Source: a virus | Direction: 5' to 3' (one strand) | IMG/VR virus record: IMGVR_UViG_3300031857_018978 | Coordinates: 1-59,675 of that record | DNA: 59,675 nucleotides | Shown: piece by piece, positions 1-59,675 of the stretch | Layout: every line of letters begins with the position of its first letter | How positions within the stretch are numbered: position 1 is the first letter of the stretch | Translations under genes and position numbers: made by a program | The notes under the pieces: generated by a model | What the model was told of the DNA's origin: nothing | The model's input: only the letters and a program-made list of their open reading frames with translations | Databases searched by the model: none

Positions 1-1
1 A

Positions 2-775
2 GTTCTTTCAAATACAACAGTAGAAAATGCAGAAAATATTGCTCATGAATTTATAGGATATTTTAAAGTAAATGCAAATGAAGCTGGTGTTTATGAATTT
101 GGACTTGATCCTGACGATAGCGCGGACTTATTTATAGATGGAAACAGAATTGCATACTTTTATGGTGGCAGGGGTCAAGCAGGTTCTCCGACAGGAACAA
201 CAACTTCTACTCTTTCGTTGTCCGCAGGGTATCATAGAATTTTGATCAGACATCATGAGTACACTGGAGGACAAGGCGTAACTTTATACTATAAGCCGCC
301 TCCAATAACTGGGAGTTCAACTTGGGAGGCTGTACCGGCATCAAGATTTTACTATGATGTTTTAGAGCAAAATACTTTAACTTCTAGTCAAAGATTTTAT
401 TCAAATTCCCAGTTAAGTTCTTCCATTCCTCTCGGCAACAACGCTTTGTTGGATGGATTAAATAGAGGCTTGTGGAAAGCAAATGCTGGAGTTTATAAAG
501 TTGGAGAGTTCGTTTATATCGAGAATCATAATGTTAAAGTTGCCAAAAGAGACATAAATGCAATTCCTAACTACACCCCTCTTTTAAGATTTTATGTTTG
601 TGTCAAAACTCATACGGCAAGCGGCGTAAGAAATCCTTCTTTCAATAAAGAATACTGGGTTTGCGACCAATGCTCTAAAACCCTTAATGGATGTAAACTA
701 AGATTTGGATCTGGTGATTATTTACCTTTCGGTGGATTTCCTGGTGTAGAGGAATATTCAGTTTCTTCACAATAA
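2..775 (+). CDS. Minor tail protein, gpL-like, with PA14-like domain (5' end outside window)
   Basis: The frame is open from the left edge, so only the C-terminal 257 residues are present. The first part reads like a PA14 lectin-type domain: a DPDDSADLFIDG stretch, then SAGYHRILIRHHEY and VTLYY. The C-terminus has the Cys cluster of lambda gpL-family minor tail proteins (CDQCSKTLNGCKLRFG, then LPFGGFPG). Lambda gpL is known to carry an iron-sulphur cluster in this region. Role by homology: it joins the tail tube to the tail tip. It overlaps the next gene by one base (TAATG), and the order L-K-I-J follows lambda. The gpL identification is good; the PA14 assignment is by eye. Confidence 0.8.
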   Translation, partial: VLSNTTVENAENIAHEFIGYFKVNANEAGVYEFGLDPDDSADLFIDGNRIAYFYGGRGQAGSPTGTTTSTLSLSAGYHRILIRHHEYTGGQGVTLYYKPPPITGSSTWEAVPASRFYYDVLEQNTLTSSQRFYSNSQLSSSIPLGNNALLDGLNRGLWKANAGVYKVGEFVYIENHNVKVAKRDINAIPNYTPLLRFYVCVKTHTASGVRNPSFNKEYWVCDQCSKTLNGCKLRFGSGDYLPFGGFPGVEEYSVSSQ

Positions 776-1137
776 TGCAATCAATAATTGAACATGCAAG
801 TAATTCTGAATTAGAAGTTTGTGGATTTGTTTTTGTTGAAAACGGAGATTTAAAAACAGAACCTGCAAAAAATATAGCGGTTTATGCGAATGATGTATTT
901 GAAATTCATCCGTTGGAAATTCTAAGGCACATCAGGAGTGGTAAACTCGCTGCAATTTATCATACCCACCCAACCTCAACAGAACAAGAATCAACATTTG
1001 ATCAATTCAACTGCGAAAACTCTTGCATTCCTTACATTATTTATAGCAAAGAAACTAAAAAATTTAATTTGTTGCTACCTAAAAAATCACATGTAAAACA
1101 AGAATATGTTGAGATACTAAAGAAAAAATATGACTAA
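775..1137 (+). CDS. gpK-like tail assembly protease, JAMM domain only
   Basis: A 120-residue protein with a complete JAMM/MPN metalloprotease signature: Glu14 in ELEVCGF, His63-Thr-His65-Pro, Ser73 and Asp76, which would bind and activate zinc. Lambda gpK has this domain followed by an NlpC/P60 peptidase; here the protein stops after JAMM. It sits between gpL-like and gpI-like genes, as gpK does in lambda. The start overlaps the previous stop by one base and the end overlaps the next gene by 8 bases. Probable role: tail-tip assembly or maturation. No NlpC/P60 domain is visible next to it. Confidence 0.8.
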   Translation: MQSIIEHASNSELEVCGFVFVENGDLKTEPAKNIAVYANDVFEIHPLEILRHIRSGKLAAIYHTHPTSTEQESTFDQFNCENSCIPYIIYSKETKKFNLLLPKKSHVKQEYVEILKKKYD

Positions 1138-3766
1138 TGTTTATCTATACGGAGAATTGCGAAACAAATTTGGCGAAGAATTTAAATTCAATATAAATTC
1201 TGCTAAAGAGGCTTTGCTCGCAATCAATGCTAATAAAAAAGGGTTTTTAGATGAAATAAAGAAGTTGGCAATGAAGGGGGTCCATTATAGAATGGTGATT
1301 GATGATGAGGTTGTTCAACACCCCAAGGAAGCGGAGATTCAAAAAGCTCCAAATGAAATTCATATAGTTCCTATTGTTTGGGGAGCAGGGAAAAATGGTA
1401 TGGCAATAGGAATGATAGTGCTTGGAGCGGTATTGGTCGTAGCTACGGGAGGACTCGCGGCAATTGGAGGTCCAGCAGCAATGGGAGCTTTCGCGGCAGG
1501 AGGTTCTTTAGCTGGAGTTGCAAGTACAGTAGCAATGATTGGTGCATCCATTGCCATTCAAGGAGTCATGTCTTTGCTAACCCCTAAACCAAAAGCGGAT
1601 TTTAATCAAGAAGTGCAGGCTGGCGGTAAATCTTATTTATTTGGAAATAAACCGGCAAACACATCTCAAGGTCAAGCAGTTCCAGTTGGGTATGGTAGAT
1701 TAAAGATTGGAAGCTCTCAAATAAGTGCAAGCACAGATCACTATGCTTTAGCAACTGATATTAAGCAATTGATGACTCCTGTTGATAAACCAATCAATGA
1801 ATATGTTGAGCTAGTAGCCGATGACGAAGCTGCACCAGCCGGTGCTGTAGAAGACATGTTCAGCACCAATCAAGCTGTTGACATGGATGACACTACTACA
1901 TTTTATACCGTTAATGTTTTAAATTCTTATATTGATATTGTAACAAATAGTGCAGATAAAGTTTTTTCTAATCCTGTTGAAGTTGTAGTCAGAAAAAATG
2001 GTGATATAGTTTCTAATCCAGATTTAACAACTTATGATGATAATATAAGTTATGAGTGGGAAGAATTAAGCAATGATAGCTCAAAGGGCAAAGTAAAAAT
2101 AGAAAATCCATATACAGTTAAATCAGGTCTTCTTGTCAGATCTTATCATATTCCAGATTTTACAGTTCAGTCTATTTTCACTGGATTGAAAAGCAGTCAA
2201 ACTGGATATTTTCAAAAATATTCTCAAGGTGATTTAGTAAAGTTTGGTCCGTCTCAATTTAATAATTTGAAATTTGCAACTTGGGACACTGGTTATAATT
2301 ATTTCAGCGGAGAACTTGTAAATTATCCAACAGGCAGTCCTGCAACTGATACATATTTTCAAGCAATAGTTAGTACAGGATTTTCTGGTCAATTGCCAAC
2401 TGGCGCTGGAAATACCATAAACTCAACATGGTGGAGAAAAATCTTACCGCCAAATCTTGAGTATTTGTATAAATGCGTACCTGCCAATGGTGTTTCTGGC
2501 CACTTACCGACAACAGGAGAAATTGCTGGTGGAGCGCCAGTTGCAGAATCAACATTTTGGACTAGAGTTGAAACTCCCACTACTACAGCAGAGATGGATA
2601 CTTTATTCTCTGACTATCCAGCCTACGAAGATAAAAATCAATATACTTATGTTGATGCAATAGACAATGTATACGAAGGCAAAATAAATGGAACTACAGC
2701 AAATATTGATAACTATGGGATGGAGTTTCTTGGTTATTTTTATGTGCCGACAGTTGGCGGCGATGGCAAAAGTTTCATAAAAGATGTTTTTGAAGTTGGA
2801 ACAGGCACTGGATTGTACGAAATTATTAAAATTGGAGATACGGGACAATGGAGTGGTTTAGGATTTACTGGACTAGGTGGAACAGCTATACCTCCAAGAA
2901 TAGGCTCAACATTTTATAAAAACCAAACGCAAGGAACTGGAAATGGCAAAATAATGCCAGTAGGCGCATATGAATTTAAACTTGATTCTGACGATGCTTC
3001 AGATTTATATATAGATTCTACTTTGGCTAGTGCATATTATAGCGGCCATGCAATGTTTTCTGGATTTGCAAATCCGCCTTGGATCAGTCAACCAAGCAGT
3101 GCTGAAATTTCTGGACTTCATTCTTCTACCACAACATTGTATTTAACTGCTGGCTATCATCGCTTACTAGCAAGGCTGCAAGATTTAAGAGGTAGCGAAG
3201 GAATTAGTTTGTATTATAGATATGACACTAACAGAGATGGAGTATTTTCAGATTGGCAACTCGTACCAAAAGAAAAATTATTTCATTCCGTTTCTGACCT
3301 GACGACACCAAAGACTCAAAAGTTTTCTGATATAGGCAAAAGGGCTTTAATTGTAGGTGCCACTGTAGCTGGAGAAAGATATAAAATAAAAACTGTTGGA
3401 ACTACAAATTGGACATCTATTGGATCGGCAATTGCTCAAGTTGGAGCGGTTTTTGAAAGAAATTCTACAGCTATTTCTGGCAGTTCTCTCCAACAAGTTG
3501 TAGAAGATTTTATAACTTATTCTGAACAAAAATCAGCTGAATCAAATAGAATTGCTAGATTTATATCTGAAAGACCTTTGGTTAAAGGGCAAAGAACAAC
3601 TGGATATTCATTTTATAAAGCTAGATATCGATGCAAGGTTACTGTAAATAATAGAGATATCTATTATTCCGCTCCAGTTAAAGTGAATATTAATTTCTTA
3701 TCAACGCCTACAAGATTTAGAGGAGTTTCGACTCCAGAATTAAGCCAAGCAGTTCAAACGGCATAA
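1130..3766 (+). CDS. gpI-like tail assembly protein with large C-terminal sugar-binding extension
   Basis: An 878-residue protein. Residues 1-80 look like the beta-grasp domain of gpI (VYLYGELRNKFG). Next come a long Gly/Ala-rich hydrophobic segment (about 85-150) and VPVGYGRLKIGSSQISA, where ordinary gpI proteins end. The remaining 680 residues are extra. A Trp/Tyr-rich part (about 360-490) resembles CBM5/12-like modules. A PA14-like domain spans about 600-700 (LDSDDASDLYIDS, TAGYHRLLARL). A YKIKTVGTTNWTSIG repeat of a kind common in tail fibres follows. The extension suggests glycan binding at the tail tip. Both ends overlap neighbours (8 bases and 1 base). Confidence 0.75.
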   Translation: MTNVYLYGELRNKFGEEFKFNINSAKEALLAINANKKGFLDEIKKLAMKGVHYRMVIDDEVVQHPKEAEIQKAPNEIHIVPIVWGAGKNGMAIGMIVLGAVLVVATGGLAAIGGPAAMGAFAAGGSLAGVASTVAMIGASIAIQGVMSLLTPKPKADFNQEVQAGGKSYLFGNKPANTSQGQAVPVGYGRLKIGSSQISASTDHYALATDIKQLMTPVDKPINEYVELVADDEAAPAGAVEDMFSTNQAVDMDDTTTFYTVNVLNSYIDIVTNSADKVFSNPVEVVVRKNGDIVSNPDLTTYDDNISYEWEELSNDSSKGKVKIENPYTVKSGLLVRSYHIPDFTVQSIFTGLKSSQTGYFQKYSQGDLVKFGPSQFNNLKFATWDTGYNYFSGELVNYPTGSPATDTYFQAIVSTGFSGQLPTGAGNTINSTWWRKILPPNLEYLYKCVPANGVSGHLPTTGEIAGGAPVAESTFWTRVETPTTTAEMDTLFSDYPAYEDKNQYTYVDAIDNVYEGKINGTTANIDNYGMEFLGYFYVPTVGGDGKSFIKDVFEVGTGTGLYEIIKIGDTGQWSGLGFTGLGGTAIPPRIGSTFYKNQTQGTGNGKIMPVGAYEFKLDSDDASDLYIDSTLASAYYSGHAMFSGFANPPWISQPSSAEISGLHSSTTTLYLTAGYHRLLARLQDLRGSEGISLYYRYDTNRDGVFSDWQLVPKEKLFHSVSDLTTPKTQKFSDIGKRALIVGATVAGERYKIKTVGTTNWTSIGSAIAQVGAVFERNSTAISGSSLQQVVEDFITYSEQKSAESNRIARFISERPLVKGQRTTGYSFYKARYRCKVTVNNRDIYYSAPVKVNINFLSTPTRFRGVSTPELSQAVQTA

Positions 3767-4659
3767 TGAAAATTTTAAATCCATACAGATTTTATAGAGG
3801 AAGCAGCAGTGGGAAACAAAATAATAAGGTTCCTTCTCTTACTCCTCCAAGACCTCAAGATTTAAAAAAATCCATATCAATTGCAGAAATTGTCGATTTA
3901 CTTTGCGAAGGTCCGATTTATGGCTTGGTTGATCAATTTGGCAAAAAAGTTTATGGCTTAGACATGTTAAAGGGAGTCTATTTGAATAAAGTACCAGTTA
4001 TGAATTATGATGGTAAATATAATTTCCGAAATGTTGTTATGGAAATTAATTTGGGAACAGAGAATCAAAAGCCATTGGCTAATTTTAGTAATGTTTTCAT
4101 TTATAAACCAGCTAGTTTTAGATTACTAGGGCCGGTAAATGTTCCAAGTGATCAAAGTGTTGGTGGATCTAATGACGTAAGAGATGGGAAAAGTTTTACA
4201 AACTGGGCGCTTGGCTATCCAACAGATGTTAGAGATCCATTCACATTTGTTCATCATATAAAAAATAAAGACGTAAGAAAAATTAGAATCAGTTTAATTA
4301 TTGAAGCTCTCAGCGATACAGTTGATAAAGGTTCTGCTCCTGGTGAATCTGGCGATCTGGGTATGCAAAAACCAACAACAGTTGTTATCGCTGTTACACA
4401 CGGTATCGAAGGTACAAGAAAAGTCACAACAAAAGAATATCCTATTACTGGAACAGTAACTTCTCCTTACGCTTACATGTTAGGTGAACCAGTTTCGCAA
4501 TCAACTAGAATAGGTTCTGGAGCAGTGACTTCAAGCGGAGGAGCGACCACAACTACAAGCGCAACTCCAAGTTCTGGGGGTGCATCACCTAGACTACCTG
4601 GTTTAACCGCAGGTCAAATAGAAGCCGCTCAACCCTCGGTGCCTATAAATCAACCATAA
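3766..4659 (+). CDS. gpJ-like host-specificity protein, N-terminal piece
   Basis: A 297-residue protein matching the start of lambda gpJ: ISIAEIVDLLCEGPIYGLVD corresponds to the gpJ segment with SEGPIEGPVDG, followed by VYLNKVPVMN and later VTTKEYPITGTVTSPYAYML. It ends in a Ser/Thr/Gly-rich tail. In lambda this is continuous with the rest of gpJ. Here it stops, and the next gpJ-like segment is resumed only at 5256. It overlaps the gpI-like gene by one base. It probably builds the central tail tip together with the 5256-11360 product. Confidence 0.75.
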   Translation: MKILNPYRFYRGSSSGKQNNKVPSLTPPRPQDLKKSISIAEIVDLLCEGPIYGLVDQFGKKVYGLDMLKGVYLNKVPVMNYDGKYNFRNVVMEINLGTENQKPLANFSNVFIYKPASFRLLGPVNVPSDQSVGGSNDVRDGKSFTNWALGYPTDVRDPFTFVHHIKNKDVRKIRISLIIEALSDTVDKGSAPGESGDLGMQKPTTVVIAVTHGIEGTRKVTTKEYPITGTVTSPYAYMLGEPVSQSTRIGSGAVTSSGGATTTTSATPSSGGASPRLPGLTAGQIEAAQPSVPINQP

Positions 4660-4674
4660 TTATAAATTTATAAT
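4659..4674. repeat. 16-bp perfect AT palindrome before the middle gpJ-region gene
   Basis: ATTATAAATTTATAAT is its own reverse complement. It covers the gap between the gpJ N-terminal piece and the next gene and reaches into that gene's ATG (4673-4675). No Shine-Dalgarno sequence is visible there. It could be a weak hairpin, a protein-binding site, or chance in an AT-rich spacer. Confidence 0.4.
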
Positions 4675-5239
4675 GCCATTAGAAAAAACATATCAAGAGC
4701 TTTTGGCCTCAAAGATAAACCCAAGAAACCCTTCTGCGGTTTTACCTGTTATTTATAATTTAAGAAAAAAGTCTTTTGAGCCTTACGTTCCTACAGCAAC
4801 AAATAGAATTATATTTTCTCCTGGTGTTGTGGGGGATGGAGCAACTGCGGTATTTGATGTTATTAGTCCTACAAGTTATACGAGAAGTCAAACTATTACT
4901 TTGTCTGGCACGGCAACTTATATATTAACAGATGGTACTACGTCTTATACAAAAGCAGCTACTAGTATAGTAGCTCAAATAGATGTTGGAATAACAAATG
5001 AAAATAGAAATTTAATTGGATATCAGCAAAGAGTTTTAGCTTCTGAAATAGGAGACAATGGAGTATTTTCTTTTACAATTTCAAGTGAAATTATGGAGAA
5101 ATTAAGTATCGGCACTCATTATGTTTATATTGATGCCGCTTCTCCTGATAATGCGCCAGTTAGACTTTCTGCAAGCAGCACGCCTTCAAATCCAACTGAT
5201 CCACTTTACTATACAAGAACCTTTACAATAACAGCATAA
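4673..5239 (+). CDS. Unrecognised protein between the gpJ pieces
   Basis: A 188-residue protein I do not recognise. It is rich in Thr/Ser and looks all-beta (for example VFDVISPTSYTRSQTITLSG and GTHYVYIDAASPDN), like an Ig-type or carbohydrate-binding beta-sandwich. It lies exactly where the gpJ-like sequence is interrupted, so it probably is a tail-tip component inserted as a separate polypeptide. Its leader is AT-rich with no Shine-Dalgarno motif. Confidence 0.6.
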   Translation: MPLEKTYQELLASKINPRNPSAVLPVIYNLRKKSFEPYVPTATNRIIFSPGVVGDGATAVFDVISPTSYTRSQTITLSGTATYILTDGTTSYTKAATSIVAQIDVGITNENRNLIGYQQRVLASEIGDNGVFSFTISSEIMEKLSIGTHYVYIDAASPDNAPVRLSASSTPSNPTDPLYYTRTFTITA

Positions 5240-5255
5240 ATTTTATTATATATAA

Positions 5256-8200
5256 ATGGAACCGAACTCTACAGATCCAGATGAAGGCACAAGCAGCAGT
5301 GTTGATACCAATGTGGTTTCTCAGGCAACTTTACGCAATTCAAATGAAATTGAATTATTGCCTTCTGAAAATGGCAGAGACAGGTATGTTATAGTAGAAA
5401 AAAGAACTGCTGAAACAATTTCTCCTTTAGTAAAAAAAGAGGTCGTATTAGATGGTATTTACGAAGTAATAGATAGAAACTTTTCATATCCATATGTAGC
5501 TCACGTTGGTATGAAATTTGATTCAAGAACATTTGGTAACATGCCAAATAGAGAGTTTGATGTGAAAATGAAGAAGGTAAAAGTGCCTTCTAATTATTTT
5601 CCTATTGGTGGAGATGGTTTAGACAGAAGATATGTCTTTGCCAATCCAGATTATCCAGCAAACCCAAATAGTCTTGACGTTATATTCATGGTTGATCAAA
5701 ACATGAATGCTCAAACTAAAGCTTTGATAAGAAGAAATTTGCAAGAAATGATCTTCAAATTAGTTGCTGGATATACTAATATAAGATTTTCTATATGGCA
5801 AACGGCTGCATCGGGAACTAATACGGTCGTAAATCAAGCAACCAATGAAACTATAGTTGGATTTACATATTATAATACGGCCTCGTTTGCAGAAATGGAA
5901 ACTCCAGATTCTGCTGGAGCAAATCAAACAAATTTATTTAAACAATTAGACACTGCTCTAAGCACAGCCCAATTAAGTCCAGCAACAAATCCTTCCGAAA
6001 CTAATATTGCCAATTTCTTTTTAAGAAAAAGTCAATTCAGTATAACTGATGAAGTAGGCAAGCTGTCAGAAGAAACCGTTCTTCAAAATCTTTGGAAAAA
6101 TACAGTAAGAAAAGTCGTTTATTTTTCTGGATCAACTCCAGAAACGATGAGTTCCGAAACTTATCAAATTCTCTTGAACAGGGCAAGAGAAGCTGGAATT
6201 CAATTGTATTATTTAAATACAGACCCTGATCGTTCTGGGACAAGAACTCTCAGAGAACTCGCAGAAGACACTGGTGGTGCAAAATTTAATTTACTTTACG
6301 ATTCTGATTCAAAACTACAACAGTTTTGCAATACAAACTTTTACGACAGTAATAAAATTTATTACGGAGATTGGGACGGTACTTTTAAAATTGCTTGGAC
6401 AGATAATCCCGCATGGATTTTGTATGATATAATTACAGACTTTAATTATGGTTTGGGCAATTATATTGATTCCTCTTCTGTTGATAAATGGACTTTGTAT
6501 GATATTGGTAGATACTGTGACGCTGTAGATGATGATGGCAGATTTAGAGGCGTGCCTGATGGTAAAGGAGGTCTTGAGCCAAGATATACATGTAATATTA
6601 TTTTCTATAATAAAGATGAAGCCTATAATGTATTAAAAGATATCGCAGCAATATTTAAAGGAATTATCTATTGGAATACAGAAGGCTTTTCTTTCTTCGC
6701 TGACAAGAAAAAAGAGCCATTGGTTTATTTTGCAAATACTAACGTTAAAGATGGTTTATTTAGCTATTCTGAAACCGCAAAGAATAAAAGATATACTAGT
6801 GTAGAGGTAACTTATAATGACAAATTTGATAATTATAAAACTAAAGTCGAATTTGTCGAAGACGTTGACGGAATTTTAAATTATGGTTTGAATCCTTATA
6901 AAATAAATGCGGCTGGATGCACTTCACGATCAGAAGCTAGAAGAATAGGAAGATATGCATTAACAAGCTCTATATACGAGACAGATACAGTTACCTTCAC
7001 TGCTGGATTAGAAGGCGCGTATTTACAACCTGGCGATGTATTTGGTATCAGCGATGAAATAAGAAACGTTGGCAGATCATTTGGTAGAATATTAGAAGTC
7101 AATGAAACAGCTAAAACAATTAAAATTGATGGTGAGTTCAACACTGGTTTAGACTCTGGAGTTTACATCCATGTGCCATCTGGTAATTTTTCTCTCTCCG
7201 ATTTAAATTCTTTAACTGGAAGTGACGGTGGATTTACCGGAACTCTTGAACAAATTAGAGCCAGAAGACAAAAACAAACTAGAAAGTTTAATATTCATAC
7301 GGTCACAGACGACACATATGGGGCCACTTTAACTTTAACTGGAGATTTCTTATTAAAATCAGGTATATTTGATGTTTATGCGCTTGAAAATAGAACTACA
7401 GGAGCTTCTTCAACGTACACGGGTATAACAACATTAACTGGTGTAGTTTATAACTTTCCTCCGCATACCGTTGTAAATGGAAATCCAAGGTGGGATACTT
7501 TGACTTTCTCTGGCATTTCTGGAGTGCTTTCTAATCTTGAAATAGATATTGATTTTTCTGGAGACGCTGGGACTGGATTATTAATATCTGCCTCAACCCC
7601 AAGTTGGGAAGGAATTATAACTGGTTTTAATAATATTAATTCAGACAGTGGAGATTTTGCTTGGACTGTCGCATCTGAAGGAAGATTAGAGTCTTATAAC
7701 TCAGCTGTTATTTATAGATACAATAGTGGAGGCGCTTATGAGGCGTCTAACTTATTAGGCAATATTAATAGCATATGGTCTAACCCTGTTTATACTAACG
7801 CAAGTACTGGAGATGTTGTTATTGCTGTGTGGCCAAGTGGAACACTAGATTCTACAACTCCAAATGCAATATGGTCAACCGGATACGCAGCAACAGAAGT
7901 ATTCAAATTGGGATTAGATACAAATACTAGCAAAGATAATTGCTTATATTGTGTCGCGCTAATTAAAGAAGGTTATCGTTTACTTGAAGCTGGTAGCAAA
8001 AGAGGTTTAGATTATCCTGGTATAAAATTTAATTATAGAGATTTGTTGGCTTATTCTAAGTTACGTCCATATTATACTTTTGTTCAAGCTGATTTCGGAA
8101 GCAGAGCAGAATCTATTTATGAAGATTGGAAATCTGGCAGAGATTATTCTGTTGGAAATATTGTAAAACATTATTCCGATACATATATCTGCACAAGATC

Positions 8201-11200
8201 TCATAAATCTTCTGAATATTTCAGCGAAGATTATTTAAATTCATTTACAAGGCAATGTGATATTGAAGCTGGAAATAAAAATATCGGATTAACAACTCAA
8301 CATATCTCTGAGCTTGGTGGCGTTGCTGTTGGCATGTATGTAGCTGGTGCTGGAATTCCAGCAAATTCAAGAATAAATAGCATAACCGACGATCCAAGTA
8401 GCATTACTTTTCATATCGATAAAGATCCAACTGCTACGGCTAATAATGTAACAGTAACTTTTTCAAGCAGATTAGTGGGAGGCAACAGCTCATCTGCATC
8501 AAAATGGACTAGAGGAAATGAGGAAGGATATTATTCAGTTGGCTTGCCAAAAGATTTTTATGGTACAGGTAAAATTCCTTTAACAACACCTTTAACATCT
8601 AGTCTCGTATCTGGCGCATTTACTGCCCTCGGATTAGAAGTTTACGTTGGCACTGGAACTTTAGGACAATCGGATTTAAGATTATTACCAGAGTCTAACG
8701 GAATTGGATATAGTGGTTTAGTTTACGGCACTGGATACCCCAAAGGCGTTTATAGTTTAACTGTAGACACAAATCCTCAAAATTTAGATTTAATAAACGA
8801 AGGTTCTCTGTATGTTTTAAGCGGATCTGGAGTTGAACCAAAACTTTATAAAACTATTGCGAATAAAGAAGAAGAGGCTAACCAGTACGCTATTGTTGGC
8901 ATAGAGTATTTAAACAATAAAGATGATTATATTGAAAAAGATATTTTAGATACCTCTCCAAGTTATTACGTTCAAGGGCCATACGATGTGGTTATAAAGC
9001 CTAATCCACCATCTGGAATACAAAGCATAAGTGGTATATCTGGAGCAACAAAATATACTGGTATTCAAGTGATATGGTCTGGAACAAACAGTCCAATTAC
9101 CGGCTATAAAGTTTATGTTAGCAGGCCAGATTATTCAACAATAACAAATGAAACAGACGCGATTGTAGAAAGCTATACCATTCCTTCTGGAACGCATACA
9201 TTAACCATTCCAATAACAGGTTCAGACGGTAATGATATTTGGGGCCAATATGATTTTAAAATATATTCGCAAGGCACAACATACAAATTACTTTGCACAG
9301 ATCCGGTAGAAACTGGAATTGTTATGCTGCCTTCTGGTAATTTAAAGATTAACGGAACTAACGCATTAACTTCTACAATTCCAAGTGGATTTACAATTGA
9401 TACAGCAGATCAAGACTCTGTAAAATATTCGATTGGTTATGCTGGTGGCACTTATACTGGAAATGGTAGAGGGAACTGGACTTCAAAAGATTTAGTTTTT
9501 AGATGGAAATACATTGATCCAACGGGCGGCAAAATGACAACTAAAGAGCAGATCTACGAAAATCCATTTGTTGATTTGCCTCAAAAAGTAACAGTACAGG
9601 TTTTAGATTCTGCTGGTCAAGTCTTAAAAGAAGAGAAGAATTATCAAGGGCTATCTTATAGAATAACACAAGCCGATAATGCTGCAATGTTTGATAGCTC
9701 GACTACTCCAGATTTTGTAGAGTACTCAAGAGAAATAGGATTAAGAGTTATTGTTACTGACAACACTAATTTGTCTAAAACAGGCACCTTCCAAGCAGTA
9801 AATCAATACCCTGGTTATTCTAAAATACAAGTCATAGACTCTTATCAAAACTCTCCATATTATATTCTATCTGGATATTATGGAAATAGAGGATTTACTG
9901 GATTGGCTGTTTGGAGTCCTGACGTAGCAAGTACAATTGGGGCTATAACAACAATTTCTGGTTCTGGGGTAAGAGATGCTGACGGTAATTTAATTAGAAG
10001 CGAAAGCGAAGATGTTCCATTAACATTCAGAGATATCTCTGGGGCATTTTCAACCGCTACATTCTACAATGGCACTGGATTAGCGGTAGGTACTAGAGCG
10101 GCGGTTTCAATTAATTTTAAAGGAACAGGCGAGCCTGATTATGAAAAATATGTTTATGCTTATGATGATTTAAAAGATCATTATGAAAAATATGTTGATA
10201 AATCAATTTCTGTATCACAATGGGGTGCGGATCACTATTCTTCCTTCGGTCAAAGTGAAGGAAGAGAAATTCCAACAAAGGAAGGAAATCCGCTAGGTAT
10301 TTGTAACCTTCACGATATAAATCCAGCAACCCAGCCAAATAAAACAGGATTTTCTGGCATTGCATTCACAGTATTACCAGAAGACGTTTCAAAGGGTAAG
10401 ATAATATTTAATTGCTTTAACGCCACTTCAAATAAAGATGTTTTCAGTGTTGATGTATATACTGGAGTTGGCTATACTGATATTATAAATCATACCGAAA
10501 TGGAAGAAGGTAATTGGTACGAAATCGTTACTTTAGGCAGCAGCGTGAATTGGAGAACTATAGGTCATGATTCAAATACTCCAATATTAGGAAGCGAATT
10601 GGAATACAATGGAGAAACAATAGCTGGATCAAGTGCGACCGTAAAAAGAGTATTTAAACCTGATTTAGTTAATCATACTAATCTCTTTGGGGCGGTTTCT
10701 TTAACAGAAACAAGAAGTTATTTGAATGTGATTACTCTTGGAGAAAGATTGCCTACGGGACAATGGTTATACTTTAGATTCAGACCTTGGGACGACTATG
10801 GAGCAGGTTTTACTTCTAAAGTTGTAAGCGGATATTTAGAAAGAGAGCCAACAGAAGTTACATCTCCAATTGCAAATAGATATAACTTAGACGGAGGTAG
10901 AAATGAAAACGAACTTATCAGTATTCCTGGTAATACTCTAGTTAAAAACTATAAATACAGAATAGAGCAATTAGGCAATCCAGAAATAAACTGGGTCACA
11001 ATTGGAGCAGATTCGGCTACTTTAAATTCTGAATTTATATATAACGGAGAAACTGTGTCTGGAGGTGGAACTACAATTGGTAAAGTTAAAAGAGTAGAAA
11101 TTCCCTACGTTGTTCCAGAAAATCAAATAAATTCAACTAATCTTGTAACACCAAGAACAGATTCTTCGCTTGTATTGCCCACCGATATACAAGAAGGAAG

Positions 11201-11360
11201 CTCAATCATTCTGGTTAATAGAAGTCTTGAACATAACTTATACGTTGAAGACAGCAATGGAAATCAAATCTCTATAATCAGGCCCAATGAACGAGCCGAG
11301 ATTATTAGAGATGATGTTGAATGGAGAGACGACAGAGGCTCCGTTCTATCGCTTGAGTAA
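5256..11360 (+). CDS. gpJ-like tail-tip host-specificity protein with inserted VWA domain
   Basis: A 2034-residue protein. Residues 75-115 (YVAHVGMKFDSRTFG, KVPSNYFP) and 365 onward (YGDWDGTFKIAW, GLGNYIDSSSVDKW, EPRYTCN, GCTSRSEARRIGRYAL) follow lambda gpJ in order. Between them, residues about 138-360 form a von Willebrand A-like domain: DVIFMVDQNMN, RKVVYFSGS, AREAGIQLYYLN, LRELAEDTGGAKF. The MIDAS motif is degenerate (DxNxN; SGS in place of the usual TDG). The C-terminal 1300 residues hold tail-fibre modules: a W..Y..GN.V / YIC / W carbohydrate-binding-like unit near 965, an FnIII-like stretch near 1250, an EGR-type repeat near 1640-1675, and two NW.TIG repeats near 1760 and 1910. It determines receptor contact at the tail tip. 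Confidence 0.85.
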   Translation: MEPNSTDPDEGTSSSVDTNVVSQATLRNSNEIELLPSENGRDRYVIVEKRTAETISPLVKKEVVLDGIYEVIDRNFSYPYVAHVGMKFDSRTFGNMPNREFDVKMKKVKVPSNYFPIGGDGLDRRYVFANPDYPANPNSLDVIFMVDQNMNAQTKALIRRNLQEMIFKLVAGYTNIRFSIWQTAASGTNTVVNQATNETIVGFTYYNTASFAEMETPDSAGANQTNLFKQLDTALSTAQLSPATNPSETNIANFFLRKSQFSITDEVGKLSEETVLQNLWKNTVRKVVYFSGSTPETMSSETYQILLNRAREAGIQLYYLNTDPDRSGTRTLRELAEDTGGAKFNLLYDSDSKLQQFCNTNFYDSNKIYYGDWDGTFKIAWTDNPAWILYDIITDFNYGLGNYIDSSSVDKWTLYDIGRYCDAVDDDGRFRGVPDGKGGLEPRYTCNIIFYNKDEAYNVLKDIAAIFKGIIYWNTEGFSFFADKKKEPLVYFANTNVKDGLFSYSETAKNKRYTSVEVTYNDKFDNYKTKVEFVEDVDGILNYGLNPYKINAAGCTSRSEARRIGRYALTSSIYETDTVTFTAGLEGAYLQPGDVFGISDEIRNVGRSFGRILEVNETAKTIKIDGEFNTGLDSGVYIHVPSGNFSLSDLNSLTGSDGGFTGTLEQIRARRQKQTRKFNIHTVTDDTYGATLTLTGDFLLKSGIFDVYALENRTTGASSTYTGITTLTGVVYNFPPHTVVNGNPRWDTLTFSGISGVLSNLEIDIDFSGDAGTGLLISASTPSWEGIITGFNNINSDSGDFAWTVASEGRLESYNSAVIYRYNSGGAYEASNLLGNINSIWSNPVYTNASTGDVVIAVWPSGTLDSTTPNAIWSTGYAATEVFKLGLDTNTSKDNCLYCVALIKEGYRLLEAGSKRGLDYPGIKFNYRDLLAYSKLRPYYTFVQADFGSRAESIYEDWKSGRDYSVGNIVKHYSDTYICTRSHKSSEYFSEDYLNSFTRQCDIEAGNKNIGLTTQHISELGGVAVGMYVAGAGIPANSRINSITDDPSSITFHIDKDPTATANNVTVTFSSRLVGGNSSSASKWTRGNEEGYYSVGLPKDFYGTGKIPLTTPLTSSLVSGAFTALGLEVYVGTGTLGQSDLRLLPESNGIGYSGLVYGTGYPKGVYSLTVDTNPQNLDLINEGSLYVLSGSGVEPKLYKTIANKEEEANQYAIVGIEYLNNKDDYIEKDILDTSPSYYVQGPYDVVIKPNPPSGIQSISGISGATKYTGIQVIWSGTNSPITGYKVYVSRPDYSTITNETDAIVESYTIPSGTHTLTIPITGSDGNDIWGQYDFKIYSQGTTYKLLCTDPVETGIVMLPSGNLKINGTNALTSTIPSGFTIDTADQDSVKYSIGYAGGTYTGNGRGNWTSKDLVFRWKYIDPTGGKMTTKEQIYENPFVDLPQKVTVQVLDSAGQVLKEEKNYQGLSYRITQADNAAMFDSSTTPDFVEYSREIGLRVIVTDNTNLSKTGTFQAVNQYPGYSKIQVIDSYQNSPYYILSGYYGNRGFTGLAVWSPDVASTIGAITTISGSGVRDADGNLIRSESEDVPLTFRDISGAFSTATFYNGTGLAVGTRAAVSINFKGTGEPDYEKYVYAYDDLKDHYEKYVDKSISVSQWGADHYSSFGQSEGREIPTKEGNPLGICNLHDINPATQPNKTGFSGIAFTVLPEDVSKGKIIFNCFNATSNKDVFSVDVYTGVGYTDIINHTEMEEGNWYEIVTLGSSVNWRTIGHDSNTPILGSELEYNGETIAGSSATVKRVFKPDLVNHTNLFGAVSLTETRSYLNVITLGERLPTGQWLYFRFRPWDDYGAGFTSKVVSGYLEREPTEVTSPIANRYNLDGGRNENELISIPGNTLVKNYKYRIEQLGNPEINWVTIGADSATLNSEFIYNGETVSGGGTTIGKVKRVEIPYVVPENQINSTNLVTPRTDSSLVLPTDIQEGSSIILVNRSLEHNLYVEDSNGNQISIIRPNERAEIIRDDVEWRDDRGSVLSLE

Positions 11361-12416
11361 TTAGAATTTAATATCAAACACTGATTCGTCGATCTTGCTA
11401 TCCACGCCTTTAACGTAAGAAGAAATCTCAGTCTCCTGTGGGGCGACTTGAATCTTCTTGCTATCATAGAAGCTATCTAACCATCCAGCAATAGGATTGC
11501 CCTTTGCGTTGTATAGCTTCTTGTATCCCATAGAAGTAAGACGATTATCAGCAAGCCACTCAACATAATGCTTGAGCGAATCAGCGGTGAGACCAATTAA
11601 ACTACCCTTTGAGAAAAGGTAATCGGCCCAGTCTTTTTCTGCATCCACGGCCATACGATAAGCCTCGTAGATACGATCTTCATTCTTCTTAAAGATATCT
11701 TGGAAGCCTTCCTTTGGCTGATCACGGAGAATCTTCATGATGTTCTGAGTGATTGCAACGTGAAGGTTTTCGTCACGCGAAATTAAATTAATAATTTTAG
11801 CGTTTCCTTCCATCTTTCCGCGATATCCAAAGTAAAACGAGCAAGCGAATGAAACATAAAAAGTTACCCCTTCGGTGATCTGAGTTGAAAGGAGTGCATC
11901 GAAGATTTGCTGCCTTGGGTCATTGCTCTTGGTATTAAGCAAAGCGTCGTACTTATTGGAAATAAACTGCGCCCTCTTGACGATCTCCTTGTCATCTAAA
12001 ATAGAGTCGAAGAACTTTGTAGCATCAGGATGGACGTTCTGCAAGATATATGTATAACTATTGCTATGAATAGTTTCAAAGAATGACCAAACATTCATGC
12101 AGATCTCAAGTTCTGGATTACTGACGTAATCAGAAAGAGAGTTAATGCTACGGGATAGCATTGAATCTGTCATAGTTTGGAAGCGAAGATTACTATCAAA
12201 AACAAACTTCTCTTCTGGAGATAGATTCTTATAATCAGCTGCATCCTTAGTAAGATTAACTTCCTGTGGTCTCCAGAAGAAATTAATCTGCTGATCGTAG
12301 AGATCATAGAACTTGGGATACTTTAAACGATCATATCTTTGGATCGCCAAATCTTCGCCAAGGAAGAGCGGTTGTTTAAGTGAGTCCACGTTTACAGTGT
12401 TGAGTACAGTTTTCAT
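11361..12416 (-). CDS. nrdB: Ribonucleotide reductase class I beta subunit
   Basis: A 351-residue di-iron/tyrosyl-radical subunit. The motif ETIHSNSYTYI keeps the metal ligands Glu and His and the radical Tyr at the spacing of E. coli NrdB (E115, H118, Y122). TEGVTFYVSF and RDENLHVAI supply the remaining ligands. With NrdA it reduces ribonucleotides to deoxyribonucleotides for phage DNA synthesis. It is last in the leftward transcript, one small gene after nrdA. Its stop codon directly abuts the stop of the gpJ-like gene on the other strand. Confidence 0.95.
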   Translation of the reverse strand: MKTVLNTVNVDSLKQPLFLGEDLAIQRYDRLKYPKFYDLYDQQINFFWRPQEVNLTKDAADYKNLSPEEKFVFDSNLRFQTMTDSMLSRSINSLSDYVSNPELEICMNVWSFFETIHSNSYTYILQNVHPDATKFFDSILDDKEIVKRAQFISNKYDALLNTKSNDPRQQIFDALLSTQITEGVTFYVSFACSFYFGYRGKMEGNAKIINLISRDENLHVAITQNIMKILRDQPKEGFQDIFKKNEDRIYEAYRMAVDAEKDWADYLFSKGSLIGLTADSLKHYVEWLADNRLTSMGYKKLYNAKGNPIAGWLDSFYDSKKIQVAPQETEISSYVKGVDSKIDESVFDIKF

Positions 12417-12420
12417 ATTA

Positions 12421-12684
12421 TTACATGTAGTTTCTACTGCGATCTTTTCGTCCTCCTGAGTGGTGAGGTCTATTAGTTCCTTGCCACATTTTCCATTCTT
12501 TAGTTGTAGGGGCTTTTAATTTCTTTTTTTGTTTTTCCGCCTCTAAAAGCCATACTGGTTTGTAAAGATCAAAAAGTTGATTAATATAGTTATCGTCAGC
12601 CGTTCTAGCTGATTCATAACCTTTATTGATAAGCCACTTTCGCTTTCGCGAAACACTGGCATTAGAGAGAAATTTATAGTCCAT
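12421..12684 (-). CDS. Small basic protein of unknown function between nrdA and nrdB
   Basis: An 87-residue protein starting at MDYKFLSNASVSRKRKW; the ATG two bases after the nrdA stop is preferred to a longer start inside nrdA. It is Lys/Arg/Trp-rich, and the C-terminus contains NRPHHSGGRKDRSR. I do not recognise a family. Its place between the two RNR subunits suggests co-expression with them. A nucleic-acid-binding role is possible from its charge, but that is a guess. Confidence 0.6.
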   Translation of the reverse strand: MDYKFLSNASVSRKRKWLINKGYESARTADDNYINQLFDLYKPVWLLEAEKQKKKLKAPTTKEWKMWQGTNRPHHSGGRKDRSRNYM

Positions 12685-12686
12685 TT

Positions 12687-14987
12687 TTATAAGGTGCAAG
12701 CTCCACCAGCGCAGCCTTGGGTGTCGTCTTGCGGTTCTTCGGTTTTTGTTTCTTGTTTAATTTCTTGTTTTGTATGTAAAGCGGTTTGAGTGTCGCCGTC
12801 AAACGTATTTGTGTAGTAAAGATTTTTAATTCCGTACTTATAAGCCAGCATTAAGTCTCCAACAAGTTCTCCTTGGCTTGGAATTTTATTTTGATAACGA
12901 GTGGCGTTATAATAAAGATTAGTTGAAATACTCATGTCAACAAATTTTTGAAGAGCAGCGACTACCTTCAAATACCCCTGATTATTGGGCATTTCAAACG
13001 CGAGGGTATAATTATCCTTGTTATTTTTGATATGGGGGACCACAACTGGGATAACTCCAGCCTTTGAACGCTTATAAGAAATCAAAGAACGAGGAGGTTC
13101 AATCCCGTTAGTCGATGATTGAATAACAGAGCTAGACTCAACAGGCATCAAGGCAGTCAAGGTACTGTGACGCATACCGTGAGTTTTAATTTGCTTTCTA
13201 AGCTCTTCCCAATCACAGTGCAGTTTCTCAGTGACAAATTCATCAATATTCTTGCAATAAGTATCGATTGGCAGAATAGCTTTTGAGAACTTTGTTTCAG
13301 AAAACAAGGCGCATGGACCCTTTTCTTGAGCCATCTTAACTGAAGCCTTGATGAGATTATAACTCACAAGCTCCATGATAGCGGCGGCTTTGTTGGCGGC
13401 ATTCTTGTCGGTATACTTGACGCCAATATTAGCAAGATAGCCAGCAAGATTAGTGACGCCAACCCCAAGACTGCGGCGATTCTTTGCAAAATTTGCAGCA
13501 GCAGGAACGAAATAGTTTTGATGATCAATCAAAGCGTCAAGCATACGAACAATAATTTCGCATACAGGCTCCATCTCGTCCTTTACAACCTCAAGAAGAT
13601 TAACGGCAGATAAGATGCAAACGCCGATTTCTCCATTGGGATCATTCAAGTCCTTGATAGGCTTGAGCGGATGATTGACCTCAAGGCAAAGATTGCTGGT
13701 ATCAACTTGGGCATTCCAAGAACCATGCGAGTTTGCATGATCAACGTTCATCAAATAAATGCGACCAGTTTCTACACGCTCTTTAGAGAACAAAAAGAAA
13801 AGATCACGCGCATTAATTGTCTTTTTAAATTTAAGGCTCTTGTTCTTTTCTGCCGCTTCATAAAGCTCCTTGAATTCTGGCATACCAAAGCTATTCCAAA
13901 GCTCTGGGACTTCGTGATAAGAAAATAAAGTAATGCTTTCATTCTTGACCAGACGATCATAGAATGTACGATCAAATCCGATGCAATAGTCGAGTTTGCG
14001 AACTCGGTTGTCGTCTGTGCCAGCATTATTTTTTAATACAAGAATATCCTCAATATCATGATGGAACCAAGCCATGTTTACTGTTGCAGATCCACCGCGA
14101 ATACCATTTTGATGACAAGACTTAACGGTAGATTCAAACATCTTTAAAAAGGGAACAGGTCCAGTATGGCTAACCATGCCGCCCTTAACAGGTGCATTAA
14201 CTGCACGGAGACGACTTGCGTTAATACCGATACCGTAACGATTTGCGGTAGCAAATCCAATGGCGCTATTATTCGCAAAGATAGAGTCAAGAGAATCGTC
14301 TACACTAAACAAAGCGCAAGACGCATAAGATTTGAGGGTAGTTCTCACTCCAGCCATAATAGGAGTGGGCAAATTAATTTTGTGCTGGCTAAAATAATTA
14401 TAAGCCTTCTTGATATAGTTGGTCCGCTCTCCCTTATAGTCCTTAAATAAGGTCATTGCAATGAGCATATAAGCAAATTGCGGGGTTTCATAAAGCTTCT
14501 TATTAGTTCTATTCTGAACTAGATACTTTTCGCAAAGCTGCTTAATACCAGCGTATGTGAAATTAAAATCACGATCATGACGAAGGCATTCATCAAACTT
14601 ATGGAATTCACGATCATCATACCATTCAAGAATGGCGGGATCATAAACTTTATTTTTAATATTATCTTTTACGAAATCAATAAGTTTTGGGGCATTCTTG
14701 CCTCCCCAAACTTCTTTACGCAACTGGTAATTTAAAAGACGAGAAGCAACATACTGATACTGAGGCTTTTCTTCGGAAATGAGTCCAGCCGCAGCTTCAA
14801 TTAATGTGTTGTGGATATCTTTAGAGGATATTCCATCAAAGAAAGAAAGGTTCGCATTCATCGCGACTTCCTCAAAAGAGGTATCGTGAATTCCAGTGCA
14901 AGCCCATTCTAAAACTTTGTTAATTTTATCGGCGTCGAACTTTTCAATTTCTCCGCTTCTCTTCTTAACAGTCATTAATTTTTTCAT
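12687..14987 (-). CDS. nrdA: Ribonucleotide reductase class I alpha subunit
   Basis: About 766 residues. An N-terminal ATP-cone starts at MTVKKRSGEIEKF. The catalytic cysteines lie in YASCALFS, TSNLCLEVN and GEIGVCILS. The C-terminus ends CAGGACTL, the redox-active Cys pair that is re-reduced by thioredoxin or glutaredoxin. I use the ATG at 14987 (MKKLMTV); the ATG at 14975 is also possible, and an upstream extension in the same frame adds an unlikely hydrophobic leader. No clear Shine-Dalgarno motif precedes it, but a 7-bp hairpin lies in the gap upstream. It forms the RNR complex with the downstream nrdB product. Confidence 0.95.
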   Translation of the reverse strand: MKKLMTVKKRSGEIEKFDADKINKVLEWACTGIHDTSFEEVAMNANLSFFDGISSKDIHNTLIEAAAGLISEEKPQYQYVASRLLNYQLRKEVWGGKNAPKLIDFVKDNIKNKVYDPAILEWYDDREFHKFDECLRHDRDFNFTYAGIKQLCEKYLVQNRTNKKLYETPQFAYMLIAMTLFKDYKGERTNYIKKAYNYFSQHKINLPTPIMAGVRTTLKSYASCALFSVDDSLDSIFANNSAIGFATANRYGIGINASRLRAVNAPVKGGMVSHTGPVPFLKMFESTVKSCHQNGIRGGSATVNMAWFHHDIEDILVLKNNAGTDDNRVRKLDYCIGFDRTFYDRLVKNESITLFSYHEVPELWNSFGMPEFKELYEAAEKNKSLKFKKTINARDLFFLFSKERVETGRIYLMNVDHANSHGSWNAQVDTSNLCLEVNHPLKPIKDLNDPNGEIGVCILSAVNLLEVVKDEMEPVCEIIVRMLDALIDHQNYFVPAAANFAKNRRSLGVGVTNLAGYLANIGVKYTDKNAANKAAAIMELVSYNLIKASVKMAQEKGPCALFSETKFSKAILPIDTYCKNIDEFVTEKLHCDWEELRKQIKTHGMRHSTLTALMPVESSSVIQSSTNGIEPPRSLISYKRSKAGVIPVVVPHIKNNKDNYTLAFEMPNNQGYLKVVAALQKFVDMSISTNLYYNATRYQNKIPSQGELVGDLMLAYKYGIKNLYYTNTFDGDTQTALHTKQEIKQETKTEEPQDDTQGCAGGACTL

Positions 14988-15033
14988 AAAAAGTAAAATA
15001 GGGTAAAAGATATTACATATCAAACAGGAACTG

Positions 15034-15051
15034 CCAAACTAAAAAGTTTGG
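15034..15051 (-). promoter_or_regulatory. Hairpin in the leader of nrdA
   Basis: CCAAACT-AAAA-AGTTTGG is a perfect 7-bp stem in the gap between the GNAT gene stop (15060) and the nrdA start (14987). On the transcribed strand no U-run follows it, so it is a poor intrinsic terminator. It could be an attenuator, an mRNA-processing site, or a protein-binding site. It does not look like an NrdR box pair. Confidence 0.35.
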
Positions 15052-15059
15052 ACAAACGA

Positions 15060-15530
15060 TTATTCGTAGTTCTTTACAAAAGAAAGTGTATCTAGGCGAA
15101 ATCCGTTAGCCATATAAAACCCTTGAAGTCTCGGATCTCCGCCATTACACATGTAGTTCATGGACAAAAAGTCAATCTTTTTTTCGACAATAATTTTCTC
15201 AACTTCTTGTAGAACTCTAAATCCTCCAAACATAGTTGGATGGGTTGAAACCCATACAATCTCATTCAATCCTGTTTTGCCGCAACTCCAATCTTTCGAT
15301 ATAATTCCAGCAAACAAAGACACAGGCTGATCTTTGTCGAAGTAACAAACTATTACCGCATCATTTTTAAATACTAATAAAAGCTGAATGAGCTGATTCT
15401 CTAAGTGGTCAAGATCCCAACGACCAGCTACATGACCTTGCTTATCAAGAATTTTTTTAAGCCCCTTGCTATCCTTCATTTTTTGAAGGATAGGCTTGAG
15501 GGCTAAAGTACTTATAATTCTTTTGACCAT
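15060..15530 (-). CDS. GNAT-family acetyltransferase-like protein
   Basis: A 156-residue protein with a GNAT-like C-terminal half: VWVSTHPTMFGGFRVLQEVEK resembles the acetyl-CoA-binding loop, and LQGFYMANGFRLDTLSFVK resembles the usual final strand with FY..GF. The substrate is unknown. Its start overlaps the stop of the upstream gene (TAATG), so translation is probably coupled. Similar small GNAT proteins occur in other large phages. Confidence 0.6.
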   Translation of the reverse strand: MVKRIISTLALKPILQKMKDSKGLKKILDKQGHVAGRWDLDHLENQLIQLLLVFKNDAVIVCYFDKDQPVSLFAGIISKDWSCGKTGLNEIVWVSTHPTMFGGFRVLQEVEKIIVEKKIDFLSMNYMCNGGDPRLQGFYMANGFRLDTLSFVKNYE

Positions 15531-16294
15531 TACTTAATAAACTTCAGTAATGCGCGAGCTTCTTTAGCTGGAATATCTGACCATGTTTTCCAATTTGCAG
15601 CATCTTCATTTTGATAAGACTCTGCCTTCCAAAGCTCTCGTAACCAAGATTTAAAATCGCTAAATCCACCGCCGATATTTTCGGTAAACTTCTTGGAAAG
15701 AATCCCTTGCGGAGAAATGTCGGCAGATCCGTCTATTGAAGAAGATGCTGCTTTAGCTCCATTTCCTTTCGCAATTTCATCTTCTCCAACAATATGAATG
15801 CCTAGATAGTTTCTCACGGTACGCACAAACGCGCGATTTGCAGCGATAGTTTCAAGAAACTTTTGACCAAAGCCATCTGTATTTTCAAAAGTTGCATTTG
15901 CAACATCCATAGACGAGATAGAATTCCAATCATCTTCAATTGAATTAACGTTTGTTTCGAAATTGCTGATCCAATCAATAGTGCAAGATGCGACTACATA
16001 ATCTCTTTCGAGCTTAGGAAATTGGAAAAGGACTCGGGAATATCCACGCAACTTTGCAACCTCTTTGATTCCTCCAAGCTTAATTAAAAGCTGCTCGTCT
16101 CGCAGATCAGTAGCTGATTCTGGAACTGGTTGGTTCCTACGATTGAACCAATCCTTATTTGGATAAAGATGAGCGGGATTAACCATTGCGCGCCAATTGA
16201 CGGTGCCATCTTTATTAAAGATATAATTTACTCCATTGAGAAGCCCGCGTTCATCGCGAACTGTTGGTTTGGTAGTTTGTGTTTTTTCGCTCAT
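15530..16294 (-). CDS. Conserved phage protein, possibly DNA-annealing/recombination related
   Basis: A 254-residue soluble protein. The central segment ETIAANRAFVRTVRNYLGI, followed by IVGEDEIAKG, recalls segments of Rad52-like phage annealing proteins, where a run with NRAFVR.VRN sits near the end of the conserved core. I am not certain of the family. The C-terminus (WKTWSDIPAKEARALLKF) is conserved-looking and helical. It overlaps the upstream glycosyltransferase-half gene by 44 bases. Confidence 0.5.
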   Translation of the reverse strand: MSEKTQTTKPTVRDERGLLNGVNYIFNKDGTVNWRAMVNPAHLYPNKDWFNRRNQPVPESATDLRDEQLLIKLGGIKEVAKLRGYSRVLFQFPKLERDYVVASCTIDWISNFETNVNSIEDDWNSISSMDVANATFENTDGFGQKFLETIAANRAFVRTVRNYLGIHIVGEDEIAKGNGAKAASSSIDGSADISPQGILSKKFTENIGGGFSDFKSWLRELWKAESYQNEDAANWKTWSDIPAKEARALLKFIK

Positions 16295-17450
16295 CTTTTA
16301 AAAAATAGAAGTGTGGAGACTCTTTCCAGAAGTCTGGATCATCGACTATTTTTGAGTACTTGTCAAGCTTTGGTAGATCTTTTTTCCAGAAAAATTCACA
16401 AGCATAAATTTTACCATTAGAAATAAAAACCTTTTCAGAGGAAAAGAGGCACGCTTCATTTATTTCGTCAATATTTTTAATATCTTCTTTAACGAAAGCC
16501 ATTTCCTTTTCTAAGGAGAAATCAAAAAACCTTTCTGCTAATTCGCCCCATTTCTCATTATCTTTGGCAAAAAGAGAAATTTTAATTCCTAAAGACTTTA
16601 GCTCCTCCAAATATTCAATAGTAATTCTTTCGCTAGCTTCTATTGTGATCGCTTGAATTTTATTTTTAATCTTATTGATGCATGGAATAGATATTTCTTT
16701 ATCAGTAATAATATTTAAATGAGAAATTTTTGAGATTATCTCTAATATTTTTTCATCAAAATGCAAATCCATTCTAATGTTGCAAAGTTTATTTTTAATA
16801 AAGGACGGAAACCGAGGTTCATTTGGGACGATTTCTATAACTGAATCATGATAGTGCTTGCCGAAATGTAACGTTTTAACTTTATTTAAATCATTTATTA
16901 CGCCAAGCTGATCTAAAACATTTTTAGCAATAATTTCTGGCTTTATTGTATTAATTTTTTTATTTTTCTCCATCAAAGAAAAAGATGGCTTGCCATATTT
17001 TTGCCAATCAACTTCAATTATAGACTTATTTTTTTTGTCGCCCCAAATTGGATAGCAATTCTGAGCGTAACAATACGAATATAAAGAAACTATTTTTTTA
17101 TTGTAGAACCCAGCTAAATGAGTGGATAAACTGTCTACGCCAAGATACAAAGAAGAATTTTTGATTATGTAGGCTAATTGACGTATAGAAGTCTTTCCAC
17201 GAAGATCTTCGTCAACTCCTTCAACAGTTTGATCTGAAGGGAGTCCAACATGAACAATTTTATAATCAGAACAGTATTCACGAATAAAAGAAAATACTTT
17301 ATCCCAATAATCATATTGCCTTGAATTGCCTTTACCGCTGGTTTGAAATACAACGTATTTGTCTAGAACCATTGGATAATACTGCTCTAAAATAAACGGC
17401 TTATCAATTTTTACCCCACAAGATAGGGCATAGCGATCAAGAAGATGCAT
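16251..17450 (-). CDS. GT9-type glycosyltransferase C-terminal half plus unknown domain
   Basis: A 399-residue protein. Residues 1-140 look like the second Rossmann domain of the ADP-heptose transferase family (GT9): YVVFQTSGKGNSRQYDYW, a QLAYIIKNSSLYLGVDSLSTHLAG nucleotide-sugar site (in part), then VSLYSY. The first GT9 half is at the end of the neighbouring upstream gene. The ATG follows that gene's stop after one base (TAACATG), so translation is probably reinitiated. Residues about 200-399 are Ile/Lys-rich with Cys residues and have an iron-sulphur/SPASM-like feel, but I cannot name the domain. Confidence 0.6.
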   Translation of the reverse strand: MHLLDRYALSCGVKIDKPFILEQYYPMVLDKYVVFQTSGKGNSRQYDYWDKVFSFIREYCSDYKIVHVGLPSDQTVEGVDEDLRGKTSIRQLAYIIKNSSLYLGVDSLSTHLAGFYNKKIVSLYSYCYAQNCYPIWGDKKNKSIIEVDWQKYGKPSFSLMEKNKKINTIKPEIIAKNVLDQLGVINDLNKVKTLHFGKHYHDSVIEIVPNEPRFPSFIKNKLCNIRMDLHFDEKILEIISKISHLNIITDKEISIPCINKIKNKIQAITIEASERITIEYLEELKSLGIKISLFAKDNEKWGELAERFFDFSLEKEMAFVKEDIKNIDEINEACLFSSEKVFISNGKIYACEFFWKKDLPKLDKYSKIVDDPDFWKESPHFYFLKDERKNTNYQTNSSR

Positions 17451-17451
17451 G

Positions 17452-19356
17452 TTAATTTCTAGTATTTAATTGTATTAAATCTTTTCCGTTGTGTTGATAA
17501 TCAAACATTTTTTGCGTTCCTAAATGTGGGAAAAACGCTATATCAAAATAGCCTTTATGTTCTCCATGACCTTCCATAGTTAATAGATTTTCCATTTGTG
17601 GGCTATAAAGCAAAACTTTATGAATATGAGGATTACCGTCAAGAATATTAATGTACTCTGGTTTAGTTGAAAAATATATATTATAATTAGGGTACAAATT
17701 TTTAATCGAAGGCAGTAAAGAAGTAGACATAAAAACATCACCAGCGCTTTCTGGCATCATAAACAATATTCTTCTCCCTTCGTCATCTTTGTTTAAAAGA
17801 TCGCCCAGTTCTATCTTGTTATTTTCTGCATTCTCTTTTCTAGCTACGTGCTTAAAGTACTCAAGAATTTCTTCTCTTTTTCTGCCGCCGCTTAAAGCTC
17901 CGAGCCAAGATTTGACGCCTTCATCTCTGATATCAACACTCATCTTCAAAATATTTTTATATAAATCAATAATCCATTCTGTATCGGATTGGTCGTTGCT
18001 TGGAGTATAATTAGGGTCTCTCTTTTCAAAAACTGGAGCTTCAAAATTCCATTGAATAGGTTCTGAGCTATCAATAATAGCTTCAAGTTGTTTGCCAATT
18101 ACTTCAACAGACAAATTATCAATAACGAATTTTTTTGCACGCTGCCCCATCTCTTTTCTTTTTTCTTTGGGCATTCTATATACTCGTTCCAACTTGTCCG
18201 CAATAGATTCTGGCAAAGTAGTAGCTTTAATAAAGTTTGTGCCAGGTTCAAAGTATGGCTTCCAGTTTAAAGGCATACCGCCGCTTTCATCGGTGCAGAA
18301 ATCTTCTCCACAAGAATAATTTGTAACAAGAGTAATAAGCTCGGTCATTTTAGCTTCTGTAACAGGTATCTCTTGTCCTCCGCTTGTAAATGGATGGCAG
18401 TAAACATCCATTAAATTATAGATTTCATTCAACTGGGCTTCGTTGACTCCATTATTAATGTTCGTCGTTTCTACTGAACCTAGCTCTCCACAAAATCTAC
18501 ATTTAATTTTCTGCCCCTCAAATGGTTTAACTTCAAATTGCTTGCACTTTTTGCAAAAATATGTGGTGAGAATATCTTCGTTTTTTAAACCATTATCTTT
18601 AATTAATTTAACAATATCCCATCCTTCTGACCAATGAGTATGCAGAAGCAGCTTTGCTTTGACATTAGGGTTTTTATCTTTAAAGATTTTGAATCCTTGC
18701 AATAAATTAGGAACGCTTTTTCTAAGTTGATTTCTAAAAACAAATCCAATAATAAACTCATCAGACAGGCCAAATTCTTTTCTCAAAAGTGTTCTTTGCT
18801 CATCTTTAAGTCTAAAAAAAGAATTTATCTCTGTAGCGCCTCTTAAAGTTTTGATTAAACCTTTTGGGTAACCAAGTCTTTCAACTTCTCTAGAAGCAAA
18901 TGAAGCCCAAGCATAATAGTGATTTACTTTAGGTATGATTTTAAGAGCCTCTTCGTACAAAGGAACAGAATCTAAAGTAGTCCAAATCATACAATTCTTG
19001 TTCCACCATTTCTTTTCTACTAATGGAGTTAGCGCCCAAATATCCTCCACTCCAATATAGAAATCTGGTTTTACTTCTCTAATTAAAGAATCTATCTCCA
19101 TTAATCCATAAGCCGCAATCCTAACTTTTCCTTGGTCTTGATTAATTGAGTTAAGAATTTCTTGTTTTGGTAGTGTTCCATAGGCTTTCCAAGGCAAAGA
19201 CTCCAAGCACTCTTCTTCTTTTAATTTGGCATTTGAAAATTCAACAATATTGTATTTGCCCGTTTTATAAAGATAGCGAAGAATGTTTTTGGCATTTTTG
19301 CCAAATCCAGTAAACATCCTGCTATAATTGCTATGGAAAACTACAGTTTTTTTCAT
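17452..19356 (-). CDS. Multidomain glycosyltransferase: GT4, DUF4214-like, GT9 N-terminal half
   Basis: A 634-residue protein. Residues 1-430 look like a GT4/GT-B glycosyltransferase (IIGFVFRNQLRKSVPNLL, HPFTSGGQEIPVTEAKM). A four-Cys zinc ribbon is inserted in it at Cys268, 271, 286 and 289. Residues about 455-500 (IDLYKNILKMSVD, W...L.GG) resemble DUF4214. The last 110 residues are the first half of a GT9 domain (ILFMMPESAGDVFMSTSLLP). The protein stops where the second GT9 half begins in the next gene. It overlaps the upstream gene by ATGA. Confidence 0.7.
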   Translation of the reverse strand: MKKTVVFHSNYSRMFTGFGKNAKNILRYLYKTGKYNIVEFSNAKLKEEECLESLPWKAYGTLPKQEILNSINQDQGKVRIAAYGLMEIDSLIREVKPDFYIGVEDIWALTPLVEKKWWNKNCMIWTTLDSVPLYEEALKIIPKVNHYYAWASFASREVERLGYPKGLIKTLRGATEINSFFRLKDEQRTLLRKEFGLSDEFIIGFVFRNQLRKSVPNLLQGFKIFKDKNPNVKAKLLLHTHWSEGWDIVKLIKDNGLKNEDILTTYFCKKCKQFEVKPFEGQKIKCRFCGELGSVETTNINNGVNEAQLNEIYNLMDVYCHPFTSGGQEIPVTEAKMTELITLVTNYSCGEDFCTDESGGMPLNWKPYFEPGTNFIKATTLPESIADKLERVYRMPKEKRKEMGQRAKKFVIDNLSVEVIGKQLEAIIDSSEPIQWNFEAPVFEKRDPNYTPSNDQSDTEWIIDLYKNILKMSVDIRDEGVKSWLGALSGGRKREEILEYFKHVARKENAENNKIELGDLLNKDDEGRRILFMMPESAGDVFMSTSLLPSIKNLYPNYNIYFSTKPEYINILDGNPHIHKVLLYSPQMENLLTMEGHGEHKGYFDIAFFPHLGTQKMFDYQHNGKDLIQLNTRN

Positions 19357-19817
19357 TCTGAAACTTCAAAACTTTTACGAAGATAATTCTCCATGTATTG
19401 AGCAACAAGCTCCGCTTCTCCAAGTTCGAAGCCAATCAAAAAAGATTGCTCGCCCTTCTTGATTGAAAAAGAAAAAGCATTATCTCCATTCTTCTTTTGA
19501 TAGGGTCCAAACATAATTGATGTCGTTGACCCTTGATAAGCGTGAACAGTAGAAAATTTAGCCGATTGTCTAACGGCGCGGATCATGGATGCAGCCTCTA
19601 CTTGATTCAACTTCAGCGCAGCAGTTTTTTCTGGGTTTTTTGCATTTTCTGAAAACGATCCTTTTTTGGTTTCATCATTCCAGCCAGCTTGTTTTACAAA
19701 ACTGACATAAAGATCTGGTCCCTCTCCTTTGGTTTGATCTTTGTCTTTATACGATACATTGAATGACAATGCCGTTCCCGTGTTAGATTTATTTGGTTTA
19801 TAAAAGTTAAGGCGCAT
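19353..19817 (-). CDS. Conserved phage protein, possibly nucleic-acid binding
   Basis: A 154-residue protein beginning MRLNFYKPNKSNTGTALSFN. It appears as alternating beta-strands with Lys/Phe/Tyr and a C-terminal helix (ELVAQYMENYL). This outline is reminiscent of small ssDNA-binding beta-barrel or PC4-like proteins, but I see no decisive motif. It is the first gene after a terminator-like hairpin, so it probably starts a transcript, and it overlaps the next gene by ATGA. Confidence 0.55.
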   Translation of the reverse strand: MRLNFYKPNKSNTGTALSFNVSYKDKDQTKGEGPDLYVSFVKQAGWNDETKKGSFSENAKNPEKTAALKLNQVEAASMIRAVRQSAKFSTVHAYQGSTTSIMFGPYQKKNGDNAFSFSIKKGEQSFLIGFELGEAELVAQYMENYLRKSFEVSE

Positions 19818-19827
19818 GTTAGTTAAA

Positions 19828-19833
19828 ATTATA
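19828..19833 (-). promoter_or_regulatory. Possible -10 element (TATAAT) before the 19817 transcript
   Basis: On the - strand TATAAT lies 10 bases upstream of the ATG at 19817 and downstream of the 19.88-kb terminator, where a new transcript would have to begin. The -35 region 17 bases further up is poor (CTTTAA) and the leader would be very short, so this is tentative. Confidence 0.3.
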
Positions 19834-19866
19834 AGTTTAACACGATAGAATTAAAGAAAAATAGAC

Positions 19867-19895
19867 AAAAAAAGCGCACCTTTAAGTGCGCTTTT
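19867..19895 (-). terminator. Intrinsic terminator after the Ig-domain gene
   Basis: The stem GCGCAC/GTGCGC (19874-19879 with 19886-19891) is extended by flanking A/T pairs and is followed on the - strand by a run of seven T. It lies 10 bases beyond the stop of the 19905-20516 gene. Confidence 0.8.
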
Positions 19896-19904
19896 AAGTT
19901 TACT

Positions 19905-20516
19905 TTATCTAATCGTTAGACTCGTAACTTCACTAGACAAATACCCGCTTCTATTTGAGACATCAACTTTATAATTACCAGAGTCAGAAAGTTTGGCGTT
20001 TTCTATTTTTAAACTAGCTTGAGTTTTTCCAAAAAGAGGTATCCCATTTTTATACCAAATAAAAGTAAGCGGCGGTGATGCAGATGGGTCTACTTTTGCT
20101 TTTATAACAATATCATCGCCAACATAAGCATCTAATTCTACACTATACAGGTCTCCTTCTAAAAGCCAAAAATTATTCTTAACTTTCGTAAGAGTCCATT
20201 GTGACCCCATAGATTTAGTTCTAAAAGCGTTATCTGGATTTAAAATAACAACTCCAGGTCTTGCATCTATTAAAATAGTACCATCAGTTAAACTGCTGCC
20301 ATAAATAATGGCACCACTTTTAAAAATTTCTTTTATCTCATATGGAACGACTATCTTAGCAATACTATTCGCTCTAGATACTACATTTAATAATGTTTGT
20401 TGATCTCTAAAAGATAATACATACTCTTTATCAACAAAAACTGTTTTGACGCTTGTTATTTGAGAGTAGCAGGTTGAAGCTACAAACATTACCGCTGTTA
20501 TTAAAAACAGCTTCAT
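19905..20516 (-). CDS. Exported protein with C-terminal Ig-like domain
   Basis: A 203-residue protein with an N-terminal signal peptide (MKLFLITAVMFVASTCYSQ; cleavage before Gln or a weak lipobox at Cys16). The C-terminal 80 residues form an Ig-like fold: PLTFIWYKNGIPLFGKTQAS, then LSDSGNYKVDVSN. The middle segment (about 25-115) is unrecognised. It is packed directly behind a second exported Ig protein and followed by a terminator. Because it carries a Sec signal, it would act in the periplasm or on the host surface rather than in the virion, for example in superinfection exclusion, but the sequence does not show this. Confidence 0.7.
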   Translation of the reverse strand: MKLFLITAVMFVASTCYSQITSVKTVFVDKEYVLSFRDQQTLLNVVSRANSIAKIVVPYEIKEIFKSGAIIYGSSLTDGTILIDARPGVVILNPDNAFRTKSMGSQWTLTKVKNNFWLLEGDLYSVELDAYVGDDIVIKAKVDPSASPPLTFIWYKNGIPLFGKTQASLKIENAKLSDSGNYKVDVSNRSGYLSSEVTSLTIR

Positions 20517-20517
20517 T

Positions 20518-20868
20518 TTATCCCTTAGTAATTATAATCTTAACGTTAGAAGGAGCTACGGGAACAATAACAACTAAAGTAGCATTATTACTGTCGCTTG
20601 ATCCAATTGTGTTAGATGCAACAACTTTATAAGTTCCAGCGTCTGTTGTTTGGATGCTATTAAAAACTATCGATGTGCCTGTTGCAACTTGAACATTATT
20701 TTTGAACCAAGTATAAGTAATCGGCGCAGTTCCATCAGCAGTTACACTTAGTGTTACTCTGGTATTTGTGAATACTGTTTCAGATACGTCGGGATTCGGA
20801 GGAGTCTGGGCGCTAAGTCCAAACGAGAATGCAATTAAAAACAAGACCGAGAATAATAATTTCTTCAT
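20518..20868 (-). CDS. Small exported Ig-like domain protein
   Basis: A 116-residue protein. The start is placed at MKKLLFSVLF; this gives a classical signal peptide with cleavage after FGLSA. A slightly longer reading would run into the terminator hairpin upstream. The mature part is a single Ig-like domain (PITYTWFKNNVQVATG, TTDAGTYKVVASN). It shares domain type and signal peptide with the next gene, which starts one base after its stop, so the two probably act together outside the cytoplasm. Confidence 0.75.
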   Translation of the reverse strand: MKKLLFSVLFLIAFSFGLSAQTPPNPDVSETVFTNTRVTLSVTADGTAPITYTWFKNNVQVATGTSIVFNSIQTTDAGTYKVVASNTIGSSDSNNATLVVIVPVAPSNVKIIITKG

Positions 20869-20886
20869 ATATATCCGTTTACACAA

Positions 20887-20910
20887 AAGCCCACGTTTTA
20901 CCGTGGGCTT
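20887..20910 (-). terminator. Intrinsic terminator after the collar-like gene
   Basis: AAGCCCACG (20887-20895) pairs perfectly with CGTGGGCTT (20902-20910), followed on the - strand by a short TTTTGTG tract. A second perfect 7-bp hairpin (CTAAGTA/TACTTAG, 20915-20932) directly precedes it, just after the collar-gene stop codon. Only 18 bases separate the stem from the next start codon. Confidence 0.7.
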
Positions 20911-20933
20911 CGAACTAAGTACTTTTACTTAGA

Positions 20934-21209
20934 TTAATCTCTACTTGGCCACATTCCTTGAGTGCAAATAATTTGTCTTGGCAAGCCAAGCTCTGCCCAA
21001 TCAACTTTTCTCCCGTCTTTGGTGGGACGAAGATCAGGAATTTTAAATGTCGATCTGCCATCTCCTCCGTACATTGTACCAAGAATGGCAAAAAGTGCTT
21101 GATTGTCTCTGATTTGAAGCTCTCTACCATCACAGTTCATGTAATAGCGTGGAGCGAAATTTCCAGCAAACGTGGAAATTGAACCTATGCAGTCGTCTCC
21201 TTGTGTCAT
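20934..21209 (-). CDS. Phage tail collar domain protein
   Basis: A 91-residue protein made of a single tail-collar domain of the kind found in short-tail-fibre and microcystin-dependent proteins: GSISTFAGNFAPRYYMNCDG, QALFAILGTMYGGDGRSTFKIPDLR. It is much shorter than a tail fibre, so it would be a free collar module or an accessory virion protein. It is followed by two hairpins, one a probable terminator. Confidence 0.8.
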   Translation of the reverse strand: MTQGDDCIGSISTFAGNFAPRYYMNCDGRELQIRDNQALFAILGTMYGGDGRSTFKIPDLRPTKDGRKVDWAELGLPRQIICTQGMWPSRD

Positions 21210-21240
21210 ATCTAATAATAATTTAAGTTTTTTAATATAC

Positions 21241-21453
21241 TTACTCTATGATAACTCTTGAAACATCATTTTCATCCCATTTTGTTTCGTTCATAGAGCC
21301 TTCGTTCTTCTTCTTTTTGCGGCTAAATTGAGAATAGCAAATCGCCGCTCTTTGTTTTTGATTTGGATATTCCTTCAGCATAGTATCTGAAGACATACAG
21401 GATGCAATAAAGTCATCCTCTTCTTGATTTTTTTTAGGTGTTGGTAATGGCAT
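21241..21453 (-). CDS. Small conserved phage protein with Cys motif
   Basis: A 70-residue protein with DDFIASCMSSDTMLKEYPNQ and QRAAICYSQF. This short motif (D.FI..CM...M..E.P...QR.A.C) is often seen in phage structural regions, for example attached to prohead proteases. Its function is unknown. It is likely cytoplasmic or virion-associated. Confidence 0.65.
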   Translation of the reverse strand: MPLPTPKKNQEEDDFIASCMSSDTMLKEYPNQKQRAAICYSQFSRKKKKNEGSMNETKWDENDVSRVIIE

Positions 21454-21455
21454 AA

Positions 21456-21875
21456 TTATTTTTTAGTTGATATTGAAGTTGATCCTTTTTGTACGGTTAC
21501 TTTTTCTCCATCAACCGTAACGCTCATTGGTTCTCTAGACTCTTCTAGATTTTTAATTAAAGAATTGATAATAGAAATTTCTGGTTTTTCTTCTTTTTCT
21601 TTAGAAGATGTGATGCCAGCTAACATTGTTATAAGGGCCATTGCTGCGGTAGAAACTAATCCTATAACAGCAGGAAGTGATTCTTTTGGCAGGAAGGCGC
21701 TAGATAAAACTCCAACAATAACCAATATAACTATACAAGGAATAGCTACTTTGCCGATAAATTTGGACGCTACATCTTTAGCCGAAGATTGAGCTTCTAT
21801 TTTTTTAAGTTCTATTTCTGACTTAGCTTTAAGAACATCAACATGTTCTTCTAGTTCTTTTTCGTTTAATATCAT
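21456..21875 (-). CDS. Small membrane protein, two transmembrane helices
   Basis: A 139-residue protein with an N-terminal charged helix, two hydrophobic segments (about 47-70 and 75-95: CIVILVIVGVLSSAF, VIGLVSTAAMALITMLAGI) and a charged C-terminus. The shape fits a holin or another small inner-membrane phage protein; no family is recognised. It is separated by 2 bases from the next gene. Confidence 0.55.
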   Translation of the reverse strand: MILNEKELEEHVDVLKAKSEIELKKIEAQSSAKDVASKFIGKVAIPCIVILVIVGVLSSAFLPKESLPAVIGLVSTAAMALITMLAGITSSKEKEEKPEISIINSLIKNLEESREPMSVTVDGEKVTVQKGSTSISTKK

Positions 21876-21914
21876 GGCGCTTGTGGTTGTATGTATATTT
21901 ACACCATAGATAAT

Positions 21915-21940
21915 AAAAAACCCCCGATTTCTCGGGGGTT
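21915..21940 (-). terminator. Strong intrinsic terminator
   Basis: AACCCCCGA (21919-21927) pairs perfectly with TCGGGGGTT (21932-21940) around a 4-base loop. On the - strand it is followed by six T. It lies just after the stop codon of the 21945-22169 gene. Confidence 0.85.
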
Positions 21941-21944
21941 TAGG

Positions 21945-22169
21945 TTAGCGGGAGCTTGTGTATCTTGTGCCTTGAAAGGTAACGGCCTTAACCTGATTCT
22001 TTGCGAATCGACGATTGCGGCCAGCATTACGATCCTCTACCGTGATCATTGTAGAGCCAAAGTTTACAAGACGAGCATTGATTACCTCATGAGAGGTCTC
22101 AAGACCGAAAAAACGACCAGCTGTACGGCTAATCGTGTTGAGCGCGCGATTTGAATTAGTGTTATTCAT
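21945..22169 (-). CDS. Small basic protein of unknown function
   Basis: A 74-residue protein. The ATG at 22169 (MNNTNSNRALN) is preferred to a GTG start further upstream that would overlap the previous gene. The sequence ARLVNFGSTMITVEDRNAGRNRRF suggests a small beta-barrel; it is Arg/Asn-rich with pI probably high. I know no family for it. It ends the transcript that stops at the terminator just downstream. Confidence 0.6.
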   Translation of the reverse strand: MNNTNSNRALNTISRTAGRFFGLETSHEVINARLVNFGSTMITVEDRNAGRNRRFAKNQVKAVTFQGTRYTSSR

Positions 22170-22171
22170 AT

Positions 22172-23164
22172 TTATGATTTCCACAAATAATAGAAGTCTC
22201 TGATTAATTTGTCAAGCTGTTTTTCGACAAAAAGTTTATCAAAAATTTTATTGTAAAAAAACTCTGACTTGTTAATCCAATATTTTAGTTTAGGTGGATT
22301 TCTCAAACCAAAAGTAATATATTCGGAAGTGATTTTTGAATTGAAGTAAGCAAAGTTAAATAAATTTGAGACATCTTTATTAAGCAATAATTTATCATAT
22401 GTATTCTTAGGTAAGGTCTGACAAATTTCTTCAAAGGTTTGATTTGAACAATTCAAAGTTTCTTTAGCTAGCAAAATATCTAAGTATATATTTGCATTAG
22501 CGGAGTACTCAAAATTAATAAATTTAATATCAGTGCCAGTGTAGATTATGTTTTCTGGACATAAATCAAAATGGCACAATCCACAATCTTGTGGATCTGG
22601 CTTATACATTTTTTTAAATACCATCTTGGCCGTAGAAAAAAGCTGAATTACTGGATACTTTTTTGCAACCATCATTGCTTCTCTAGGTAAAAAAGAATCA
22701 AATATTTTAATCGTTTGATCTTCCTCTTTTGTCTTAATAGAGTGCATTCGTTTTAAATCTCGCAAGAAAGTATCTTGAAGCTTTAACTTACGATTTAAAG
22801 GATAATTAGATATATCCGACAAAAACATTCCTTTCGGCACTTCAAAACAAAGAAATTTAAATTCATCAGAATCATTTGACGAACAAATTATTTTAGGATG
22901 AAAATCGTAGTTATTTTTCGAAAGCAGATCCCAAGAATTGGGAGTATCGGGAGATAAATTTACTTTTAATAAAAATGGCCTATCATTACCTGCGATTAAA
23001 TAACAATCGTAAATAGGATGAACTTCGTACTTCTTGCATAGACGAATTTCATGCCCAACTTTATTCTCTATAATTCTTTTTGTAGAAGACAAAAACTCTT
23101 CTTCTATAGGAAGAATGTCAACTTCATTTTTTACAGACTGCAAGTAATTTCTTTGTTTTTCCAT
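22172..23164 (-). CDS. Aminoglycoside-phosphotransferase/choline-kinase-like protein, possibly inactive
   Basis: A 330-residue protein with the APH fold outline: FLLKV (Lys67) as nucleotide-binding Lys and a catalytic loop HFDLCPEN (His198, Asp200, Asn205). Next comes INFEYSANA at the metal-binding site, where families normally have IDFEY: the Asp is Asn217 here. It could therefore be a weak kinase or a pseudokinase that binds a ligand. It overlaps the end of the ClpA/C-like gene by 41 bases, so the two are probably made together. The substrate (sugar, amino acid, antibiotic or protein) is unknown. Confidence 0.65.
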   Translation of the reverse strand: MEKQRNYLQSVKNEVDILPIEEEFLSSTKRIIENKVGHEIRLCKKYEVHPIYDCYLIAGNDRPFLLKVNLSPDTPNSWDLLSKNNYDFHPKIICSSNDSDEFKFLCFEVPKGMFLSDISNYPLNRKLKLQDTFLRDLKRMHSIKTKEEDQTIKIFDSFLPREAMMVAKKYPVIQLFSTAKMVFKKMYKPDPQDCGLCHFDLCPENIIYTGTDIKFINFEYSANANIYLDILLAKETLNCSNQTFEEICQTLPKNTYDKLLLNKDVSNLFNFAYFNSKITSEYITFGLRNPPKLKYWINKSEFFYNKIFDKLFVEKQLDKLIRDFYYLWKS

Positions 23165-25535
23165 TTAATTTTAATTCGTTATTTTCAACGAATACCTTTA
23201 TTGAATTATAATTATTGGAACAAAGAATATCAACAATCTTAGTCTTTATTTCGTTTTCTACAAAAAATACAATCTTTCTGGCACCTGTTTGCGAACTTCT
23301 CGTTTGATTTAAAATAAATTCATACACTTCTTTAGAGAAGGTAACGGAAGTCCCTTTGCTTTTTAAAGATTCTTTTATTTGATTAAGTTCAACATCAATT
23401 ATCTTATTCAGAGAATCGTCCGAAAGTTGATCGAATATAATTATGTCATTAAGTCGAGCCAAGAATTCTGGTTTGAAAAACTTTTTAAGATTATCCATCA
23501 CGATGTCTTTTTGTGGAGCGGGGTTGGACACCGCACCAAACCCAATTCTTTTATTGTCGGCAAATTGAAATCCGACATTGCCGGTCATTATGATGATAGA
23601 ATTTTTAAAGTTTAATTTATTACCAGTGGAATCAGTTACTTGTCCGCTATCCATGATCTGCAAAAGAATATTTATTACGTCTGGATGAGCCTTCTCTATT
23701 TCATCAAACAAGAATACTGAAGACGGGTGTTTATCGAGATGAGTCCAAAGAACATTCGCTGAACCGTAACCAACATAACCTGGAGGAGATCCTATTAATT
23801 TAGAAACAGAATGTGGCTCCATAAACTCTGACATATCTATAACGCAAAGATTGTCTTCGTTGCCAAATGCTTGTTTAGCTAAAGTTCTAGCTAAATGAGT
23901 TTTACCGGAACCAGTTGGGCCAATAAACATGAAATTCCCAAGCGGTCTATTCGATTTAGAAAGCCCAAAAGAACTGCGTAAAACACAGTCAGAAATCTTT
24001 TTTAAAGCTTCGTCTTGGCCGAAGATATGCTTTTTTAAATTAGGCAAGATGTTTTTTATTCCATCGTTGTTAGATTCTACATCTATAATTTTACCAATTT
24101 TATCTGACAAAGCAGCATAAACATCTTTGGTTTTTACTTTAAACACTTTACCTTTTACTGACTCAACCCACTCATCGTATTTCAATTCGTAATCTTCAAT
24201 TATTTTAGGCAAATGATTTTCTTTAACATCATCTGGCGCAAATTTCTCAAATTGAATAATTAGCCTTTCTGTGTTTTTGATATCATTTGGACGAGAGAAG
24301 CAGCGAATTTTAACTTTAGCGCCAACTTGATCCATTAAATCAATCGCCTTATCTGGAAATCTTTTCGACGGCATGTACTTGTCGCACAAAGAAATAACTT
24401 CATTGATGACCGCATCGGAATACTGAACCATGTGAAACTTTTCGTAAAATCCTTTTAAGGACTTTAGAATTTTAAATGTTTCTTCTTTGCTCGGTTCTTT
24501 TATGAAAACTGATTCAAATCTACGATTCATCGCCCCGTCTTTTACAAAGATATTCTCATACTCTTTTTGAGTAGTCGCTGCGATAAAAGACATATCTTCG
24601 GAAGTAAGATAGGGCTTTAAAATATTAGCTGCGTCCATTGATCCAGCATCGTTGCCCATACCTATGACATTATGAATTTCATCAACAAACACGATAGTGT
24701 TTTTCATGTTCTTCAACTCGTTCATGACCTTTACTAAACGTTCTTCAAACTCTCCGCGTAATTTTGTACCAGCAATTAAAGCAGATAAATTAAGACTGAT
24801 GATTTTTTTATTAAGCAAAAATTCTGTACAATTACAAGATACAATATTATTAGCGAGCAAACCAACAACAGCACTTTTGCCGACACCGGGTTCACCTATG
24901 AGAATGACATTTCTTTTTTGCTTTCTGCAAAGAATTTCTGAAATTTGAGCTACTTCTTTTTCCCTAAAGAAGATATTCTCAAAATCTCCTTGCATAGCAA
25001 GTTCATTAAAATCAGTATAATATGCCGAGGTCTGATTGTCGGATTGACCTTGATTCTTTTGATTTATTGGTCTTTTGACCGGATTAGATAGCATCTTGCA
25101 TTCTTTTTCTACCTTATCCGCCAAGAATGCAACGTCAACTCCGTTATTTTTAAAGAACTTTTTGACGCTAGATGAATGACGTAAAATTGATAAAAATAAA
25201 TGCTCTACTCCTGTATAGTTTTGCTTAAACGAGCTAGATATCTTATAAGATTCATTTATAATTAATGTAGCGCTTGCGCTATAAGGAATATTTTTTCCAG
25301 AAATCTTTTTCTTGCCAGACGGTAATATTTTAGAAAGAGCAAGGATAACATCCTTAACCTCAATAGATAATGATTGAAATACAAGATTAACAATCATTGA
25401 ATCGGAAAACAAAACTGAATGCAGCAGAAAATCGTCAGTAATTTCTGGAAAATTATTTTCTGCACAACGCTCTCTAGCAACGTCTAAAGCTCGTTTTACT
25501 TTTGGAGTAAAGTTTACGTCTTGCACTGTATTCAT
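23124..25535 (-). CDS. ClpA/ClpC-like AAA+ protein unfoldase
   Basis: An 803-residue Hsp100 protein with a Clp-N repeat domain (1-145). D1 AAA+ has Walker A GEPGVGKS at 214-221, Walker B VFVDEIHN and GEFEERL. D2 AAA+ has Walker A GPTGSGKT, pore loop GYVGYG and Walker B FLFDEIEKAH. There is no long ClpB-type middle domain. In D2 the tripeptide Ile664-Gly-Phe lies in RIGFGAVSN, exactly where ClpA has IGL; this is the loop that docks ClpP. No ClpP gene is visible here, so it may use the host protease. Seven bases separate it from the polymerase gene upstream. Confidence 0.9.
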   Translation of the reverse strand: MNTVQDVNFTPKVKRALDVARERCAENNFPEITDDFLLHSVLFSDSMIVNLVFQSLSIEVKDVILALSKILPSGKKKISGKNIPYSASATLIINESYKISSSFKQNYTGVEHLFLSILRHSSSVKKFFKNNGVDVAFLADKVEKECKMLSNPVKRPINQKNQGQSDNQTSAYYTDFNELAMQGDFENIFFREKEVAQISEILCRKQKRNVILIGEPGVGKSAVVGLLANNIVSCNCTEFLLNKKIISLNLSALIAGTKLRGEFEERLVKVMNELKNMKNTIVFVDEIHNVIGMGNDAGSMDAANILKPYLTSEDMSFIAATTQKEYENIFVKDGAMNRRFESVFIKEPSKEETFKILKSLKGFYEKFHMVQYSDAVINEVISLCDKYMPSKRFPDKAIDLMDQVGAKVKIRCFSRPNDIKNTERLIIQFEKFAPDDVKENHLPKIIEDYELKYDEWVESVKGKVFKVKTKDVYAALSDKIGKIIDVESNNDGIKNILPNLKKHIFGQDEALKKISDCVLRSSFGLSKSNRPLGNFMFIGPTGSGKTHLARTLAKQAFGNEDNLCVIDMSEFMEPHSVSKLIGSPPGYVGYGSANVLWTHLDKHPSSVFLFDEIEKAHPDVINILLQIMDSGQVTDSTGNKLNFKNSIIIMTGNVGFQFADNKRIGFGAVSNPAPQKDIVMDNLKKFFKPEFLARLNDIIIFDQLSDDSLNKIIDVELNQIKESLKSKGTSVTFSKEVYEFILNQTRSSQTGARKIVFFVENEIKTKIVDILCSNNYNSIKVFVENNELKLNGKTKKLLAVCKK

Positions 25536-25542
25536 TTTACAC

Positions 25543-28107
25543 TTAACTTTCGATCTGAGATAACTTTGTGTATATCTTTTCTGTGAGGATTGTCAAGCCA
25601 TTTAGAAAGATTGAATCATCGGCCTTTGAGCCATAGAGGACAACGATATCGTCTTCTTTAGGAGTCTTGCCTCCACCCTCGTAATATTGGGTAAACTTAT
25701 CGTCCCTGCCTCCATCAGTTAAACGGCAAGTCATTTGACCATACTCATCAGAAATTTTAACTAATAAATATGGACGACCAGCGCGGCTGACCTTTTTACG
25801 AGCCTCTTTAACTATACCAACCATCTTTACGTTTTGGCGCAAATCAACCTGAGAAACCTCATAAGTATTGTGAAGCCTGTCTTCTCCATCATTAAAAACT
25901 TCTTTTAATTTGTGGGTATAGCTATATCCGAGAAGACGTTTTTCAAAAAACCAGTTAGCGAACTTCTCATATTTTTTATTCATATCATAGATCTTCTTAT
26001 AAGGTTCGTACTTATTTTTAAATGTTTCAAAACGGCTTTCTTTCATAAACGGCTTACCATCATCTCCAACAGATTTATTTTTAACCAAATCAGCAATAGT
26101 ATTTAGTACATCATGGTCATATTTGGGAGCAACAAGTTTAACGTTACGCTTTTCTCTATCTGTTAAAACATTGTACGTCTGAGCTTCAAGTACAAGACGG
26201 CAGCGCTTTTCGCTGAAGCTAGAAAGAGTACCTGCTTGAATCAAAGATGATAAAACGCCAATATTCACACCAGCTTCTTTAGCTCCATCAAAGCAATCGA
26301 TCTTGTTTGCAAATTCTTCTTGTCTAAACTCAAGCAAATGAGTTAGTACTTTATCAGATACTCCTTTAATGGCATTTAAGCCAAATCGGATATTGTCGCC
26401 TTCGATTTCAAAATCAGCTTTTGACTTGGAAAGATCTGGCGGCAAAAGCCTGATGTTAAAGAATGAAAGCTCTTGTGAGATTGCTTCAATTTCTTCATGC
26501 GGATTTGGCTCATGCTTTGAAGATCTTAGTAAAGCCAAAAAGAATTCTTTTGGATGATTAAATTTAAGATAAGTAGTTAAAGCAGAAAGAGTAGCATAAG
26601 AAACGGCGTGAGATGCATTGAAAGAATAATTCGCACTATCTTCTGCAACTTTCCATAGAACATCAGCAACTGCTGCTTCTAGGTTATTAGAAGCGACTTT
26701 TTCTCTGATTTTCTGCTGCCAAGCTGGCATCTCGCTGACTTTCTTTTTGCCAACAATACGACGTACAGTCTCAGCTTCATCAAGAGTAAATCCAACCTTA
26801 ACGATCATCTTCATCAATTGTTCTTGGAAGATTGGAATGCCTCCAGTAACGCCAAGAATGTCATCAAAGAAAGGATGTACCGATTGGAATTGACCAGTGG
26901 CAACATATCTTGCGTATTGATCTAGGAAGTCTAAAGCACCGGGACGAGCAAGCGAAAGAACGCACGCTAGTTCAAGCATGTTTCTTGGCTTCACCTTTTT
27001 GCAAACATGAAAATTTGTGTTGGCTTCGATTTGGAATAGGCCCTTGGGATTAGATAGGTCTTGTAAGAATTTATATGTAGACGAGTTATCGAAATCAAGA
27101 TTCTTGAAATCTAAGCCAAGTCTTTGGCAGGTATCATAAACAACAGTCAAAGTTCTCAGCCCAAGGATATCGAACTTAACGGTAATTTCTGACACGTTGT
27201 TCATATCGTAGGCAGAAACGATCTCGCCATCGCCTGTCTTTTGCAATGGCATAATATCTTCATTGTTATAATATGAAATAGAAATACCAGATGGATGAAC
27301 TCCAGTATTCTTATTCAGTCCCTCAATCTTCTTGGCTATCTTATAAATCTTTGGATTCTTGTCGCAAAAAGCTTTGAACTGCTCGCTCTCTTCGTAAGCG
27401 TCTTTCAAAGCAAACACCTTGCCGAATTGCTTAGGGATAATATCGCTGACAGCATTAACTTCGTCCTCCGACATCTCTCCCACAATCTTACCGCACTCTT
27501 TAATACACAGTTTACCAGTAAGAGTATTCATGGTAAGAATCTTACAAGTCTTACCGGCGTACTTCGTTTTAATATAATTAATAACGTCCTGACGCTTTGA
27601 GAATTCAATGTCATTATCAACGTCAGGCATCAACGATCCGTCAAGGTAGGTTATGCCATCTACAACAATTTTTTTGGCGCGACTCTTTGAAACGAATCGC
27701 TCAAAGAACAATCCGTTTTTAATTGGATCTACATTGGTGACACCAATTAGAAAAAGAACCAAAGAGCCAGCCGCAGAACCACGCCCGTAACCAGTAGGAA
27801 TATTATGCTCATGAGCATAATTAAGAATGTCCCAGTTAAGCAGAACGTAATCAACGAAACCAAGTTCTTCAAAGATTGCCAGTTCATATTTTGCTCGTTC
27901 ATAATAGTCTTTTTTGTTAGATAATTTGTCTATGCCTTTTGTTCTGACCGCCTTCAAACAAAGTTGGCGCAAAAACTCGACGTTTGAAACTGAGGGATCG
28001 ATGCCAAGCTGTTCATAATATCTAGCATCAATTTTAATCTCTGGAAGGCGAACTCCAGGAGGAACAGGATGTTCGTATTTTTGAAAAGAGTTTAATAAAT
28101 TATTCAT
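25543..28107 (-). CDS. dnaE: DNA polymerase III alpha subunit, catalytic part
   Basis: An 854-residue protein lacking the PHP domain. Conserved segments: FVDYVLLNWDILNYA, GYGRGSAAGSLVLF, the catalytic Asp cluster in PDVDNDIEF and the third Asp in VKFDILGLRTL. Fingers-like HASHAVSYA-type sequence (NASHAVSYATLSALTTYLK) and a C-terminal OB fold (VKMVGIVKEARKK, YLLVKISDEYGQM) follow. The insertion just before PDVD (AKKIVVDGITYLDGS) is longer than usual. It starts by a 4-base ATGA overlap with the exonuclease gene. With the 28727-29464 product it would reconstitute a full alpha subunit that replicates phage DNA. Confidence 0.93.
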   Translation of the reverse strand: MNNLLNSFQKYEHPVPPGVRLPEIKIDARYYEQLGIDPSVSNVEFLRQLCLKAVRTKGIDKLSNKKDYYERAKYELAIFEELGFVDYVLLNWDILNYAHEHNIPTGYGRGSAAGSLVLFLIGVTNVDPIKNGLFFERFVSKSRAKKIVVDGITYLDGSLMPDVDNDIEFSKRQDVINYIKTKYAGKTCKILTMNTLTGKLCIKECGKIVGEMSEDEVNAVSDIIPKQFGKVFALKDAYEESEQFKAFCDKNPKIYKIAKKIEGLNKNTGVHPSGISISYYNNEDIMPLQKTGDGEIVSAYDMNNVSEITVKFDILGLRTLTVVYDTCQRLGLDFKNLDFDNSSTYKFLQDLSNPKGLFQIEANTNFHVCKKVKPRNMLELACVLSLARPGALDFLDQYARYVATGQFQSVHPFFDDILGVTGGIPIFQEQLMKMIVKVGFTLDEAETVRRIVGKKKVSEMPAWQQKIREKVASNNLEAAVADVLWKVAEDSANYSFNASHAVSYATLSALTTYLKFNHPKEFFLALLRSSKHEPNPHEEIEAISQELSFFNIRLLPPDLSKSKADFEIEGDNIRFGLNAIKGVSDKVLTHLLEFRQEEFANKIDCFDGAKEAGVNIGVLSSLIQAGTLSSFSEKRCRLVLEAQTYNVLTDREKRNVKLVAPKYDHDVLNTIADLVKNKSVGDDGKPFMKESRFETFKNKYEPYKKIYDMNKKYEKFANWFFEKRLLGYSYTHKLKEVFNDGEDRLHNTYEVSQVDLRQNVKMVGIVKEARKKVSRAGRPYLLVKISDEYGQMTCRLTDGGRDDKFTQYYEGGGKTPKEDDIVVLYGSKADDSIFLNGLTILTEKIYTKLSQIES

Positions 28108-28730
28108 ACGTCAACCTGCATAATTAACTTACGGAAAATTTTGTAGTTCATTTGGATATCGTACAAAGCATCGTGTAGCTTTGAGGGATCATGATCAATT
28201 CCAAATTGCTTGAGCAAAAACCCCTGACTTGTTTTTAGACCTTTCTCTCTATGATTCATGAGTTTCATTTGCCATGAGAGTAGATCTCCAGACGGCTTTA
28301 TGTCCTTGAATAGTGCCGTAGCTAAAGCTTTGGTGTCAAGCATCCTGTTGATAAAACTCCAATCGTTTTGGATGCTTATGCCACGCATCATTGTATTTAA
28401 AATATAAATATCATAACCGAGTACATTCTGCCCAACAAGAATGTTATTATCATCATAAAGATAACTAGCAAATTTCTTCCATACCTCAATTGGCGGCTTT
28501 GCTCTGGAGATATATTTTTCTTTATTGAAGCCTGTTATCCTAGCCGCGTCTTCAGACACGTTAAGATCGTCGTAGAATACGAATTCGTCATGCTCTTCTA
28601 AGATATCTTCACCTTTACATACTATCCAAGATAATTGCCAAGGGCGAGAATCAGTCAAAGACAAACCCTCCGTTTCGGTATCAAATACCACGAACTTTTG
28701 ATTAATTTTTTGTTTTAAAAGATTGTTCAT
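28104..28730 (-). CDS. DnaQ-like 3'-5' exonuclease
   Basis: A 208-residue DEDDh exonuclease: Exo I FVVFDTETEGL, Exo II QNVLGYDIYIL, Exo III HDALYD. The ATG at 28730 overlaps the previous stop as ATGA, so the longer reading is not used. It would be the proofreading subunit of the neighbouring polymerase. It is inserted between the genes for the PHP and catalytic parts of Pol III alpha. In Firmicutes PolC an exonuclease domain is likewise inserted in the PHP domain, but within one polypeptide. Confidence 0.88.
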   Translation of the reverse strand: MNNLLKQKINQKFVVFDTETEGLSLTDSRPWQLSWIVCKGEDILEEHDEFVFYDDLNVSEDAARITGFNKEKYISRAKPPIEVWKKFASYLYDDNNILVGQNVLGYDIYILNTMMRGISIQNDWSFINRMLDTKALATALFKDIKPSGDLLSWQMKLMNHREKGLKTSQGFLLKQFGIDHDPSKLHDALYDIQMNYKIFRKLIMQVDV

Positions 28731-29464
28731 GACGACTCCTTCCAAGATTGGAAGCAAAATTCTTTACTACCACAGCCACCAAGTTCTGGCGCAGATAAGC
28801 TTTGATTCTTGCCCATATTTCTGTTACAAGCTATTTTATATGTAACCCAAGCTGGAAAGTCTTCGCGATTTTTGTAATAGATTGATTTAGCCTCTACAAC
28901 TTTTTCTTTAAATCTTGATTTAAGAAATTCGCCAGTAATCTTATCAAATGGAAGTTTATTATCTTCCGTAAAGTAAATCACATCTTCATTATCTAAAAAG
29001 TCTGGCATACAATTTGAAAATGTATATTTATTCTTCCAGATGTAAGAATCATAAAACGGTACGGCAATTAAAATATTATCTGTCAAGCGTTGAACTAGAT
29101 CATCGTTAGAAATAACTGATTCTTTTTCTGTATTTGCAAAAGTATAAATTTTATTGATATCTTTAAATCCAGAATCATTTAAAGCAAATAAAATTAGTCT
29201 ATGAGTGGATGAATCGGCTGACTCATAACTATTGCAAACTTGAATCCGTAGTCCAAACTTTAATTGGATATTATGTTTTTGACAATTTTTAAAAGCAGTC
29301 AAAAAGCCAGTCAAAGAATCTTCTACCAAATAGATCTCTTTGAGGCTGTTTTCAAGCGCAATCGAAATAATGCTATCGGGACCATCTTGCTTTTGCTTCT
29401 CTGCTTCGTTCAGCGTGAGTATGCTTCTCCCAAATGAGAAGTGCGACTTGAATAGTGGGATCAT
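28727..29464 (-). CDS. DNA polymerase III alpha subunit, separate PHP-domain piece
   Basis: A 245-residue protein. Its start, FKSHFSFGRSILTLNEA, followed by ALENSLKEIYLVEDSLTGF and IQLKFGLRIQV, lines up with the N-terminal PHP domain of DnaE (HLRVHSDYS, AlTD.NLcG.v.F, PI.G). The metal-binding residues are largely lost: the HxH of active PHP domains is KSH here and LTD is VED, so it is probably structural. It ends before the region that begins the polymerase core. The order PHP, exonuclease, core suggests a split gene rather than an independent protein. Confidence 0.75.
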   Translation of the reverse strand: MIPLFKSHFSFGRSILTLNEAEKQKQDGPDSIISIALENSLKEIYLVEDSLTGFLTAFKNCQKHNIQLKFGLRIQVCNSYESADSSTHRLILFALNDSGFKDINKIYTFANTEKESVISNDDLVQRLTDNILIAVPFYDSYIWKNKYTFSNCMPDFLDNEDVIYFTEDNKLPFDKITGEFLKSRFKEKVVEAKSIYYKNREDFPAWVTYKIACNRNMGKNQSLSAPELGGCGSKEFCFQSWKESS

Positions 29465-29470
29465 ACCACT

Positions 29471-29498
29471 ATCCTAGCAGGTCCGTCTAGGATGTCAA
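29471..29498 (-). promoter_or_regulatory. Inverted repeat and possible promoter before the split polymerase operon
   Basis: ATCCTAG (29471-29477) and CTAGGAT (29487-29493) form a perfect 7-bp inverted repeat with a 9-base spacer, 6 bases upstream of the ATG at 29464 and overlapping the previous stop codon. On the - strand TTGACA (29498-29493) and TAGGAT (29476-29471) are spaced by 16 bases, resembling a sigma70 promoter, which would make a nearly leaderless mRNA. In RNA the repeat would be a hairpin at the start site. Confidence 0.5.
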
Positions 29499-30524
29499 GT
29501 GCTTTGGGCATCCAAGATAGTTTTCTTTCGTAACCTTCTCATCTTGCTTGGCAATTTTAAATGCCTCGCCCATGTCTTCTTCCAAGAAAGTTTTAATTAT
29601 TTTATTATCTTTATCTCTCAAAGCATAGTAATTAAATCCAAATTTGTATGGGCAATGCCACATTGGATTACCGTCTTTCTTTAACTGTCCTTTGTGCTTT
29701 GCAAAGCCACAGGCCAGTTTGCCGCTAAATGAACCATCTGAAGGCATCGGTTTGTCGGCTGCAAAATTAGAATAGGCATCGGGTTCAGAAAAGTTATCTA
29801 TAACTTTTTGAACTTCGGTTAAATGATTTTCAAACTCACTAAGCTCACTTTTGGTTGGTGGTTTCATTTTTAATAAACCGCCATTCTTAGTTTTGTCTTT
29901 AAGATCAAATTTAAGAAATAAAAATTCCATTGAAGCTTTGTGCTTTGGATCAAGCTTCTTAGATGCAAGAGTATAAATCATATGCTGCATATTGTCTTCT
30001 GCATCCTTGCCCGCAAATACGGCTTTGCTAGTTTTATAGTCTCTTACTACCGAAGTACCGTCATCGTAAATAAATTGGCGGTCAATAAATCCTTTAATCC
30101 TATATTTTTTATCTTTTTTATCTACTGTTATATCGAAGTCTCTTTCTTGCAAATCCTGCACAGGCAACCTTTCTGCATCACCCCAAAAGTCATATTTTAG
30201 GGCAGTCAAAGTCATTTCTTTAATCAGTTCAATATTGTCTGGATCAGAAACTTTAAGCTTTCTGGCGTGCTTCAACGAGAGCTTTTTAATAGACTTAATT
30301 GTAAAAATATCGCCAGCATCTAAAATAGAATCAACATATGGTTTTCTTTTTTTCTTCGCCAAACACTCAAGGACAAGATGGACAACATTACCTCTGCTCG
30401 CTCCTTCGTTTGACTTCTCGGGAAGCTTTAAAATGTAATTGCACCAATACGACCAACTACACTTCTCTAGTGTCTTGATTCGGCTTGCAGAAAGCGCAAC
30501 ATGTTTAATCTCAGGCTGTGTCAT
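29487..30524 (-). CDS. RecB/Cas4-like PD-(D/E)XK nuclease
   Basis: A 345-residue protein. LSASRIKTLEKCSWSYWC at the N-terminus, then RGNVVHLVLE, and the catalytic part GFIDRQFIYDDG, VVRDYKTSK, MIYTLAS follow the AddB/Cas4 nuclease family. Further Cys residues occur in LACGFAKHKG, HCPYKF and LGCPKH, so an iron-sulphur cluster like that of Cas4/AddB is possible. It lies between primase and polymerase genes, suggesting DNA end processing in replication or recombination. No cas genes or CRISPR array are present. Confidence 0.8.
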   Translation of the reverse strand: MTQPEIKHVALSASRIKTLEKCSWSYWCNYILKLPEKSNEGASRGNVVHLVLECLAKKKRKPYVDSILDAGDIFTIKSIKKLSLKHARKLKVSDPDNIELIKEMTLTALKYDFWGDAERLPVQDLQERDFDITVDKKDKKYRIKGFIDRQFIYDDGTSVVRDYKTSKAVFAGKDAEDNMQHMIYTLASKKLDPKHKASMEFLFLKFDLKDKTKNGGLLKMKPPTKSELSEFENHLTEVQKVIDNFSEPDAYSNFAADKPMPSDGSFSGKLACGFAKHKGQLKKDGNPMWHCPYKFGFNYYALRDKDNKIIKTFLEEDMGEAFKIAKQDEKVTKENYLGCPKHLTS

Positions 30525-31590
30525 TTAGAATTTTTTCAGCCCTTTTGATAAGACTGTCGGGAAATTTATTGGCAACTGCAATCTCATGAATTTTCTTAAT
30601 TTGAGCTTCCATGTTTATTGTCTTTGAATTCCATTCGTCAAAAATATTGTCTTCGCCTTCAAATGTCGCAAGGTGCATGTCAAAGAAATCGTTTTTAAGT
30701 GGCAGTTTAATTTGGAGCTTTGAATAATCAAAGATCGAAGAAAGCTGAAGAAATGTTTTGCAAGCAGAGATGAGACCGTGATTAGTCTCCCCATTAGAAT
30801 CATTATTTGAAGCGATAATAATTTTATCAGGGTCCAGCGCAACAAGGGCAGAAGAAAGCTTGGACGAAATGCCGAGTCCAAAAGTAACTACATTATTTTT
30901 ATATCCATGTTCGAACAATGCCATACTGTCGCCAACGCTTTCGACAATGATAACGGATCGCCGCTTTTCAATTTCTTCTTTGACTTCGTAAACATTATTT
31001 CGTTTTAAATTGGCTGGATAAACCCAATCTGCTCTTTTGCCCACATGTTTCCATTTTGGAAATTCAGAATCTTTTTCCCAGAAAACGGCTCGACCAGAAA
31101 ATCCGTGAATTTGCCCAAATTGATTATAGATTGGAAACACTATTCTTCTGAACAATTGGCCAGATGTAGCATAACCGCATTTATAAAAATCCAACGTATC
31201 TTTGCTAATCTTTTTCTTTAAATAAAAATCAAGATGAGGCAAAAGATTTTCTAAAATAGATTCTGGATAAATTTTTTCCATCTCAATTTTTTCTTTATTT
31301 TGTACATGGATAATATTTTGAGCGTCAAATTTTACATACTTATTTACGATATAAGAATCTTTTGTGTCTAAAGTTAATTCAACAAGTCTTTGGAATGGAT
31401 AACTTTTTGAACTCCCTGCCGCAAAATCAGTCCACACTCCACTATTCTTATATATTTTTAATGCGGTAGAGTTATCTCCACCACGATACAAGGCTGTAGT
31501 CCTCCAATAGCTACCGTAGTCTTTAAGCTGATAACCTAAAGACTCAAGAGAGCTTTTGAGAACAACTGGATCAATTGAAACTTGGGACAT
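30511..31590 (-). CDS. DNA primase with Toprim domain, zinc ligands missing
   Basis: A 359-residue protein. The N-terminal part (about 20-70; SYWRTTALYRGGDNSTALKI, SGVWTDFAAG) corresponds to the primase zinc-binding domain, but the Cys/His ligands are absent. The core (LFRRIVFPIYNQFGQIHGFSGR) and the Toprim domain (VIIVESVGDSMALFEHG, DKIIIASNNDSNGE) are present, with the first Asp of the DxD pair replaced by Asn. It overlaps the helicase gene by 20 bases if the ATG at 31590 is used; the alternative start at 31602 is GTG. It makes RNA primers together with the adjacent DnaB. Confidence 0.82.
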   Translation of the reverse strand: MSQVSIDPVVLKSSLESLGYQLKDYGSYWRTTALYRGGDNSTALKIYKNSGVWTDFAAGSSKSYPFQRLVELTLDTKDSYIVNKYVKFDAQNIIHVQNKEKIEMEKIYPESILENLLPHLDFYLKKKISKDTLDFYKCGYATSGQLFRRIVFPIYNQFGQIHGFSGRAVFWEKDSEFPKWKHVGKRADWVYPANLKRNNVYEVKEEIEKRRSVIIVESVGDSMALFEHGYKNNVVTFGLGISSKLSSALVALDPDKIIIASNNDSNGETNHGLISACKTFLQLSSIFDYSKLQIKLPLKNDFFDMHLATFEGEDNIFDEWNSKTINMEAQIKKIHEIAVANKFPDSLIKRAEKILNDTA

Positions 31591-33088
31591 TATCGTCTTC
31601 ACCAGAATTTTGTAGGGTTGTGGCGTTAGTATCCGCCTGATTTACGATATCGCGAAGATCGCCGCGCTCTTTAATGTCAAAATTCTCAAACTGAAGGTTA
31701 ATAAAATTCTTCTTAAGCGTGCCATCTGGCATTCTAACCAATTCAACGGCACCAGCAACATCAGATCCAAGAAAGCGGTTTTTGACAAAGATGAGTTTAT
31801 GAGAACCAAAGTTTGGCCCCTCTTCTTGTCTTTCGTCGGCTGTCTTGGGTCGCAGAATAGCCATATGAGAGCAATAATGAGTGATTCGATCAGACATCGA
31901 CACAATCCCCTCATCGTCATTGATCGCGTCAGAATTACGGTTTGTAGTAATGCCGCTACGATTAGATTGAATCGAAGTGAACATTGTAATCATAGGCTTT
32001 TGGTCTTGTACGATATCGCGCTGAATGGTCTTTTTAAATTTATTCAACATATCGCCAATGACTTGCCATTCTGGCTTATTACCATCAGCATCAGCAGAGG
32101 GCTTGATATAATCAAAGCTAAAGATGAGAGGATTGCCGCGACCAACCTTGGAATAATAAAAACGCTTCAAATTATTAATCATTTGGTCGGTAGTCATGCC
32201 GCCAACATTATAATAATAAAATTTAAGCTTCTTAATCTTATCCCAAGTAGAACGAACTCTTTGAACTACATCTTCGCCAGCCTTACGCCAAAGTCCAGTT
32301 TCTAGTAAATGCATTGGGACATGGCTTAGAGCGGCACATTGGCGCATGATAACTTCTTCCTTACTCATCTCTCCGTTATCGAAGTGCAAAACAGGAACAT
32401 CATGCTGCGCTGATACTTTGGTTGTATAGTTTAGCGCCAATAGAGTTTTACCTACACCCGAACGTGCCACGACAACAGTAATGTTACCGGGACGAAGAAG
32501 AGATCCATAAATCTTATTAACAGTTGGAAATGGACCCATGAAACCAAATTCAGTAATAGGATTGTTGCCGCGTTCTTCAATGACGGCTTCCATTTCTTCG
32601 AAGATGTTAACCGGCTTTTCTTCATTGTTCTCATAAATATTTATAATTTTATTAAATGTAGTATCAGCCTCTTCAACAATTTTTTGATAAGAAGAATCTG
32701 GGGCGATCTTCTTCATCTTGTCCGCTACTTCAAGAGCAGATTCATGGATGGCCCTTCTGATAGAATATTTCTTAATTTCCTTGGCGGCAGATATAGCTGT
32801 GGTTTTGTTGGTCTTCCTGACCGCCAGAGACCTCAAATAATCAAAAACGTCAATATTATCTTTAAAAGAGATACCAATTTCTTTGATTCTCTGGGCGATA
32901 ATAATCTCATCGACCTTTTCATTCCCCTCCAAGCATTTACGAATTATATGATAAATCGTCTTGTGAACGATTGTGTCTTCAGAATAAAAATCTGATTCTG
33001 AAACAAAATCGCAAATTTCAGAGTAAGTCTCTGGATACTGAATCAGTCCTGCTAGGAACTGCTTCTCTACTTCTAATGAATAAAGCAT
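31571..33088 (-). CDS. dnaB: Replicative DNA helicase, DnaB-like
   Basis: A 505-residue protein with a DnaB N-terminal helical domain (EKQFLAGLIQYPETY, FYSEDTIVHKTIYHII), then the RecA-like motor with Walker A VVVARSGVGKTLLALNY. HFDNGEMSKEEVIMRQ, LIFSFDYIKPS and the SIQSNRSG/SDRITHY switch regions follow. It is the ring helicase unwinding DNA ahead of the split Pol III. Its start overlaps the previous stop (TAATG). Confidence 0.93.
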   Translation of the reverse strand: MLYSLEVEKQFLAGLIQYPETYSEICDFVSESDFYSEDTIVHKTIYHIIRKCLEGNEKVDEIIIAQRIKEIGISFKDNIDVFDYLRSLAVRKTNKTTAISAAKEIKKYSIRRAIHESALEVADKMKKIAPDSSYQKIVEEADTTFNKIINIYENNEEKPVNIFEEMEAVIEERGNNPITEFGFMGPFPTVNKIYGSLLRPGNITVVVARSGVGKTLLALNYTTKVSAQHDVPVLHFDNGEMSKEEVIMRQCAALSHVPMHLLETGLWRKAGEDVVQRVRSTWDKIKKLKFYYYNVGGMTTDQMINNLKRFYYSKVGRGNPLIFSFDYIKPSADADGNKPEWQVIGDMLNKFKKTIQRDIVQDQKPMITMFTSIQSNRSGITTNRNSDAINDDEGIVSMSDRITHYCSHMAILRPKTADERQEEGPNFGSHKLIFVKNRFLGSDVAGAVELVRMPDGTLKKNFINLQFENFDIKERGDLRDIVNQADTNATTLQNSGEDDNVPSFN

Positions 33089-33345
33089 TATTCGTTGTCG
33101 GTTGCTGTAATTTTATCTTCTTCGTCCGATAGCCATTGTCCGATAGCCGTCTTCATACCTAATGAAGTTACGATAGAATCAAATCTCGTATAAATTTGAG
33201 GTGTCCCTTTGGGAGAACACACGCAAAGGATAACTCCTTTGTATGAGTCAGCACTACCAGAAATTTCATAAACTTGCTCTACCAGTTCCGTTGGGAATAT
33301 AAAATCTTTTGGCTCTTCTTTTTGGTCTTTGTTTTTTTTACTCAT
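33088..33345 (-). CDS. Small phage protein of unknown function
   Basis: An 85-residue protein. I use the ATG at 33345 (MSKKNKDQKEEPKDF), which overlaps the nuclease stop as ATGA; a longer reading would run far into the nuclease gene. The core VYEISGSADSYKGVILCVCSPKG looks like a small alpha/beta fold. It is sandwiched between nuclease and helicase genes, so it probably belongs to replication or recombination. Confidence 0.6.
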   Translation of the reverse strand: MSKKNKDQKEEPKDFIFPTELVEQVYEISGSADSYKGVILCVCSPKGTPQIYTRFDSIVTSLGMKTAIGQWLSDEEDKITATDNE

Positions 33346-33746
33346 AGAACGATGCGTTCGAAAAATTCCTTCGACAATATGTCGCTTTCGTATATTTCTA
33401 CCAGTTCTATGTCGTTTGTCAAGCAGAAGTTCAGCTTTAAATCGTCTCTTTTTAATTGAAGAAGCCAATTTTGACGATTGTTCCCATGAAAATGGGGATT
33501 GTAAGTTTGATGCTGTTTGCCTTGAACTTCTATTGCAATTTTTTTATTTGCGTTATAAAAGTCCAAAGAAAGCCGCGAACCAACAATCCGCATCTCTTCG
33601 AACACGACATCATGCTTCCAGTATGGCAATAAAAATTGCTTTACTCTCCATTGGAAATTGCTCTTTGATTTAGCCTCCCAATTTATAATATATTTTTTAG
33701 CGTTTTTTAATAAACGCTCTTTGCCGCTAAGTGTTTTAAACTTCAT
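33342..33746 (-). CDS. PD-(D/E)XK nuclease-like protein (DUF559/Vsr type)
   Basis: A 134-residue protein with SRLSLDFYNANKKIAIEVQGKQH, a D-(X)n-E-x-Q-G-K active-site line as in DUF559/Vsr-like nucleases, then QNWLLQLKRDDLKLNFC. It immediately follows recA, overlapping it by 11 bases, so a role in recombination-intermediate cutting is plausible. A homing-type nuclease is the alternative. Confidence 0.7.
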   Translation of the reverse strand: MKFKTLSGKERLLKNAKKYIINWEAKSKSNFQWRVKQFLLPYWKHDVVFEEMRIVGSRLSLDFYNANKKIAIEVQGKQHQTYNPHFHGNNRQNWLLQLKRDDLKLNFCLTNDIELVEIYESDILSKEFFERIVL

Positions 33747-34890
33747 TTGATTTTGTGGAAATCATATCCACGAAATACTTGTGTAAGAACGCTACAAGCT
33801 TTGTATTTGATTCTATAAATTCAAAAATAGCATTTTCTCCTTGAAATTTATCTGGAGCTTCAAAACCGTTTTCTTTCAATGTAGAAGCAAAATCTTCTGC
33901 TATATAATACCAAGCACCAGAACGAGTCACAAGCTCCCAACGCATAAGCATATCGACAATTTCTTTTTCCAACCAGACGGATCGCCCATCGGTTCTGCCA
34001 TACTTGATTGGATATTGGAATTTCACTTTGCTTTTTTCGTTGGGGCTTTTTTTGATAACCACTTTGCAAAAATGTCCGATAATCGGATTCTTTACTGGGT
34101 CGGCTTTTTTAATGGCTGGGTCTTTCAAAATAACATCTCCTTCAAAGCGAGGTTCAAAATCAAAAATAAAATCAGCAAAATGTAAAAGCGCATTTCCTCC
34201 GGTAGCTGATGTTTGACGAATCGGCGCGGAACTATAGGGATCAATCTTTACGTCGCTTCTAACTTGAGAGATGAAAATTGCCATATGGCCGCGTTTTTGA
34301 AGAGCGATTGACATTCGCTTCATAAAATCAGAAGCAAGAACAGCGCCGCCAGCAACCTTCTTTGACTCCTCAAATGTCTTGTCCAAATCTCCTTTGGTAA
34401 TAAGACCATCGACAGAATCTAGAATAAACATATATTTATTCTTTTCTTCATTGTGCATAACAAGTTGACGCATCGCATCTACAACAGTCTCGTAAATATT
34501 GCACTCAAAAACAAAGCAAGTACCGGCTTCCCATTTCTCTGCGTCAAAAACAAATTTGACTCCAGATCGCTTCATCATTTCTTCGGACAGTCTGCCTTCG
34601 GCTTTAATATAAAAGCCCTTTGCTCCATCAACTGTTCTTAGAAAATTTTTCATTACTTCTAGAGCAGCAGAAGTTTTGCCTCCTTCGGTAAAGCCAACAA
34701 ACCTATGAACGCCAGGTCTCAAACCTCCTCCAGTAAGGAGGTCAAAATTTAATGATCCAGTAGAAACTTTGTAAGATACAAACTCTTCAAAATTATAATG
34801 ATCTTCTTTCTTATTTTTTAGAAAAGAATTTAAAATAGTCTTTGAGGATGTTACTTCCTGCTTTTCTTCTTGCTCTTTTGCTTTTTTCAT
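33736..34890 (-). CDS. RecA/UvsX-like recombinase
   Basis: A 384-residue protein. GSLNFDLLTGGGLRPG leads to Walker A GFTEGGKTSA; Walker B KYMFILDSVDGL; then MAIFISQVRSDVKIDP and TSATGGNALLHFAD, the RecA L1/L2-region analogues. It would catalyse strand exchange in phage recombination. It overlaps a small upstream gene (ATGA) and the nuclease gene (11 bases), giving a recombination cluster. Confidence 0.88.
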   Translation of the reverse strand: MKKAKEQEEKQEVTSSKTILNSFLKNKKEDHYNFEEFVSYKVSTGSLNFDLLTGGGLRPGVHRFVGFTEGGKTSAALEVMKNFLRTVDGAKGFYIKAEGRLSEEMMKRSGVKFVFDAEKWEAGTCFVFECNIYETVVDAMRQLVMHNEEKNKYMFILDSVDGLITKGDLDKTFEESKKVAGGAVLASDFMKRMSIALQKRGHMAIFISQVRSDVKIDPYSSAPIRQTSATGGNALLHFADFIFDFEPRFEGDVILKDPAIKKADPVKNPIIGHFCKVVIKKSPNEKSKVKFQYPIKYGRTDGRSVWLEKEIVDMLMRWELVTRSGAWYYIAEDFASTLKENGFEAPDKFQGENAIFEFIESNTKLVAFLHKYFVDMISTKSNEV

Positions 34891-35216
34891 GATAAAAATT
34901 GTTTAAGTGTTTTTTTGGTTTTAATTTCTGCGTCCTTACCGATCTTTTGTTCTAAAGAAAGATCTTGTTGATGAAGGCGAGTATAGTAATACTCCTTGTA
35001 GTCAACGTCAAGTAACTTCTTCTTCCAATCTGCAAAGAAGAATGCCAACGTAGGAACTTTTTTTTCCTGTTGGATTTGCGCGAGAAAATCAATGCTGTAC
35101 GATTTTTCTAGTCTTTTTAGAAAGACCATCTCTCTTTGCCAAAATCGTTTGTCGGCATTTGCTGGAATTTCAACCAGTGAATCTATAATCTTTTTTCTAT
35201 TTAGCTTTTCCTTCAT
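34887..35216 (-). CDS. Small helical protein of unknown function
   Basis: A 109-residue protein starting at MKEKLNRKKIIDSLVEIP. It is charged and helical (FWQREMVFLKRLEKSY, KVPTLAFFFADW). I recognise no family. It precedes recA with a 4-base overlap, so it may be a recombination accessory protein. Confidence 0.55.
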   Translation of the reverse strand: MKEKLNRKKIIDSLVEIPANADKRFWQREMVFLKRLEKSYSIDFLAQIQQEKKVPTLAFFFADWKKKLLDVDYKEYYYTRLHQQDLSLEQKIGKDAEIKTKKTLKQFLS

Positions 35217-35247
35217 GCCCGCAGTTAAGCAGACACTTTTGTCTTTG

Positions 35248-35682
35248 TCAAGACTTATTGGATGCAGCCGCAGAACCAAAATAAAATCCAGTAACCGCAA
35301 TCAAACATTCTCTGATTTCTGATGTAATTAAATTACCAGAGATTTCAACGAAAGCTTTATTAGCTGTTTCGTTCCCAATCAAACCCAAGAAGCTGCCTCC
35401 ACTTGTATAATCGACTTCAAGATACGTTGGGATACCTAAAATCGCCATAACAAATGGAGATACTACAATTGAAAATATTACAGAGATTACGATAAATTGT
35501 CTGATTACTTTGCCAACGTCTCCATCTCTCTTTGATGCTTTATCGGCAGATTCATCGCGCTTATCTATCGCTTTCATCATTCTATCAAATCTGGCTCTGC
35601 TTTCTTCCGCTTTCGCAGCTATAATGCGGAATATAAAACCTGTTACCGCTCCACCAAATAGACTGATAAGCTCTGTAGGCAC
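35248..35682 (-). CDS. Small membrane protein
   Basis: A 144-residue protein with an N-terminal hydrophobic stretch (LFGGAVTGFIFRII), a charged coiled section (AKAEESRARFDRMMKAIDKR), a strong transmembrane helix (FIVISVIFSIVVSPFVMAIL), and a C-terminal hydrophobic helix (CLIAVTGFYFGSAAAS). It resembles small membrane proteins of marine phages, possibly holin-like or virion-associated, but no function can be assigned. Confidence 0.6.
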   Translation of the reverse strand: MPTELISLFGGAVTGFIFRIIAAKAEESRARFDRMMKAIDKRDESADKASKRDGDVGKVIRQFIVISVIFSIVVSPFVMAILGIPTYLEVDYTSGGSFLGLIGNETANKAFVEISGNLITSEIRECLIAVTGFYFGSAAASNKS

Positions 35683-35690
35683 ATACTATT

Positions 35691-36317
35691 TTACACCGCA
35701 AACGCCTGTATGGTTAATGGGAATTTATTTGTTTCTTTTACTAGCTGTAGCATTTGAGCAGCAATATCTCTTATTTCTTTTTGCGCGTCTGGTTTATTTC
35801 TTAAATTTAAAAAATGCGCGAAAGATCGCCAGTTAAACATAACATCAGCAGCAATTTGCGTATTATAAGGTCTAAAAAATCTAGCTGATTCCTTGGCCCT
35901 CTTGCGATTAAAACCGTGATTTTGAACTAAATCTTCAATGCACTTATGATACAAGTCAAGACCTTTTTCTGTATAATTAGTTAAAATCTCTTTCCAGCTA
36001 TCGGGCCAATCCTCTGGAATTAAAAACTCATCTTCTTTGATCTCTTTGTAGCGTGCAGACTCTCCGTTGACAGACACACCAATACGGTGCTTAATGATAT
36101 GAATATGAGAAGCGATGTCTGTATTTACTAAAAAATGCAAGGAGGATTTTTCAAATGGGGTATGATGACCGTTTTCTGCGAGCATTTTGAGTAGATCGCC
36201 CACTCGACCTTTCTTTTCTTCATTAATCTCTCTGCTGGTTGATGTCCAAGCAGAACAAGCGTGAGTAAGGTCGTCGCCATAAATTCCAATTAGTTCAACT
36301 TTGTTTGTTCGATTCAT
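35691..36317 (-). CDS. thyX: FAD-dependent thymidylate synthase
   Basis: A 208-residue protein. The ThyX signature is KHRIGVSVNGESARY, where the family has RHRxxSxNxxSxRY, so the first Arg is Lys. ENGHHTPFEKSSLHF and the FRPYNTQIAADVMFNWRSF region are also typical. It makes dTMP from dUMP using methylene-THF and FAD. Together with dUTPase and RNR it would supply dNTPs. It overlaps the GT90 gene by 23 bases. Confidence 0.93.
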   Translation of the reverse strand: MNRTNKVELIGIYGDDLTHACSAWTSTSREINEEKKGRVGDLLKMLAENGHHTPFEKSSLHFLVNTDIASHIHIIKHRIGVSVNGESARYKEIKEDEFLIPEDWPDSWKEILTNYTEKGLDLYHKCIEDLVQNHGFNRKRAKESARFFRPYNTQIAADVMFNWRSFAHFLNLRNKPDAQKEIRDIAAQMLQLVKETNKFPLTIQAFAV

Positions 36318-37239
36318 TGTAGATTTTATTATAAGCCATTAAGACTTGAGCGTAATAATGGGCATGAAAATCTGGTTTGGCAAGAGTATTTGCGATCTTT
36401 TTTTGATGCTCTTTAAAAAATTGAATTTCAGACTGCCAATTTTCACTCCAATTTAAAAAGTTTTCCAATGACTCCTCATCTAAAGTTAGAAAATACTGAG
36501 ACAAGTCAAAAATATGATAATACCAAGATATTTCGTCTTGATGGGCTGGGGGTTTTACGAAAATACAAAAAGAATTAGAGTGCATAGCCCAAATCAGTCT
36601 TTCCCAAGAAGTCGTATTACCATTAACATTTAATATGTATTTATAATTAAGCTGATCTTTAATTGATACGGGTTGATGATAAATAGAAACATCAAAAGGC
36701 TGTTCTACAAAATTAGTAATCTTAGCGATGACTTTATCGCTGTTCTTGTATCTCTTGCAAAGGTTAACCCTTTGAACTGATCCATCCTTGTATTTTCTAC
36801 CAGTATCAGAACCAAAGAATGAAGCTTTATCAAGCTTTTCTTCAAATGGTTTGTCGATAGATTTTAATGAATCGCATATAGATACAGTTCTACCTAAATG
36901 AGAATCTGGTATACAGATATGTGGACTTTTTCTTGGACGAGCAAAGCAAAATCTTGTTTCCGTAGCTTCGTTCTCTGGACCGTCATTAAAATTAACTATA
37001 AATCTAAAATTTAGATTTTTTAATGAAAAATGATTAACTACTTGAGATGTAAAATTAACAAAGAAATTTAATCTAATATTATCTATATTGGGATTACATC
37101 TTTCAAGAGTGAGGGCGTCGTAAGAAAGTAAAAACTGAGCCTCATTTTTGTGAAGCTCAGTCTTTGACGGATCTTTAGGGAGGTTGATGCGCTTTACATC
37201 AACCTCGTTAAGCAGACAATATGTTTTGAACGATTCCAA
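36295..37239 (-). CDS. GT90 (CAP10-like) glycosyltransferase
   Basis: About 315 residues. The GT90 pattern is visible: LDKASFFGSDTGRKYKDGSV, VQRVNLCKRY, the KYILNVNGNTTSWERLIWAM segment, then YYHIFDLSQYFLTL. It would transfer xylose, glucose or a related sugar to a glycan or protein. There is no ATG before the conserved region. The frame is continuous with the upstream adhesin gene and separated from it only by one TAA, so translation starts at the TTG right after that stop, or the stop is read through. Confidence 0.7.
   Translation of the reverse strand: MESFKTYCLLNEVDVKRINLPKDPSKTELHKNEAQFLLSYDALTLERCNPNIDNIRLNFFVNFTSQVVNHFSLKNLNFRFIVNFNDGPENEATETRFCFARPRKSPHICIPDSHLGRTVSICDSLKSIDKPFEEKLDKASFFGSDTGRKYKDGSVQRVNLCKRYKNSDKVIAKITNFVEQPFDVSIYHQPVSIKDQLNYKYILNVNGNTTSWERLIWAMHSNSFCIFVKPPAHQDEISWYYHIFDLSQYFLTLDEESLENFLNWSENWQSEIQFFKEHQKKIANTLAKPDFHAHYYAQVLMAYNKIYNESNKQS
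37180..37206 (-). promoter_or_regulatory. Hairpin just inside the GT90 frame
   Basis: GAGGTTGATG (37180-37189) pairs perfectly with CATCAACCTC (37197-37206) around a 7-base loop. On the - strand it lies 34 bases downstream of the in-frame TAA that separates the adhesin and GT90 frames. It could stimulate readthrough or control reinitiation, or be chance. Confidence 0.4.
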
Positions 37240-38742
37240 TTATGGAGAGGGATTAGTGACCGCCCCAGTAGCGATAATTACTGGTGCTACGCTATTTAGA
37301 TTGGAAGCTAAACTAAGTCTTCCAAGATCAACATTACCAATTGTATTAACGGTAAGGCCATTAGAAATTGTTCCAGCGTACAAGACAACATTAGAAGATC
37401 CAATGAGCGAGACCTTGGTGGCGAGAAGTGATGCTGTAACTGGTGTTTGAAAAATCGATTCTGCTGTTTTAAGACTAACATTTGTGCCACGAATGTTATT
37501 CATGTTAATCGCTCCGTTTTCGAATACCGTTACATTTCCTGTAGCTGTAGCGCTAAGGGGTCCAAAACTATGATTTGCCTTAACAATGGCTACGTCTCCA
37601 GAAGAGGCGGTGAATGAAGCTGGGCCATAAACAAAGACGCCATCAACGGAATCTACAACAGATTGACCAGAGAATGAAGTGGGCAGGGATGATCTTACAT
37701 GAACTGCGCCAAGAGTAAGTTTTCCAGCAGCAGTTGCAGAAGAAGCTCCGGTTTCGTTAGTCAGAGAAGAAACAGTAAGAGAAGCTGGTGAGCTAAGGGT
37801 TACTGTTCCGTTTGCACTAACCGCAACGGAAGGATTAGAAACTCCAGCAAATCCAAGGCTAACATTCTTTGCAGAAGCGTTTACGTTTGAGCTTGTAAGA
37901 TTGGGGGCATTAATATCTCCTGTAGCGGTAGTAAAAGAGACTCTGTTCGAATTAATACTACCTCCCGCAACAGTAGCAATAGACCCACTTGTGCTATTAA
38001 CTGTCAATCCACCATTAACAATAACATTTGAACCAACGGAGCCAATTGTGGTATTACCAGTTGGATTTGTGATTGTAATTGCACCGCTATTGTAAACTGT
38101 GCCAGCGCCAGATCCAATGGTCACGTTGCCATCAGCGGAAACATTGATAGATCCAGATGACAAAAGATTGGAAATCGAAATGTCTTTCGTCAAAGCAACA
38201 ATATTTCCAGAATTTACTGTGGAGCCGATTGAGACAGACCCAGCCGCTGTGCGGATTCCATTCTCGCTAGGCAGCTTGCCGTCGTTAAGAAAAGCAAATT
38301 GACCAGCAAATGGACTGTCTACTGTACTGAGCGTAAGTCGGCTTACGTCAATTCTAGATCCATTGCCTAAAATAATTCCATTTGGATTAAGGATATAAAC
38401 GTTAGCGTTAGACTCAATGGTTCCATTGATTGTAGTGGCGGCTGTGCCATTAACAACGTTAAGCACGCTAGAAGTTGCAGATGGAAGCTTGTAAGAGATG
38501 GTGTCTCCAACTGCAATTGTATCCGTTCCACTACCAAAATTATTCCAATTAATTACAGAACGATCAGGGGCAGTAAACGAAAGGTTTGTTCCAGACAGTT
38601 GAAATGTCACGCCCGGTGTTGTTTGCATGTTTGTGGGCGCGGTACTTGGGACAGCGAAAATCTTCGCAAAAGCAAGAGCCGCGACAAAAAGCGCATTCTT
38701 AATCAGTCGAGAACCATTTCTTGAATTAATATTAGTATTCAT
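37240..38742 (-). CDS. Secreted adhesin with filamentous-haemagglutinin TPS domain
   Basis: A 500-residue protein. The start is followed by a signal peptide (LFVAALAFAKIFA), then a two-partner-secretion domain: NMQTTPGVTFQLSG, YILNPNGIILGNGSRIDVSRL (NPNG motif). The rest is a repetitive Ser/Thr/Asn/Val-rich beta-helix-like stretch (VNSTSGSIATVAGGS, INMNNIRGTNVSL). Such proteins are exported by a TpsB pore; no such gene is in the window. It would form a surface adhesin on the host, unusual for a phage. It precedes GT90, and adhesins of this type are sometimes glycosylated by a neighbouring transferase. Confidence 0.75.
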   Translation of the reverse strand: MNTNINSRNGSRLIKNALFVAALAFAKIFAVPSTAPTNMQTTPGVTFQLSGTNLSFTAPDRSVINWNNFGSGTDTIAVGDTISYKLPSATSSVLNVVNGTAATTINGTIESNANVYILNPNGIILGNGSRIDVSRLTLSTVDSPFAGQFAFLNDGKLPSENGIRTAAGSVSIGSTVNSGNIVALTKDISISNLLSSGSINVSADGNVTIGSGAGTVYNSGAITITNPTGNTTIGSVGSNVIVNGGLTVNSTSGSIATVAGGSINSNRVSFTTATGDINAPNLTSSNVNASAKNVSLGFAGVSNPSVAVSANGTVTLSSPASLTVSSLTNETGASSATAAGKLTLGAVHVRSSLPTSFSGQSVVDSVDGVFVYGPASFTASSGDVAIVKANHSFGPLSATATGNVTVFENGAINMNNIRGTNVSLKTAESIFQTPVTASLLATKVSLIGSSNVVLYAGTISNGLTVNTIGNVDLGRLSLASNLNSVAPVIIATGAVTNPSP

Positions 38743-38762
38743 ATTCTAGGAATCGTAATGTT

Positions 38763-39809
38763 TTACTTCGATTTGTCAAGTGAGTTTTCTAAATCATTGG
38801 AAACCATCTTTTTAACCAGTCTGTAAAAAGAGGTTTTAGGAGACCAGCCTATTTCTTTTCTGGCTTTTGACGAATCTCCAAGCAAGATATCCACTTCTGC
38901 TGGTCTAAAAAATTTTGGATTAACAACTACAAGTGGATATTTAAATTGTTTGTGAACGAAGACTTCTCCAACTGTTCCAGATTCTCCAAGCCAAAAACCT
39001 TCTATTTCTGCCGCTGCAAAAGCAAGTTCAACAAATTCTTTTACGGTATGAGTTTCGTTAGAAGAAAGAACATAATCCTTTGGTTCGTTTTGATTAAGCA
39101 TAAGCCAAACGCCCTCTACAAAGTCTTCTGCGTCGCTCCAATCGCGCTTCGCGGAAAGATTCCCTAATTCAATTGGTCTTGGAATTTGATTTGAACCCAA
39201 AGATTTTACTATATCCGCTACGCCTTTTGTAATCTTTCTGGTAACAAATTCTTGACCTCTCCTAGTTCCTTCGTGATTAAAAAGCCAACCTTGCACAGCA
39301 TAAAGACCGTAAGACTCTCTCCAGACTTTTACTATCTGACGAGCAGATGCTTTTGAAGCTCCATATGGGCTTCTGGGTCTTAATGGATGATTTTCATCTT
39401 GCGGGACATAGGCTACATCGCCAAATTCTTCTGAAGAACCCGCATTGTAATATTTGCATTTTGGGGCAAACTTTCTGATAGCTTCCAATTGATAAAGAAC
39501 TCCCATGCAATTTGACTGCATATGCACAACTGGCATTTCCCAACTTGTGCCTACAAAAGAATTTGCCGCGAAATTAATAAAATAATCTGGCTTATATTCC
39601 TGTACGGTATTGTTAACGCTCTGAGGGTCTCCAATATCCATGTGAGCAAGTTTAAATCTAGGATCTTTAATGTGAGCGATATTTTGGTGATTTGGAACAC
39701 TGAGTCTTCTTACCGTGCCAATGATATTATAATCTGTATTTTTTAATAGAAAGTCAACCATGTGGCTTCCATCTTGTCCGGTGACTCCAGTTATGATGAC
39801 TGTTTTCAT
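38763..39809 (-). CDS. gmd: GDP-mannose 4,6-dehydratase
   Basis: A 348-residue extended short-chain dehydrogenase: TGVTGQDGSHMVDFLL nucleotide-binding loop, RRLSVPN, the NAGSSEEFG catalytic region, YGASK (Tyr, Lys), and RPAEVDILLGDSSKARKEIGW. It converts GDP-mannose to GDP-4-keto-6-deoxy-mannose, precursor of GDP-fucose, rhamnose, perosamine or colitose. The next PLP-type enzyme in the cluster decides which (see the 40167 gene). Confidence 0.93.
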   Translation of the reverse strand: MKTVIITGVTGQDGSHMVDFLLKNTDYNIIGTVRRLSVPNHQNIAHIKDPRFKLAHMDIGDPQSVNNTVQEYKPDYFINFAANSFVGTSWEMPVVHMQSNCMGVLYQLEAIRKFAPKCKYYNAGSSEEFGDVAYVPQDENHPLRPRSPYGASKASARQIVKVWRESYGLYAVQGWLFNHEGTRRGQEFVTRKITKGVADIVKSLGSNQIPRPIELGNLSAKRDWSDAEDFVEGVWLMLNQNEPKDYVLSSNETHTVKEFVELAFAAAEIEGFWLGESGTVGEVFVHKQFKYPLVVVNPKFFRPAEVDILLGDSSKARKEIGWSPKTSFYRLVKKMVSNDLENSLDKSK

Positions 39810-40165
39810 TAATTTGAGAATCCTTTATAAAGTTTTACGTTTTCTTCTGAAAATTTTTTGACATGATTTTTGCTTACATAAACGTCAAGATATGAGTTTA
39901 TAGCTTTTGTTAATTTGGGACGGCGGTCTTTAAAACAATAATCGACTTTTCTTTTTAAATCGGCTACTTCCGCATCTGACTTCGCTTCCCCAATAGCATC
40001 CTCTAGTTTCCACATTCTAATATGCAGAACAATAAAACGATCCATTATTTCCGCGAAACTTTCGCTGAACTCAATGTCTTGATTGTGGATTTGTTCTTTG
40101 TTGAAACGTTCAGCAATTTCTTCTAAGAGAAGTTCGCTTATTTTATTAATTCTTTCTGAGGCCAT
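39809..40165 (-). CDS. DUF4254-like small helical protein
   Basis: A 118-residue all-helical protein. LHIRMWKLEDAIGEAKSDAE and DLKRKVDYCFKDRRPKL resemble DUF4254, a family often found beside glycosyltransferases and nucleotide-sugar enzymes (LH..W.LED...KR.ID...R). It lies between gmd and the ColD-like gene, and its end overlaps the gmd start by one base, consistent with a role in the sugar cassette. The match is by eye only. Confidence 0.55.
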   Translation of the reverse strand: MASERINKISELLLEEIAERFNKEQIHNQDIEFSESFAEIMDRFIVLHIRMWKLEDAIGEAKSDAEVADLKRKVDYCFKDRRPKLTKAINSYLDVYVSKNHVKKFSEENVKLYKGFSN

Positions 40166-40166
40166 A

Positions 40167-41309
40167 TTAAAACAAATTTAAATAATCAGTTAATTGCAGT
40201 ACCTGATCGTCTTTTAGTTTAGTGTGAAGACCAACGTAAAATCCGTTGTGATGAAGGAGTTCGCTATTTGGGAATTCTTCAGCAATTCCATATTTTTTAA
40301 AACATGTTTGCCTGAGAAGATTGCCAGATATGATTGGTCTTGTTTCAATGCCATTATTTGCACAATAGTCTAATCCCATTTTTTTTACTTTGAACTCCTT
40401 GCATACGATTGGAAATGCGAAAGGAACTGGATCTCTATTCTCGAAATTATCCGGTAAAATAAATTTAGATTCATCTATTTCTGAAGCAAATAGATTATAA
40501 AGATATTTTCTTTTGGCGATATGAACGTCAGCCTTCTTAAGATCAAGCATTCCTATCAAAGAACGTATTTCACAGTTTCTAAAATTATTGCCAAGACAAT
40601 AAAAATCGAACCTTGGATCAACATCTTTGTTTAAATATTTTTCGTTATTGGTTACAGATCTGGTCATCCCATGATTTCTAAGCATTAATAAATATTCATA
40701 CTCTTGCTGATTATTAGTAAAAACAAAGCCTCCTTCTACGCTTTGAAGATGGTGACCAAAATAGGTGCTTGTAGTGGAAGTGGTAAAAGATGATACATTT
40801 TTTTCTTCAAATTTACCAAATGTATTTTCACAATTATCAAACATCAATTTAACATTGTACCTATGTGAAAGCTCAATTAATTTAGAGACATTTGGCACGA
40901 AGCCAAGAAGACTTGTTGCAAAAATTGCAGCAACTGATCCAGATTCAGCTTGCAAAAATTTTTCTAAAGCATGATAATTAAAAGAAAAATCCTCTAAATT
41001 AATATCTATAAATTTGGGGGTAAAACCTTCTCTTATAAAAGGCGTCACAGAAGTTGTCCATGTAGTAGAAGGAAATATAACTACGTTTTTACTGGAGATA
41101 TCCTTTAGCTGCATAGCTACCATAGTATTAGCTGTAGAGCCGCTTGAGCAAAAAACGGCATATTTTGAGCCTACAAAATCGGCCATTTTAAGTTCAAATT
41201 GGTATACTAGACCATTTTGGGTCCATTTGTTATTTTTATTTAAAATGAATTTGCAGATTTTTAGTCTGTCCAAAAAAGTGAAATTATCTACATTAAGAGG
41301 CCATTTCAT
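40167..41309 (-). CDS. DegT-family enzyme with His for Lys: GDP-4-keto-6-deoxymannose 3-dehydratase-like (ColD-like)
   Basis: A 380-residue PLP-dependent fold (CSSGSTANTMVAM; FDNCENTFG with Asp158). At the Schiff-base position, where ArnB-type aminotransferases have Lys, the sequence is STYFGHHLQSVEGGFVFTN with His186. A His there marks the 3-dehydratases ColD and E1 (DdhC). ColD works on the product of Gmd, which is two genes downstream, so GDP-4-keto-3,6-dideoxymannose, the precursor of GDP-colitose, is the likely product. No ColC is seen. An ordinary aminotransferase role (perosamine synthase) is less likely because the Lys is lost. Confidence 0.78.
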   Translation of the reverse strand: MKWPLNVDNFTFLDRLKICKFILNKNNKWTQNGLVYQFELKMADFVGSKYAVFCSSGSTANTMVAMQLKDISSKNVVIFPSTTWTTSVTPFIREGFTPKFIDINLEDFSFNYHALEKFLQAESGSVAAIFATSLLGFVPNVSKLIELSHRYNVKLMFDNCENTFGKFEEKNVSSFTTSTTSTYFGHHLQSVEGGFVFTNNQQEYEYLLMLRNHGMTRSVTNNEKYLNKDVDPRFDFYCLGNNFRNCEIRSLIGMLDLKKADVHIAKRKYLYNLFASEIDESKFILPDNFENRDPVPFAFPIVCKEFKVKKMGLDYCANNGIETRPIISGNLLRQTCFKKYGIAEEFPNSELLHHNGFYVGLHTKLKDDQVLQLTDYLNLF

Positions 41310-41313
41310 ATTA

Positions 41314-41997
41314 TTACCAATTTAGATATGTTGAATTAGGGTGATTGTAATTCCACTCAGAACTGTTAAATTTATCAGAATTTCTAGGTTGCCAAACAAT
41401 TGTTCTACATCCGACAGCTGTTGCTAAATGTTCGTCGCCAGTATTTGCCCCAAAGTAATTGCCGGTCTGCCTTAATAAAGAAATGTATTTTTTTAAATCT
41501 AAATCAACTAATTCTATTTCTTGCGTCTTTGTATAATTAAAAGACGATTGGCAAATTATCGGCGTATGGTTTTGCTTTATATATTTTAAAATTTCGTTAA
41601 AAAAAGAGTCTGGAATTGATCTAACATCTGACCAATTTTTGGAACAATTCTTTACTACAATACAAGGATTTTTTTTATCTTTTAAAAAATTACTAGCCCA
41701 AATTTCAGATTCTTTATCTGAAAATAAAACTAACGGGCGATTGTCCAACCCATCAGCAGCATCTCCAAAAAAATTTCTTAATTTTCTTGTGGCGTAATGT
41801 CCAGAAAATCCAATATCTAGTATTGGATTTATTTGATGCTTTTCGCATATTTCAACATTAGCTAAATGTTCAAAAAATATAGAAAATCTAGATACATCTT
41901 TTGTAAGTTGTATAGTAAATTTATTTGGAAAATATTTACAAACGGAAGTTAGTAAAAGCGTATCGCCCATTCCATATGTTGTTGAGCCAAATTTCAT
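41314..41997 (-). CDS. Short GT9-like glycosyltransferase
   Basis: A 227-residue protein, shorter than a normal GT9 enzyme (about 330). It begins GSTTYGMGDTLLLTSVCKYF, a GxGD-type loop like those of heptosyltransferases, and ends with TGNYFGANTGDEHLATAVGCRTIVWQP, the GT9 C-terminal nucleotide-sugar motif. It probably transfers a sugar onto a lipid, protein or glycan. It overlaps the FkbM gene by ATGA and is 4 bases from the ColD-like gene. Confidence 0.65.
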   Translation of the reverse strand: MKFGSTTYGMGDTLLLTSVCKYFPNKFTIQLTKDVSRFSIFFEHLANVEICEKHQINPILDIGFSGHYATRKLRNFFGDAADGLDNRPLVLFSDKESEIWASNFLKDKKNPCIVVKNCSKNWSDVRSIPDSFFNEILKYIKQNHTPIICQSSFNYTKTQEIELVDLDLKKYISLLRQTGNYFGANTGDEHLATAVGCRTIVWQPRNSDKFNSSEWNYNHPNSTYLNW

Positions 41998-42560
41998 TGC
42001 AGTTGAGCTATTGAATTATTGCCTTGCTTTTCTATTTTATAATTATTTTTTGTTAACAGTTGGACAAGTTTATTATGATTGATGTTGCTGCTATGAACAC
42101 CATCAGAATGAACCCATTCGTACTCTATATATTTTGGCTTATATTTTTCGTAGTTCAATTTTAAAAGAGCTTCTACATCATAGCCTTCAATATCAATGTA
42201 TAATCGATCAACATTTCCTTGCATAAACTCGAAAATGTTATTTAAATTTAAAGTAGGTAAAAATAAAAAATCACATTTGCTGTGTCCATGTGTTTTGACA
42301 TGATTTTCAAAAATAGATGCATGGGCCGAGGTTTGCCCATCTTTTGGGAAAATTAATTTTACGATGCTATTGTCATTGTAAATGGCGCAATTAACAGCGA
42401 TAAGTTTACTTTCTAAAAATGCGTATTTTGTTTTCGCAATTTCCACGCATTTGGGCAAAGCGTCAATAACTAAAAATTTAGATATGGATTCTTTATTTTT
42501 ATCAATGAAGTTGAAAACTTCATCTTCGCAATTATTGCACCCAATTTGAACAATGTTCAT
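41994..42560 (-). CDS. FkbM-type methyltransferase
   Basis: A 188-residue protein. It begins MNIVQIGCNNCEDEVFNFI (SAM-binding-like start), has FLVIDALPKCVEIAKT, and DRLYIDIEGYDVEALL, the FkbM IDIEGxD motif. It probably O-methylates a sugar. Its end overlaps the GT9-like gene by ATGA and its start overlaps the GMP-reductase-like gene stop by TAATG, so it is part of the sugar operon. Confidence 0.72.
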   Translation of the reverse strand: MNIVQIGCNNCEDEVFNFIDKNKESISKFLVIDALPKCVEIAKTKYAFLESKLIAVNCAIYNDNSIVKLIFPKDGQTSAHASIFENHVKTHGHSKCDFLFLPTLNLNNIFEFMQGNVDRLYIDIEGYDVEALLKLNYEKYKPKYIEYEWVHSDGVHSSNINHNKLVQLLTKNNYKIEKQGNNSIAQLQ

Positions 42561-43579
42561 TACGAATTCAAATTAACTATTTCGATATTACATAAATCAA
42601 ACAAGCTGCCGCCAGCATAAGAAGCGGCGCTTTGTAAATCTTGTTCGATTTCTTTAAGTTTTTCAGCATAGGTCATATCGTTACCGCGAAGCATAACCTC
42701 AAATCCTTCAACATTCTTGCTGTGACCTTTCTGCTTTGCTGAAGCAGAGCCATAATAAAGCTTTTGTCCATAATCATCTCTATCGGCTGGCGAATCATCA
42801 CATGCCGCAAAAAGAGATCCAGCCATAACCATAACTTGAGGCAAGCTTCTTTTAACGTCAAGAATAACGCCATCCTTATTTGTTGGCATTTTTGAACCAG
42901 CCTGATAGGCTAGAGCAATTGCTTTCGCAATGTCTCCGTTCGTTTTAACACCGCCATCAATAATGATAGGAAACCTATCCTTATTCCAGTCTTTGTAAAT
43001 ATGCCAAGCTGTTAATGGCATCGGAAGTCCGAATCCTGTTTTGCCATAAGTTGAACAAGCGCCACCTTGAGCAATTCCAACCTTAACGCAATGAGCGCCC
43101 CATTCCATAAGATCGTAAGCTCCTTCTGAGGAGCAAACGTTGCCAGCAATAATTTTAACTTGAGGAAGATACTCTTGAATAATCCAAATCATATTCTTCA
43201 TTAGTTGGCTATCTCCATGAGCAATATCAACAGTAATAAAGTCTACCTTTAGTTTTTCTTTTGCAATTTCTTTGATAAAGTCTTTGTCGCTTTGTTGAAC
43301 GCCAACACTAATGCTGATAATTGGCCAAAGTTGTTCATTCATTCTTCTTAACAGTTTTATATTGCCATCAGGCTCTTTGAAGAACCTATGCATGATATAA
43401 AAGTAATTCTCGAAAGAAAGATACTTGGCAATGTCTTCGTTGATAACCGAAGACATATTCGATGGAACTACTGGCAGCTTAAACTGCTTATTTAAAAAAT
43501 GACAAGAGACATCAATCTCTGATCGACTTTTGCCGCCAAAAAAACGTGGAACTAAAGTTAAATCTGAATAGCTACGCAT
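42560..43579 (-). CDS. GMP reductase / IMP dehydrogenase-family enzyme
   Basis: A 339-residue TIM barrel: VDFITVDIAHGDSQLM, IAGNVCSSEGAYDLM, and KVGIAQGGACSTYGKTGFG with catalytic Cys175, then PIIIDGGVKTNGDIAKAIA and AGSLFAACDDS. Length and an N-terminus starting MRSYSDL fit GMP reductase (GuaC) better than IMPDH, since no CBS domains are present. It would convert GMP to IMP and so alter the purine pool. Its ATG lies in a strong mRNA hairpin. Confidence 0.85.
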   Translation of the reverse strand: MRSYSDLTLVPRFFGGKSRSEIDVSCHFLNKQFKLPVVPSNMSSVINEDIAKYLSFENYFYIMHRFFKEPDGNIKLLRRMNEQLWPIISISVGVQQSDKDFIKEIAKEKLKVDFITVDIAHGDSQLMKNMIWIIQEYLPQVKIIAGNVCSSEGAYDLMEWGAHCVKVGIAQGGACSTYGKTGFGLPMPLTAWHIYKDWNKDRFPIIIDGGVKTNGDIAKAIALAYQAGSKMPTNKDGVILDVKRSLPQVMVMAGSLFAACDDSPADRDDYGQKLYYGSASAKQKGHSKNVEGFEVMLRGNDMTYAEKLKEIEQDLQSAASYAGGSLFDLCNIEIVNLNS

Positions 43580-43602
43580 ACCCTAAATCATAGGGTATGC
43601 GT
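43574..43602 (-). promoter_or_regulatory. 12-bp hairpin covering the start codon of the GMP-reductase gene
   Basis: ACGCATACCCTA (43574-43585) and TAGGGTATGCGT (43591-43602) form a perfect stem with a 5-base loop. The gene's ATG (43579-43577) and the AGGG before it are inside the stem, and a decoy ATG (ATGATTTAG) lies in the loop. No U-run follows on the - strand, so it is more like a translation-control element than a terminator. Confidence 0.6.
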
Positions 43603-43616
43603 TAAATTATTCTACT

Positions 43617-44840
43617 TTATTCCGAACTTTCTGAAGAAAGATATTTGTGAACAGTAGTAATGTAATCGTCAGCAATTGTTAATTTAGCGGCAACCCAAGC
43701 TTCAGTAATTTCAGCAGAAGCCTCTCCTCCAGCATCAACCATAGCTTTGATTTCTTGAAGCTTTTTCATCATTGATGAGACGTTAGTCATTGTCATTTCG
43801 ACAGACTCTTTTTGATATTCCATCAGTTCTTCATTCTCATCTTCCATTTCTGGAGCTTCTTTAAGATCAGGATTTTGCATCATTAATTCTTCTTGACTGT
43901 GCATTTCATCCATCTCCATCATATAAGCGGCAAAAGAACCTTTTGTTACTTGAGTTACAGACTTGCCACCTTCCCACATTCTGCAAGACCAATAGCGAGC
44001 TTTCCATTTGGGACCAGGATTGCTGTCACATTGATGACGGGCGCGAAAATTTCTACGGCGATCTGGATCGTCGCGTTTAATTTCCATATTTGGGTCTCCA
44101 AACTTTACCATTACAACATTGCCTTTTGGATTTTTAACGTAAACTCCAAACTTCTTTTTGGAACCTGATGGAAGTCTAAATGGTTTATTGAGAGTTTTCT
44201 TTTCCGCTTCTGACATCTCGTTATACTCTTCTTCGTCTTCTGATTCGTAAGAATCATCCATTTCAGCAATACTGACGTTACATCTAACCAAGTCTGAGGC
44301 AGCGATAACTAATTCGTATTCATCAAAATCAAAAGATGCTGATGATTTATTTGTTACCGATTTGATACTGTCATCGCTGGCTTTTGCGATATCTTGATCT
44401 GCTGCTCTGTAAGCGTCTTTTACTTTACCGCCAGCCATCATTCGTAAAAATGTATTTACGCGAGCCATTGCCCACTGGCCACGGCTTTTACCTGGTCTGC
44501 TGGATGAAGAAAATGCACCAGCGCCTCTTCTGTATACTTTTTTAAGTTGAGAAAGGGTAACTTTTTTTGAGTGTTTTTTGTTATGCTCTTCTACTTTTTT
44601 CTTTAGAGCGTTAGTTACTTTTTCGCTGAAAGTGATTGCGGCTTTTACGACCTTTTTTTCGTCCTCTCTTTTGAGAGCTTTTTGAGCTTTCTCTTTGGCG
44701 TCTGGACTTGTACCAGCGGAACCTGGTGGATTTTTAGGAGATCCTTTTAGTCTGTCTTCTGGCTTTGCAGGAGTTTGTGCAGAGCTTTTAGGTCCTGGGC
44801 GTTTCTTTGCTAAAATCCTTTCGGAAAAATCAAGTTCCAT
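43617..44840 (-). CDS. Conserved large-phage protein, probably virion or prohead-core related
   Basis: 407 residues from the ATG at 44840 (MELDFSERILAKKRPGPKS). The N-terminal 80 residues are Pro/Lys-rich and disordered-looking. KKVYRRGAGAFSSSSRPGKS and QWAMARVNTFLRMM are conserved motifs of large phages. VYVKNPKGNVVMVKFGDPNM and RRRNFRARHQCDSNPG plus a W-SCRMW segment form a second conserved domain. The C-terminus is acidic and helical. I know these segments only as uncharacterised phage-protein motifs; a structural or scaffold role is inferred. Confidence 0.6.
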   Translation of the reverse strand: MELDFSERILAKKRPGPKSSAQTPAKPEDRLKGSPKNPPGSAGTSPDAKEKAQKALKREDEKKVVKAAITFSEKVTNALKKKVEEHNKKHSKKVTLSQLKKVYRRGAGAFSSSSRPGKSRGQWAMARVNTFLRMMAGGKVKDAYRAADQDIAKASDDSIKSVTNKSSASFDFDEYELVIAASDLVRCNVSIAEMDDSYESEDEEEYNEMSEAEKKTLNKPFRLPSGSKKKFGVYVKNPKGNVVMVKFGDPNMEIKRDDPDRRRNFRARHQCDSNPGPKWKARYWSCRMWEGGKSVTQVTKGSFAAYMMEMDEMHSQEELMMQNPDLKEAPEMEDENEELMEYQKESVEMTMTNVSSMMKKLQEIKAMVDAGGEASAEITEAWVAAKLTIADDYITTVHKYLSSESSE

Positions 44841-44845
44841 AATAT

Positions 44846-45484
44846 TTATTTTACACGTTTTCTTGTCTTTTTGGCCTTGGCCATTGGTATGAAAACAGCG
44901 ACGCACATCACAATAGAAAGTCCCATAAAAATAGAAACAAACTTTTCAAACTGCTTTAAAGACTTGACTGACTCTGATGTATAAACCGAAGAAATAACCA
45001 TTTCTTTTTCTAGTATTTCATTTATGGTATCTGTTGCTTTATCGACAACAGTATAAAGTTCTCCATTTTCTATAAGAATTTTGAGTTGTGAGGCGTCTTT
45101 TTCTTTACATATCTTTTCTATCTTATCTAAATACTTAAAAGTATCTTCGCATCTAATTTTCAATTTGTCCAATAGCAAACGCTCTTCTTGAGAGTTGATT
45201 TTATTTTCGTAATTTTTTAAATGTTTTTTTATTGTTTCTTTGGCTTCTTTTATGTTTTTGCAATACTCTTCGAATGTTATAAGTCCATGAGCAGCTTTAA
45301 CTTGCGAATCAACTATCATTATTGAGTGAGCATCAAATAATGGACTAAGCTCATATGTTACATTTTTGAAACATTGGTCTGTTTGATTAAAATTGAAAAT
45401 AGCTTTTTCGCAAGTTTTATATCCATAAATAGAAAATATTAATGCTATAAAACCAAGTAAACAAACTTTAATTTTTGTTGCCAT
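44846..45484 (-). CDS. Membrane protein with periplasmic four-helix-bundle-like sensor domain
   Basis: A 212-residue protein. A transmembrane helix at residues 5-22 (KVCLLGFIALIFSIYGY), a long helical periplasmic part (about 25-175), then a second transmembrane helix (SIFMGLSIVMCVAVFIP) and a basic tail. This is the layout of the ligand-binding 4HB_MCP domain of chemoreceptors but with no HAMP or signalling domain. It lies directly downstream of the holin gene, so a lysis-timing antiholin is another option. Function unknown. Confidence 0.55.
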   Translation of the reverse strand: MATKIKVCLLGFIALIFSIYGYKTCEKAIFNFNQTDQCFKNVTYELSPLFDAHSIMIVDSQVKAAHGLITFEEYCKNIKEAKETIKKHLKNYENKINSQEERLLLDKLKIRCEDTFKYLDKIEKICKEKDASQLKILIENGELYTVVDKATDTINEILEKEMVISSVYTSESVKSLKQFEKFVSIFMGLSIVMCVAVFIPMAKAKKTRKRVK

Positions 45485-45804
45485 TATCTTTTAATAAATT
45501 TAGCTGGATCTTTAGAAACGCCCTTTGCTAAATTAGTTAAAGCGTCTATAATTTCTGGACTTACAACTCCAACAACACCATATGTTATAGCTTTAGTTAT
45601 AGAGCTTATATCCATTTGTTCAACGATAAACCAAGCTATTGTTGATGTTATAGATGCGACAACAATCTTGCGTAAATAATCCATCCAATTTGCCTTTTTT
45701 AATGGGTTTGAAATTAATCTGGCTAACATGCCCGCCGCCCCGATTATCGATACCATCCATCCACTTTCTAAAAACAATTTGAATAAATCTTTATCGTCGG
45801 ACAT
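45484..45804 (-). CDS. Holin-like protein (LydA/lambdoid holin type)
   Basis: A 106-residue protein. GWMVSIIGAAGMLARLI, then LRKIVVASITSTIAWFIVEQM, then ITYGVVGVVSPEIIDALTNL follow the LydA-type holin pattern with three hydrophobic segments and a basic C-terminus. It would permeabilise the inner membrane at lysis. No endolysin is visible nearby. It is the first gene of the long leftward block, next to the divergent regulatory region. Confidence 0.72.
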   Translation of the reverse strand: MSDDKDLFKLFLESGWMVSIIGAAGMLARLISNPLKKANWMDYLRKIVVASITSTIAWFIVEQMDISSITKAITYGVVGVVSPEIIDALTNLAKGVSKDPAKFIKR

Positions 45805-45956
45805 GTTATTTTTTACACAAAAAAATTCAATAAGATTATTTAATATCTGTTTTCCCCCCTTCCCCTTATCCCTTTCTTTCCCCCTTCTTTCCCCCCCTCA
45901 GACTCCCCCCCTATTATCCCCCAAACTATCCCTTGATCCCCATCCCCCCTTTCTTT

Positions 45957-46007
45957 AATAAAAATACTTCGTATTTTTATTGCGCTTTGCGCGATTTGTT
46001 GAAAATC
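45957..46007. repeat. Three consecutive inverted repeats
   Basis: AATAAAAATAC-TTC-GTATTTTTATT (45957-45981), GCGC-TTT-GCGC (45982-45992) and GATTT-GTTGA-AAATC (45993-46007) abut with no spacing. They precede the promoter-like sequence of the right-hand operon. Each is a perfect stem. Confidence 0.75.
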
Positions 46008-46026
46008 GATTGACAACTTTTAGAAT
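45999..46026 (+). promoter_or_regulatory. Sigma70-like promoter before the dUTPase operon
   Basis: TTGAAA (45999-46004) and TAGAAT (46021-46026) are separated by 16 bases. Transcription would begin around 46033, about 12 bases before the ATG. A TTGACA at 46010-46015 with a weak -10 (GAAATT) is an alternative. Overlap with the last hairpin suggests control. Confidence 0.5.
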
Positions 46027-46044
46027 CTGTGCGAAATTCAAGTC

Positions 46045-46512
46045 ATGGAACAAACATCGTTCAAAGTTTTAAAAAATGGATTTGAAAACAATCTGATCGC
46101 CCCAGCCAAGGGCGACGCTGGTTGGGATTTGATTGCTTCTTCCGATCCAGAAATTGTTTTCTCTGACGAGAAAAAGAAAAATATTTTATATATTGAATAT
46201 GACACTGGTGTTGTGCTTCAGCCACCAAATGGATTTTATACATTACTGTTCCCTAGATCTAGCATCAGTAAATATGAATTAGCTTTAGCAAATTCTGTTG
46301 GAGTTATCGACTCTGGTTATAGAAATACAATTAAATTAAGGTTTAGATTTTTAGGCAAAAAGCTTTCTAAAAACTCCCTGATTTATCAAAAAGGAGATAA
46401 AATTGGGCAATTGATATTCGCTCCAATGTTTATGTTTTCCGCTCATCAAACAGAATCGCTTGAAGAATCCGAAAGAGGTTTAGCTGGATTTGGAGAAAGG
46501 ACAGGTTCATGA
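46045..46512 (+). CDS. dut: dUTPase
   Basis: A 155-residue trimeric-type dUTPase with all five motifs: GDAGWDLIA, PRSSISK, VGVIDSGYRNTIK, GDKIGQLIF, and RGLAGFGERTG. It hydrolyses dUTP to dUMP and PPi, supplying ThyX and keeping uracil out of DNA. It is the first gene of the rightward operon behind the promoter and hairpins and overlaps the sigma gene by ATGA. Confidence 0.93.
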   Translation: MEQTSFKVLKNGFENNLIAPAKGDAGWDLIASSDPEIVFSDEKKKNILYIEYDTGVVLQPPNGFYTLLFPRSSISKYELALANSVGVIDSGYRNTIKLRFRFLGKKLSKNSLIYQKGDKIGQLIFAPMFMFSAHQTESLEESERGLAGFGERTGS

Positions 46513-47090
46513 GATTAATGCCAGAGCAGATGGACGATCTCGACCTGATTCAAGAAGTCAGGTCAAACGGAAACAGTTCTTGTTTCAAAGAAATCGTTAA
46601 TCGTCACTCTGGCATTTATCTTCAAATGATTCATAGCTACGCTCCAAAAGAGACTTCTATTGATAATTTTTATGATTTATTAAATAGTAAAGAATCGCAT
46701 ATTTACGATGCGATTCAATCTTTTGATCAAAATAGAAAAATAAAATTCTCAACTTATCTTGGCAATTGCACTCGTTGGCTTTGTTTAAATTCCTCTAACA
46801 AAAGAAGGCACCAACAAATTGAAGAAAATTTTGATTGCATATTTGAAACCGAAGAAGAAAAAGAATCTTCAGATCAAAAAACTATAGAAGAAATCTTGTC
46901 TAAACTTGACGAATTCGAAGACCAAAGAATTAAAAAAATATTTCGCATGAGATATTTTAGCGGAGAAAAAAAGCCATTAGCTTGGAGAAAAATTGCAAAA
47001 GAGCTTGACTTATCGATTCAAGGCTGTATAAATATCCACAATTCAGCCTTCAAAAAGCTGAAGAAAACCTATCAAAAAAAATATGATTAA
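46509..47090 (+). CDS. Sigma-70-family RNA polymerase sigma factor
   Basis: A 193-residue protein. Region 2: HIYDAIQSFDQNRKIKFSTYL and TRWLCLNSSNKRR (about 64-100). Region 4: RIKKIFRMRYFSGE and WRKIAKELDLSIQ (about 140-185), a helix-turn-helix. A linker with an acidic stretch (about 103-125) lies between. It probably directs host RNA polymerase to phage promoters, perhaps for later genes. An AAAGGACAGG sequence precedes its ATG, one of the few clear Shine-Dalgarno sites here. Confidence 0.85.
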   Translation: MRLMPEQMDDLDLIQEVRSNGNSSCFKEIVNRHSGIYLQMIHSYAPKETSIDNFYDLLNSKESHIYDAIQSFDQNRKIKFSTYLGNCTRWLCLNSSNKRRHQQIEENFDCIFETEEEKESSDQKTIEEILSKLDEFEDQRIKKIFRMRYFSGEKKPLAWRKIAKELDLSIQGCINIHNSAFKKLKKTYQKKYD

Positions 47091-47517
47091 TGTAGTAGCA
47101 CTCGCAGGAAATGCCGTGGGAGATCCCACTGTTCGTTCGACAAACTCCGGTAAGAAGGTCGCAACCTTTCGTCTTGCCGTAAACAATCCACTTTCTGAAA
47201 AGGAAGTACTTTTCATCGATGTCGATACTTGGGAAAAACAAGCCGAATTCGTTGAAAAGTACGTGAAGAAGGGTAGTCTTATTTCAGTCGTTGGCAGATT
47301 GAAGCAAGATACTTGGGAGAAGGATGGTCAAAAGCGCTCTTCTATTTCCGTAATTACCGAGCGTCTTAATTTCGTAAATTCTGGAAAGAAGAAGGACGGA
47401 GAAGCGGCTTCTGACGAAGACGCTCCTGCGCCACGCACCGCAAAGCCCGCCGCAAAAACTTACGCAAAGGCTGCTCCAAAACCAGCAGTTGACTCAGACG
47501 ACGACATTCCAATTTAA
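47083..47517 (+). CDS. ssb: Single-stranded DNA-binding protein
   Basis: A 144-residue protein with an OB fold: NVVALAGNAVGDPTVRST, ATFRLAVNN, FIDVDTWEKQAEFVEKYVKK, RLKQDTWEKDGQKR. A Pro/Ala/Lys linker follows, then the acidic C-terminal tip SDDDIPI, which binds partner proteins. It coats ssDNA at the fork. It overlaps the sigma gene by 8 bases and the next gene by 1. Confidence 0.93.
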   Translation: MINVVALAGNAVGDPTVRSTNSGKKVATFRLAVNNPLSEKEVLFIDVDTWEKQAEFVEKYVKKGSLISVVGRLKQDTWEKDGQKRSSISVITERLNFVNSGKKKDGEAASDEDAPAPRTAKPAAKTYAKAAPKPAVDSDDDIPI

Positions 47518-48617
47518 TGAAAATATCCTTTGAAGCTCCGTTAAACCAAATTTCATTTGGGAACGTTTCTTATAATTTCTTAAAAGAATTTTATAAGATT
47601 TCCCAAAAGGATTCTTCTTTTTCTTTTGTGATTCACCCTATAGGTGAGGTCAATCTAAGCTCATTTGATAAGATTGAAAAAGATTTTGCTGACTGGATTC
47701 AGTCATGCTTAAATAATAGGTTTAAATTCTTAACAAAGGATACTATAAGTTTAAAGCTTTGGCATTTAAATGGAGCGCAAAATAGAATTTGCCCAAAACA
47801 AGTGCTTTATACTTTTTATGAACTTGACGAGCCGACAGATGTAGAACGCTGCATCGTCGGCCTACAGGATACAACAATTTTTTCGAGCGCAAATTCCGCT
47901 AGAAGCTTTGCTTTTTCCGGTCTTGGAAAAGTTTACTCTGTTCCATTAGGATTTGACAGCGATTTCTTTAAAACGTCAAAAACATATCTTGAAGGTAAAA
48001 CCCATTTTATTTTAATGGGCAAATTTGAAAAAAGAAAGCATACTGACAAAATCATCAAGACTTGGATAAAGAAATACGGAAACAATCCGAAATATCAACT
48101 TACCTGTTCTATTTTAAATCCTTTCTTGAATAAAGATTTGATGAAAAACATAATGGATGGATACAGGTCGTTGGCTTGGAACATTAATTTTCTACCTTTC
48201 GTAAAAACGAACTCAGAAGTTAATGATATTTTGAACTCTGCTGATATCGATTTGAGCGGTCTATCTGGAGCAGAGGGTTGGGGACTGCCAGCTTTTAACG
48301 CAACATGCTTAGGCAAATGGAGCATTGTGCTTAATGCCACTAGCCATTTAGATTGGGCTACAAAAACAAACTCAATTCTAGTTGAACCTTCTGGTAAAAT
48401 TCCAGCATACGATAATACTTTCTTTGTGAAAGGCGCGCCATTTAATCAAGGTAATATCTATGATTTTACTGAAGATCAGGCTGTCGCAGCTATGGAAAAA
48501 GCTGTTAAACTTGTTGAAGACAAAAAAATAAATGAAGAAGGGGTAAAATTGGGACAAACTTTCACTTACGAAAGGACTGTGGGACAAATTGTTTCAATTA
48601 TAAATCAACTTCATTAA
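47517..48617 (+). CDS. GT4-like glycosyltransferase
   Basis: A 366-residue protein. HFILMGKFEKRKHTDKIIKT and YQLTCSILNPFLNKD look like the second Rossmann half. SADIDLSGLSGAEGWGLPAF corresponds to the donor-binding EGFGLP-type motif of GT4 enzymes. It lies in the SSB/sigma operon rather than with the other glycosyltransferases. The donor and acceptor are unknown. Confidence 0.75.
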   Translation: MKISFEAPLNQISFGNVSYNFLKEFYKISQKDSSFSFVIHPIGEVNLSSFDKIEKDFADWIQSCLNNRFKFLTKDTISLKLWHLNGAQNRICPKQVLYTFYELDEPTDVERCIVGLQDTTIFSSANSARSFAFSGLGKVYSVPLGFDSDFFKTSKTYLEGKTHFILMGKFEKRKHTDKIIKTWIKKYGNNPKYQLTCSILNPFLNKDLMKNIMDGYRSLAWNINFLPFVKTNSEVNDILNSADIDLSGLSGAEGWGLPAFNATCLGKWSIVLNATSHLDWATKTNSILVEPSGKIPAYDNTFFVKGAPFNQGNIYDFTEDQAVAAMEKAVKLVEDKKINEEGVKLGQTFTYERTVGQIVSIINQLH

Positions 48618-48669
48618 GTTTTACCCGTAAACAAGTTGGCATGGCAAATGCAAATAATAAATTCTAATT

Positions 48670-49083
48670 ATGAGTACACTATATATTAATTCTCAAATAA
48701 CTGATGCAGTTACACAAACATTTGGTTCACTTTACACGTATCCTAACTGTAATGTGACCACTAAAACATCATGTGGGCTATTCCCCAGATCAAATAGCTT
48801 TACTGAATTTGAAGATCAGACTGAAAGCGGTTATAAAATTATTGCTTTGATTCCTGGTTGTCCAAAGGAAAATGTTTCTGTAAAATATATTTCTGATGAA
48901 AACCTTGTGAAGCTTGAGGCCAAGTCAGAAGTTGAAAACTTCAAGCGAAACTACGAAGCTTCATATTATGTCCCCAGCAAGTTTAATTTGGATGAAATGC
49001 AATGCTCTTTAAAAAATGGCATTTTGACCATCTCTATTCCGCACGGCAAAAATTCAAAACCTAAAGAAGTTAAAATATCATAA
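48670..49083 (+). CDS. Hsp20 small heat shock protein
   Basis: A 137-residue alpha-crystallin-domain protein: GYKIIALIPGCPKENVSVKY and CSLKNGILTISIPHGKN (the GxLxIxxP motif). It would keep unfolded phage or host proteins soluble. Phage Hsp20 genes are known from cyanophages. The gene is followed by a strong terminator. Confidence 0.85.
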   Translation: MSTLYINSQITDAVTQTFGSLYTYPNCNVTTKTSCGLFPRSNSFTEFEDQTESGYKIIALIPGCPKENVSVKYISDENLVKLEAKSEVENFKRNYEASYYVPSKFNLDEMQCSLKNGILTISIPHGKNSKPKEVKIS

Positions 49084-49087
49084 ATCC

Positions 49088-49114
49088 AAAGCCGCTTGAA
49101 AAAGCGGCTTTTTT
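49088..49114 (+). terminator. Intrinsic terminator after the Hsp20 gene
   Basis: AAGCCGCTT (49089-49097) pairs with AAGCGGCTT (49102-49110) around a GAAA tetraloop, followed on the + strand by TTTT. Confidence 0.85.
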
Positions 49115-49127
49115 GTTAATATAAAAT

Positions 49128-49511
49128 ATGCCACTTTACACTTATCAGAATCCACAGACGGGAGAAACAATTGACCTAATCCAAGGAATGAATGAGGAGC
49201 ATTCATATACCGACAAAAATGGGCTTGAATGGAAAAGGGTATTCCAAGTACCTAATGCTGCTGTAGACTCGCAAATAGACGCTAATAACCCACTGGCATT
49301 CGTGGACGCAACAAGGAACAAGAAGGGTACATACGGCGACCTTTTAGACAAAAGCGCTGAACTTAGCGAAAAGAGGGCCAAAACATACGGAGGCGAAGAC
49401 CCTGTTAAGCAAAAGTTTTTAAATGATTATTCAAAAAAGACGAAGGGTAAAAAACACCCATCGTTATTGAAAAAGACTTACGAGTCAAAAAATGTTAAAG
49501 TAGATTACTAA
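49128..49511 (+). CDS. Small conserved phage protein, FmdB-like start
   Basis: A 127-residue protein. It begins MPLYTYQNPQTGETIDL, like the FmdB-type zinc-ribbon start, but the Cys pairs are missing. The middle (FVDATRNKKGTYGDLLDKSAELSEKRA) and the tail (NDYSKKTKGKKHPSLLKKTY) look conserved and basic. Function unknown. It lies after a terminator, so it needs its own promoter or readthrough, and its end overlaps the convergent glycosyltransferase gene by 17 bases. Confidence 0.65.
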   Translation: MPLYTYQNPQTGETIDLIQGMNEEHSYTDKNGLEWKRVFQVPNAAVDSQIDANNPLAFVDATRNKKGTYGDLLDKSAELSEKRAKTYGGEDPVKQKFLNDYSKKTKGKKHPSLLKKTYESKNVKVDY

Positions 49512-51618
49512 TCTTCTCCATTACCATTTCTGGAGTAATGGATCTTGTGCATTCAAAATTCTTATTTTCTGGACACCACAGCCAGTTATTTTTATCAAAC
49601 GTATGCTTTTCATTGTTCCAGCATCCATTGCATACTTTTTCATTTATAATTCTATAGGGTGTTTCAAATTCTGCAAATGGCTTGCTAAACCCGCTAATTA
49701 AAACTACAGGTTTATTCAAAGCCCAAGCTAGCCAAGACAAGCCAGATCCCAGACCTATAAAAAATTTTGAGTTATGGATTTGTGACATTCTTAACTCAAG
49801 AGGGAAATCTCCAGTTTTATCAACTGCCCCTTTGGGAATTGGATTCATTATCGCATTACCAAATAACGAATATCTATCAATACACCAAGCCTCATACCCC
49901 TTTTTATTCAAAAGCTGAATCAGCTTTTCCCACCCATTCGGATTATTCCAATATTTGCATTGCGCCGTGCTTTGAGTTGCTATGCAGACATATTTTTTAT
50001 TTGTCTGTCCTACGTTTGGAAACGATAATTTTGGTTTATCCTCGCGATGCTCTAGGTCTAAAATATAGCTTGGAACATGATTTAGTTTAGTTAATCTAGG
50101 ATTAACAACAGATTTATCAATCCAGTTGTCCATAAAATAACCTACGTCATAAACAGCGTAATAGCCATTATTTGAATTTTGTTCCGAAATAAAATTTATA
50201 TTTTTATAATTTTGCTTTAAAGATCTGAGCAAATCTTGATTGTATAAAGTGCAATCTATTTGACATTCATGCTTTTTTTGGAACCTGTCTATAACAGGAA
50301 CATAGGCCAACAAATCACCCAAGCTTCCTGTTTCTACATTTATTTTTACCTTTTTGCCTTTTAAATTTAATTTTTCAGAAAAAATCAACATTCTGCCATT
50401 AGGTGTTTTTTCATAAACATCCACTTTCCAGTTTACAAAATAACTTCGTTTTGGCCTTGACCACATATTATTATTTATTGTTGTCGCGTATATTAATTCG
50501 CCAGAAGAGTCATCTATAAATTCAATATCATATGTTTTCTTTCGAGAGCCAATAACTTCAGCTTTAACTCCTTGGCGAAAATCTACAATAACTTTATTAT
50601 CTTCGGTATTTATTTTTGTGTCCCGATAAGACTGAATAAATCTATTTGCAAAAATCTGCTCTCTGTATTCACTGTACAAATTGACCAAATCATTTACTCT
50701 ATTTGAATAAGAATTTTTTTGAGCGTTCGCCAAAGCTTTTTCTTTAAAACTTGAGTAATTATTTACTACTGTTTTAATTCCCTCAATTGCTGATTCCAAA
50801 GTTCTTTCTGTGACGCACATCCCGTCGTATTGTTTTTCTTCAAAAGTCCCAACAACTGGCAGTCCACAAGACATAGCTTCAAGTAAAGTTAAATTTGGAT
50901 GGCCCGCTTCTAATTCCGAAAAATGCAGAAAAATATCGTGCTTACCGTAAAGCTCTATGAGTTGAGTTTCGCTCAAATCAAAAAACTTAGTCAGTTTTGA
51001 ATAATTATTTATTTCGCTTGGCAAGGTAGAAAAAAAGTTTTCATTATTTTGGGGGCCAGCTACAGTTATGGGCAAGTCAAGTTTCATCGCTGCTTCAATA
51101 GCAATTTTGAAACCCTTTCTGTCTGCATTTGGATTACCAGCATACCCGTTATTTGCGACGCATAGCAAACTAACACTATCTTTTAAAAGATTAAAATTTA
51201 ATTTGTCTTTTGTCGGAGTAAAAACATCCGTATTTACAGCGTGAGAAAAATATCTTAATTTTTTACTTCCAAAATATTCGACGAAAAACTTGCATGGAGA
51301 TGTCGATATTACGCTATTTTCTATGGCTTTTAAATTTTCTTTAAAGCAGTGAGAATCTTTTCCATACAAGAAAGCATGGTGATCGTGAATGGTAAAAATA
51401 TATGGAATTCCTCTTTCAAAGCACATGTTTGCTAGATTAGCGACATGAACATGAACTACTTGACTATCATCATAATTGACATCATTTAGATACTTTATTT
51501 CGCTTTTGATGCCGTTTTTTTCTAGTTGAAGATGATAATCCCAAATGATTTTTTCTACCGCCCCCCATCCATTTGGAGGTATAGCCAACAAACCAGGAGT
51601 TACATTAATAACTTTCAT
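49495..51618 (-). CDS. Bifunctional glycosyltransferase: GT4 domain plus TibC-like heptosyltransferase domain
   Basis: A 707-residue protein. The N-terminal 330 residues look like GT4 (GLLAIPPNGWGAVEKIIW, VANNGYAGNPNADRKGF, SELEAGHPNLTLLEAMSCGLP). A beta-rich linker follows. The C-terminal 290 residues look like the autotransporter heptosyltransferase family: NVETGSLGDLLAYVPV, CIATQSTAQCKYWNNP, GLGSGLSWLAWALNKPVVL, and Cys663, 666, 682, 690 in CNGC...WCP...FECT. TibC binds iron through four Cys, and the first three spacings match. It overlaps the upstream glycosyltransferase by ATGA. The acceptor is probably a neighbouring tail protein. Confidence 0.75.
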   Translation of the reverse strand: MKVINVTPGLLAIPPNGWGAVEKIIWDYHLQLEKNGIKSEIKYLNDVNYDDSQVVHVHVANLANMCFERGIPYIFTIHDHHAFLYGKDSHCFKENLKAIENSVISTSPCKFFVEYFGSKKLRYFSHAVNTDVFTPTKDKLNFNLLKDSVSLLCVANNGYAGNPNADRKGFKIAIEAAMKLDLPITVAGPQNNENFFSTLPSEINNYSKLTKFFDLSETQLIELYGKHDIFLHFSELEAGHPNLTLLEAMSCGLPVVGTFEEKQYDGMCVTERTLESAIEGIKTVVNNYSSFKEKALANAQKNSYSNRVNDLVNLYSEYREQIFANRFIQSYRDTKINTEDNKVIVDFRQGVKAEVIGSRKKTYDIEFIDDSSGELIYATTINNNMWSRPKRSYFVNWKVDVYEKTPNGRMLIFSEKLNLKGKKVKINVETGSLGDLLAYVPVIDRFQKKHECQIDCTLYNQDLLRSLKQNYKNINFISEQNSNNGYYAVYDVGYFMDNWIDKSVVNPRLTKLNHVPSYILDLEHREDKPKLSFPNVGQTNKKYVCIATQSTAQCKYWNNPNGWEKLIQLLNKKGYEAWCIDRYSLFGNAIMNPIPKGAVDKTGDFPLELRMSQIHNSKFFIGLGSGLSWLAWALNKPVVLISGFSKPFAEFETPYRIINEKVCNGCWNNEKHTFDKNNWLWCPENKNFECTRSITPEMVMEKISNLL

Positions 51619-53570
51619 ATTTTTTTGACCAAGCCAAGTTGATTTATTTTAGACAAATACTGCTCATCGACAACTACTTTTTTAGTATAAATTTCTTTTT
51701 CTTCGCTTACCTTTAATTCAACATCTGTTGGTACAATCGGCCAATCAATAATTTTTATAAATGTCTGTTTACCGTTTATTTGAACGCTTGAACTTTGCGC
51801 GCCAATTATTAATTCTGCAAATCTATTATCAATAGAATTGGAAGTATGAAAAACTATAGCTAATTTATTTTCGTCTTGAACAGGAAGAACAGCGAAATAC
51901 TCTACTTGAGAATTGGAATCTATTTGGCACTGTTTTGTGTCTTCAGCGTATTCGTTTAAAGAAGACATATAAATATTATCGGCTTCTTTTAGGTTATGAA
52001 AGTAAATATTTTCCAGACCATTAGATTCTGACTTTACTCGCTCCATCCAGCTGTTGTATTCAGATTCGTTTTTAATCAATGGAAATTTATCGGCAAACAA
52101 ATCTGTTCGCACTGCATGAAAAACTGTTTTAAATGTTTTGCCCTCTTGACACTGCTCTTCAACAAAATAACCGTTACTTCGCTCTAGTTTTGCGAGGACT
52201 TTAGATAAGAATTTTTTATCATTTAAGATAAAATCAAAGTTCATGCATATAGCTTTTTTATAGCCAAGCTTTTTAGCAAAATTAATCGCATTATAATAAT
52301 TGGTATATACGGCTGGTCCGTGATATATGTCGTTATCAGTTTTGTCTAAAAATAATTGAATTTGATAATTGCTATTATTTTCACTTGCATAGCCAGTAAA
52401 TCTTTTATAAAAAGTATGTCGGGTTAAAATATTGTTTTTATCTACTATTGAATAATCTGAAGTGTTTTGCAACGCCTCTGGAACTGAGCAGTGCGATACC
52501 AAAATAACAGGAGCATTACTAATTTTGTTTAAACTCTCAATGCATTTTTGAGTTGTTTGCGTTATACAATTATTTGTTGGATAACTTGATACAATAAAAA
52601 CATAATCATTAAGCTTTGCAAGATTTAGTTTATTTAAGATTTTATCTTCGTTTTCTTTTAAGTCATTAAAATTTAAATATTCTATATTATGAAATTTATT
52701 ATACATGCCCAGATATACCGGCAAATTATAAATTAAGCTTGGAACATTGAAGGAAATGGCTTCTCTTATAACAAGAGGGCTTGTTTCCTTATTATTATCT
52801 GATCCTCTTGAGGTAAATAGAAAAAGATCTGCTGCTTGGTAAAAATTTTCAACATCTTTTCTTTCATTCCACCAAGTACAATTACTTGGCCACTCTTTCA
52901 TCAAAGGCTCCCAATAAAATCTAAAGTTATCAGCTTGATTTCCAATAAAGTGAAATTGGATCGGGTAATTTAAAAGACTTTTTGCATACTCTATAATTTC
53001 TGCTTGATTTTTTCTTGGGGTAAAAAGACCAACGTTAACAACGTGTTTTTTAGATGGATCTAGTCCTAATACTTTTAAAGCCTCTTCTCTTGACTTTCTG
53101 ATTTTTATTGAAATCGGATATTCGTGAACCTCCGAAGATATTTTTAAAGATTCTACATTTCTTTTTTGAAATTCACTTACAAATGTAAATTTATCTGGGA
53201 AAAACCTTTTTGAAGATGGATCAAAGCTGCTATCGTGAGAAGTTTCAACTATAGTATATTTTCTTTCTTTAGAATATATTTTTTCAGCCAAACCATTATC
53301 CATAAAATATTCTGGCATCTCTTCAAGATGCAAAACATCTGGATTTATTTGATTTATGATTTTTAATAAATCATTTTTATCTTCTCTTAAAGTAAAAAAT
53401 TTATCTTTTAGCAAATCGATGATTTGATTTTTTTGTACTACAAACCCACCGTGATCAGCATATTCAACGCAATATATTTCACATTCTTTTTTTAATATCT
53501 GTATTTTCTTTAAAAGAAATTGTGGCAATCCACCTGTTGAAAGGTGAGGGGCTATGTAAAGAATTTTCAT
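51615..53570 (-). CDS. Large glycosyltransferase with GT4 N-terminal domain and second domain
   Basis: A 651-residue protein. The N-terminal 330 residues are GT4-like: KILYIAPHLSTGGLPQFLL, HVVNVGLFTPRKNQAEII, and SPLVIREAISFNVPSLIYNL. From about 345 a second domain begins YVFIVSSYPTNNCITQTTQKC, resembling a GT2/GT-A-type sugar-nucleotide domain (ICMNFDFIL as a possible DxD region); this assignment is weak. It ends with a beta-rich tail. It starts two bases after the Ig-repeat tail gene. Confidence 0.65.
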   Translation of the reverse strand: MKILYIAPHLSTGGLPQFLLKKIQILKKECEIYCVEYADHGGFVVQKNQIIDLLKDKFFTLREDKNDLLKIINQINPDVLHLEEMPEYFMDNGLAEKIYSKERKYTIVETSHDSSFDPSSKRFFPDKFTFVSEFQKRNVESLKISSEVHEYPISIKIRKSREEALKVLGLDPSKKHVVNVGLFTPRKNQAEIIEYAKSLLNYPIQFHFIGNQADNFRFYWEPLMKEWPSNCTWWNERKDVENFYQAADLFLFTSRGSDNNKETSPLVIREAISFNVPSLIYNLPVYLGMYNKFHNIEYLNFNDLKENEDKILNKLNLAKLNDYVFIVSSYPTNNCITQTTQKCIESLNKISNAPVILVSHCSVPEALQNTSDYSIVDKNNILTRHTFYKRFTGYASENNSNYQIQLFLDKTDNDIYHGPAVYTNYYNAINFAKKLGYKKAICMNFDFILNDKKFLSKVLAKLERSNGYFVEEQCQEGKTFKTVFHAVRTDLFADKFPLIKNESEYNSWMERVKSESNGLENIYFHNLKEADNIYMSSLNEYAEDTKQCQIDSNSQVEYFAVLPVQDENKLAIVFHTSNSIDNRFAELIIGAQSSSVQINGKQTFIKIIDWPIVPTDVELKVSEEKEIYTKKVVVDEQYLSKINQLGLVKKI

Positions 53571-53572
53571 TT

Positions 53573-55396
53573 TTACGAGGTAGTAATAGATATCTCATAA
53601 GATTGTGCTGTTCCCTCAGAATTTGTCAATATAAATCTATAGTATTCGGTAGAATTATCCACCTGCGTTAAGCTATAACTTAAGTCAGAGCTTAAAAATA
53701 TGTCATAAGCGGTACTCCCGTTCCACTTATACCAACCTCCGGTTGCGTTTGGCTGACCATCATTTACGCTAGACACCGCTAATGTAAATGAATCACCATT
53801 CCCAATATTAAAGTTTTCTTCATTATAAGTTACTGTTGACCCATTAACAGAAACACTTCCAACAGTTGGGGCAAACTCTACTGTTAATGTTGCGGTGGTA
53901 GATGTGTCTGGAGTAGTACCAGATACCCCAGAGACAATACAGTAATAAGTTTTGCCGTTATCTGAAGAAGCGGTCGTAAATGTATAAGAGGGATTAGTGG
54001 CACCAGATATCGCACTGCCATTTTCGTACCATTGATAAGAAAGACTTGGGCCACCCGCAGCAGTAACACTAAAAGTAACAGAAACTCCAGCGTTTACGGT
54101 TTGAGTATCTGGATCGTCTGTTATTATTGGATTCATATATACTGTGACAACATTTGAATCATCAAATCCACCTGCATTAGTTGCTCTTACATAATAATTT
54201 CCGTGTGTAGAGTTGCTCATTGTGAATGTATAATTAGAATTTGTAGCTCCACTAATTAAGCCCGCTGGTCCATACCATTGATATGTTACATTGGTTCCTT
54301 GTGATAATGAGGAACTTAATTCAACGGCATTTGTATTATTATATATATATTGAGTGCTGCTGATAGTTACAATTGGCGCAATTATAGAAATTGTAATTTC
54401 ATTTGAATCGTCAAAGCCGCCACCGTTAGTTGCCCTAACTTTATATGTTCCAGTGTTTAAACTCGAAATTGCAAAATTATAAGTTGAGCTTGTAGCTCCA
54501 GAAATAATATTGTTATTTCTATACCACTGATACGTTACATTCGTTCCTTGACTTAAGCTGCTTGAAAACTGAACAGTATCTGTTTCATTAAACTGTGTTT
54601 GGTTATTAAATGAAGAAATTGTTACAATTGGTGGAATTATAGTTAATGTTGCTCCAGACGATGTAACTCCAACAGCATCATGCGTACTTGTAACTTTGCA
54701 AGTATATGTTCCAGCCGTTGACGAAGTTAAAGAAAATTGACCAGAAGCTGGATAAGAAGAACTTGTTGCTCCAGATATTATATTTCCATTTTTGTACCAC
54801 TGATAAGATAAAGTGGGACTTCCTCCAGCAACAACGCTTAACGACATTCCATCGGTTTCATTGAAACTGCCTCCAATTGGATTTGTTATAATATATGGTT
54901 TTATCTTTGTGCTTACAGAATTACTATCAACCGAAGATCCACCATAACTTACTCTACAAAAATAAGTATCTGTATCATTTGCTGTAGTTAAAGCTCCCGT
55001 TGTATAAGTCGTTGATGTGGCTCCAGATATTATACTGCTATTTTTATACCATTGATAAGTTGGAGTTCCAAGAGCCGTAGCAGCTATAGAAAACGTTGCA
55101 GACGTATTATTAACTACAATTTGATTTGTTGGCTGTGTCGTTATAGTTATTCCTACAAACCCTCTTCTTCTAAAAAGTGTAGAAAGATCAGTTCCATTTA
55201 CTTTAAAACCCGTATTAAAACTCGGCCTATCTTCTGAGCTTGTTGACGCATGGAAATAACCAGTTAAATCAATAGAACCTACTTTGAATTTAGTTTGCGT
55301 TCCGTAAGAAGTCCCACCATCAAGGTCTTCAAATATTCCGCTTAAATCAATATTAGTCGCTCCACTAACGCAAATAAATTTAGTTTCAGTTGGCAT
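53573..55396 (-). CDS. Tail-associated protein with Ig-like repeats
   Basis: A 607-residue protein. The first 80 residues (KFICVSGATNIDLSGIF, FKVNGTDLSTLFRRRGF) look like an attachment head. Next come at least five Ig-like domains of about 80 residues, each with a YQWYxxxxxISGATxxxY core and a C-terminal GTYxCxVxxxG-type strand, and one degenerate domain at the C-terminus. Ser/Thr/Asn are abundant. It overlaps the S74 fibre gene by 11 bases and is followed after 2 bases by two glycosyltransferases. It is likely an outer virion decoration that binds and may carry glycans. Confidence 0.75.
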   Translation of the reverse strand: MPTETKFICVSGATNIDLSGIFEDLDGGTSYGTQTKFKVGSIDLTGYFHASTSSEDRPSFNTGFKVNGTDLSTLFRRRGFVGITITTQPTNQIVVNNTSATFSIAATALGTPTYQWYKNSSIISGATSTTYTTGALTTANDTDTYFCRVSYGGSSVDSNSVSTKIKPYIITNPIGGSFNETDGMSLSVVAGGSPTLSYQWYKNGNIISGATSSSYPASGQFSLTSSTAGTYTCKVTSTHDAVGVTSSGATLTIIPPIVTISSFNNQTQFNETDTVQFSSSLSQGTNVTYQWYRNNNIISGATSSTYNFAISSLNTGTYKVRATNGGGFDDSNEITISIIAPIVTISSTQYIYNNTNAVELSSSLSQGTNVTYQWYGPAGLISGATNSNYTFTMSNSTHGNYYVRATNAGGFDDSNVVTVYMNPIITDDPDTQTVNAGVSVTFSVTAAGGPSLSYQWYENGSAISGATNPSYTFTTASSDNGKTYYCIVSGVSGTTPDTSTTATLTVEFAPTVGSVSVNGSTVTYNEENFNIGNGDSFTLAVSSVNDGQPNATGGWYKWNGSTAYDIFLSSDLSYSLTQVDNSTEYYRFILTNSEGTAQSYEISITTS

Positions 55397-57452
55397 CTTT
55401 TAGCTTCTTTTTGAGTTCTTTAACTTCAGCAGAAAGCTCTTTGACGGCGTTTATCAGAATAACGGTAAGCTTAGAATAGTCGAGACCTTCGGCTTCGTTT
55501 TTATCGTTATGTTTAACGATAACCGGCAAGACTTTATCAACTTCTTCCGCAATAAGGCCAATATCTTGTTGTCTTGTACCTTTTCTCTTAAACGAAACTG
55601 GCTTAAGTTTATATATGGTTTCAATACCAGAATTCAATTGTTTGATATTGGTTTTAAATTTTTTAGAAGACGATGTAGTAAAAGTATCGGCAGTAACATC
55701 TCCGCTACTTGCAGTAATTGTTATTTTTGCAACATTACTATTATTTTTTACATAAATTATACCATTACTATTATTTCCAAATAAGTCATCTCCACCAGCT
55801 GTAATTGTGTTTGATACTATTAATTTTCCAGATCCAGCGTCTGGAGCGCCAGACGCAGCAGTCTCATCTCCTTTACCAATCAAAACAGTTCCATCTAAAG
55901 CAATTAACATTCTCATAATACCGACATCCGCACTGCTTACAGTTGTAAATTTAGAAGTTCTAAATACAATCGAACCATCTTGTGGTCCGTTAAAATTATT
56001 ACTTGCATTATAAGCGGCTTGTAAAATCAATTGACCATTACCTGTATCGCTACCAGTTGTATTTAAAAATCCTCCAACTAAATCTATTTGAGCGCCGTAT
56101 TGAACGCCATTGCCATCACCGCCGCTAATCGTAAGAACTGAATTAGCAACAGATCTTCTTATGCCAAATTGAGAATTAACAGTTAAACCAAAAGAACTAT
56201 CTCCATTTGTTCCTAGTGTTGTTCCCGATAACAAATTTCCATTAATTTTTAATGCAGAGCCGTCCCATCTCAAATAATTTGTTGAAGTGTCTCCTATATA
56301 AAATTGATACTGCCCACCAGTATAACCAAGAAAAAAACCATTTCCACTGAATGCCCCCGTACCAGCACCAGACCAAGATACCGAACTGGATTTTATTCTT
56401 CCACTTCCTCCTATTTGCATTCCGTCAGAATCAATTCTAACAGCATTTTTTGTAGTACCAAAAAAACCTTCTTGGGCTATTACTGCACCTCTAAATAACC
56501 CTCCTCCAAATTCTCCTTGACCATTGCCAACTATTCTAAACCCAAAATCAGGTATTGATGTAGAACCATTTCCAGTATCAACTGATACAGTTGGCACACT
56601 TACTTCAGTCCATTTGCCAGAATCTGGACCAGGAAAAGAAGCTCCAGATGAAGTATGTTGAGTATTACAATTATATACTTTAAAAGATCCATCAGTCTGT
56701 AACACTTTAACCTTGATAACATCAGAAGGTACAGTTTTTGTTGTTTTGTAAAGTTTTCCACTTACCCAAGTTTCTATAAAAGTAGAAGATTGAAAATATG
56801 CATCACTATTTGCCAACTCAAGAACTTGTGAGCTTATAAATCCAGCCGTCAATTTTCCAGCATCAACAGTTTGAATTTGAGCATTTTTAATTCTAACTAC
56901 TTGGCTACCACCAACCGTTACTACTTCAAAAGGCACATCAGCACTCGTTCCATTCCATATTTGAAAATCAGCAGCAACTAAAACAAAGGCTTTATCTATA
57001 CCGCCAACTTTTTGAAGACCAGAGACATTATTATTACCGTCTAATTTAAGCATTGGACTAAAACTTGCAGTCCAAGTTCCACCCGATCTTACATAAAGTT
57101 TATAATTATCATCTGTATCATACCAAAGATCCCCTGCATTATATGTGCCTCCAGTGGGTTGTGAAGTTTGATAATAAACCTTTGCCTTTCCATCAGCTGA
57201 TGTTTGAGCATTATTCGCTGTATTTAAAGCTGTTGCAGCATTAGCTGCGGCTGTAGCTGAAGTTATTCCAACGTCATTTCCTGTAGCCGCATCAATAAAC
57301 TTTCCTCTAATTCCTCCTCCGCTAATTGCCATATTACCTTTTGTAATACGCTTAGTTCTTTTAGTGGAGTTTTGAAAAAATATAAACTGGTCTTTATCGT
57401 CTAAGATATTGACCTCTTGTAAGTCATCTATTCTTCTGCTTCCTGTGGACAT
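55386..57452 (-). CDS. Tail fibre/spike with C-terminal peptidase S74 chaperone
   Basis: A 688-residue protein. The N-terminus starts MSTGSRRIDDLQEVNILDD. A long beta-rich Gly/Ser/Thr fibre follows (TYNAGDLWYDTDDNYKLYVR, GNNNVSGLQ). The last 94 residues are an intramolecular chaperone: SSKKFKTNIKQL at 595, then DIGLIAEEVDKVLPV, YSKLTVILINAVKEL and a coiled coil. S74 domains trimerise the fibre and cleave themselves off at a Ser. It probably forms a trimeric fibre on the tail. Confidence 0.85.
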   Translation of the reverse strand: MSTGSRRIDDLQEVNILDDKDQFIFFQNSTKRTKRITKGNMAISGGGIRGKFIDAATGNDVGITSATAAANAATALNTANNAQTSADGKAKVYYQTSQPTGGTYNAGDLWYDTDDNYKLYVRSGGTWTASFSPMLKLDGNNNVSGLQKVGGIDKAFVLVAADFQIWNGTSADVPFEVVTVGGSQVVRIKNAQIQTVDAGKLTAGFISSQVLELANSDAYFQSSTFIETWVSGKLYKTTKTVPSDVIKVKVLQTDGSFKVYNCNTQHTSSGASFPGPDSGKWTEVSVPTVSVDTGNGSTSIPDFGFRIVGNGQGEFGGGLFRGAVIAQEGFFGTTKNAVRIDSDGMQIGGSGRIKSSSVSWSGAGTGAFSGNGFFLGYTGGQYQFYIGDTSTNYLRWDGSALKINGNLLSGTTLGTNGDSSFGLTVNSQFGIRRSVANSVLTISGGDGNGVQYGAQIDLVGGFLNTTGSDTGNGQLILQAAYNASNNFNGPQDGSIVFRTSKFTTVSSADVGIMRMLIALDGTVLIGKGDETAASGAPDAGSGKLIVSNTITAGGDDLFGNNSNGIIYVKNNSNVAKITITASSGDVTADTFTTSSSKKFKTNIKQLNSGIETIYKLKPVSFKRKGTRQQDIGLIAEEVDKVLPVIVKHNDKNEAEGLDYSKLTVILINAVKELSAEVKELKKKLKDAN

Positions 57453-57466
57453 ATATATTATTTACA

Positions 57467-58624
57467 TTAAAGATTGATTGCTTCGGTGATATATCCCGCT
57501 GTTGCTACTGGGGCAGCGTAAGAGCCTGACATTAAAATTCCAGTAGATTCATTAACCTCAAAAGACCAAGAAGTTGAAATTACTGAACGATCCCCAATAC
57601 TTGATCCTATTGAGTAAGAATCTAATCTGGCGTTTTGAACTTTTACTCCAAATTTTTTAACATTAGCCTGATTTGAAAAAACAATATCAAATAAATATCC
57701 GCTAATAGAAACATCTTCTTGTTTAAATGTTGTGGCTAAATTTTCTGCGGTAAAAGAATCAACTAAAGAATCAATGCTTAAAGTGGCCATTACAGGCTTC
57801 TGAACTTTTCTATGAAATGGGTAATTATTCCCAAATCCATAAAGAGCCTTTCTTTCTATTGGGACTGATATTGACAAAGATTGAAAATTATCAAAATCAA
57901 AACCCAACTTTACTGCGTTTGAAGCTTCGGCAGTTGCTGTTATCTGACACTTTCCATGTGGACAGCCGCCAGCAAAAAGACCGCTATAACCTGTCATGTA
58001 CCTTAAATTTCTTGAAGAGTCTAAGATTCCAATTGATTGGTTACTTGTCACCTCTGTTCCAGACCCAGTAACAAATAACGCTGGATTTTCAAAAGTTGCA
58101 GCGCTTACTTGAGATATTTCCGCATTAGCTCCAACAAAAGACATTGAAACTGTAGCTAAACTATTTAAACCTATACTTAATTCGTAATTATTTAAATAAA
58201 CATTACCTATGCTTAATACATTATGACCATTAAAACTTGTATTAGCGTTAAGATCTTTGCCGTTATCTTGAGCAATTACAACATAAAAATTTCTATCTTG
58301 GTTTGATGTGAATATTCCAGAGAATGGATTTTTATAACCATCGGTTGTTATGCCCACATCCATACCTACAAACTTTTCATTCCACCCTCTGTTTAAATAA
58401 TACTCTAGATTAAAATCAACATCTGGAGCCAATTGAGTATGTCTTATTGCAAAATTTCCAGTTCCAAGTTGTTTTAGTGGCGTGCGCTCAACATCAAAAG
58501 AAAATCCATATGATTGAATGAAATCTAATTTAGCGACACCAGATGCATTGCCCGGCGTTTGCATGGCTCCGCTAGGTCCAGCAAATATCGCCTCCATTTC
58601 ATAAGATATATATTGTCTAGGCAT
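57467..58624 (-). CDS. Probable tail tube / major tail protein
   Basis: A 385-residue beta-rich protein with no cysteine motif of note except CPHGKC. SYGFSFDVERTPLKQLGTG and the repeated pattern of duplicated beta-domains fit a tail-tube-type virion protein; the family is not certain. It has a strong Shine-Dalgarno sequence: AAGGAGGA, 7 bases before the ATG, which fits high expression. Its start overlaps the previous stop as TAATG. Confidence 0.55.
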   Translation of the reverse strand: MPRQYISYEMEAIFAGPSGAMQTPGNASGVAKLDFIQSYGFSFDVERTPLKQLGTGNFAIRHTQLAPDVDFNLEYYLNRGWNEKFVGMDVGITTDGYKNPFSGIFTSNQDRNFYVVIAQDNGKDLNANTSFNGHNVLSIGNVYLNNYELSIGLNSLATVSMSFVGANAEISQVSAATFENPALFVTGSGTEVTSNQSIGILDSSRNLRYMTGYSGLFAGGCPHGKCQITATAEASNAVKLGFDFDNFQSLSISVPIERKALYGFGNNYPFHRKVQKPVMATLSIDSLVDSFTAENLATTFKQEDVSISGYLFDIVFSNQANVKKFGVKVQNARLDSYSIGSSIGDRSVISTSWSFEVNESTGILMSGSYAAPVATAGYITEAINL

Positions 58625-59592
58625 TAGTAAGTCCTCCTTACTCCTAATGGGTCTTCTATCATGGTAACCGATATATCATTTACATTTTTATAAACAAATG
58701 TATGCTCCCACTGCGGCGCGTAAAAATATTTATTCTGATTGTATATCTTTGGAAATCTATATTGAAATTTTCTATATCCTTGTTTGTTAATCAGGAAATG
58801 TAAAATGCAACGAGCTTCAGCATCACTAATTCCTTTGAAATCAATTTTAAATTGTCTTAACACATTTGCGTGCAAACCAAAATTAGTTCTCTTGGTAAAA
58901 GAATATGGTAATTCTGTTTTTATGACCGAAGTTTCTTTCGAGACTTGTGCTGAATATGTTGGCTGAAATTCAAATTCGCGAGTCCATTTATCAGCATTTG
59001 GAATCGTGTTGGATGCAGCTATTGACGAAGATGTAAAAGTTGATCCTGTACAGTAATAAAACGATTCGTATAAATGTCCGGTATTGCTGGGATAAGTCGA
59101 ATTACCAGTATAACGAACAACATCATATTTTGAATAACTTGTTGCCGCAGCCCAATCATTTTTAATATTTGATCCTGTTATTAATAAATTATTCCAATTT
59201 AATAAAGTGGATATTTGATCTGTGCTTGCGCTAACTGTTATATTATATAAATCATTTTCACTATAACTGTTATCAATATTATTAACAAAACAATTAAATG
59301 GCTTATAAATTTGAGCGGCGTCAGTATACTGAAAAGATCCTGTGCCATGCAAACTCTCAAAAAACCCAAGAATCTGTCTTGCCTGTTCTTGTTTGCGGTT
59401 TTCAAATGGCATTGATATTTGCATTTGCAAATGATTAAGGCCCTTTGGCATTGTATAAAAATAATTATCAACAGTTGTGTATTCTGTTAATTCCGATGAA
59501 AAAGAAACTTGCATTCCATACGAAGGAGTAAATGTGAACGACGAAGGGATCGTTCCTGTAACATTTTGATCTCTATCGTATAAAAATGACAT
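58624..59592 (-). CDS. gpM-like minor tail protein with two M-type domains
   Basis: A 322-residue protein. Its C-terminal 115 residues (GLHANVLRQFKIDFKGISDA, HFLINKQGYRKFQYRFP, TMIEDPLG) match the layout of lambda gpM. Residues about 25-125 (GLNHLQMQISMPFENR, ARQILGFFESLHGTGSFQY) repeat the same pattern, so it is a tandem duplication. Between them is a W..Y..YDVVRY...YYC...KWTR unit like that in the gpJ-like protein. AAGGA precedes its ATG, spaced 8 bases. Confidence 0.72.
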   Translation of the reverse strand: MSFLYDRDQNVTGTIPSSFTFTPSYGMQVSFSSELTEYTTVDNYFYTMPKGLNHLQMQISMPFENRKQEQARQILGFFESLHGTGSFQYTDAAQIYKPFNCFVNNIDNSYSENDLYNITVSASTDQISTLLNWNNLLITGSNIKNDWAAATSYSKYDVVRYTGNSTYPSNTGHLYESFYYCTGSTFTSSSIAASNTIPNADKWTREFEFQPTYSAQVSKETSVIKTELPYSFTKRTNFGLHANVLRQFKIDFKGISDAEARCILHFLINKQGYRKFQYRFPKIYNQNKYFYAPQWEHTFVYKNVNDISVTMIEDPLGVRRTY

Positions 59593-59675
59593 TATAAAAA
59601 TCCTTGGTAATTAAGAGTCATTATGGCATCATCTGTTGCGCTTGTATTTATTGATTCTCCAATAAGTTCCATATT
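59592..59675 (-). CDS. 3' end of an upstream gene (cut by window edge)
   Basis: The frame open to the right edge ends LIGESINTSATDDAIMTLNY and stops at TAA overlapping the ATG of the gpM-like gene. Only 27 codons are visible, so the product is unknown; its position suggests a further tail gene. Confidence 0.5.
   Translation of the reverse strand, partial: NMELIGESINTSATDDAIMTLNYQGFL

Follow-up and report, generated by a model that had tools for sequence, protein, structure and literature searches.

A DnaE-type replicase encoded by separate PHP, exonuclease and polymerase genes in uncultured phages

In the replication gene cluster of an uncultured virus, DNA polymerase III alpha is encoded as two pieces, one PHP and one catalytic, and the gene of a DEDDh exonuclease stands between them; domain searches, structure models and all 186 testable distinct relatives (among the matches listed) bear out this arrangement, which had been proposed in a first-pass annotation of the sequence. 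The reading that we favour, with a probability of about 0.75, is that these genes specify the core of a phage Pol III composed of three polypeptides, a polymerase, a PHP scaffold and a proofreader, which would associate with each other.

Gene order at the locus and in its relatives

The window, i.e., the whole stretch of DNA analysed, is an IMG/VR virus record of 59,675 bases; the contig is a fragment. The following features are relevant here:

23124..25535, minus strand: ClpA/ClpB-like AAA+ ATPase, downstream neighbour, 7 nt past the polymerase gene
25543..28107, minus strand: DnaE-type polymerase catalytic subunit without PHP, 854 aa (Pfam, NCBIfam, AlphaFold 2)
28104..28107, minus strand: ATGA overlap at the exonuclease/polymerase junction (read from the sequence)
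28104..28730, minus strand: DEDDh 3'-5' exonuclease, 208 aa (RNase_T, profile match to 2p1j, invariant DEDDh residues)
28727..28730, minus strand: ATGA overlap at the PHP/exonuclease junction (read from the sequence)
28727..29464, minus strand: separate PHP subunit, 245 aa (Pfam PHP, AlphaFold 2, hhalign to DnaE N-termini, table of metal ligands)
29487..30524, minus strand: PD-(D/E)XK nuclease (PDDEXK_1), upstream neighbour in the same replication gene cluster
30511..31602, minus strand: DnaG-like primase with a TOPRIM domain, upstream neighbour
31571..33088, minus strand: DnaB-like replicative helicase, upstream neighbour

The open reading frames and the sequence itself agree with the initial description of three minus-strand genes joined by ATGA at both junctions. 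The exonuclease gene begins with an ATG at 28730, a further TTG being located upstream at 28757, and the Shine-Dalgarno sequence AAGGAG lies shortly upstream of its start, within the final stretch of the PHP gene (GGAAGGAGTCGTCATGA). No beta clamp gene was found within the 59,675 bases of this contig fragment.

Scanning for relatives of the polymerase and PHP pieces returned hundreds of matches at least; the matches listed comprise at least 378 loci and at least 198 distinct polymerases, and ten contigs with matches come from bacterial and archaeal metagenome-assembled genomes. The gene order proposed for a search in other phages recurs throughout: the PHP, exonuclease and polymerase genes follow each other on the same strand in every one of the 186 testable relatives, and the remaining 12 of the 198 polymerases (again among the matches listed) have their start no more than about 600 nt from the end of a contig. 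Such constancy is far beyond chance. No open reading frame joining two of the three parts was found among the 378 loci listed. One polymerase (L040) was considered as a fused form, and its 249 extra N-terminal residues gave no match to the PHP profile or to Pfam; a read-through PHP-exonuclease chain at locus L127, considered as a test of association, was likewise rejected, MAFFT having misaligned PHP tails onto the exonuclease.

The spacing of the genes is less uniform than their order. Among the 186 relatives (matches listed), the distance between the PHP and exonuclease genes is at most 30 nt in 140 and exceeds 300 nt in 41, usually because another gene stands there; the distance between the exonuclease and polymerase genes is no more than 30 nt in 139 relatives and exceeds 300 nt in 15. 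Translation can therefore not be tightly coupled throughout the group. The genes standing between the pieces include those of an IMPDH/GMP-reductase domain protein, a SET-domain protein and a LAGLIDADG protein. The overlap of the frames at both junctions might suggest that a single polypeptide is produced by programmed frameshifting, or that an assembly error has broken up one gene. This explanation is barely credible and was rejected, because the junctions vary among at least 186 distinct contigs, from overlaps to gaps of more than 2 kb holding whole genes; in addition, the L127 genes are in frame yet separated by a TAA, and in the window the exonuclease has a Shine-Dalgarno sequence of its own.

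The polymerases of the group are diverse, with pairwise identities falling to 37.5%. A FastTree phylogeny, which included 64 representatives and 11 reference DnaE proteins, and from which PolC and DnaE1-3, except E. coli DnaE, were absent, placed them in a separate clade (support 1.0) with a stem of 0.93 substitutions per site. The group is large and widespread, and its phages are uncultured. The dN/dS ratios (Nei-Gojobori), where calculable, were 0.02–0.10 for the PHP gene, 0.01–0.04 for the exonuclease gene and 0.01–0.03 for the polymerase gene, values that are rough because several dS estimates are saturated; they indicate strong purifying selection on all three genes. The PHP protein evolves faster than the polymerase, as would be expected of a loosely bound or peripheral subunit, a point against a three-part core.

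The split alpha subunit and its DnaE-type character

The PHP piece barely exceeds the Pfam PHP threshold in the window (28.6 bits at a cut-off of 26.4), and a protein of this kind would often be labelled hypothetical; the same Pfam family is matched by 24 of 30 relatives. An hhalign comparison with the N-termini of DnaE proteins gave an E-value of 2.2e-10 over 214 aligned columns. The AlphaFold 2 model (pLDDT 91.2, pTM 0.88) superimposes on residues 6–247 of E. coli Pol III alpha with a VIA Z-score of 22.3 (rmsd 2.7, 226 residues) and on residues 7–258 of Taq DnaE with a Z-score of 21.9; the Z-scores are 18–19 with PolC PHP domains and at most 12.2 with non-polymerase PHP proteins. What had been described as a PHP-like piece is thus a PHP domain of the DnaE kind, given the Z-score with E. 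coli alpha and the hhalign match. The protein begins at the PHP domain, which is continuous and complete, and no N-terminal OB domain precedes it.

In the catalytic piece, Pfam searches revealed DNA_pol3_alpha, finger and HHH_6 domains, and its architecture comprises palm, thumb, fingers, HHH and OB domains. The catalytic aspartate positions, corresponding to the three aspartates of a Pol beta-like palm, are conserved; we take these residues to be the catalytic ones partly from what is known of E. coli alpha. The AlphaFold 2 model of the polymerase (pLDDT 87.1, pTM 0.81) aligns in VIA with residues 276–1122 of Taq DnaE and 259–1074 of the E. coli protein. The chain ends at the equivalent of Taq residue 1122 of 1220, and the C-terminal tau-binding domain is absent. 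The OB domain is located C-terminally to the fingers, model residues 733–843 matching OB folds with a Z-score of about 12, and Pfam detected an OB domain in 9 of 27 relatives. The model contains no domain that might substitute for PHP. A pattern search for the beta-clamp motif Qxx[LMI][FL], which divergent motifs would escape, found none conserved in the polymerase family. Since the models of the two outer pieces align to Taq residues 7–258 and 276–1122, with no duplication and no large gap, the PHP and catalytic proteins tile the DnaE chain; as modelled, the cut is at the border between PHP and palm, and the chain stops after the OB domain.

The catalytic piece is clearly DnaE-type and not PolC. 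For every one of the 27 aligned polymerases, E-values are about 1e-140 with DnaE models (the best being about 1e-146), as against about 1e-11 to 1e-12 at best with PolC models, and the predicted structure scores Z 37–41 with the best DnaE chains and Z 28 with PolC. The placement of the OB domain differs between DnaE and PolC (PMC3919608). The exonuclease of PolC is inserted into the PHP domain (PMC3919608), whereas here the exonuclease gene comes after an entire PHP domain, sometimes with further genes between the two. The likeness to PolC that was drawn at first holds in so far as the same three parts are present, with the exonuclease gene in between; it fails in that the PHP domain is uninterrupted and the polymerase is a DnaE.

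The first-pass annotation went further and saw in the locus an intermediate-looking form of the replicative polymerase. Taken as a DnaE/PolC intermediate, it would retain an ancestral layout from before the exonuclease entered PHP and the parts fused. The position of the exonuclease gene between the PHP and polymerase genes fits such a history, as does the best curated match of the exonuclease, which is the PolC exonuclease by a narrow margin (7.5e-15 vs 1.9e-11 for the best epsilon); this match does not outweigh the polymerase evidence, because the exonuclease domain is so divergent and mobile. The proposal is unsupported, because the polymerase is of the DnaE type by a wide margin, with its OB domain C-terminal, and the exonuclease gene stands after the whole PHP domain rather than inside it; in the tree, computed without PolC, the group forms one long-stemmed clade apart from the reference DnaE proteins, and nothing points to a basal placement. 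We regard it as very unlikely.

The PHP metal site and the exonuclease

An active PHP nuclease needs the nine-ligand motif HHDHEH[C/H]DH, and any deviation is counted as inactive (PMC12926913). When the nine ligands were mapped onto 130 relatives, no ligand position was found to be conserved and the motif was absent. The first position retains His in 78 of the 130, the other sequences having mainly Thr, Cys, Asn or Ser; Ser occupies the second, and around the third (Asp of LDG) the sequences align poorly, its placement not being secure. The His of TDH is replaced by Asp in 117/130, the Glu ligand by Arg or Lys in 122/130 and the His of the sixth position by Lys or Arg in 128/130; Tyr occupies the Cys position, Ser or Thr that of the last Asp, and Tyr, Phe or Leu that of the last His. 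The former metal positions are now mostly K, R, E/D, S or Y and are strongly conserved, and a new, near-invariant motif, FKSxxSxGKSI, is found at the former metal site, together with conserved K13, R73 and K89. The loss of the metal-binding residues, noted at the outset for this one protein, therefore extends over the 130 relatives, with the nuance of the first His, and the metal-nuclease site is dead.

Arginine is the commonest replacement of metal ligands in variant PHP domains, where it substitutes for the charge of the metal, and the loss of PHP ligands accompanies a separate proofreading exonuclease (PMC3666897); the present locus resembles these variants both in its dead metal site and in its separate exonuclease. 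The PHP protein is most likely structural, because its metal-nuclease site is dead and conserved Lys/Arg residues replace the ligands. A dead site, together with a conservation below that of the polymerase, could also mark a decaying, non-functional leftover of a former full-length DnaE, but other observations speak against decay: the reading frame is full-length in all relatives among the matches listed, the dN/dS values are low and many residues are invariant, and neither relaxed selection nor frequent loss is seen in the relatives. Such a remnant has next to no probability.

Repurposing of the detached PHP protein, which would no longer be a part of the polymerase and would bind DNA, a nucleotide or a host factor via its Lys/Arg pocket, deserves more attention and is nevertheless improbable. 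It would account for the near-invariant FKSxxSxGKSI motif and the three conserved basic residues, for a gene of its own that evolves faster than that of the polymerase, and for those relatives in which other genes lie between the PHP and exonuclease genes. The strict co-occurrence and fixed order with the polymerase argue against it, as do the polymerase chain devoid of a substitute PHP domain and the replacement of metals by charged residues, which is the usual fate of a structural PHP (PMC3666897).

The exonuclease matches RNase_T (Pfam, 9.4e-16) and, with a profile, the PolC exonuclease structure PDB 2p1j (2.9e-7). Its DEDDh set is complete, D17, E19, D107, H186 and D191 being invariant in 30 relatives, and its role as a proofreader bound to this polymerase is predicted from the gene order. 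The exonuclease is without a C-terminal tail of the kind that attaches E. coli epsilon to PHP, another observation against a three-part core; any contact between the exonuclease and the PHP protein must, because of this absence, differ from that in E. coli.

The proposed three-part core compared with known replicases

In the proposed three-polypeptide core, the 854-aa DnaE-type subunit makes DNA, as its family, domains and catalytic residues show. The 245-aa PHP protein, detached at the PHP/palm border, would most likely dock at the position that the covalent PHP domain occupies in other polymerases and act as a structural subunit helping to hold the proofreader, and the DEDDh protein, the active-site residues of which are present, would proofread instead of the dead PHP nuclease. 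The overlapping genes and their fixed order probably lead to coupled translation and balanced amounts of the products. A structural, adaptor-like role of PHP is the best guess because E. coli Pol III, which PHP stabilises, becomes less stable and less active when the degenerate PHP site is mutated (PMC3666897), and its PHP domain binds epsilon (PMC3919608).

Proteobacteria are known to combine a DnaE-type polymerase with a degenerate PHP and a DEDDh exonuclease on a chain of its own (PMC3666897), as in the Pol III core of E. coli (alpha, epsilon and theta; DnaE1). The E. coli core differs in that PHP is covalently part of alpha, alpha has the C-terminal tau-binding domain missing here, epsilon has a C-terminal tail that binds PHP and the clamp, and the genes are non-adjacent. 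PolC, the Pol III of Gram-positive bacteria, encodes PHP, exonuclease and polymerase together, as the phage locus does, but in one chain with the exonuclease within PHP; its OB domain is N-terminal, its PHP metal site is mostly intact and it belongs to another polymerase subgroup.

The closest polymerases of cultured phages share no more than about 33% identity. Streptomyces phages BoomerJR and SarahRose, Bacillus phage FADO and Moorella phage MTATph1 possess a homologous core (about 25–33% identity), but their DnaE is a single chain of about 1070–1240 aa with an N-terminal PHP. Cellulophaga phage phiST (gp44/45), Rossellomorea phage phiT1 and Alicyclobacillus phage KKP_3916 encode DnaE in more than one open reading frame, as the window does; their cuts are in the palm or fingers, the first lying near residue 144 or 331 of the window polymerase, and their PHP is still joined to the palm. 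No exonuclease gene was recognised between the DnaE pieces of these three phages. The window PHP protein had no significant match in any cultured phage record searched, and a tblastn search of cultured phages with PHP pieces revealed weak matches alone, to the PHP domains of Rhizobium phage DnaE proteins (with the L231 piece). The pieces have sequence matches in PHROG 405, 7513, 11165 and 12219, three of which are annotated as DNA polymerase; in these families, compared by annotation, no description of a separate PHP subunit was found. Nor was such a subunit found described in a literature search on DnaE and PHP in phages, which covered few subscription journals. Split phage DnaE is already known, and the new element, among the cultured phages searched, is the detachment of PHP alone.

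Every C-family polymerase is stated to hold PHP, palm, thumb and fingers within a single chain, even if PHP is enzymatically dead (PMC3666897); here, in contrast, PHP is its own open reading frame in 186/186 relatives among the matches listed. A bolder and rather doubtful extension would be that C-family replicases with a detachable, non-covalent PHP are a distinct and widespread lineage. The dead metal site, now a conserved Lys/Arg pocket, would have acquired a new role there, making PHP a regulatory or swappable adaptor that links polymerase and proofreader and is no longer a fixed domain.

For annotation, working from the polymerase alone conceals a replicase subunit. Why C-family polymerases retain PHP is not fully understood, and in this large phage group the domain has been cut off at its border and kept as a gene of its own. 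Because PHP is separate, its non-enzymatic role becomes testable by adding or omitting a protein, without mutating a multi-domain enzyme.

Genes between the PHP and exonuclease genes

Additional genes separate the PHP-domain and DEDDh exonuclease genes in some relatives. An IMP dehydrogenase/GMP reductase domain is encoded there in 12 of them (L054 and 11 other loci), and a SET-domain protein in seven (L195 and six other, similar loci); to our knowledge, SET proteins are unusual in phages.

L054:4389-5363, IMPDH-domain gene (Pfam IMPDH, 9.4e-57)
L195:5812-6345, SET-domain protein gene (Pfam SET, 2.7e-13)

Variant forms of the catalytic piece

The polymerase of locus L056 carries, in the finger region, an intein with a LAGLIDADG endonuclease.

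L056:5995-9783, polymerase gene with intein (Intein_splicing, 1.5e-12)

The L040 polymerase (L040:5251-8583) has an N-terminal extension of 249 residues, which gave no Pfam match and which resembles, by eye, small ORFs located between the exonuclease and polymerase genes of other loci, e.g., L035:2083-2568. A further split of the catalytic piece into two ORFs, with approximately 0.2–0.9 kb between them, occurs in L058, L126 and L141; in L058, this second split lies near residue 500.

Other genes and hairpins in the window

Further genes of the window are listed here.

23124-25535, ClpA/ClpB-like double AAA+ ATPase gene, starting 7 nt past the polymerase gene
22172-23164, ORF of 330 aa, adjoining the Clp-like gene; weak choline kinase/APH-like match (7.5e-6, under the Pfam cut-off)
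38763-48617, clustered nucleotide-sugar epimerase, aminotransferase, dehydrogenase and glycosyltransferase-like genes

The region 22000-37500 contains 19 terminator-like hairpins vs. 9.2 in shuffles (sd 3.0), an approximately twofold excess. The presence of the sugar gene cluster suggests that the phage carries out sugar modification.
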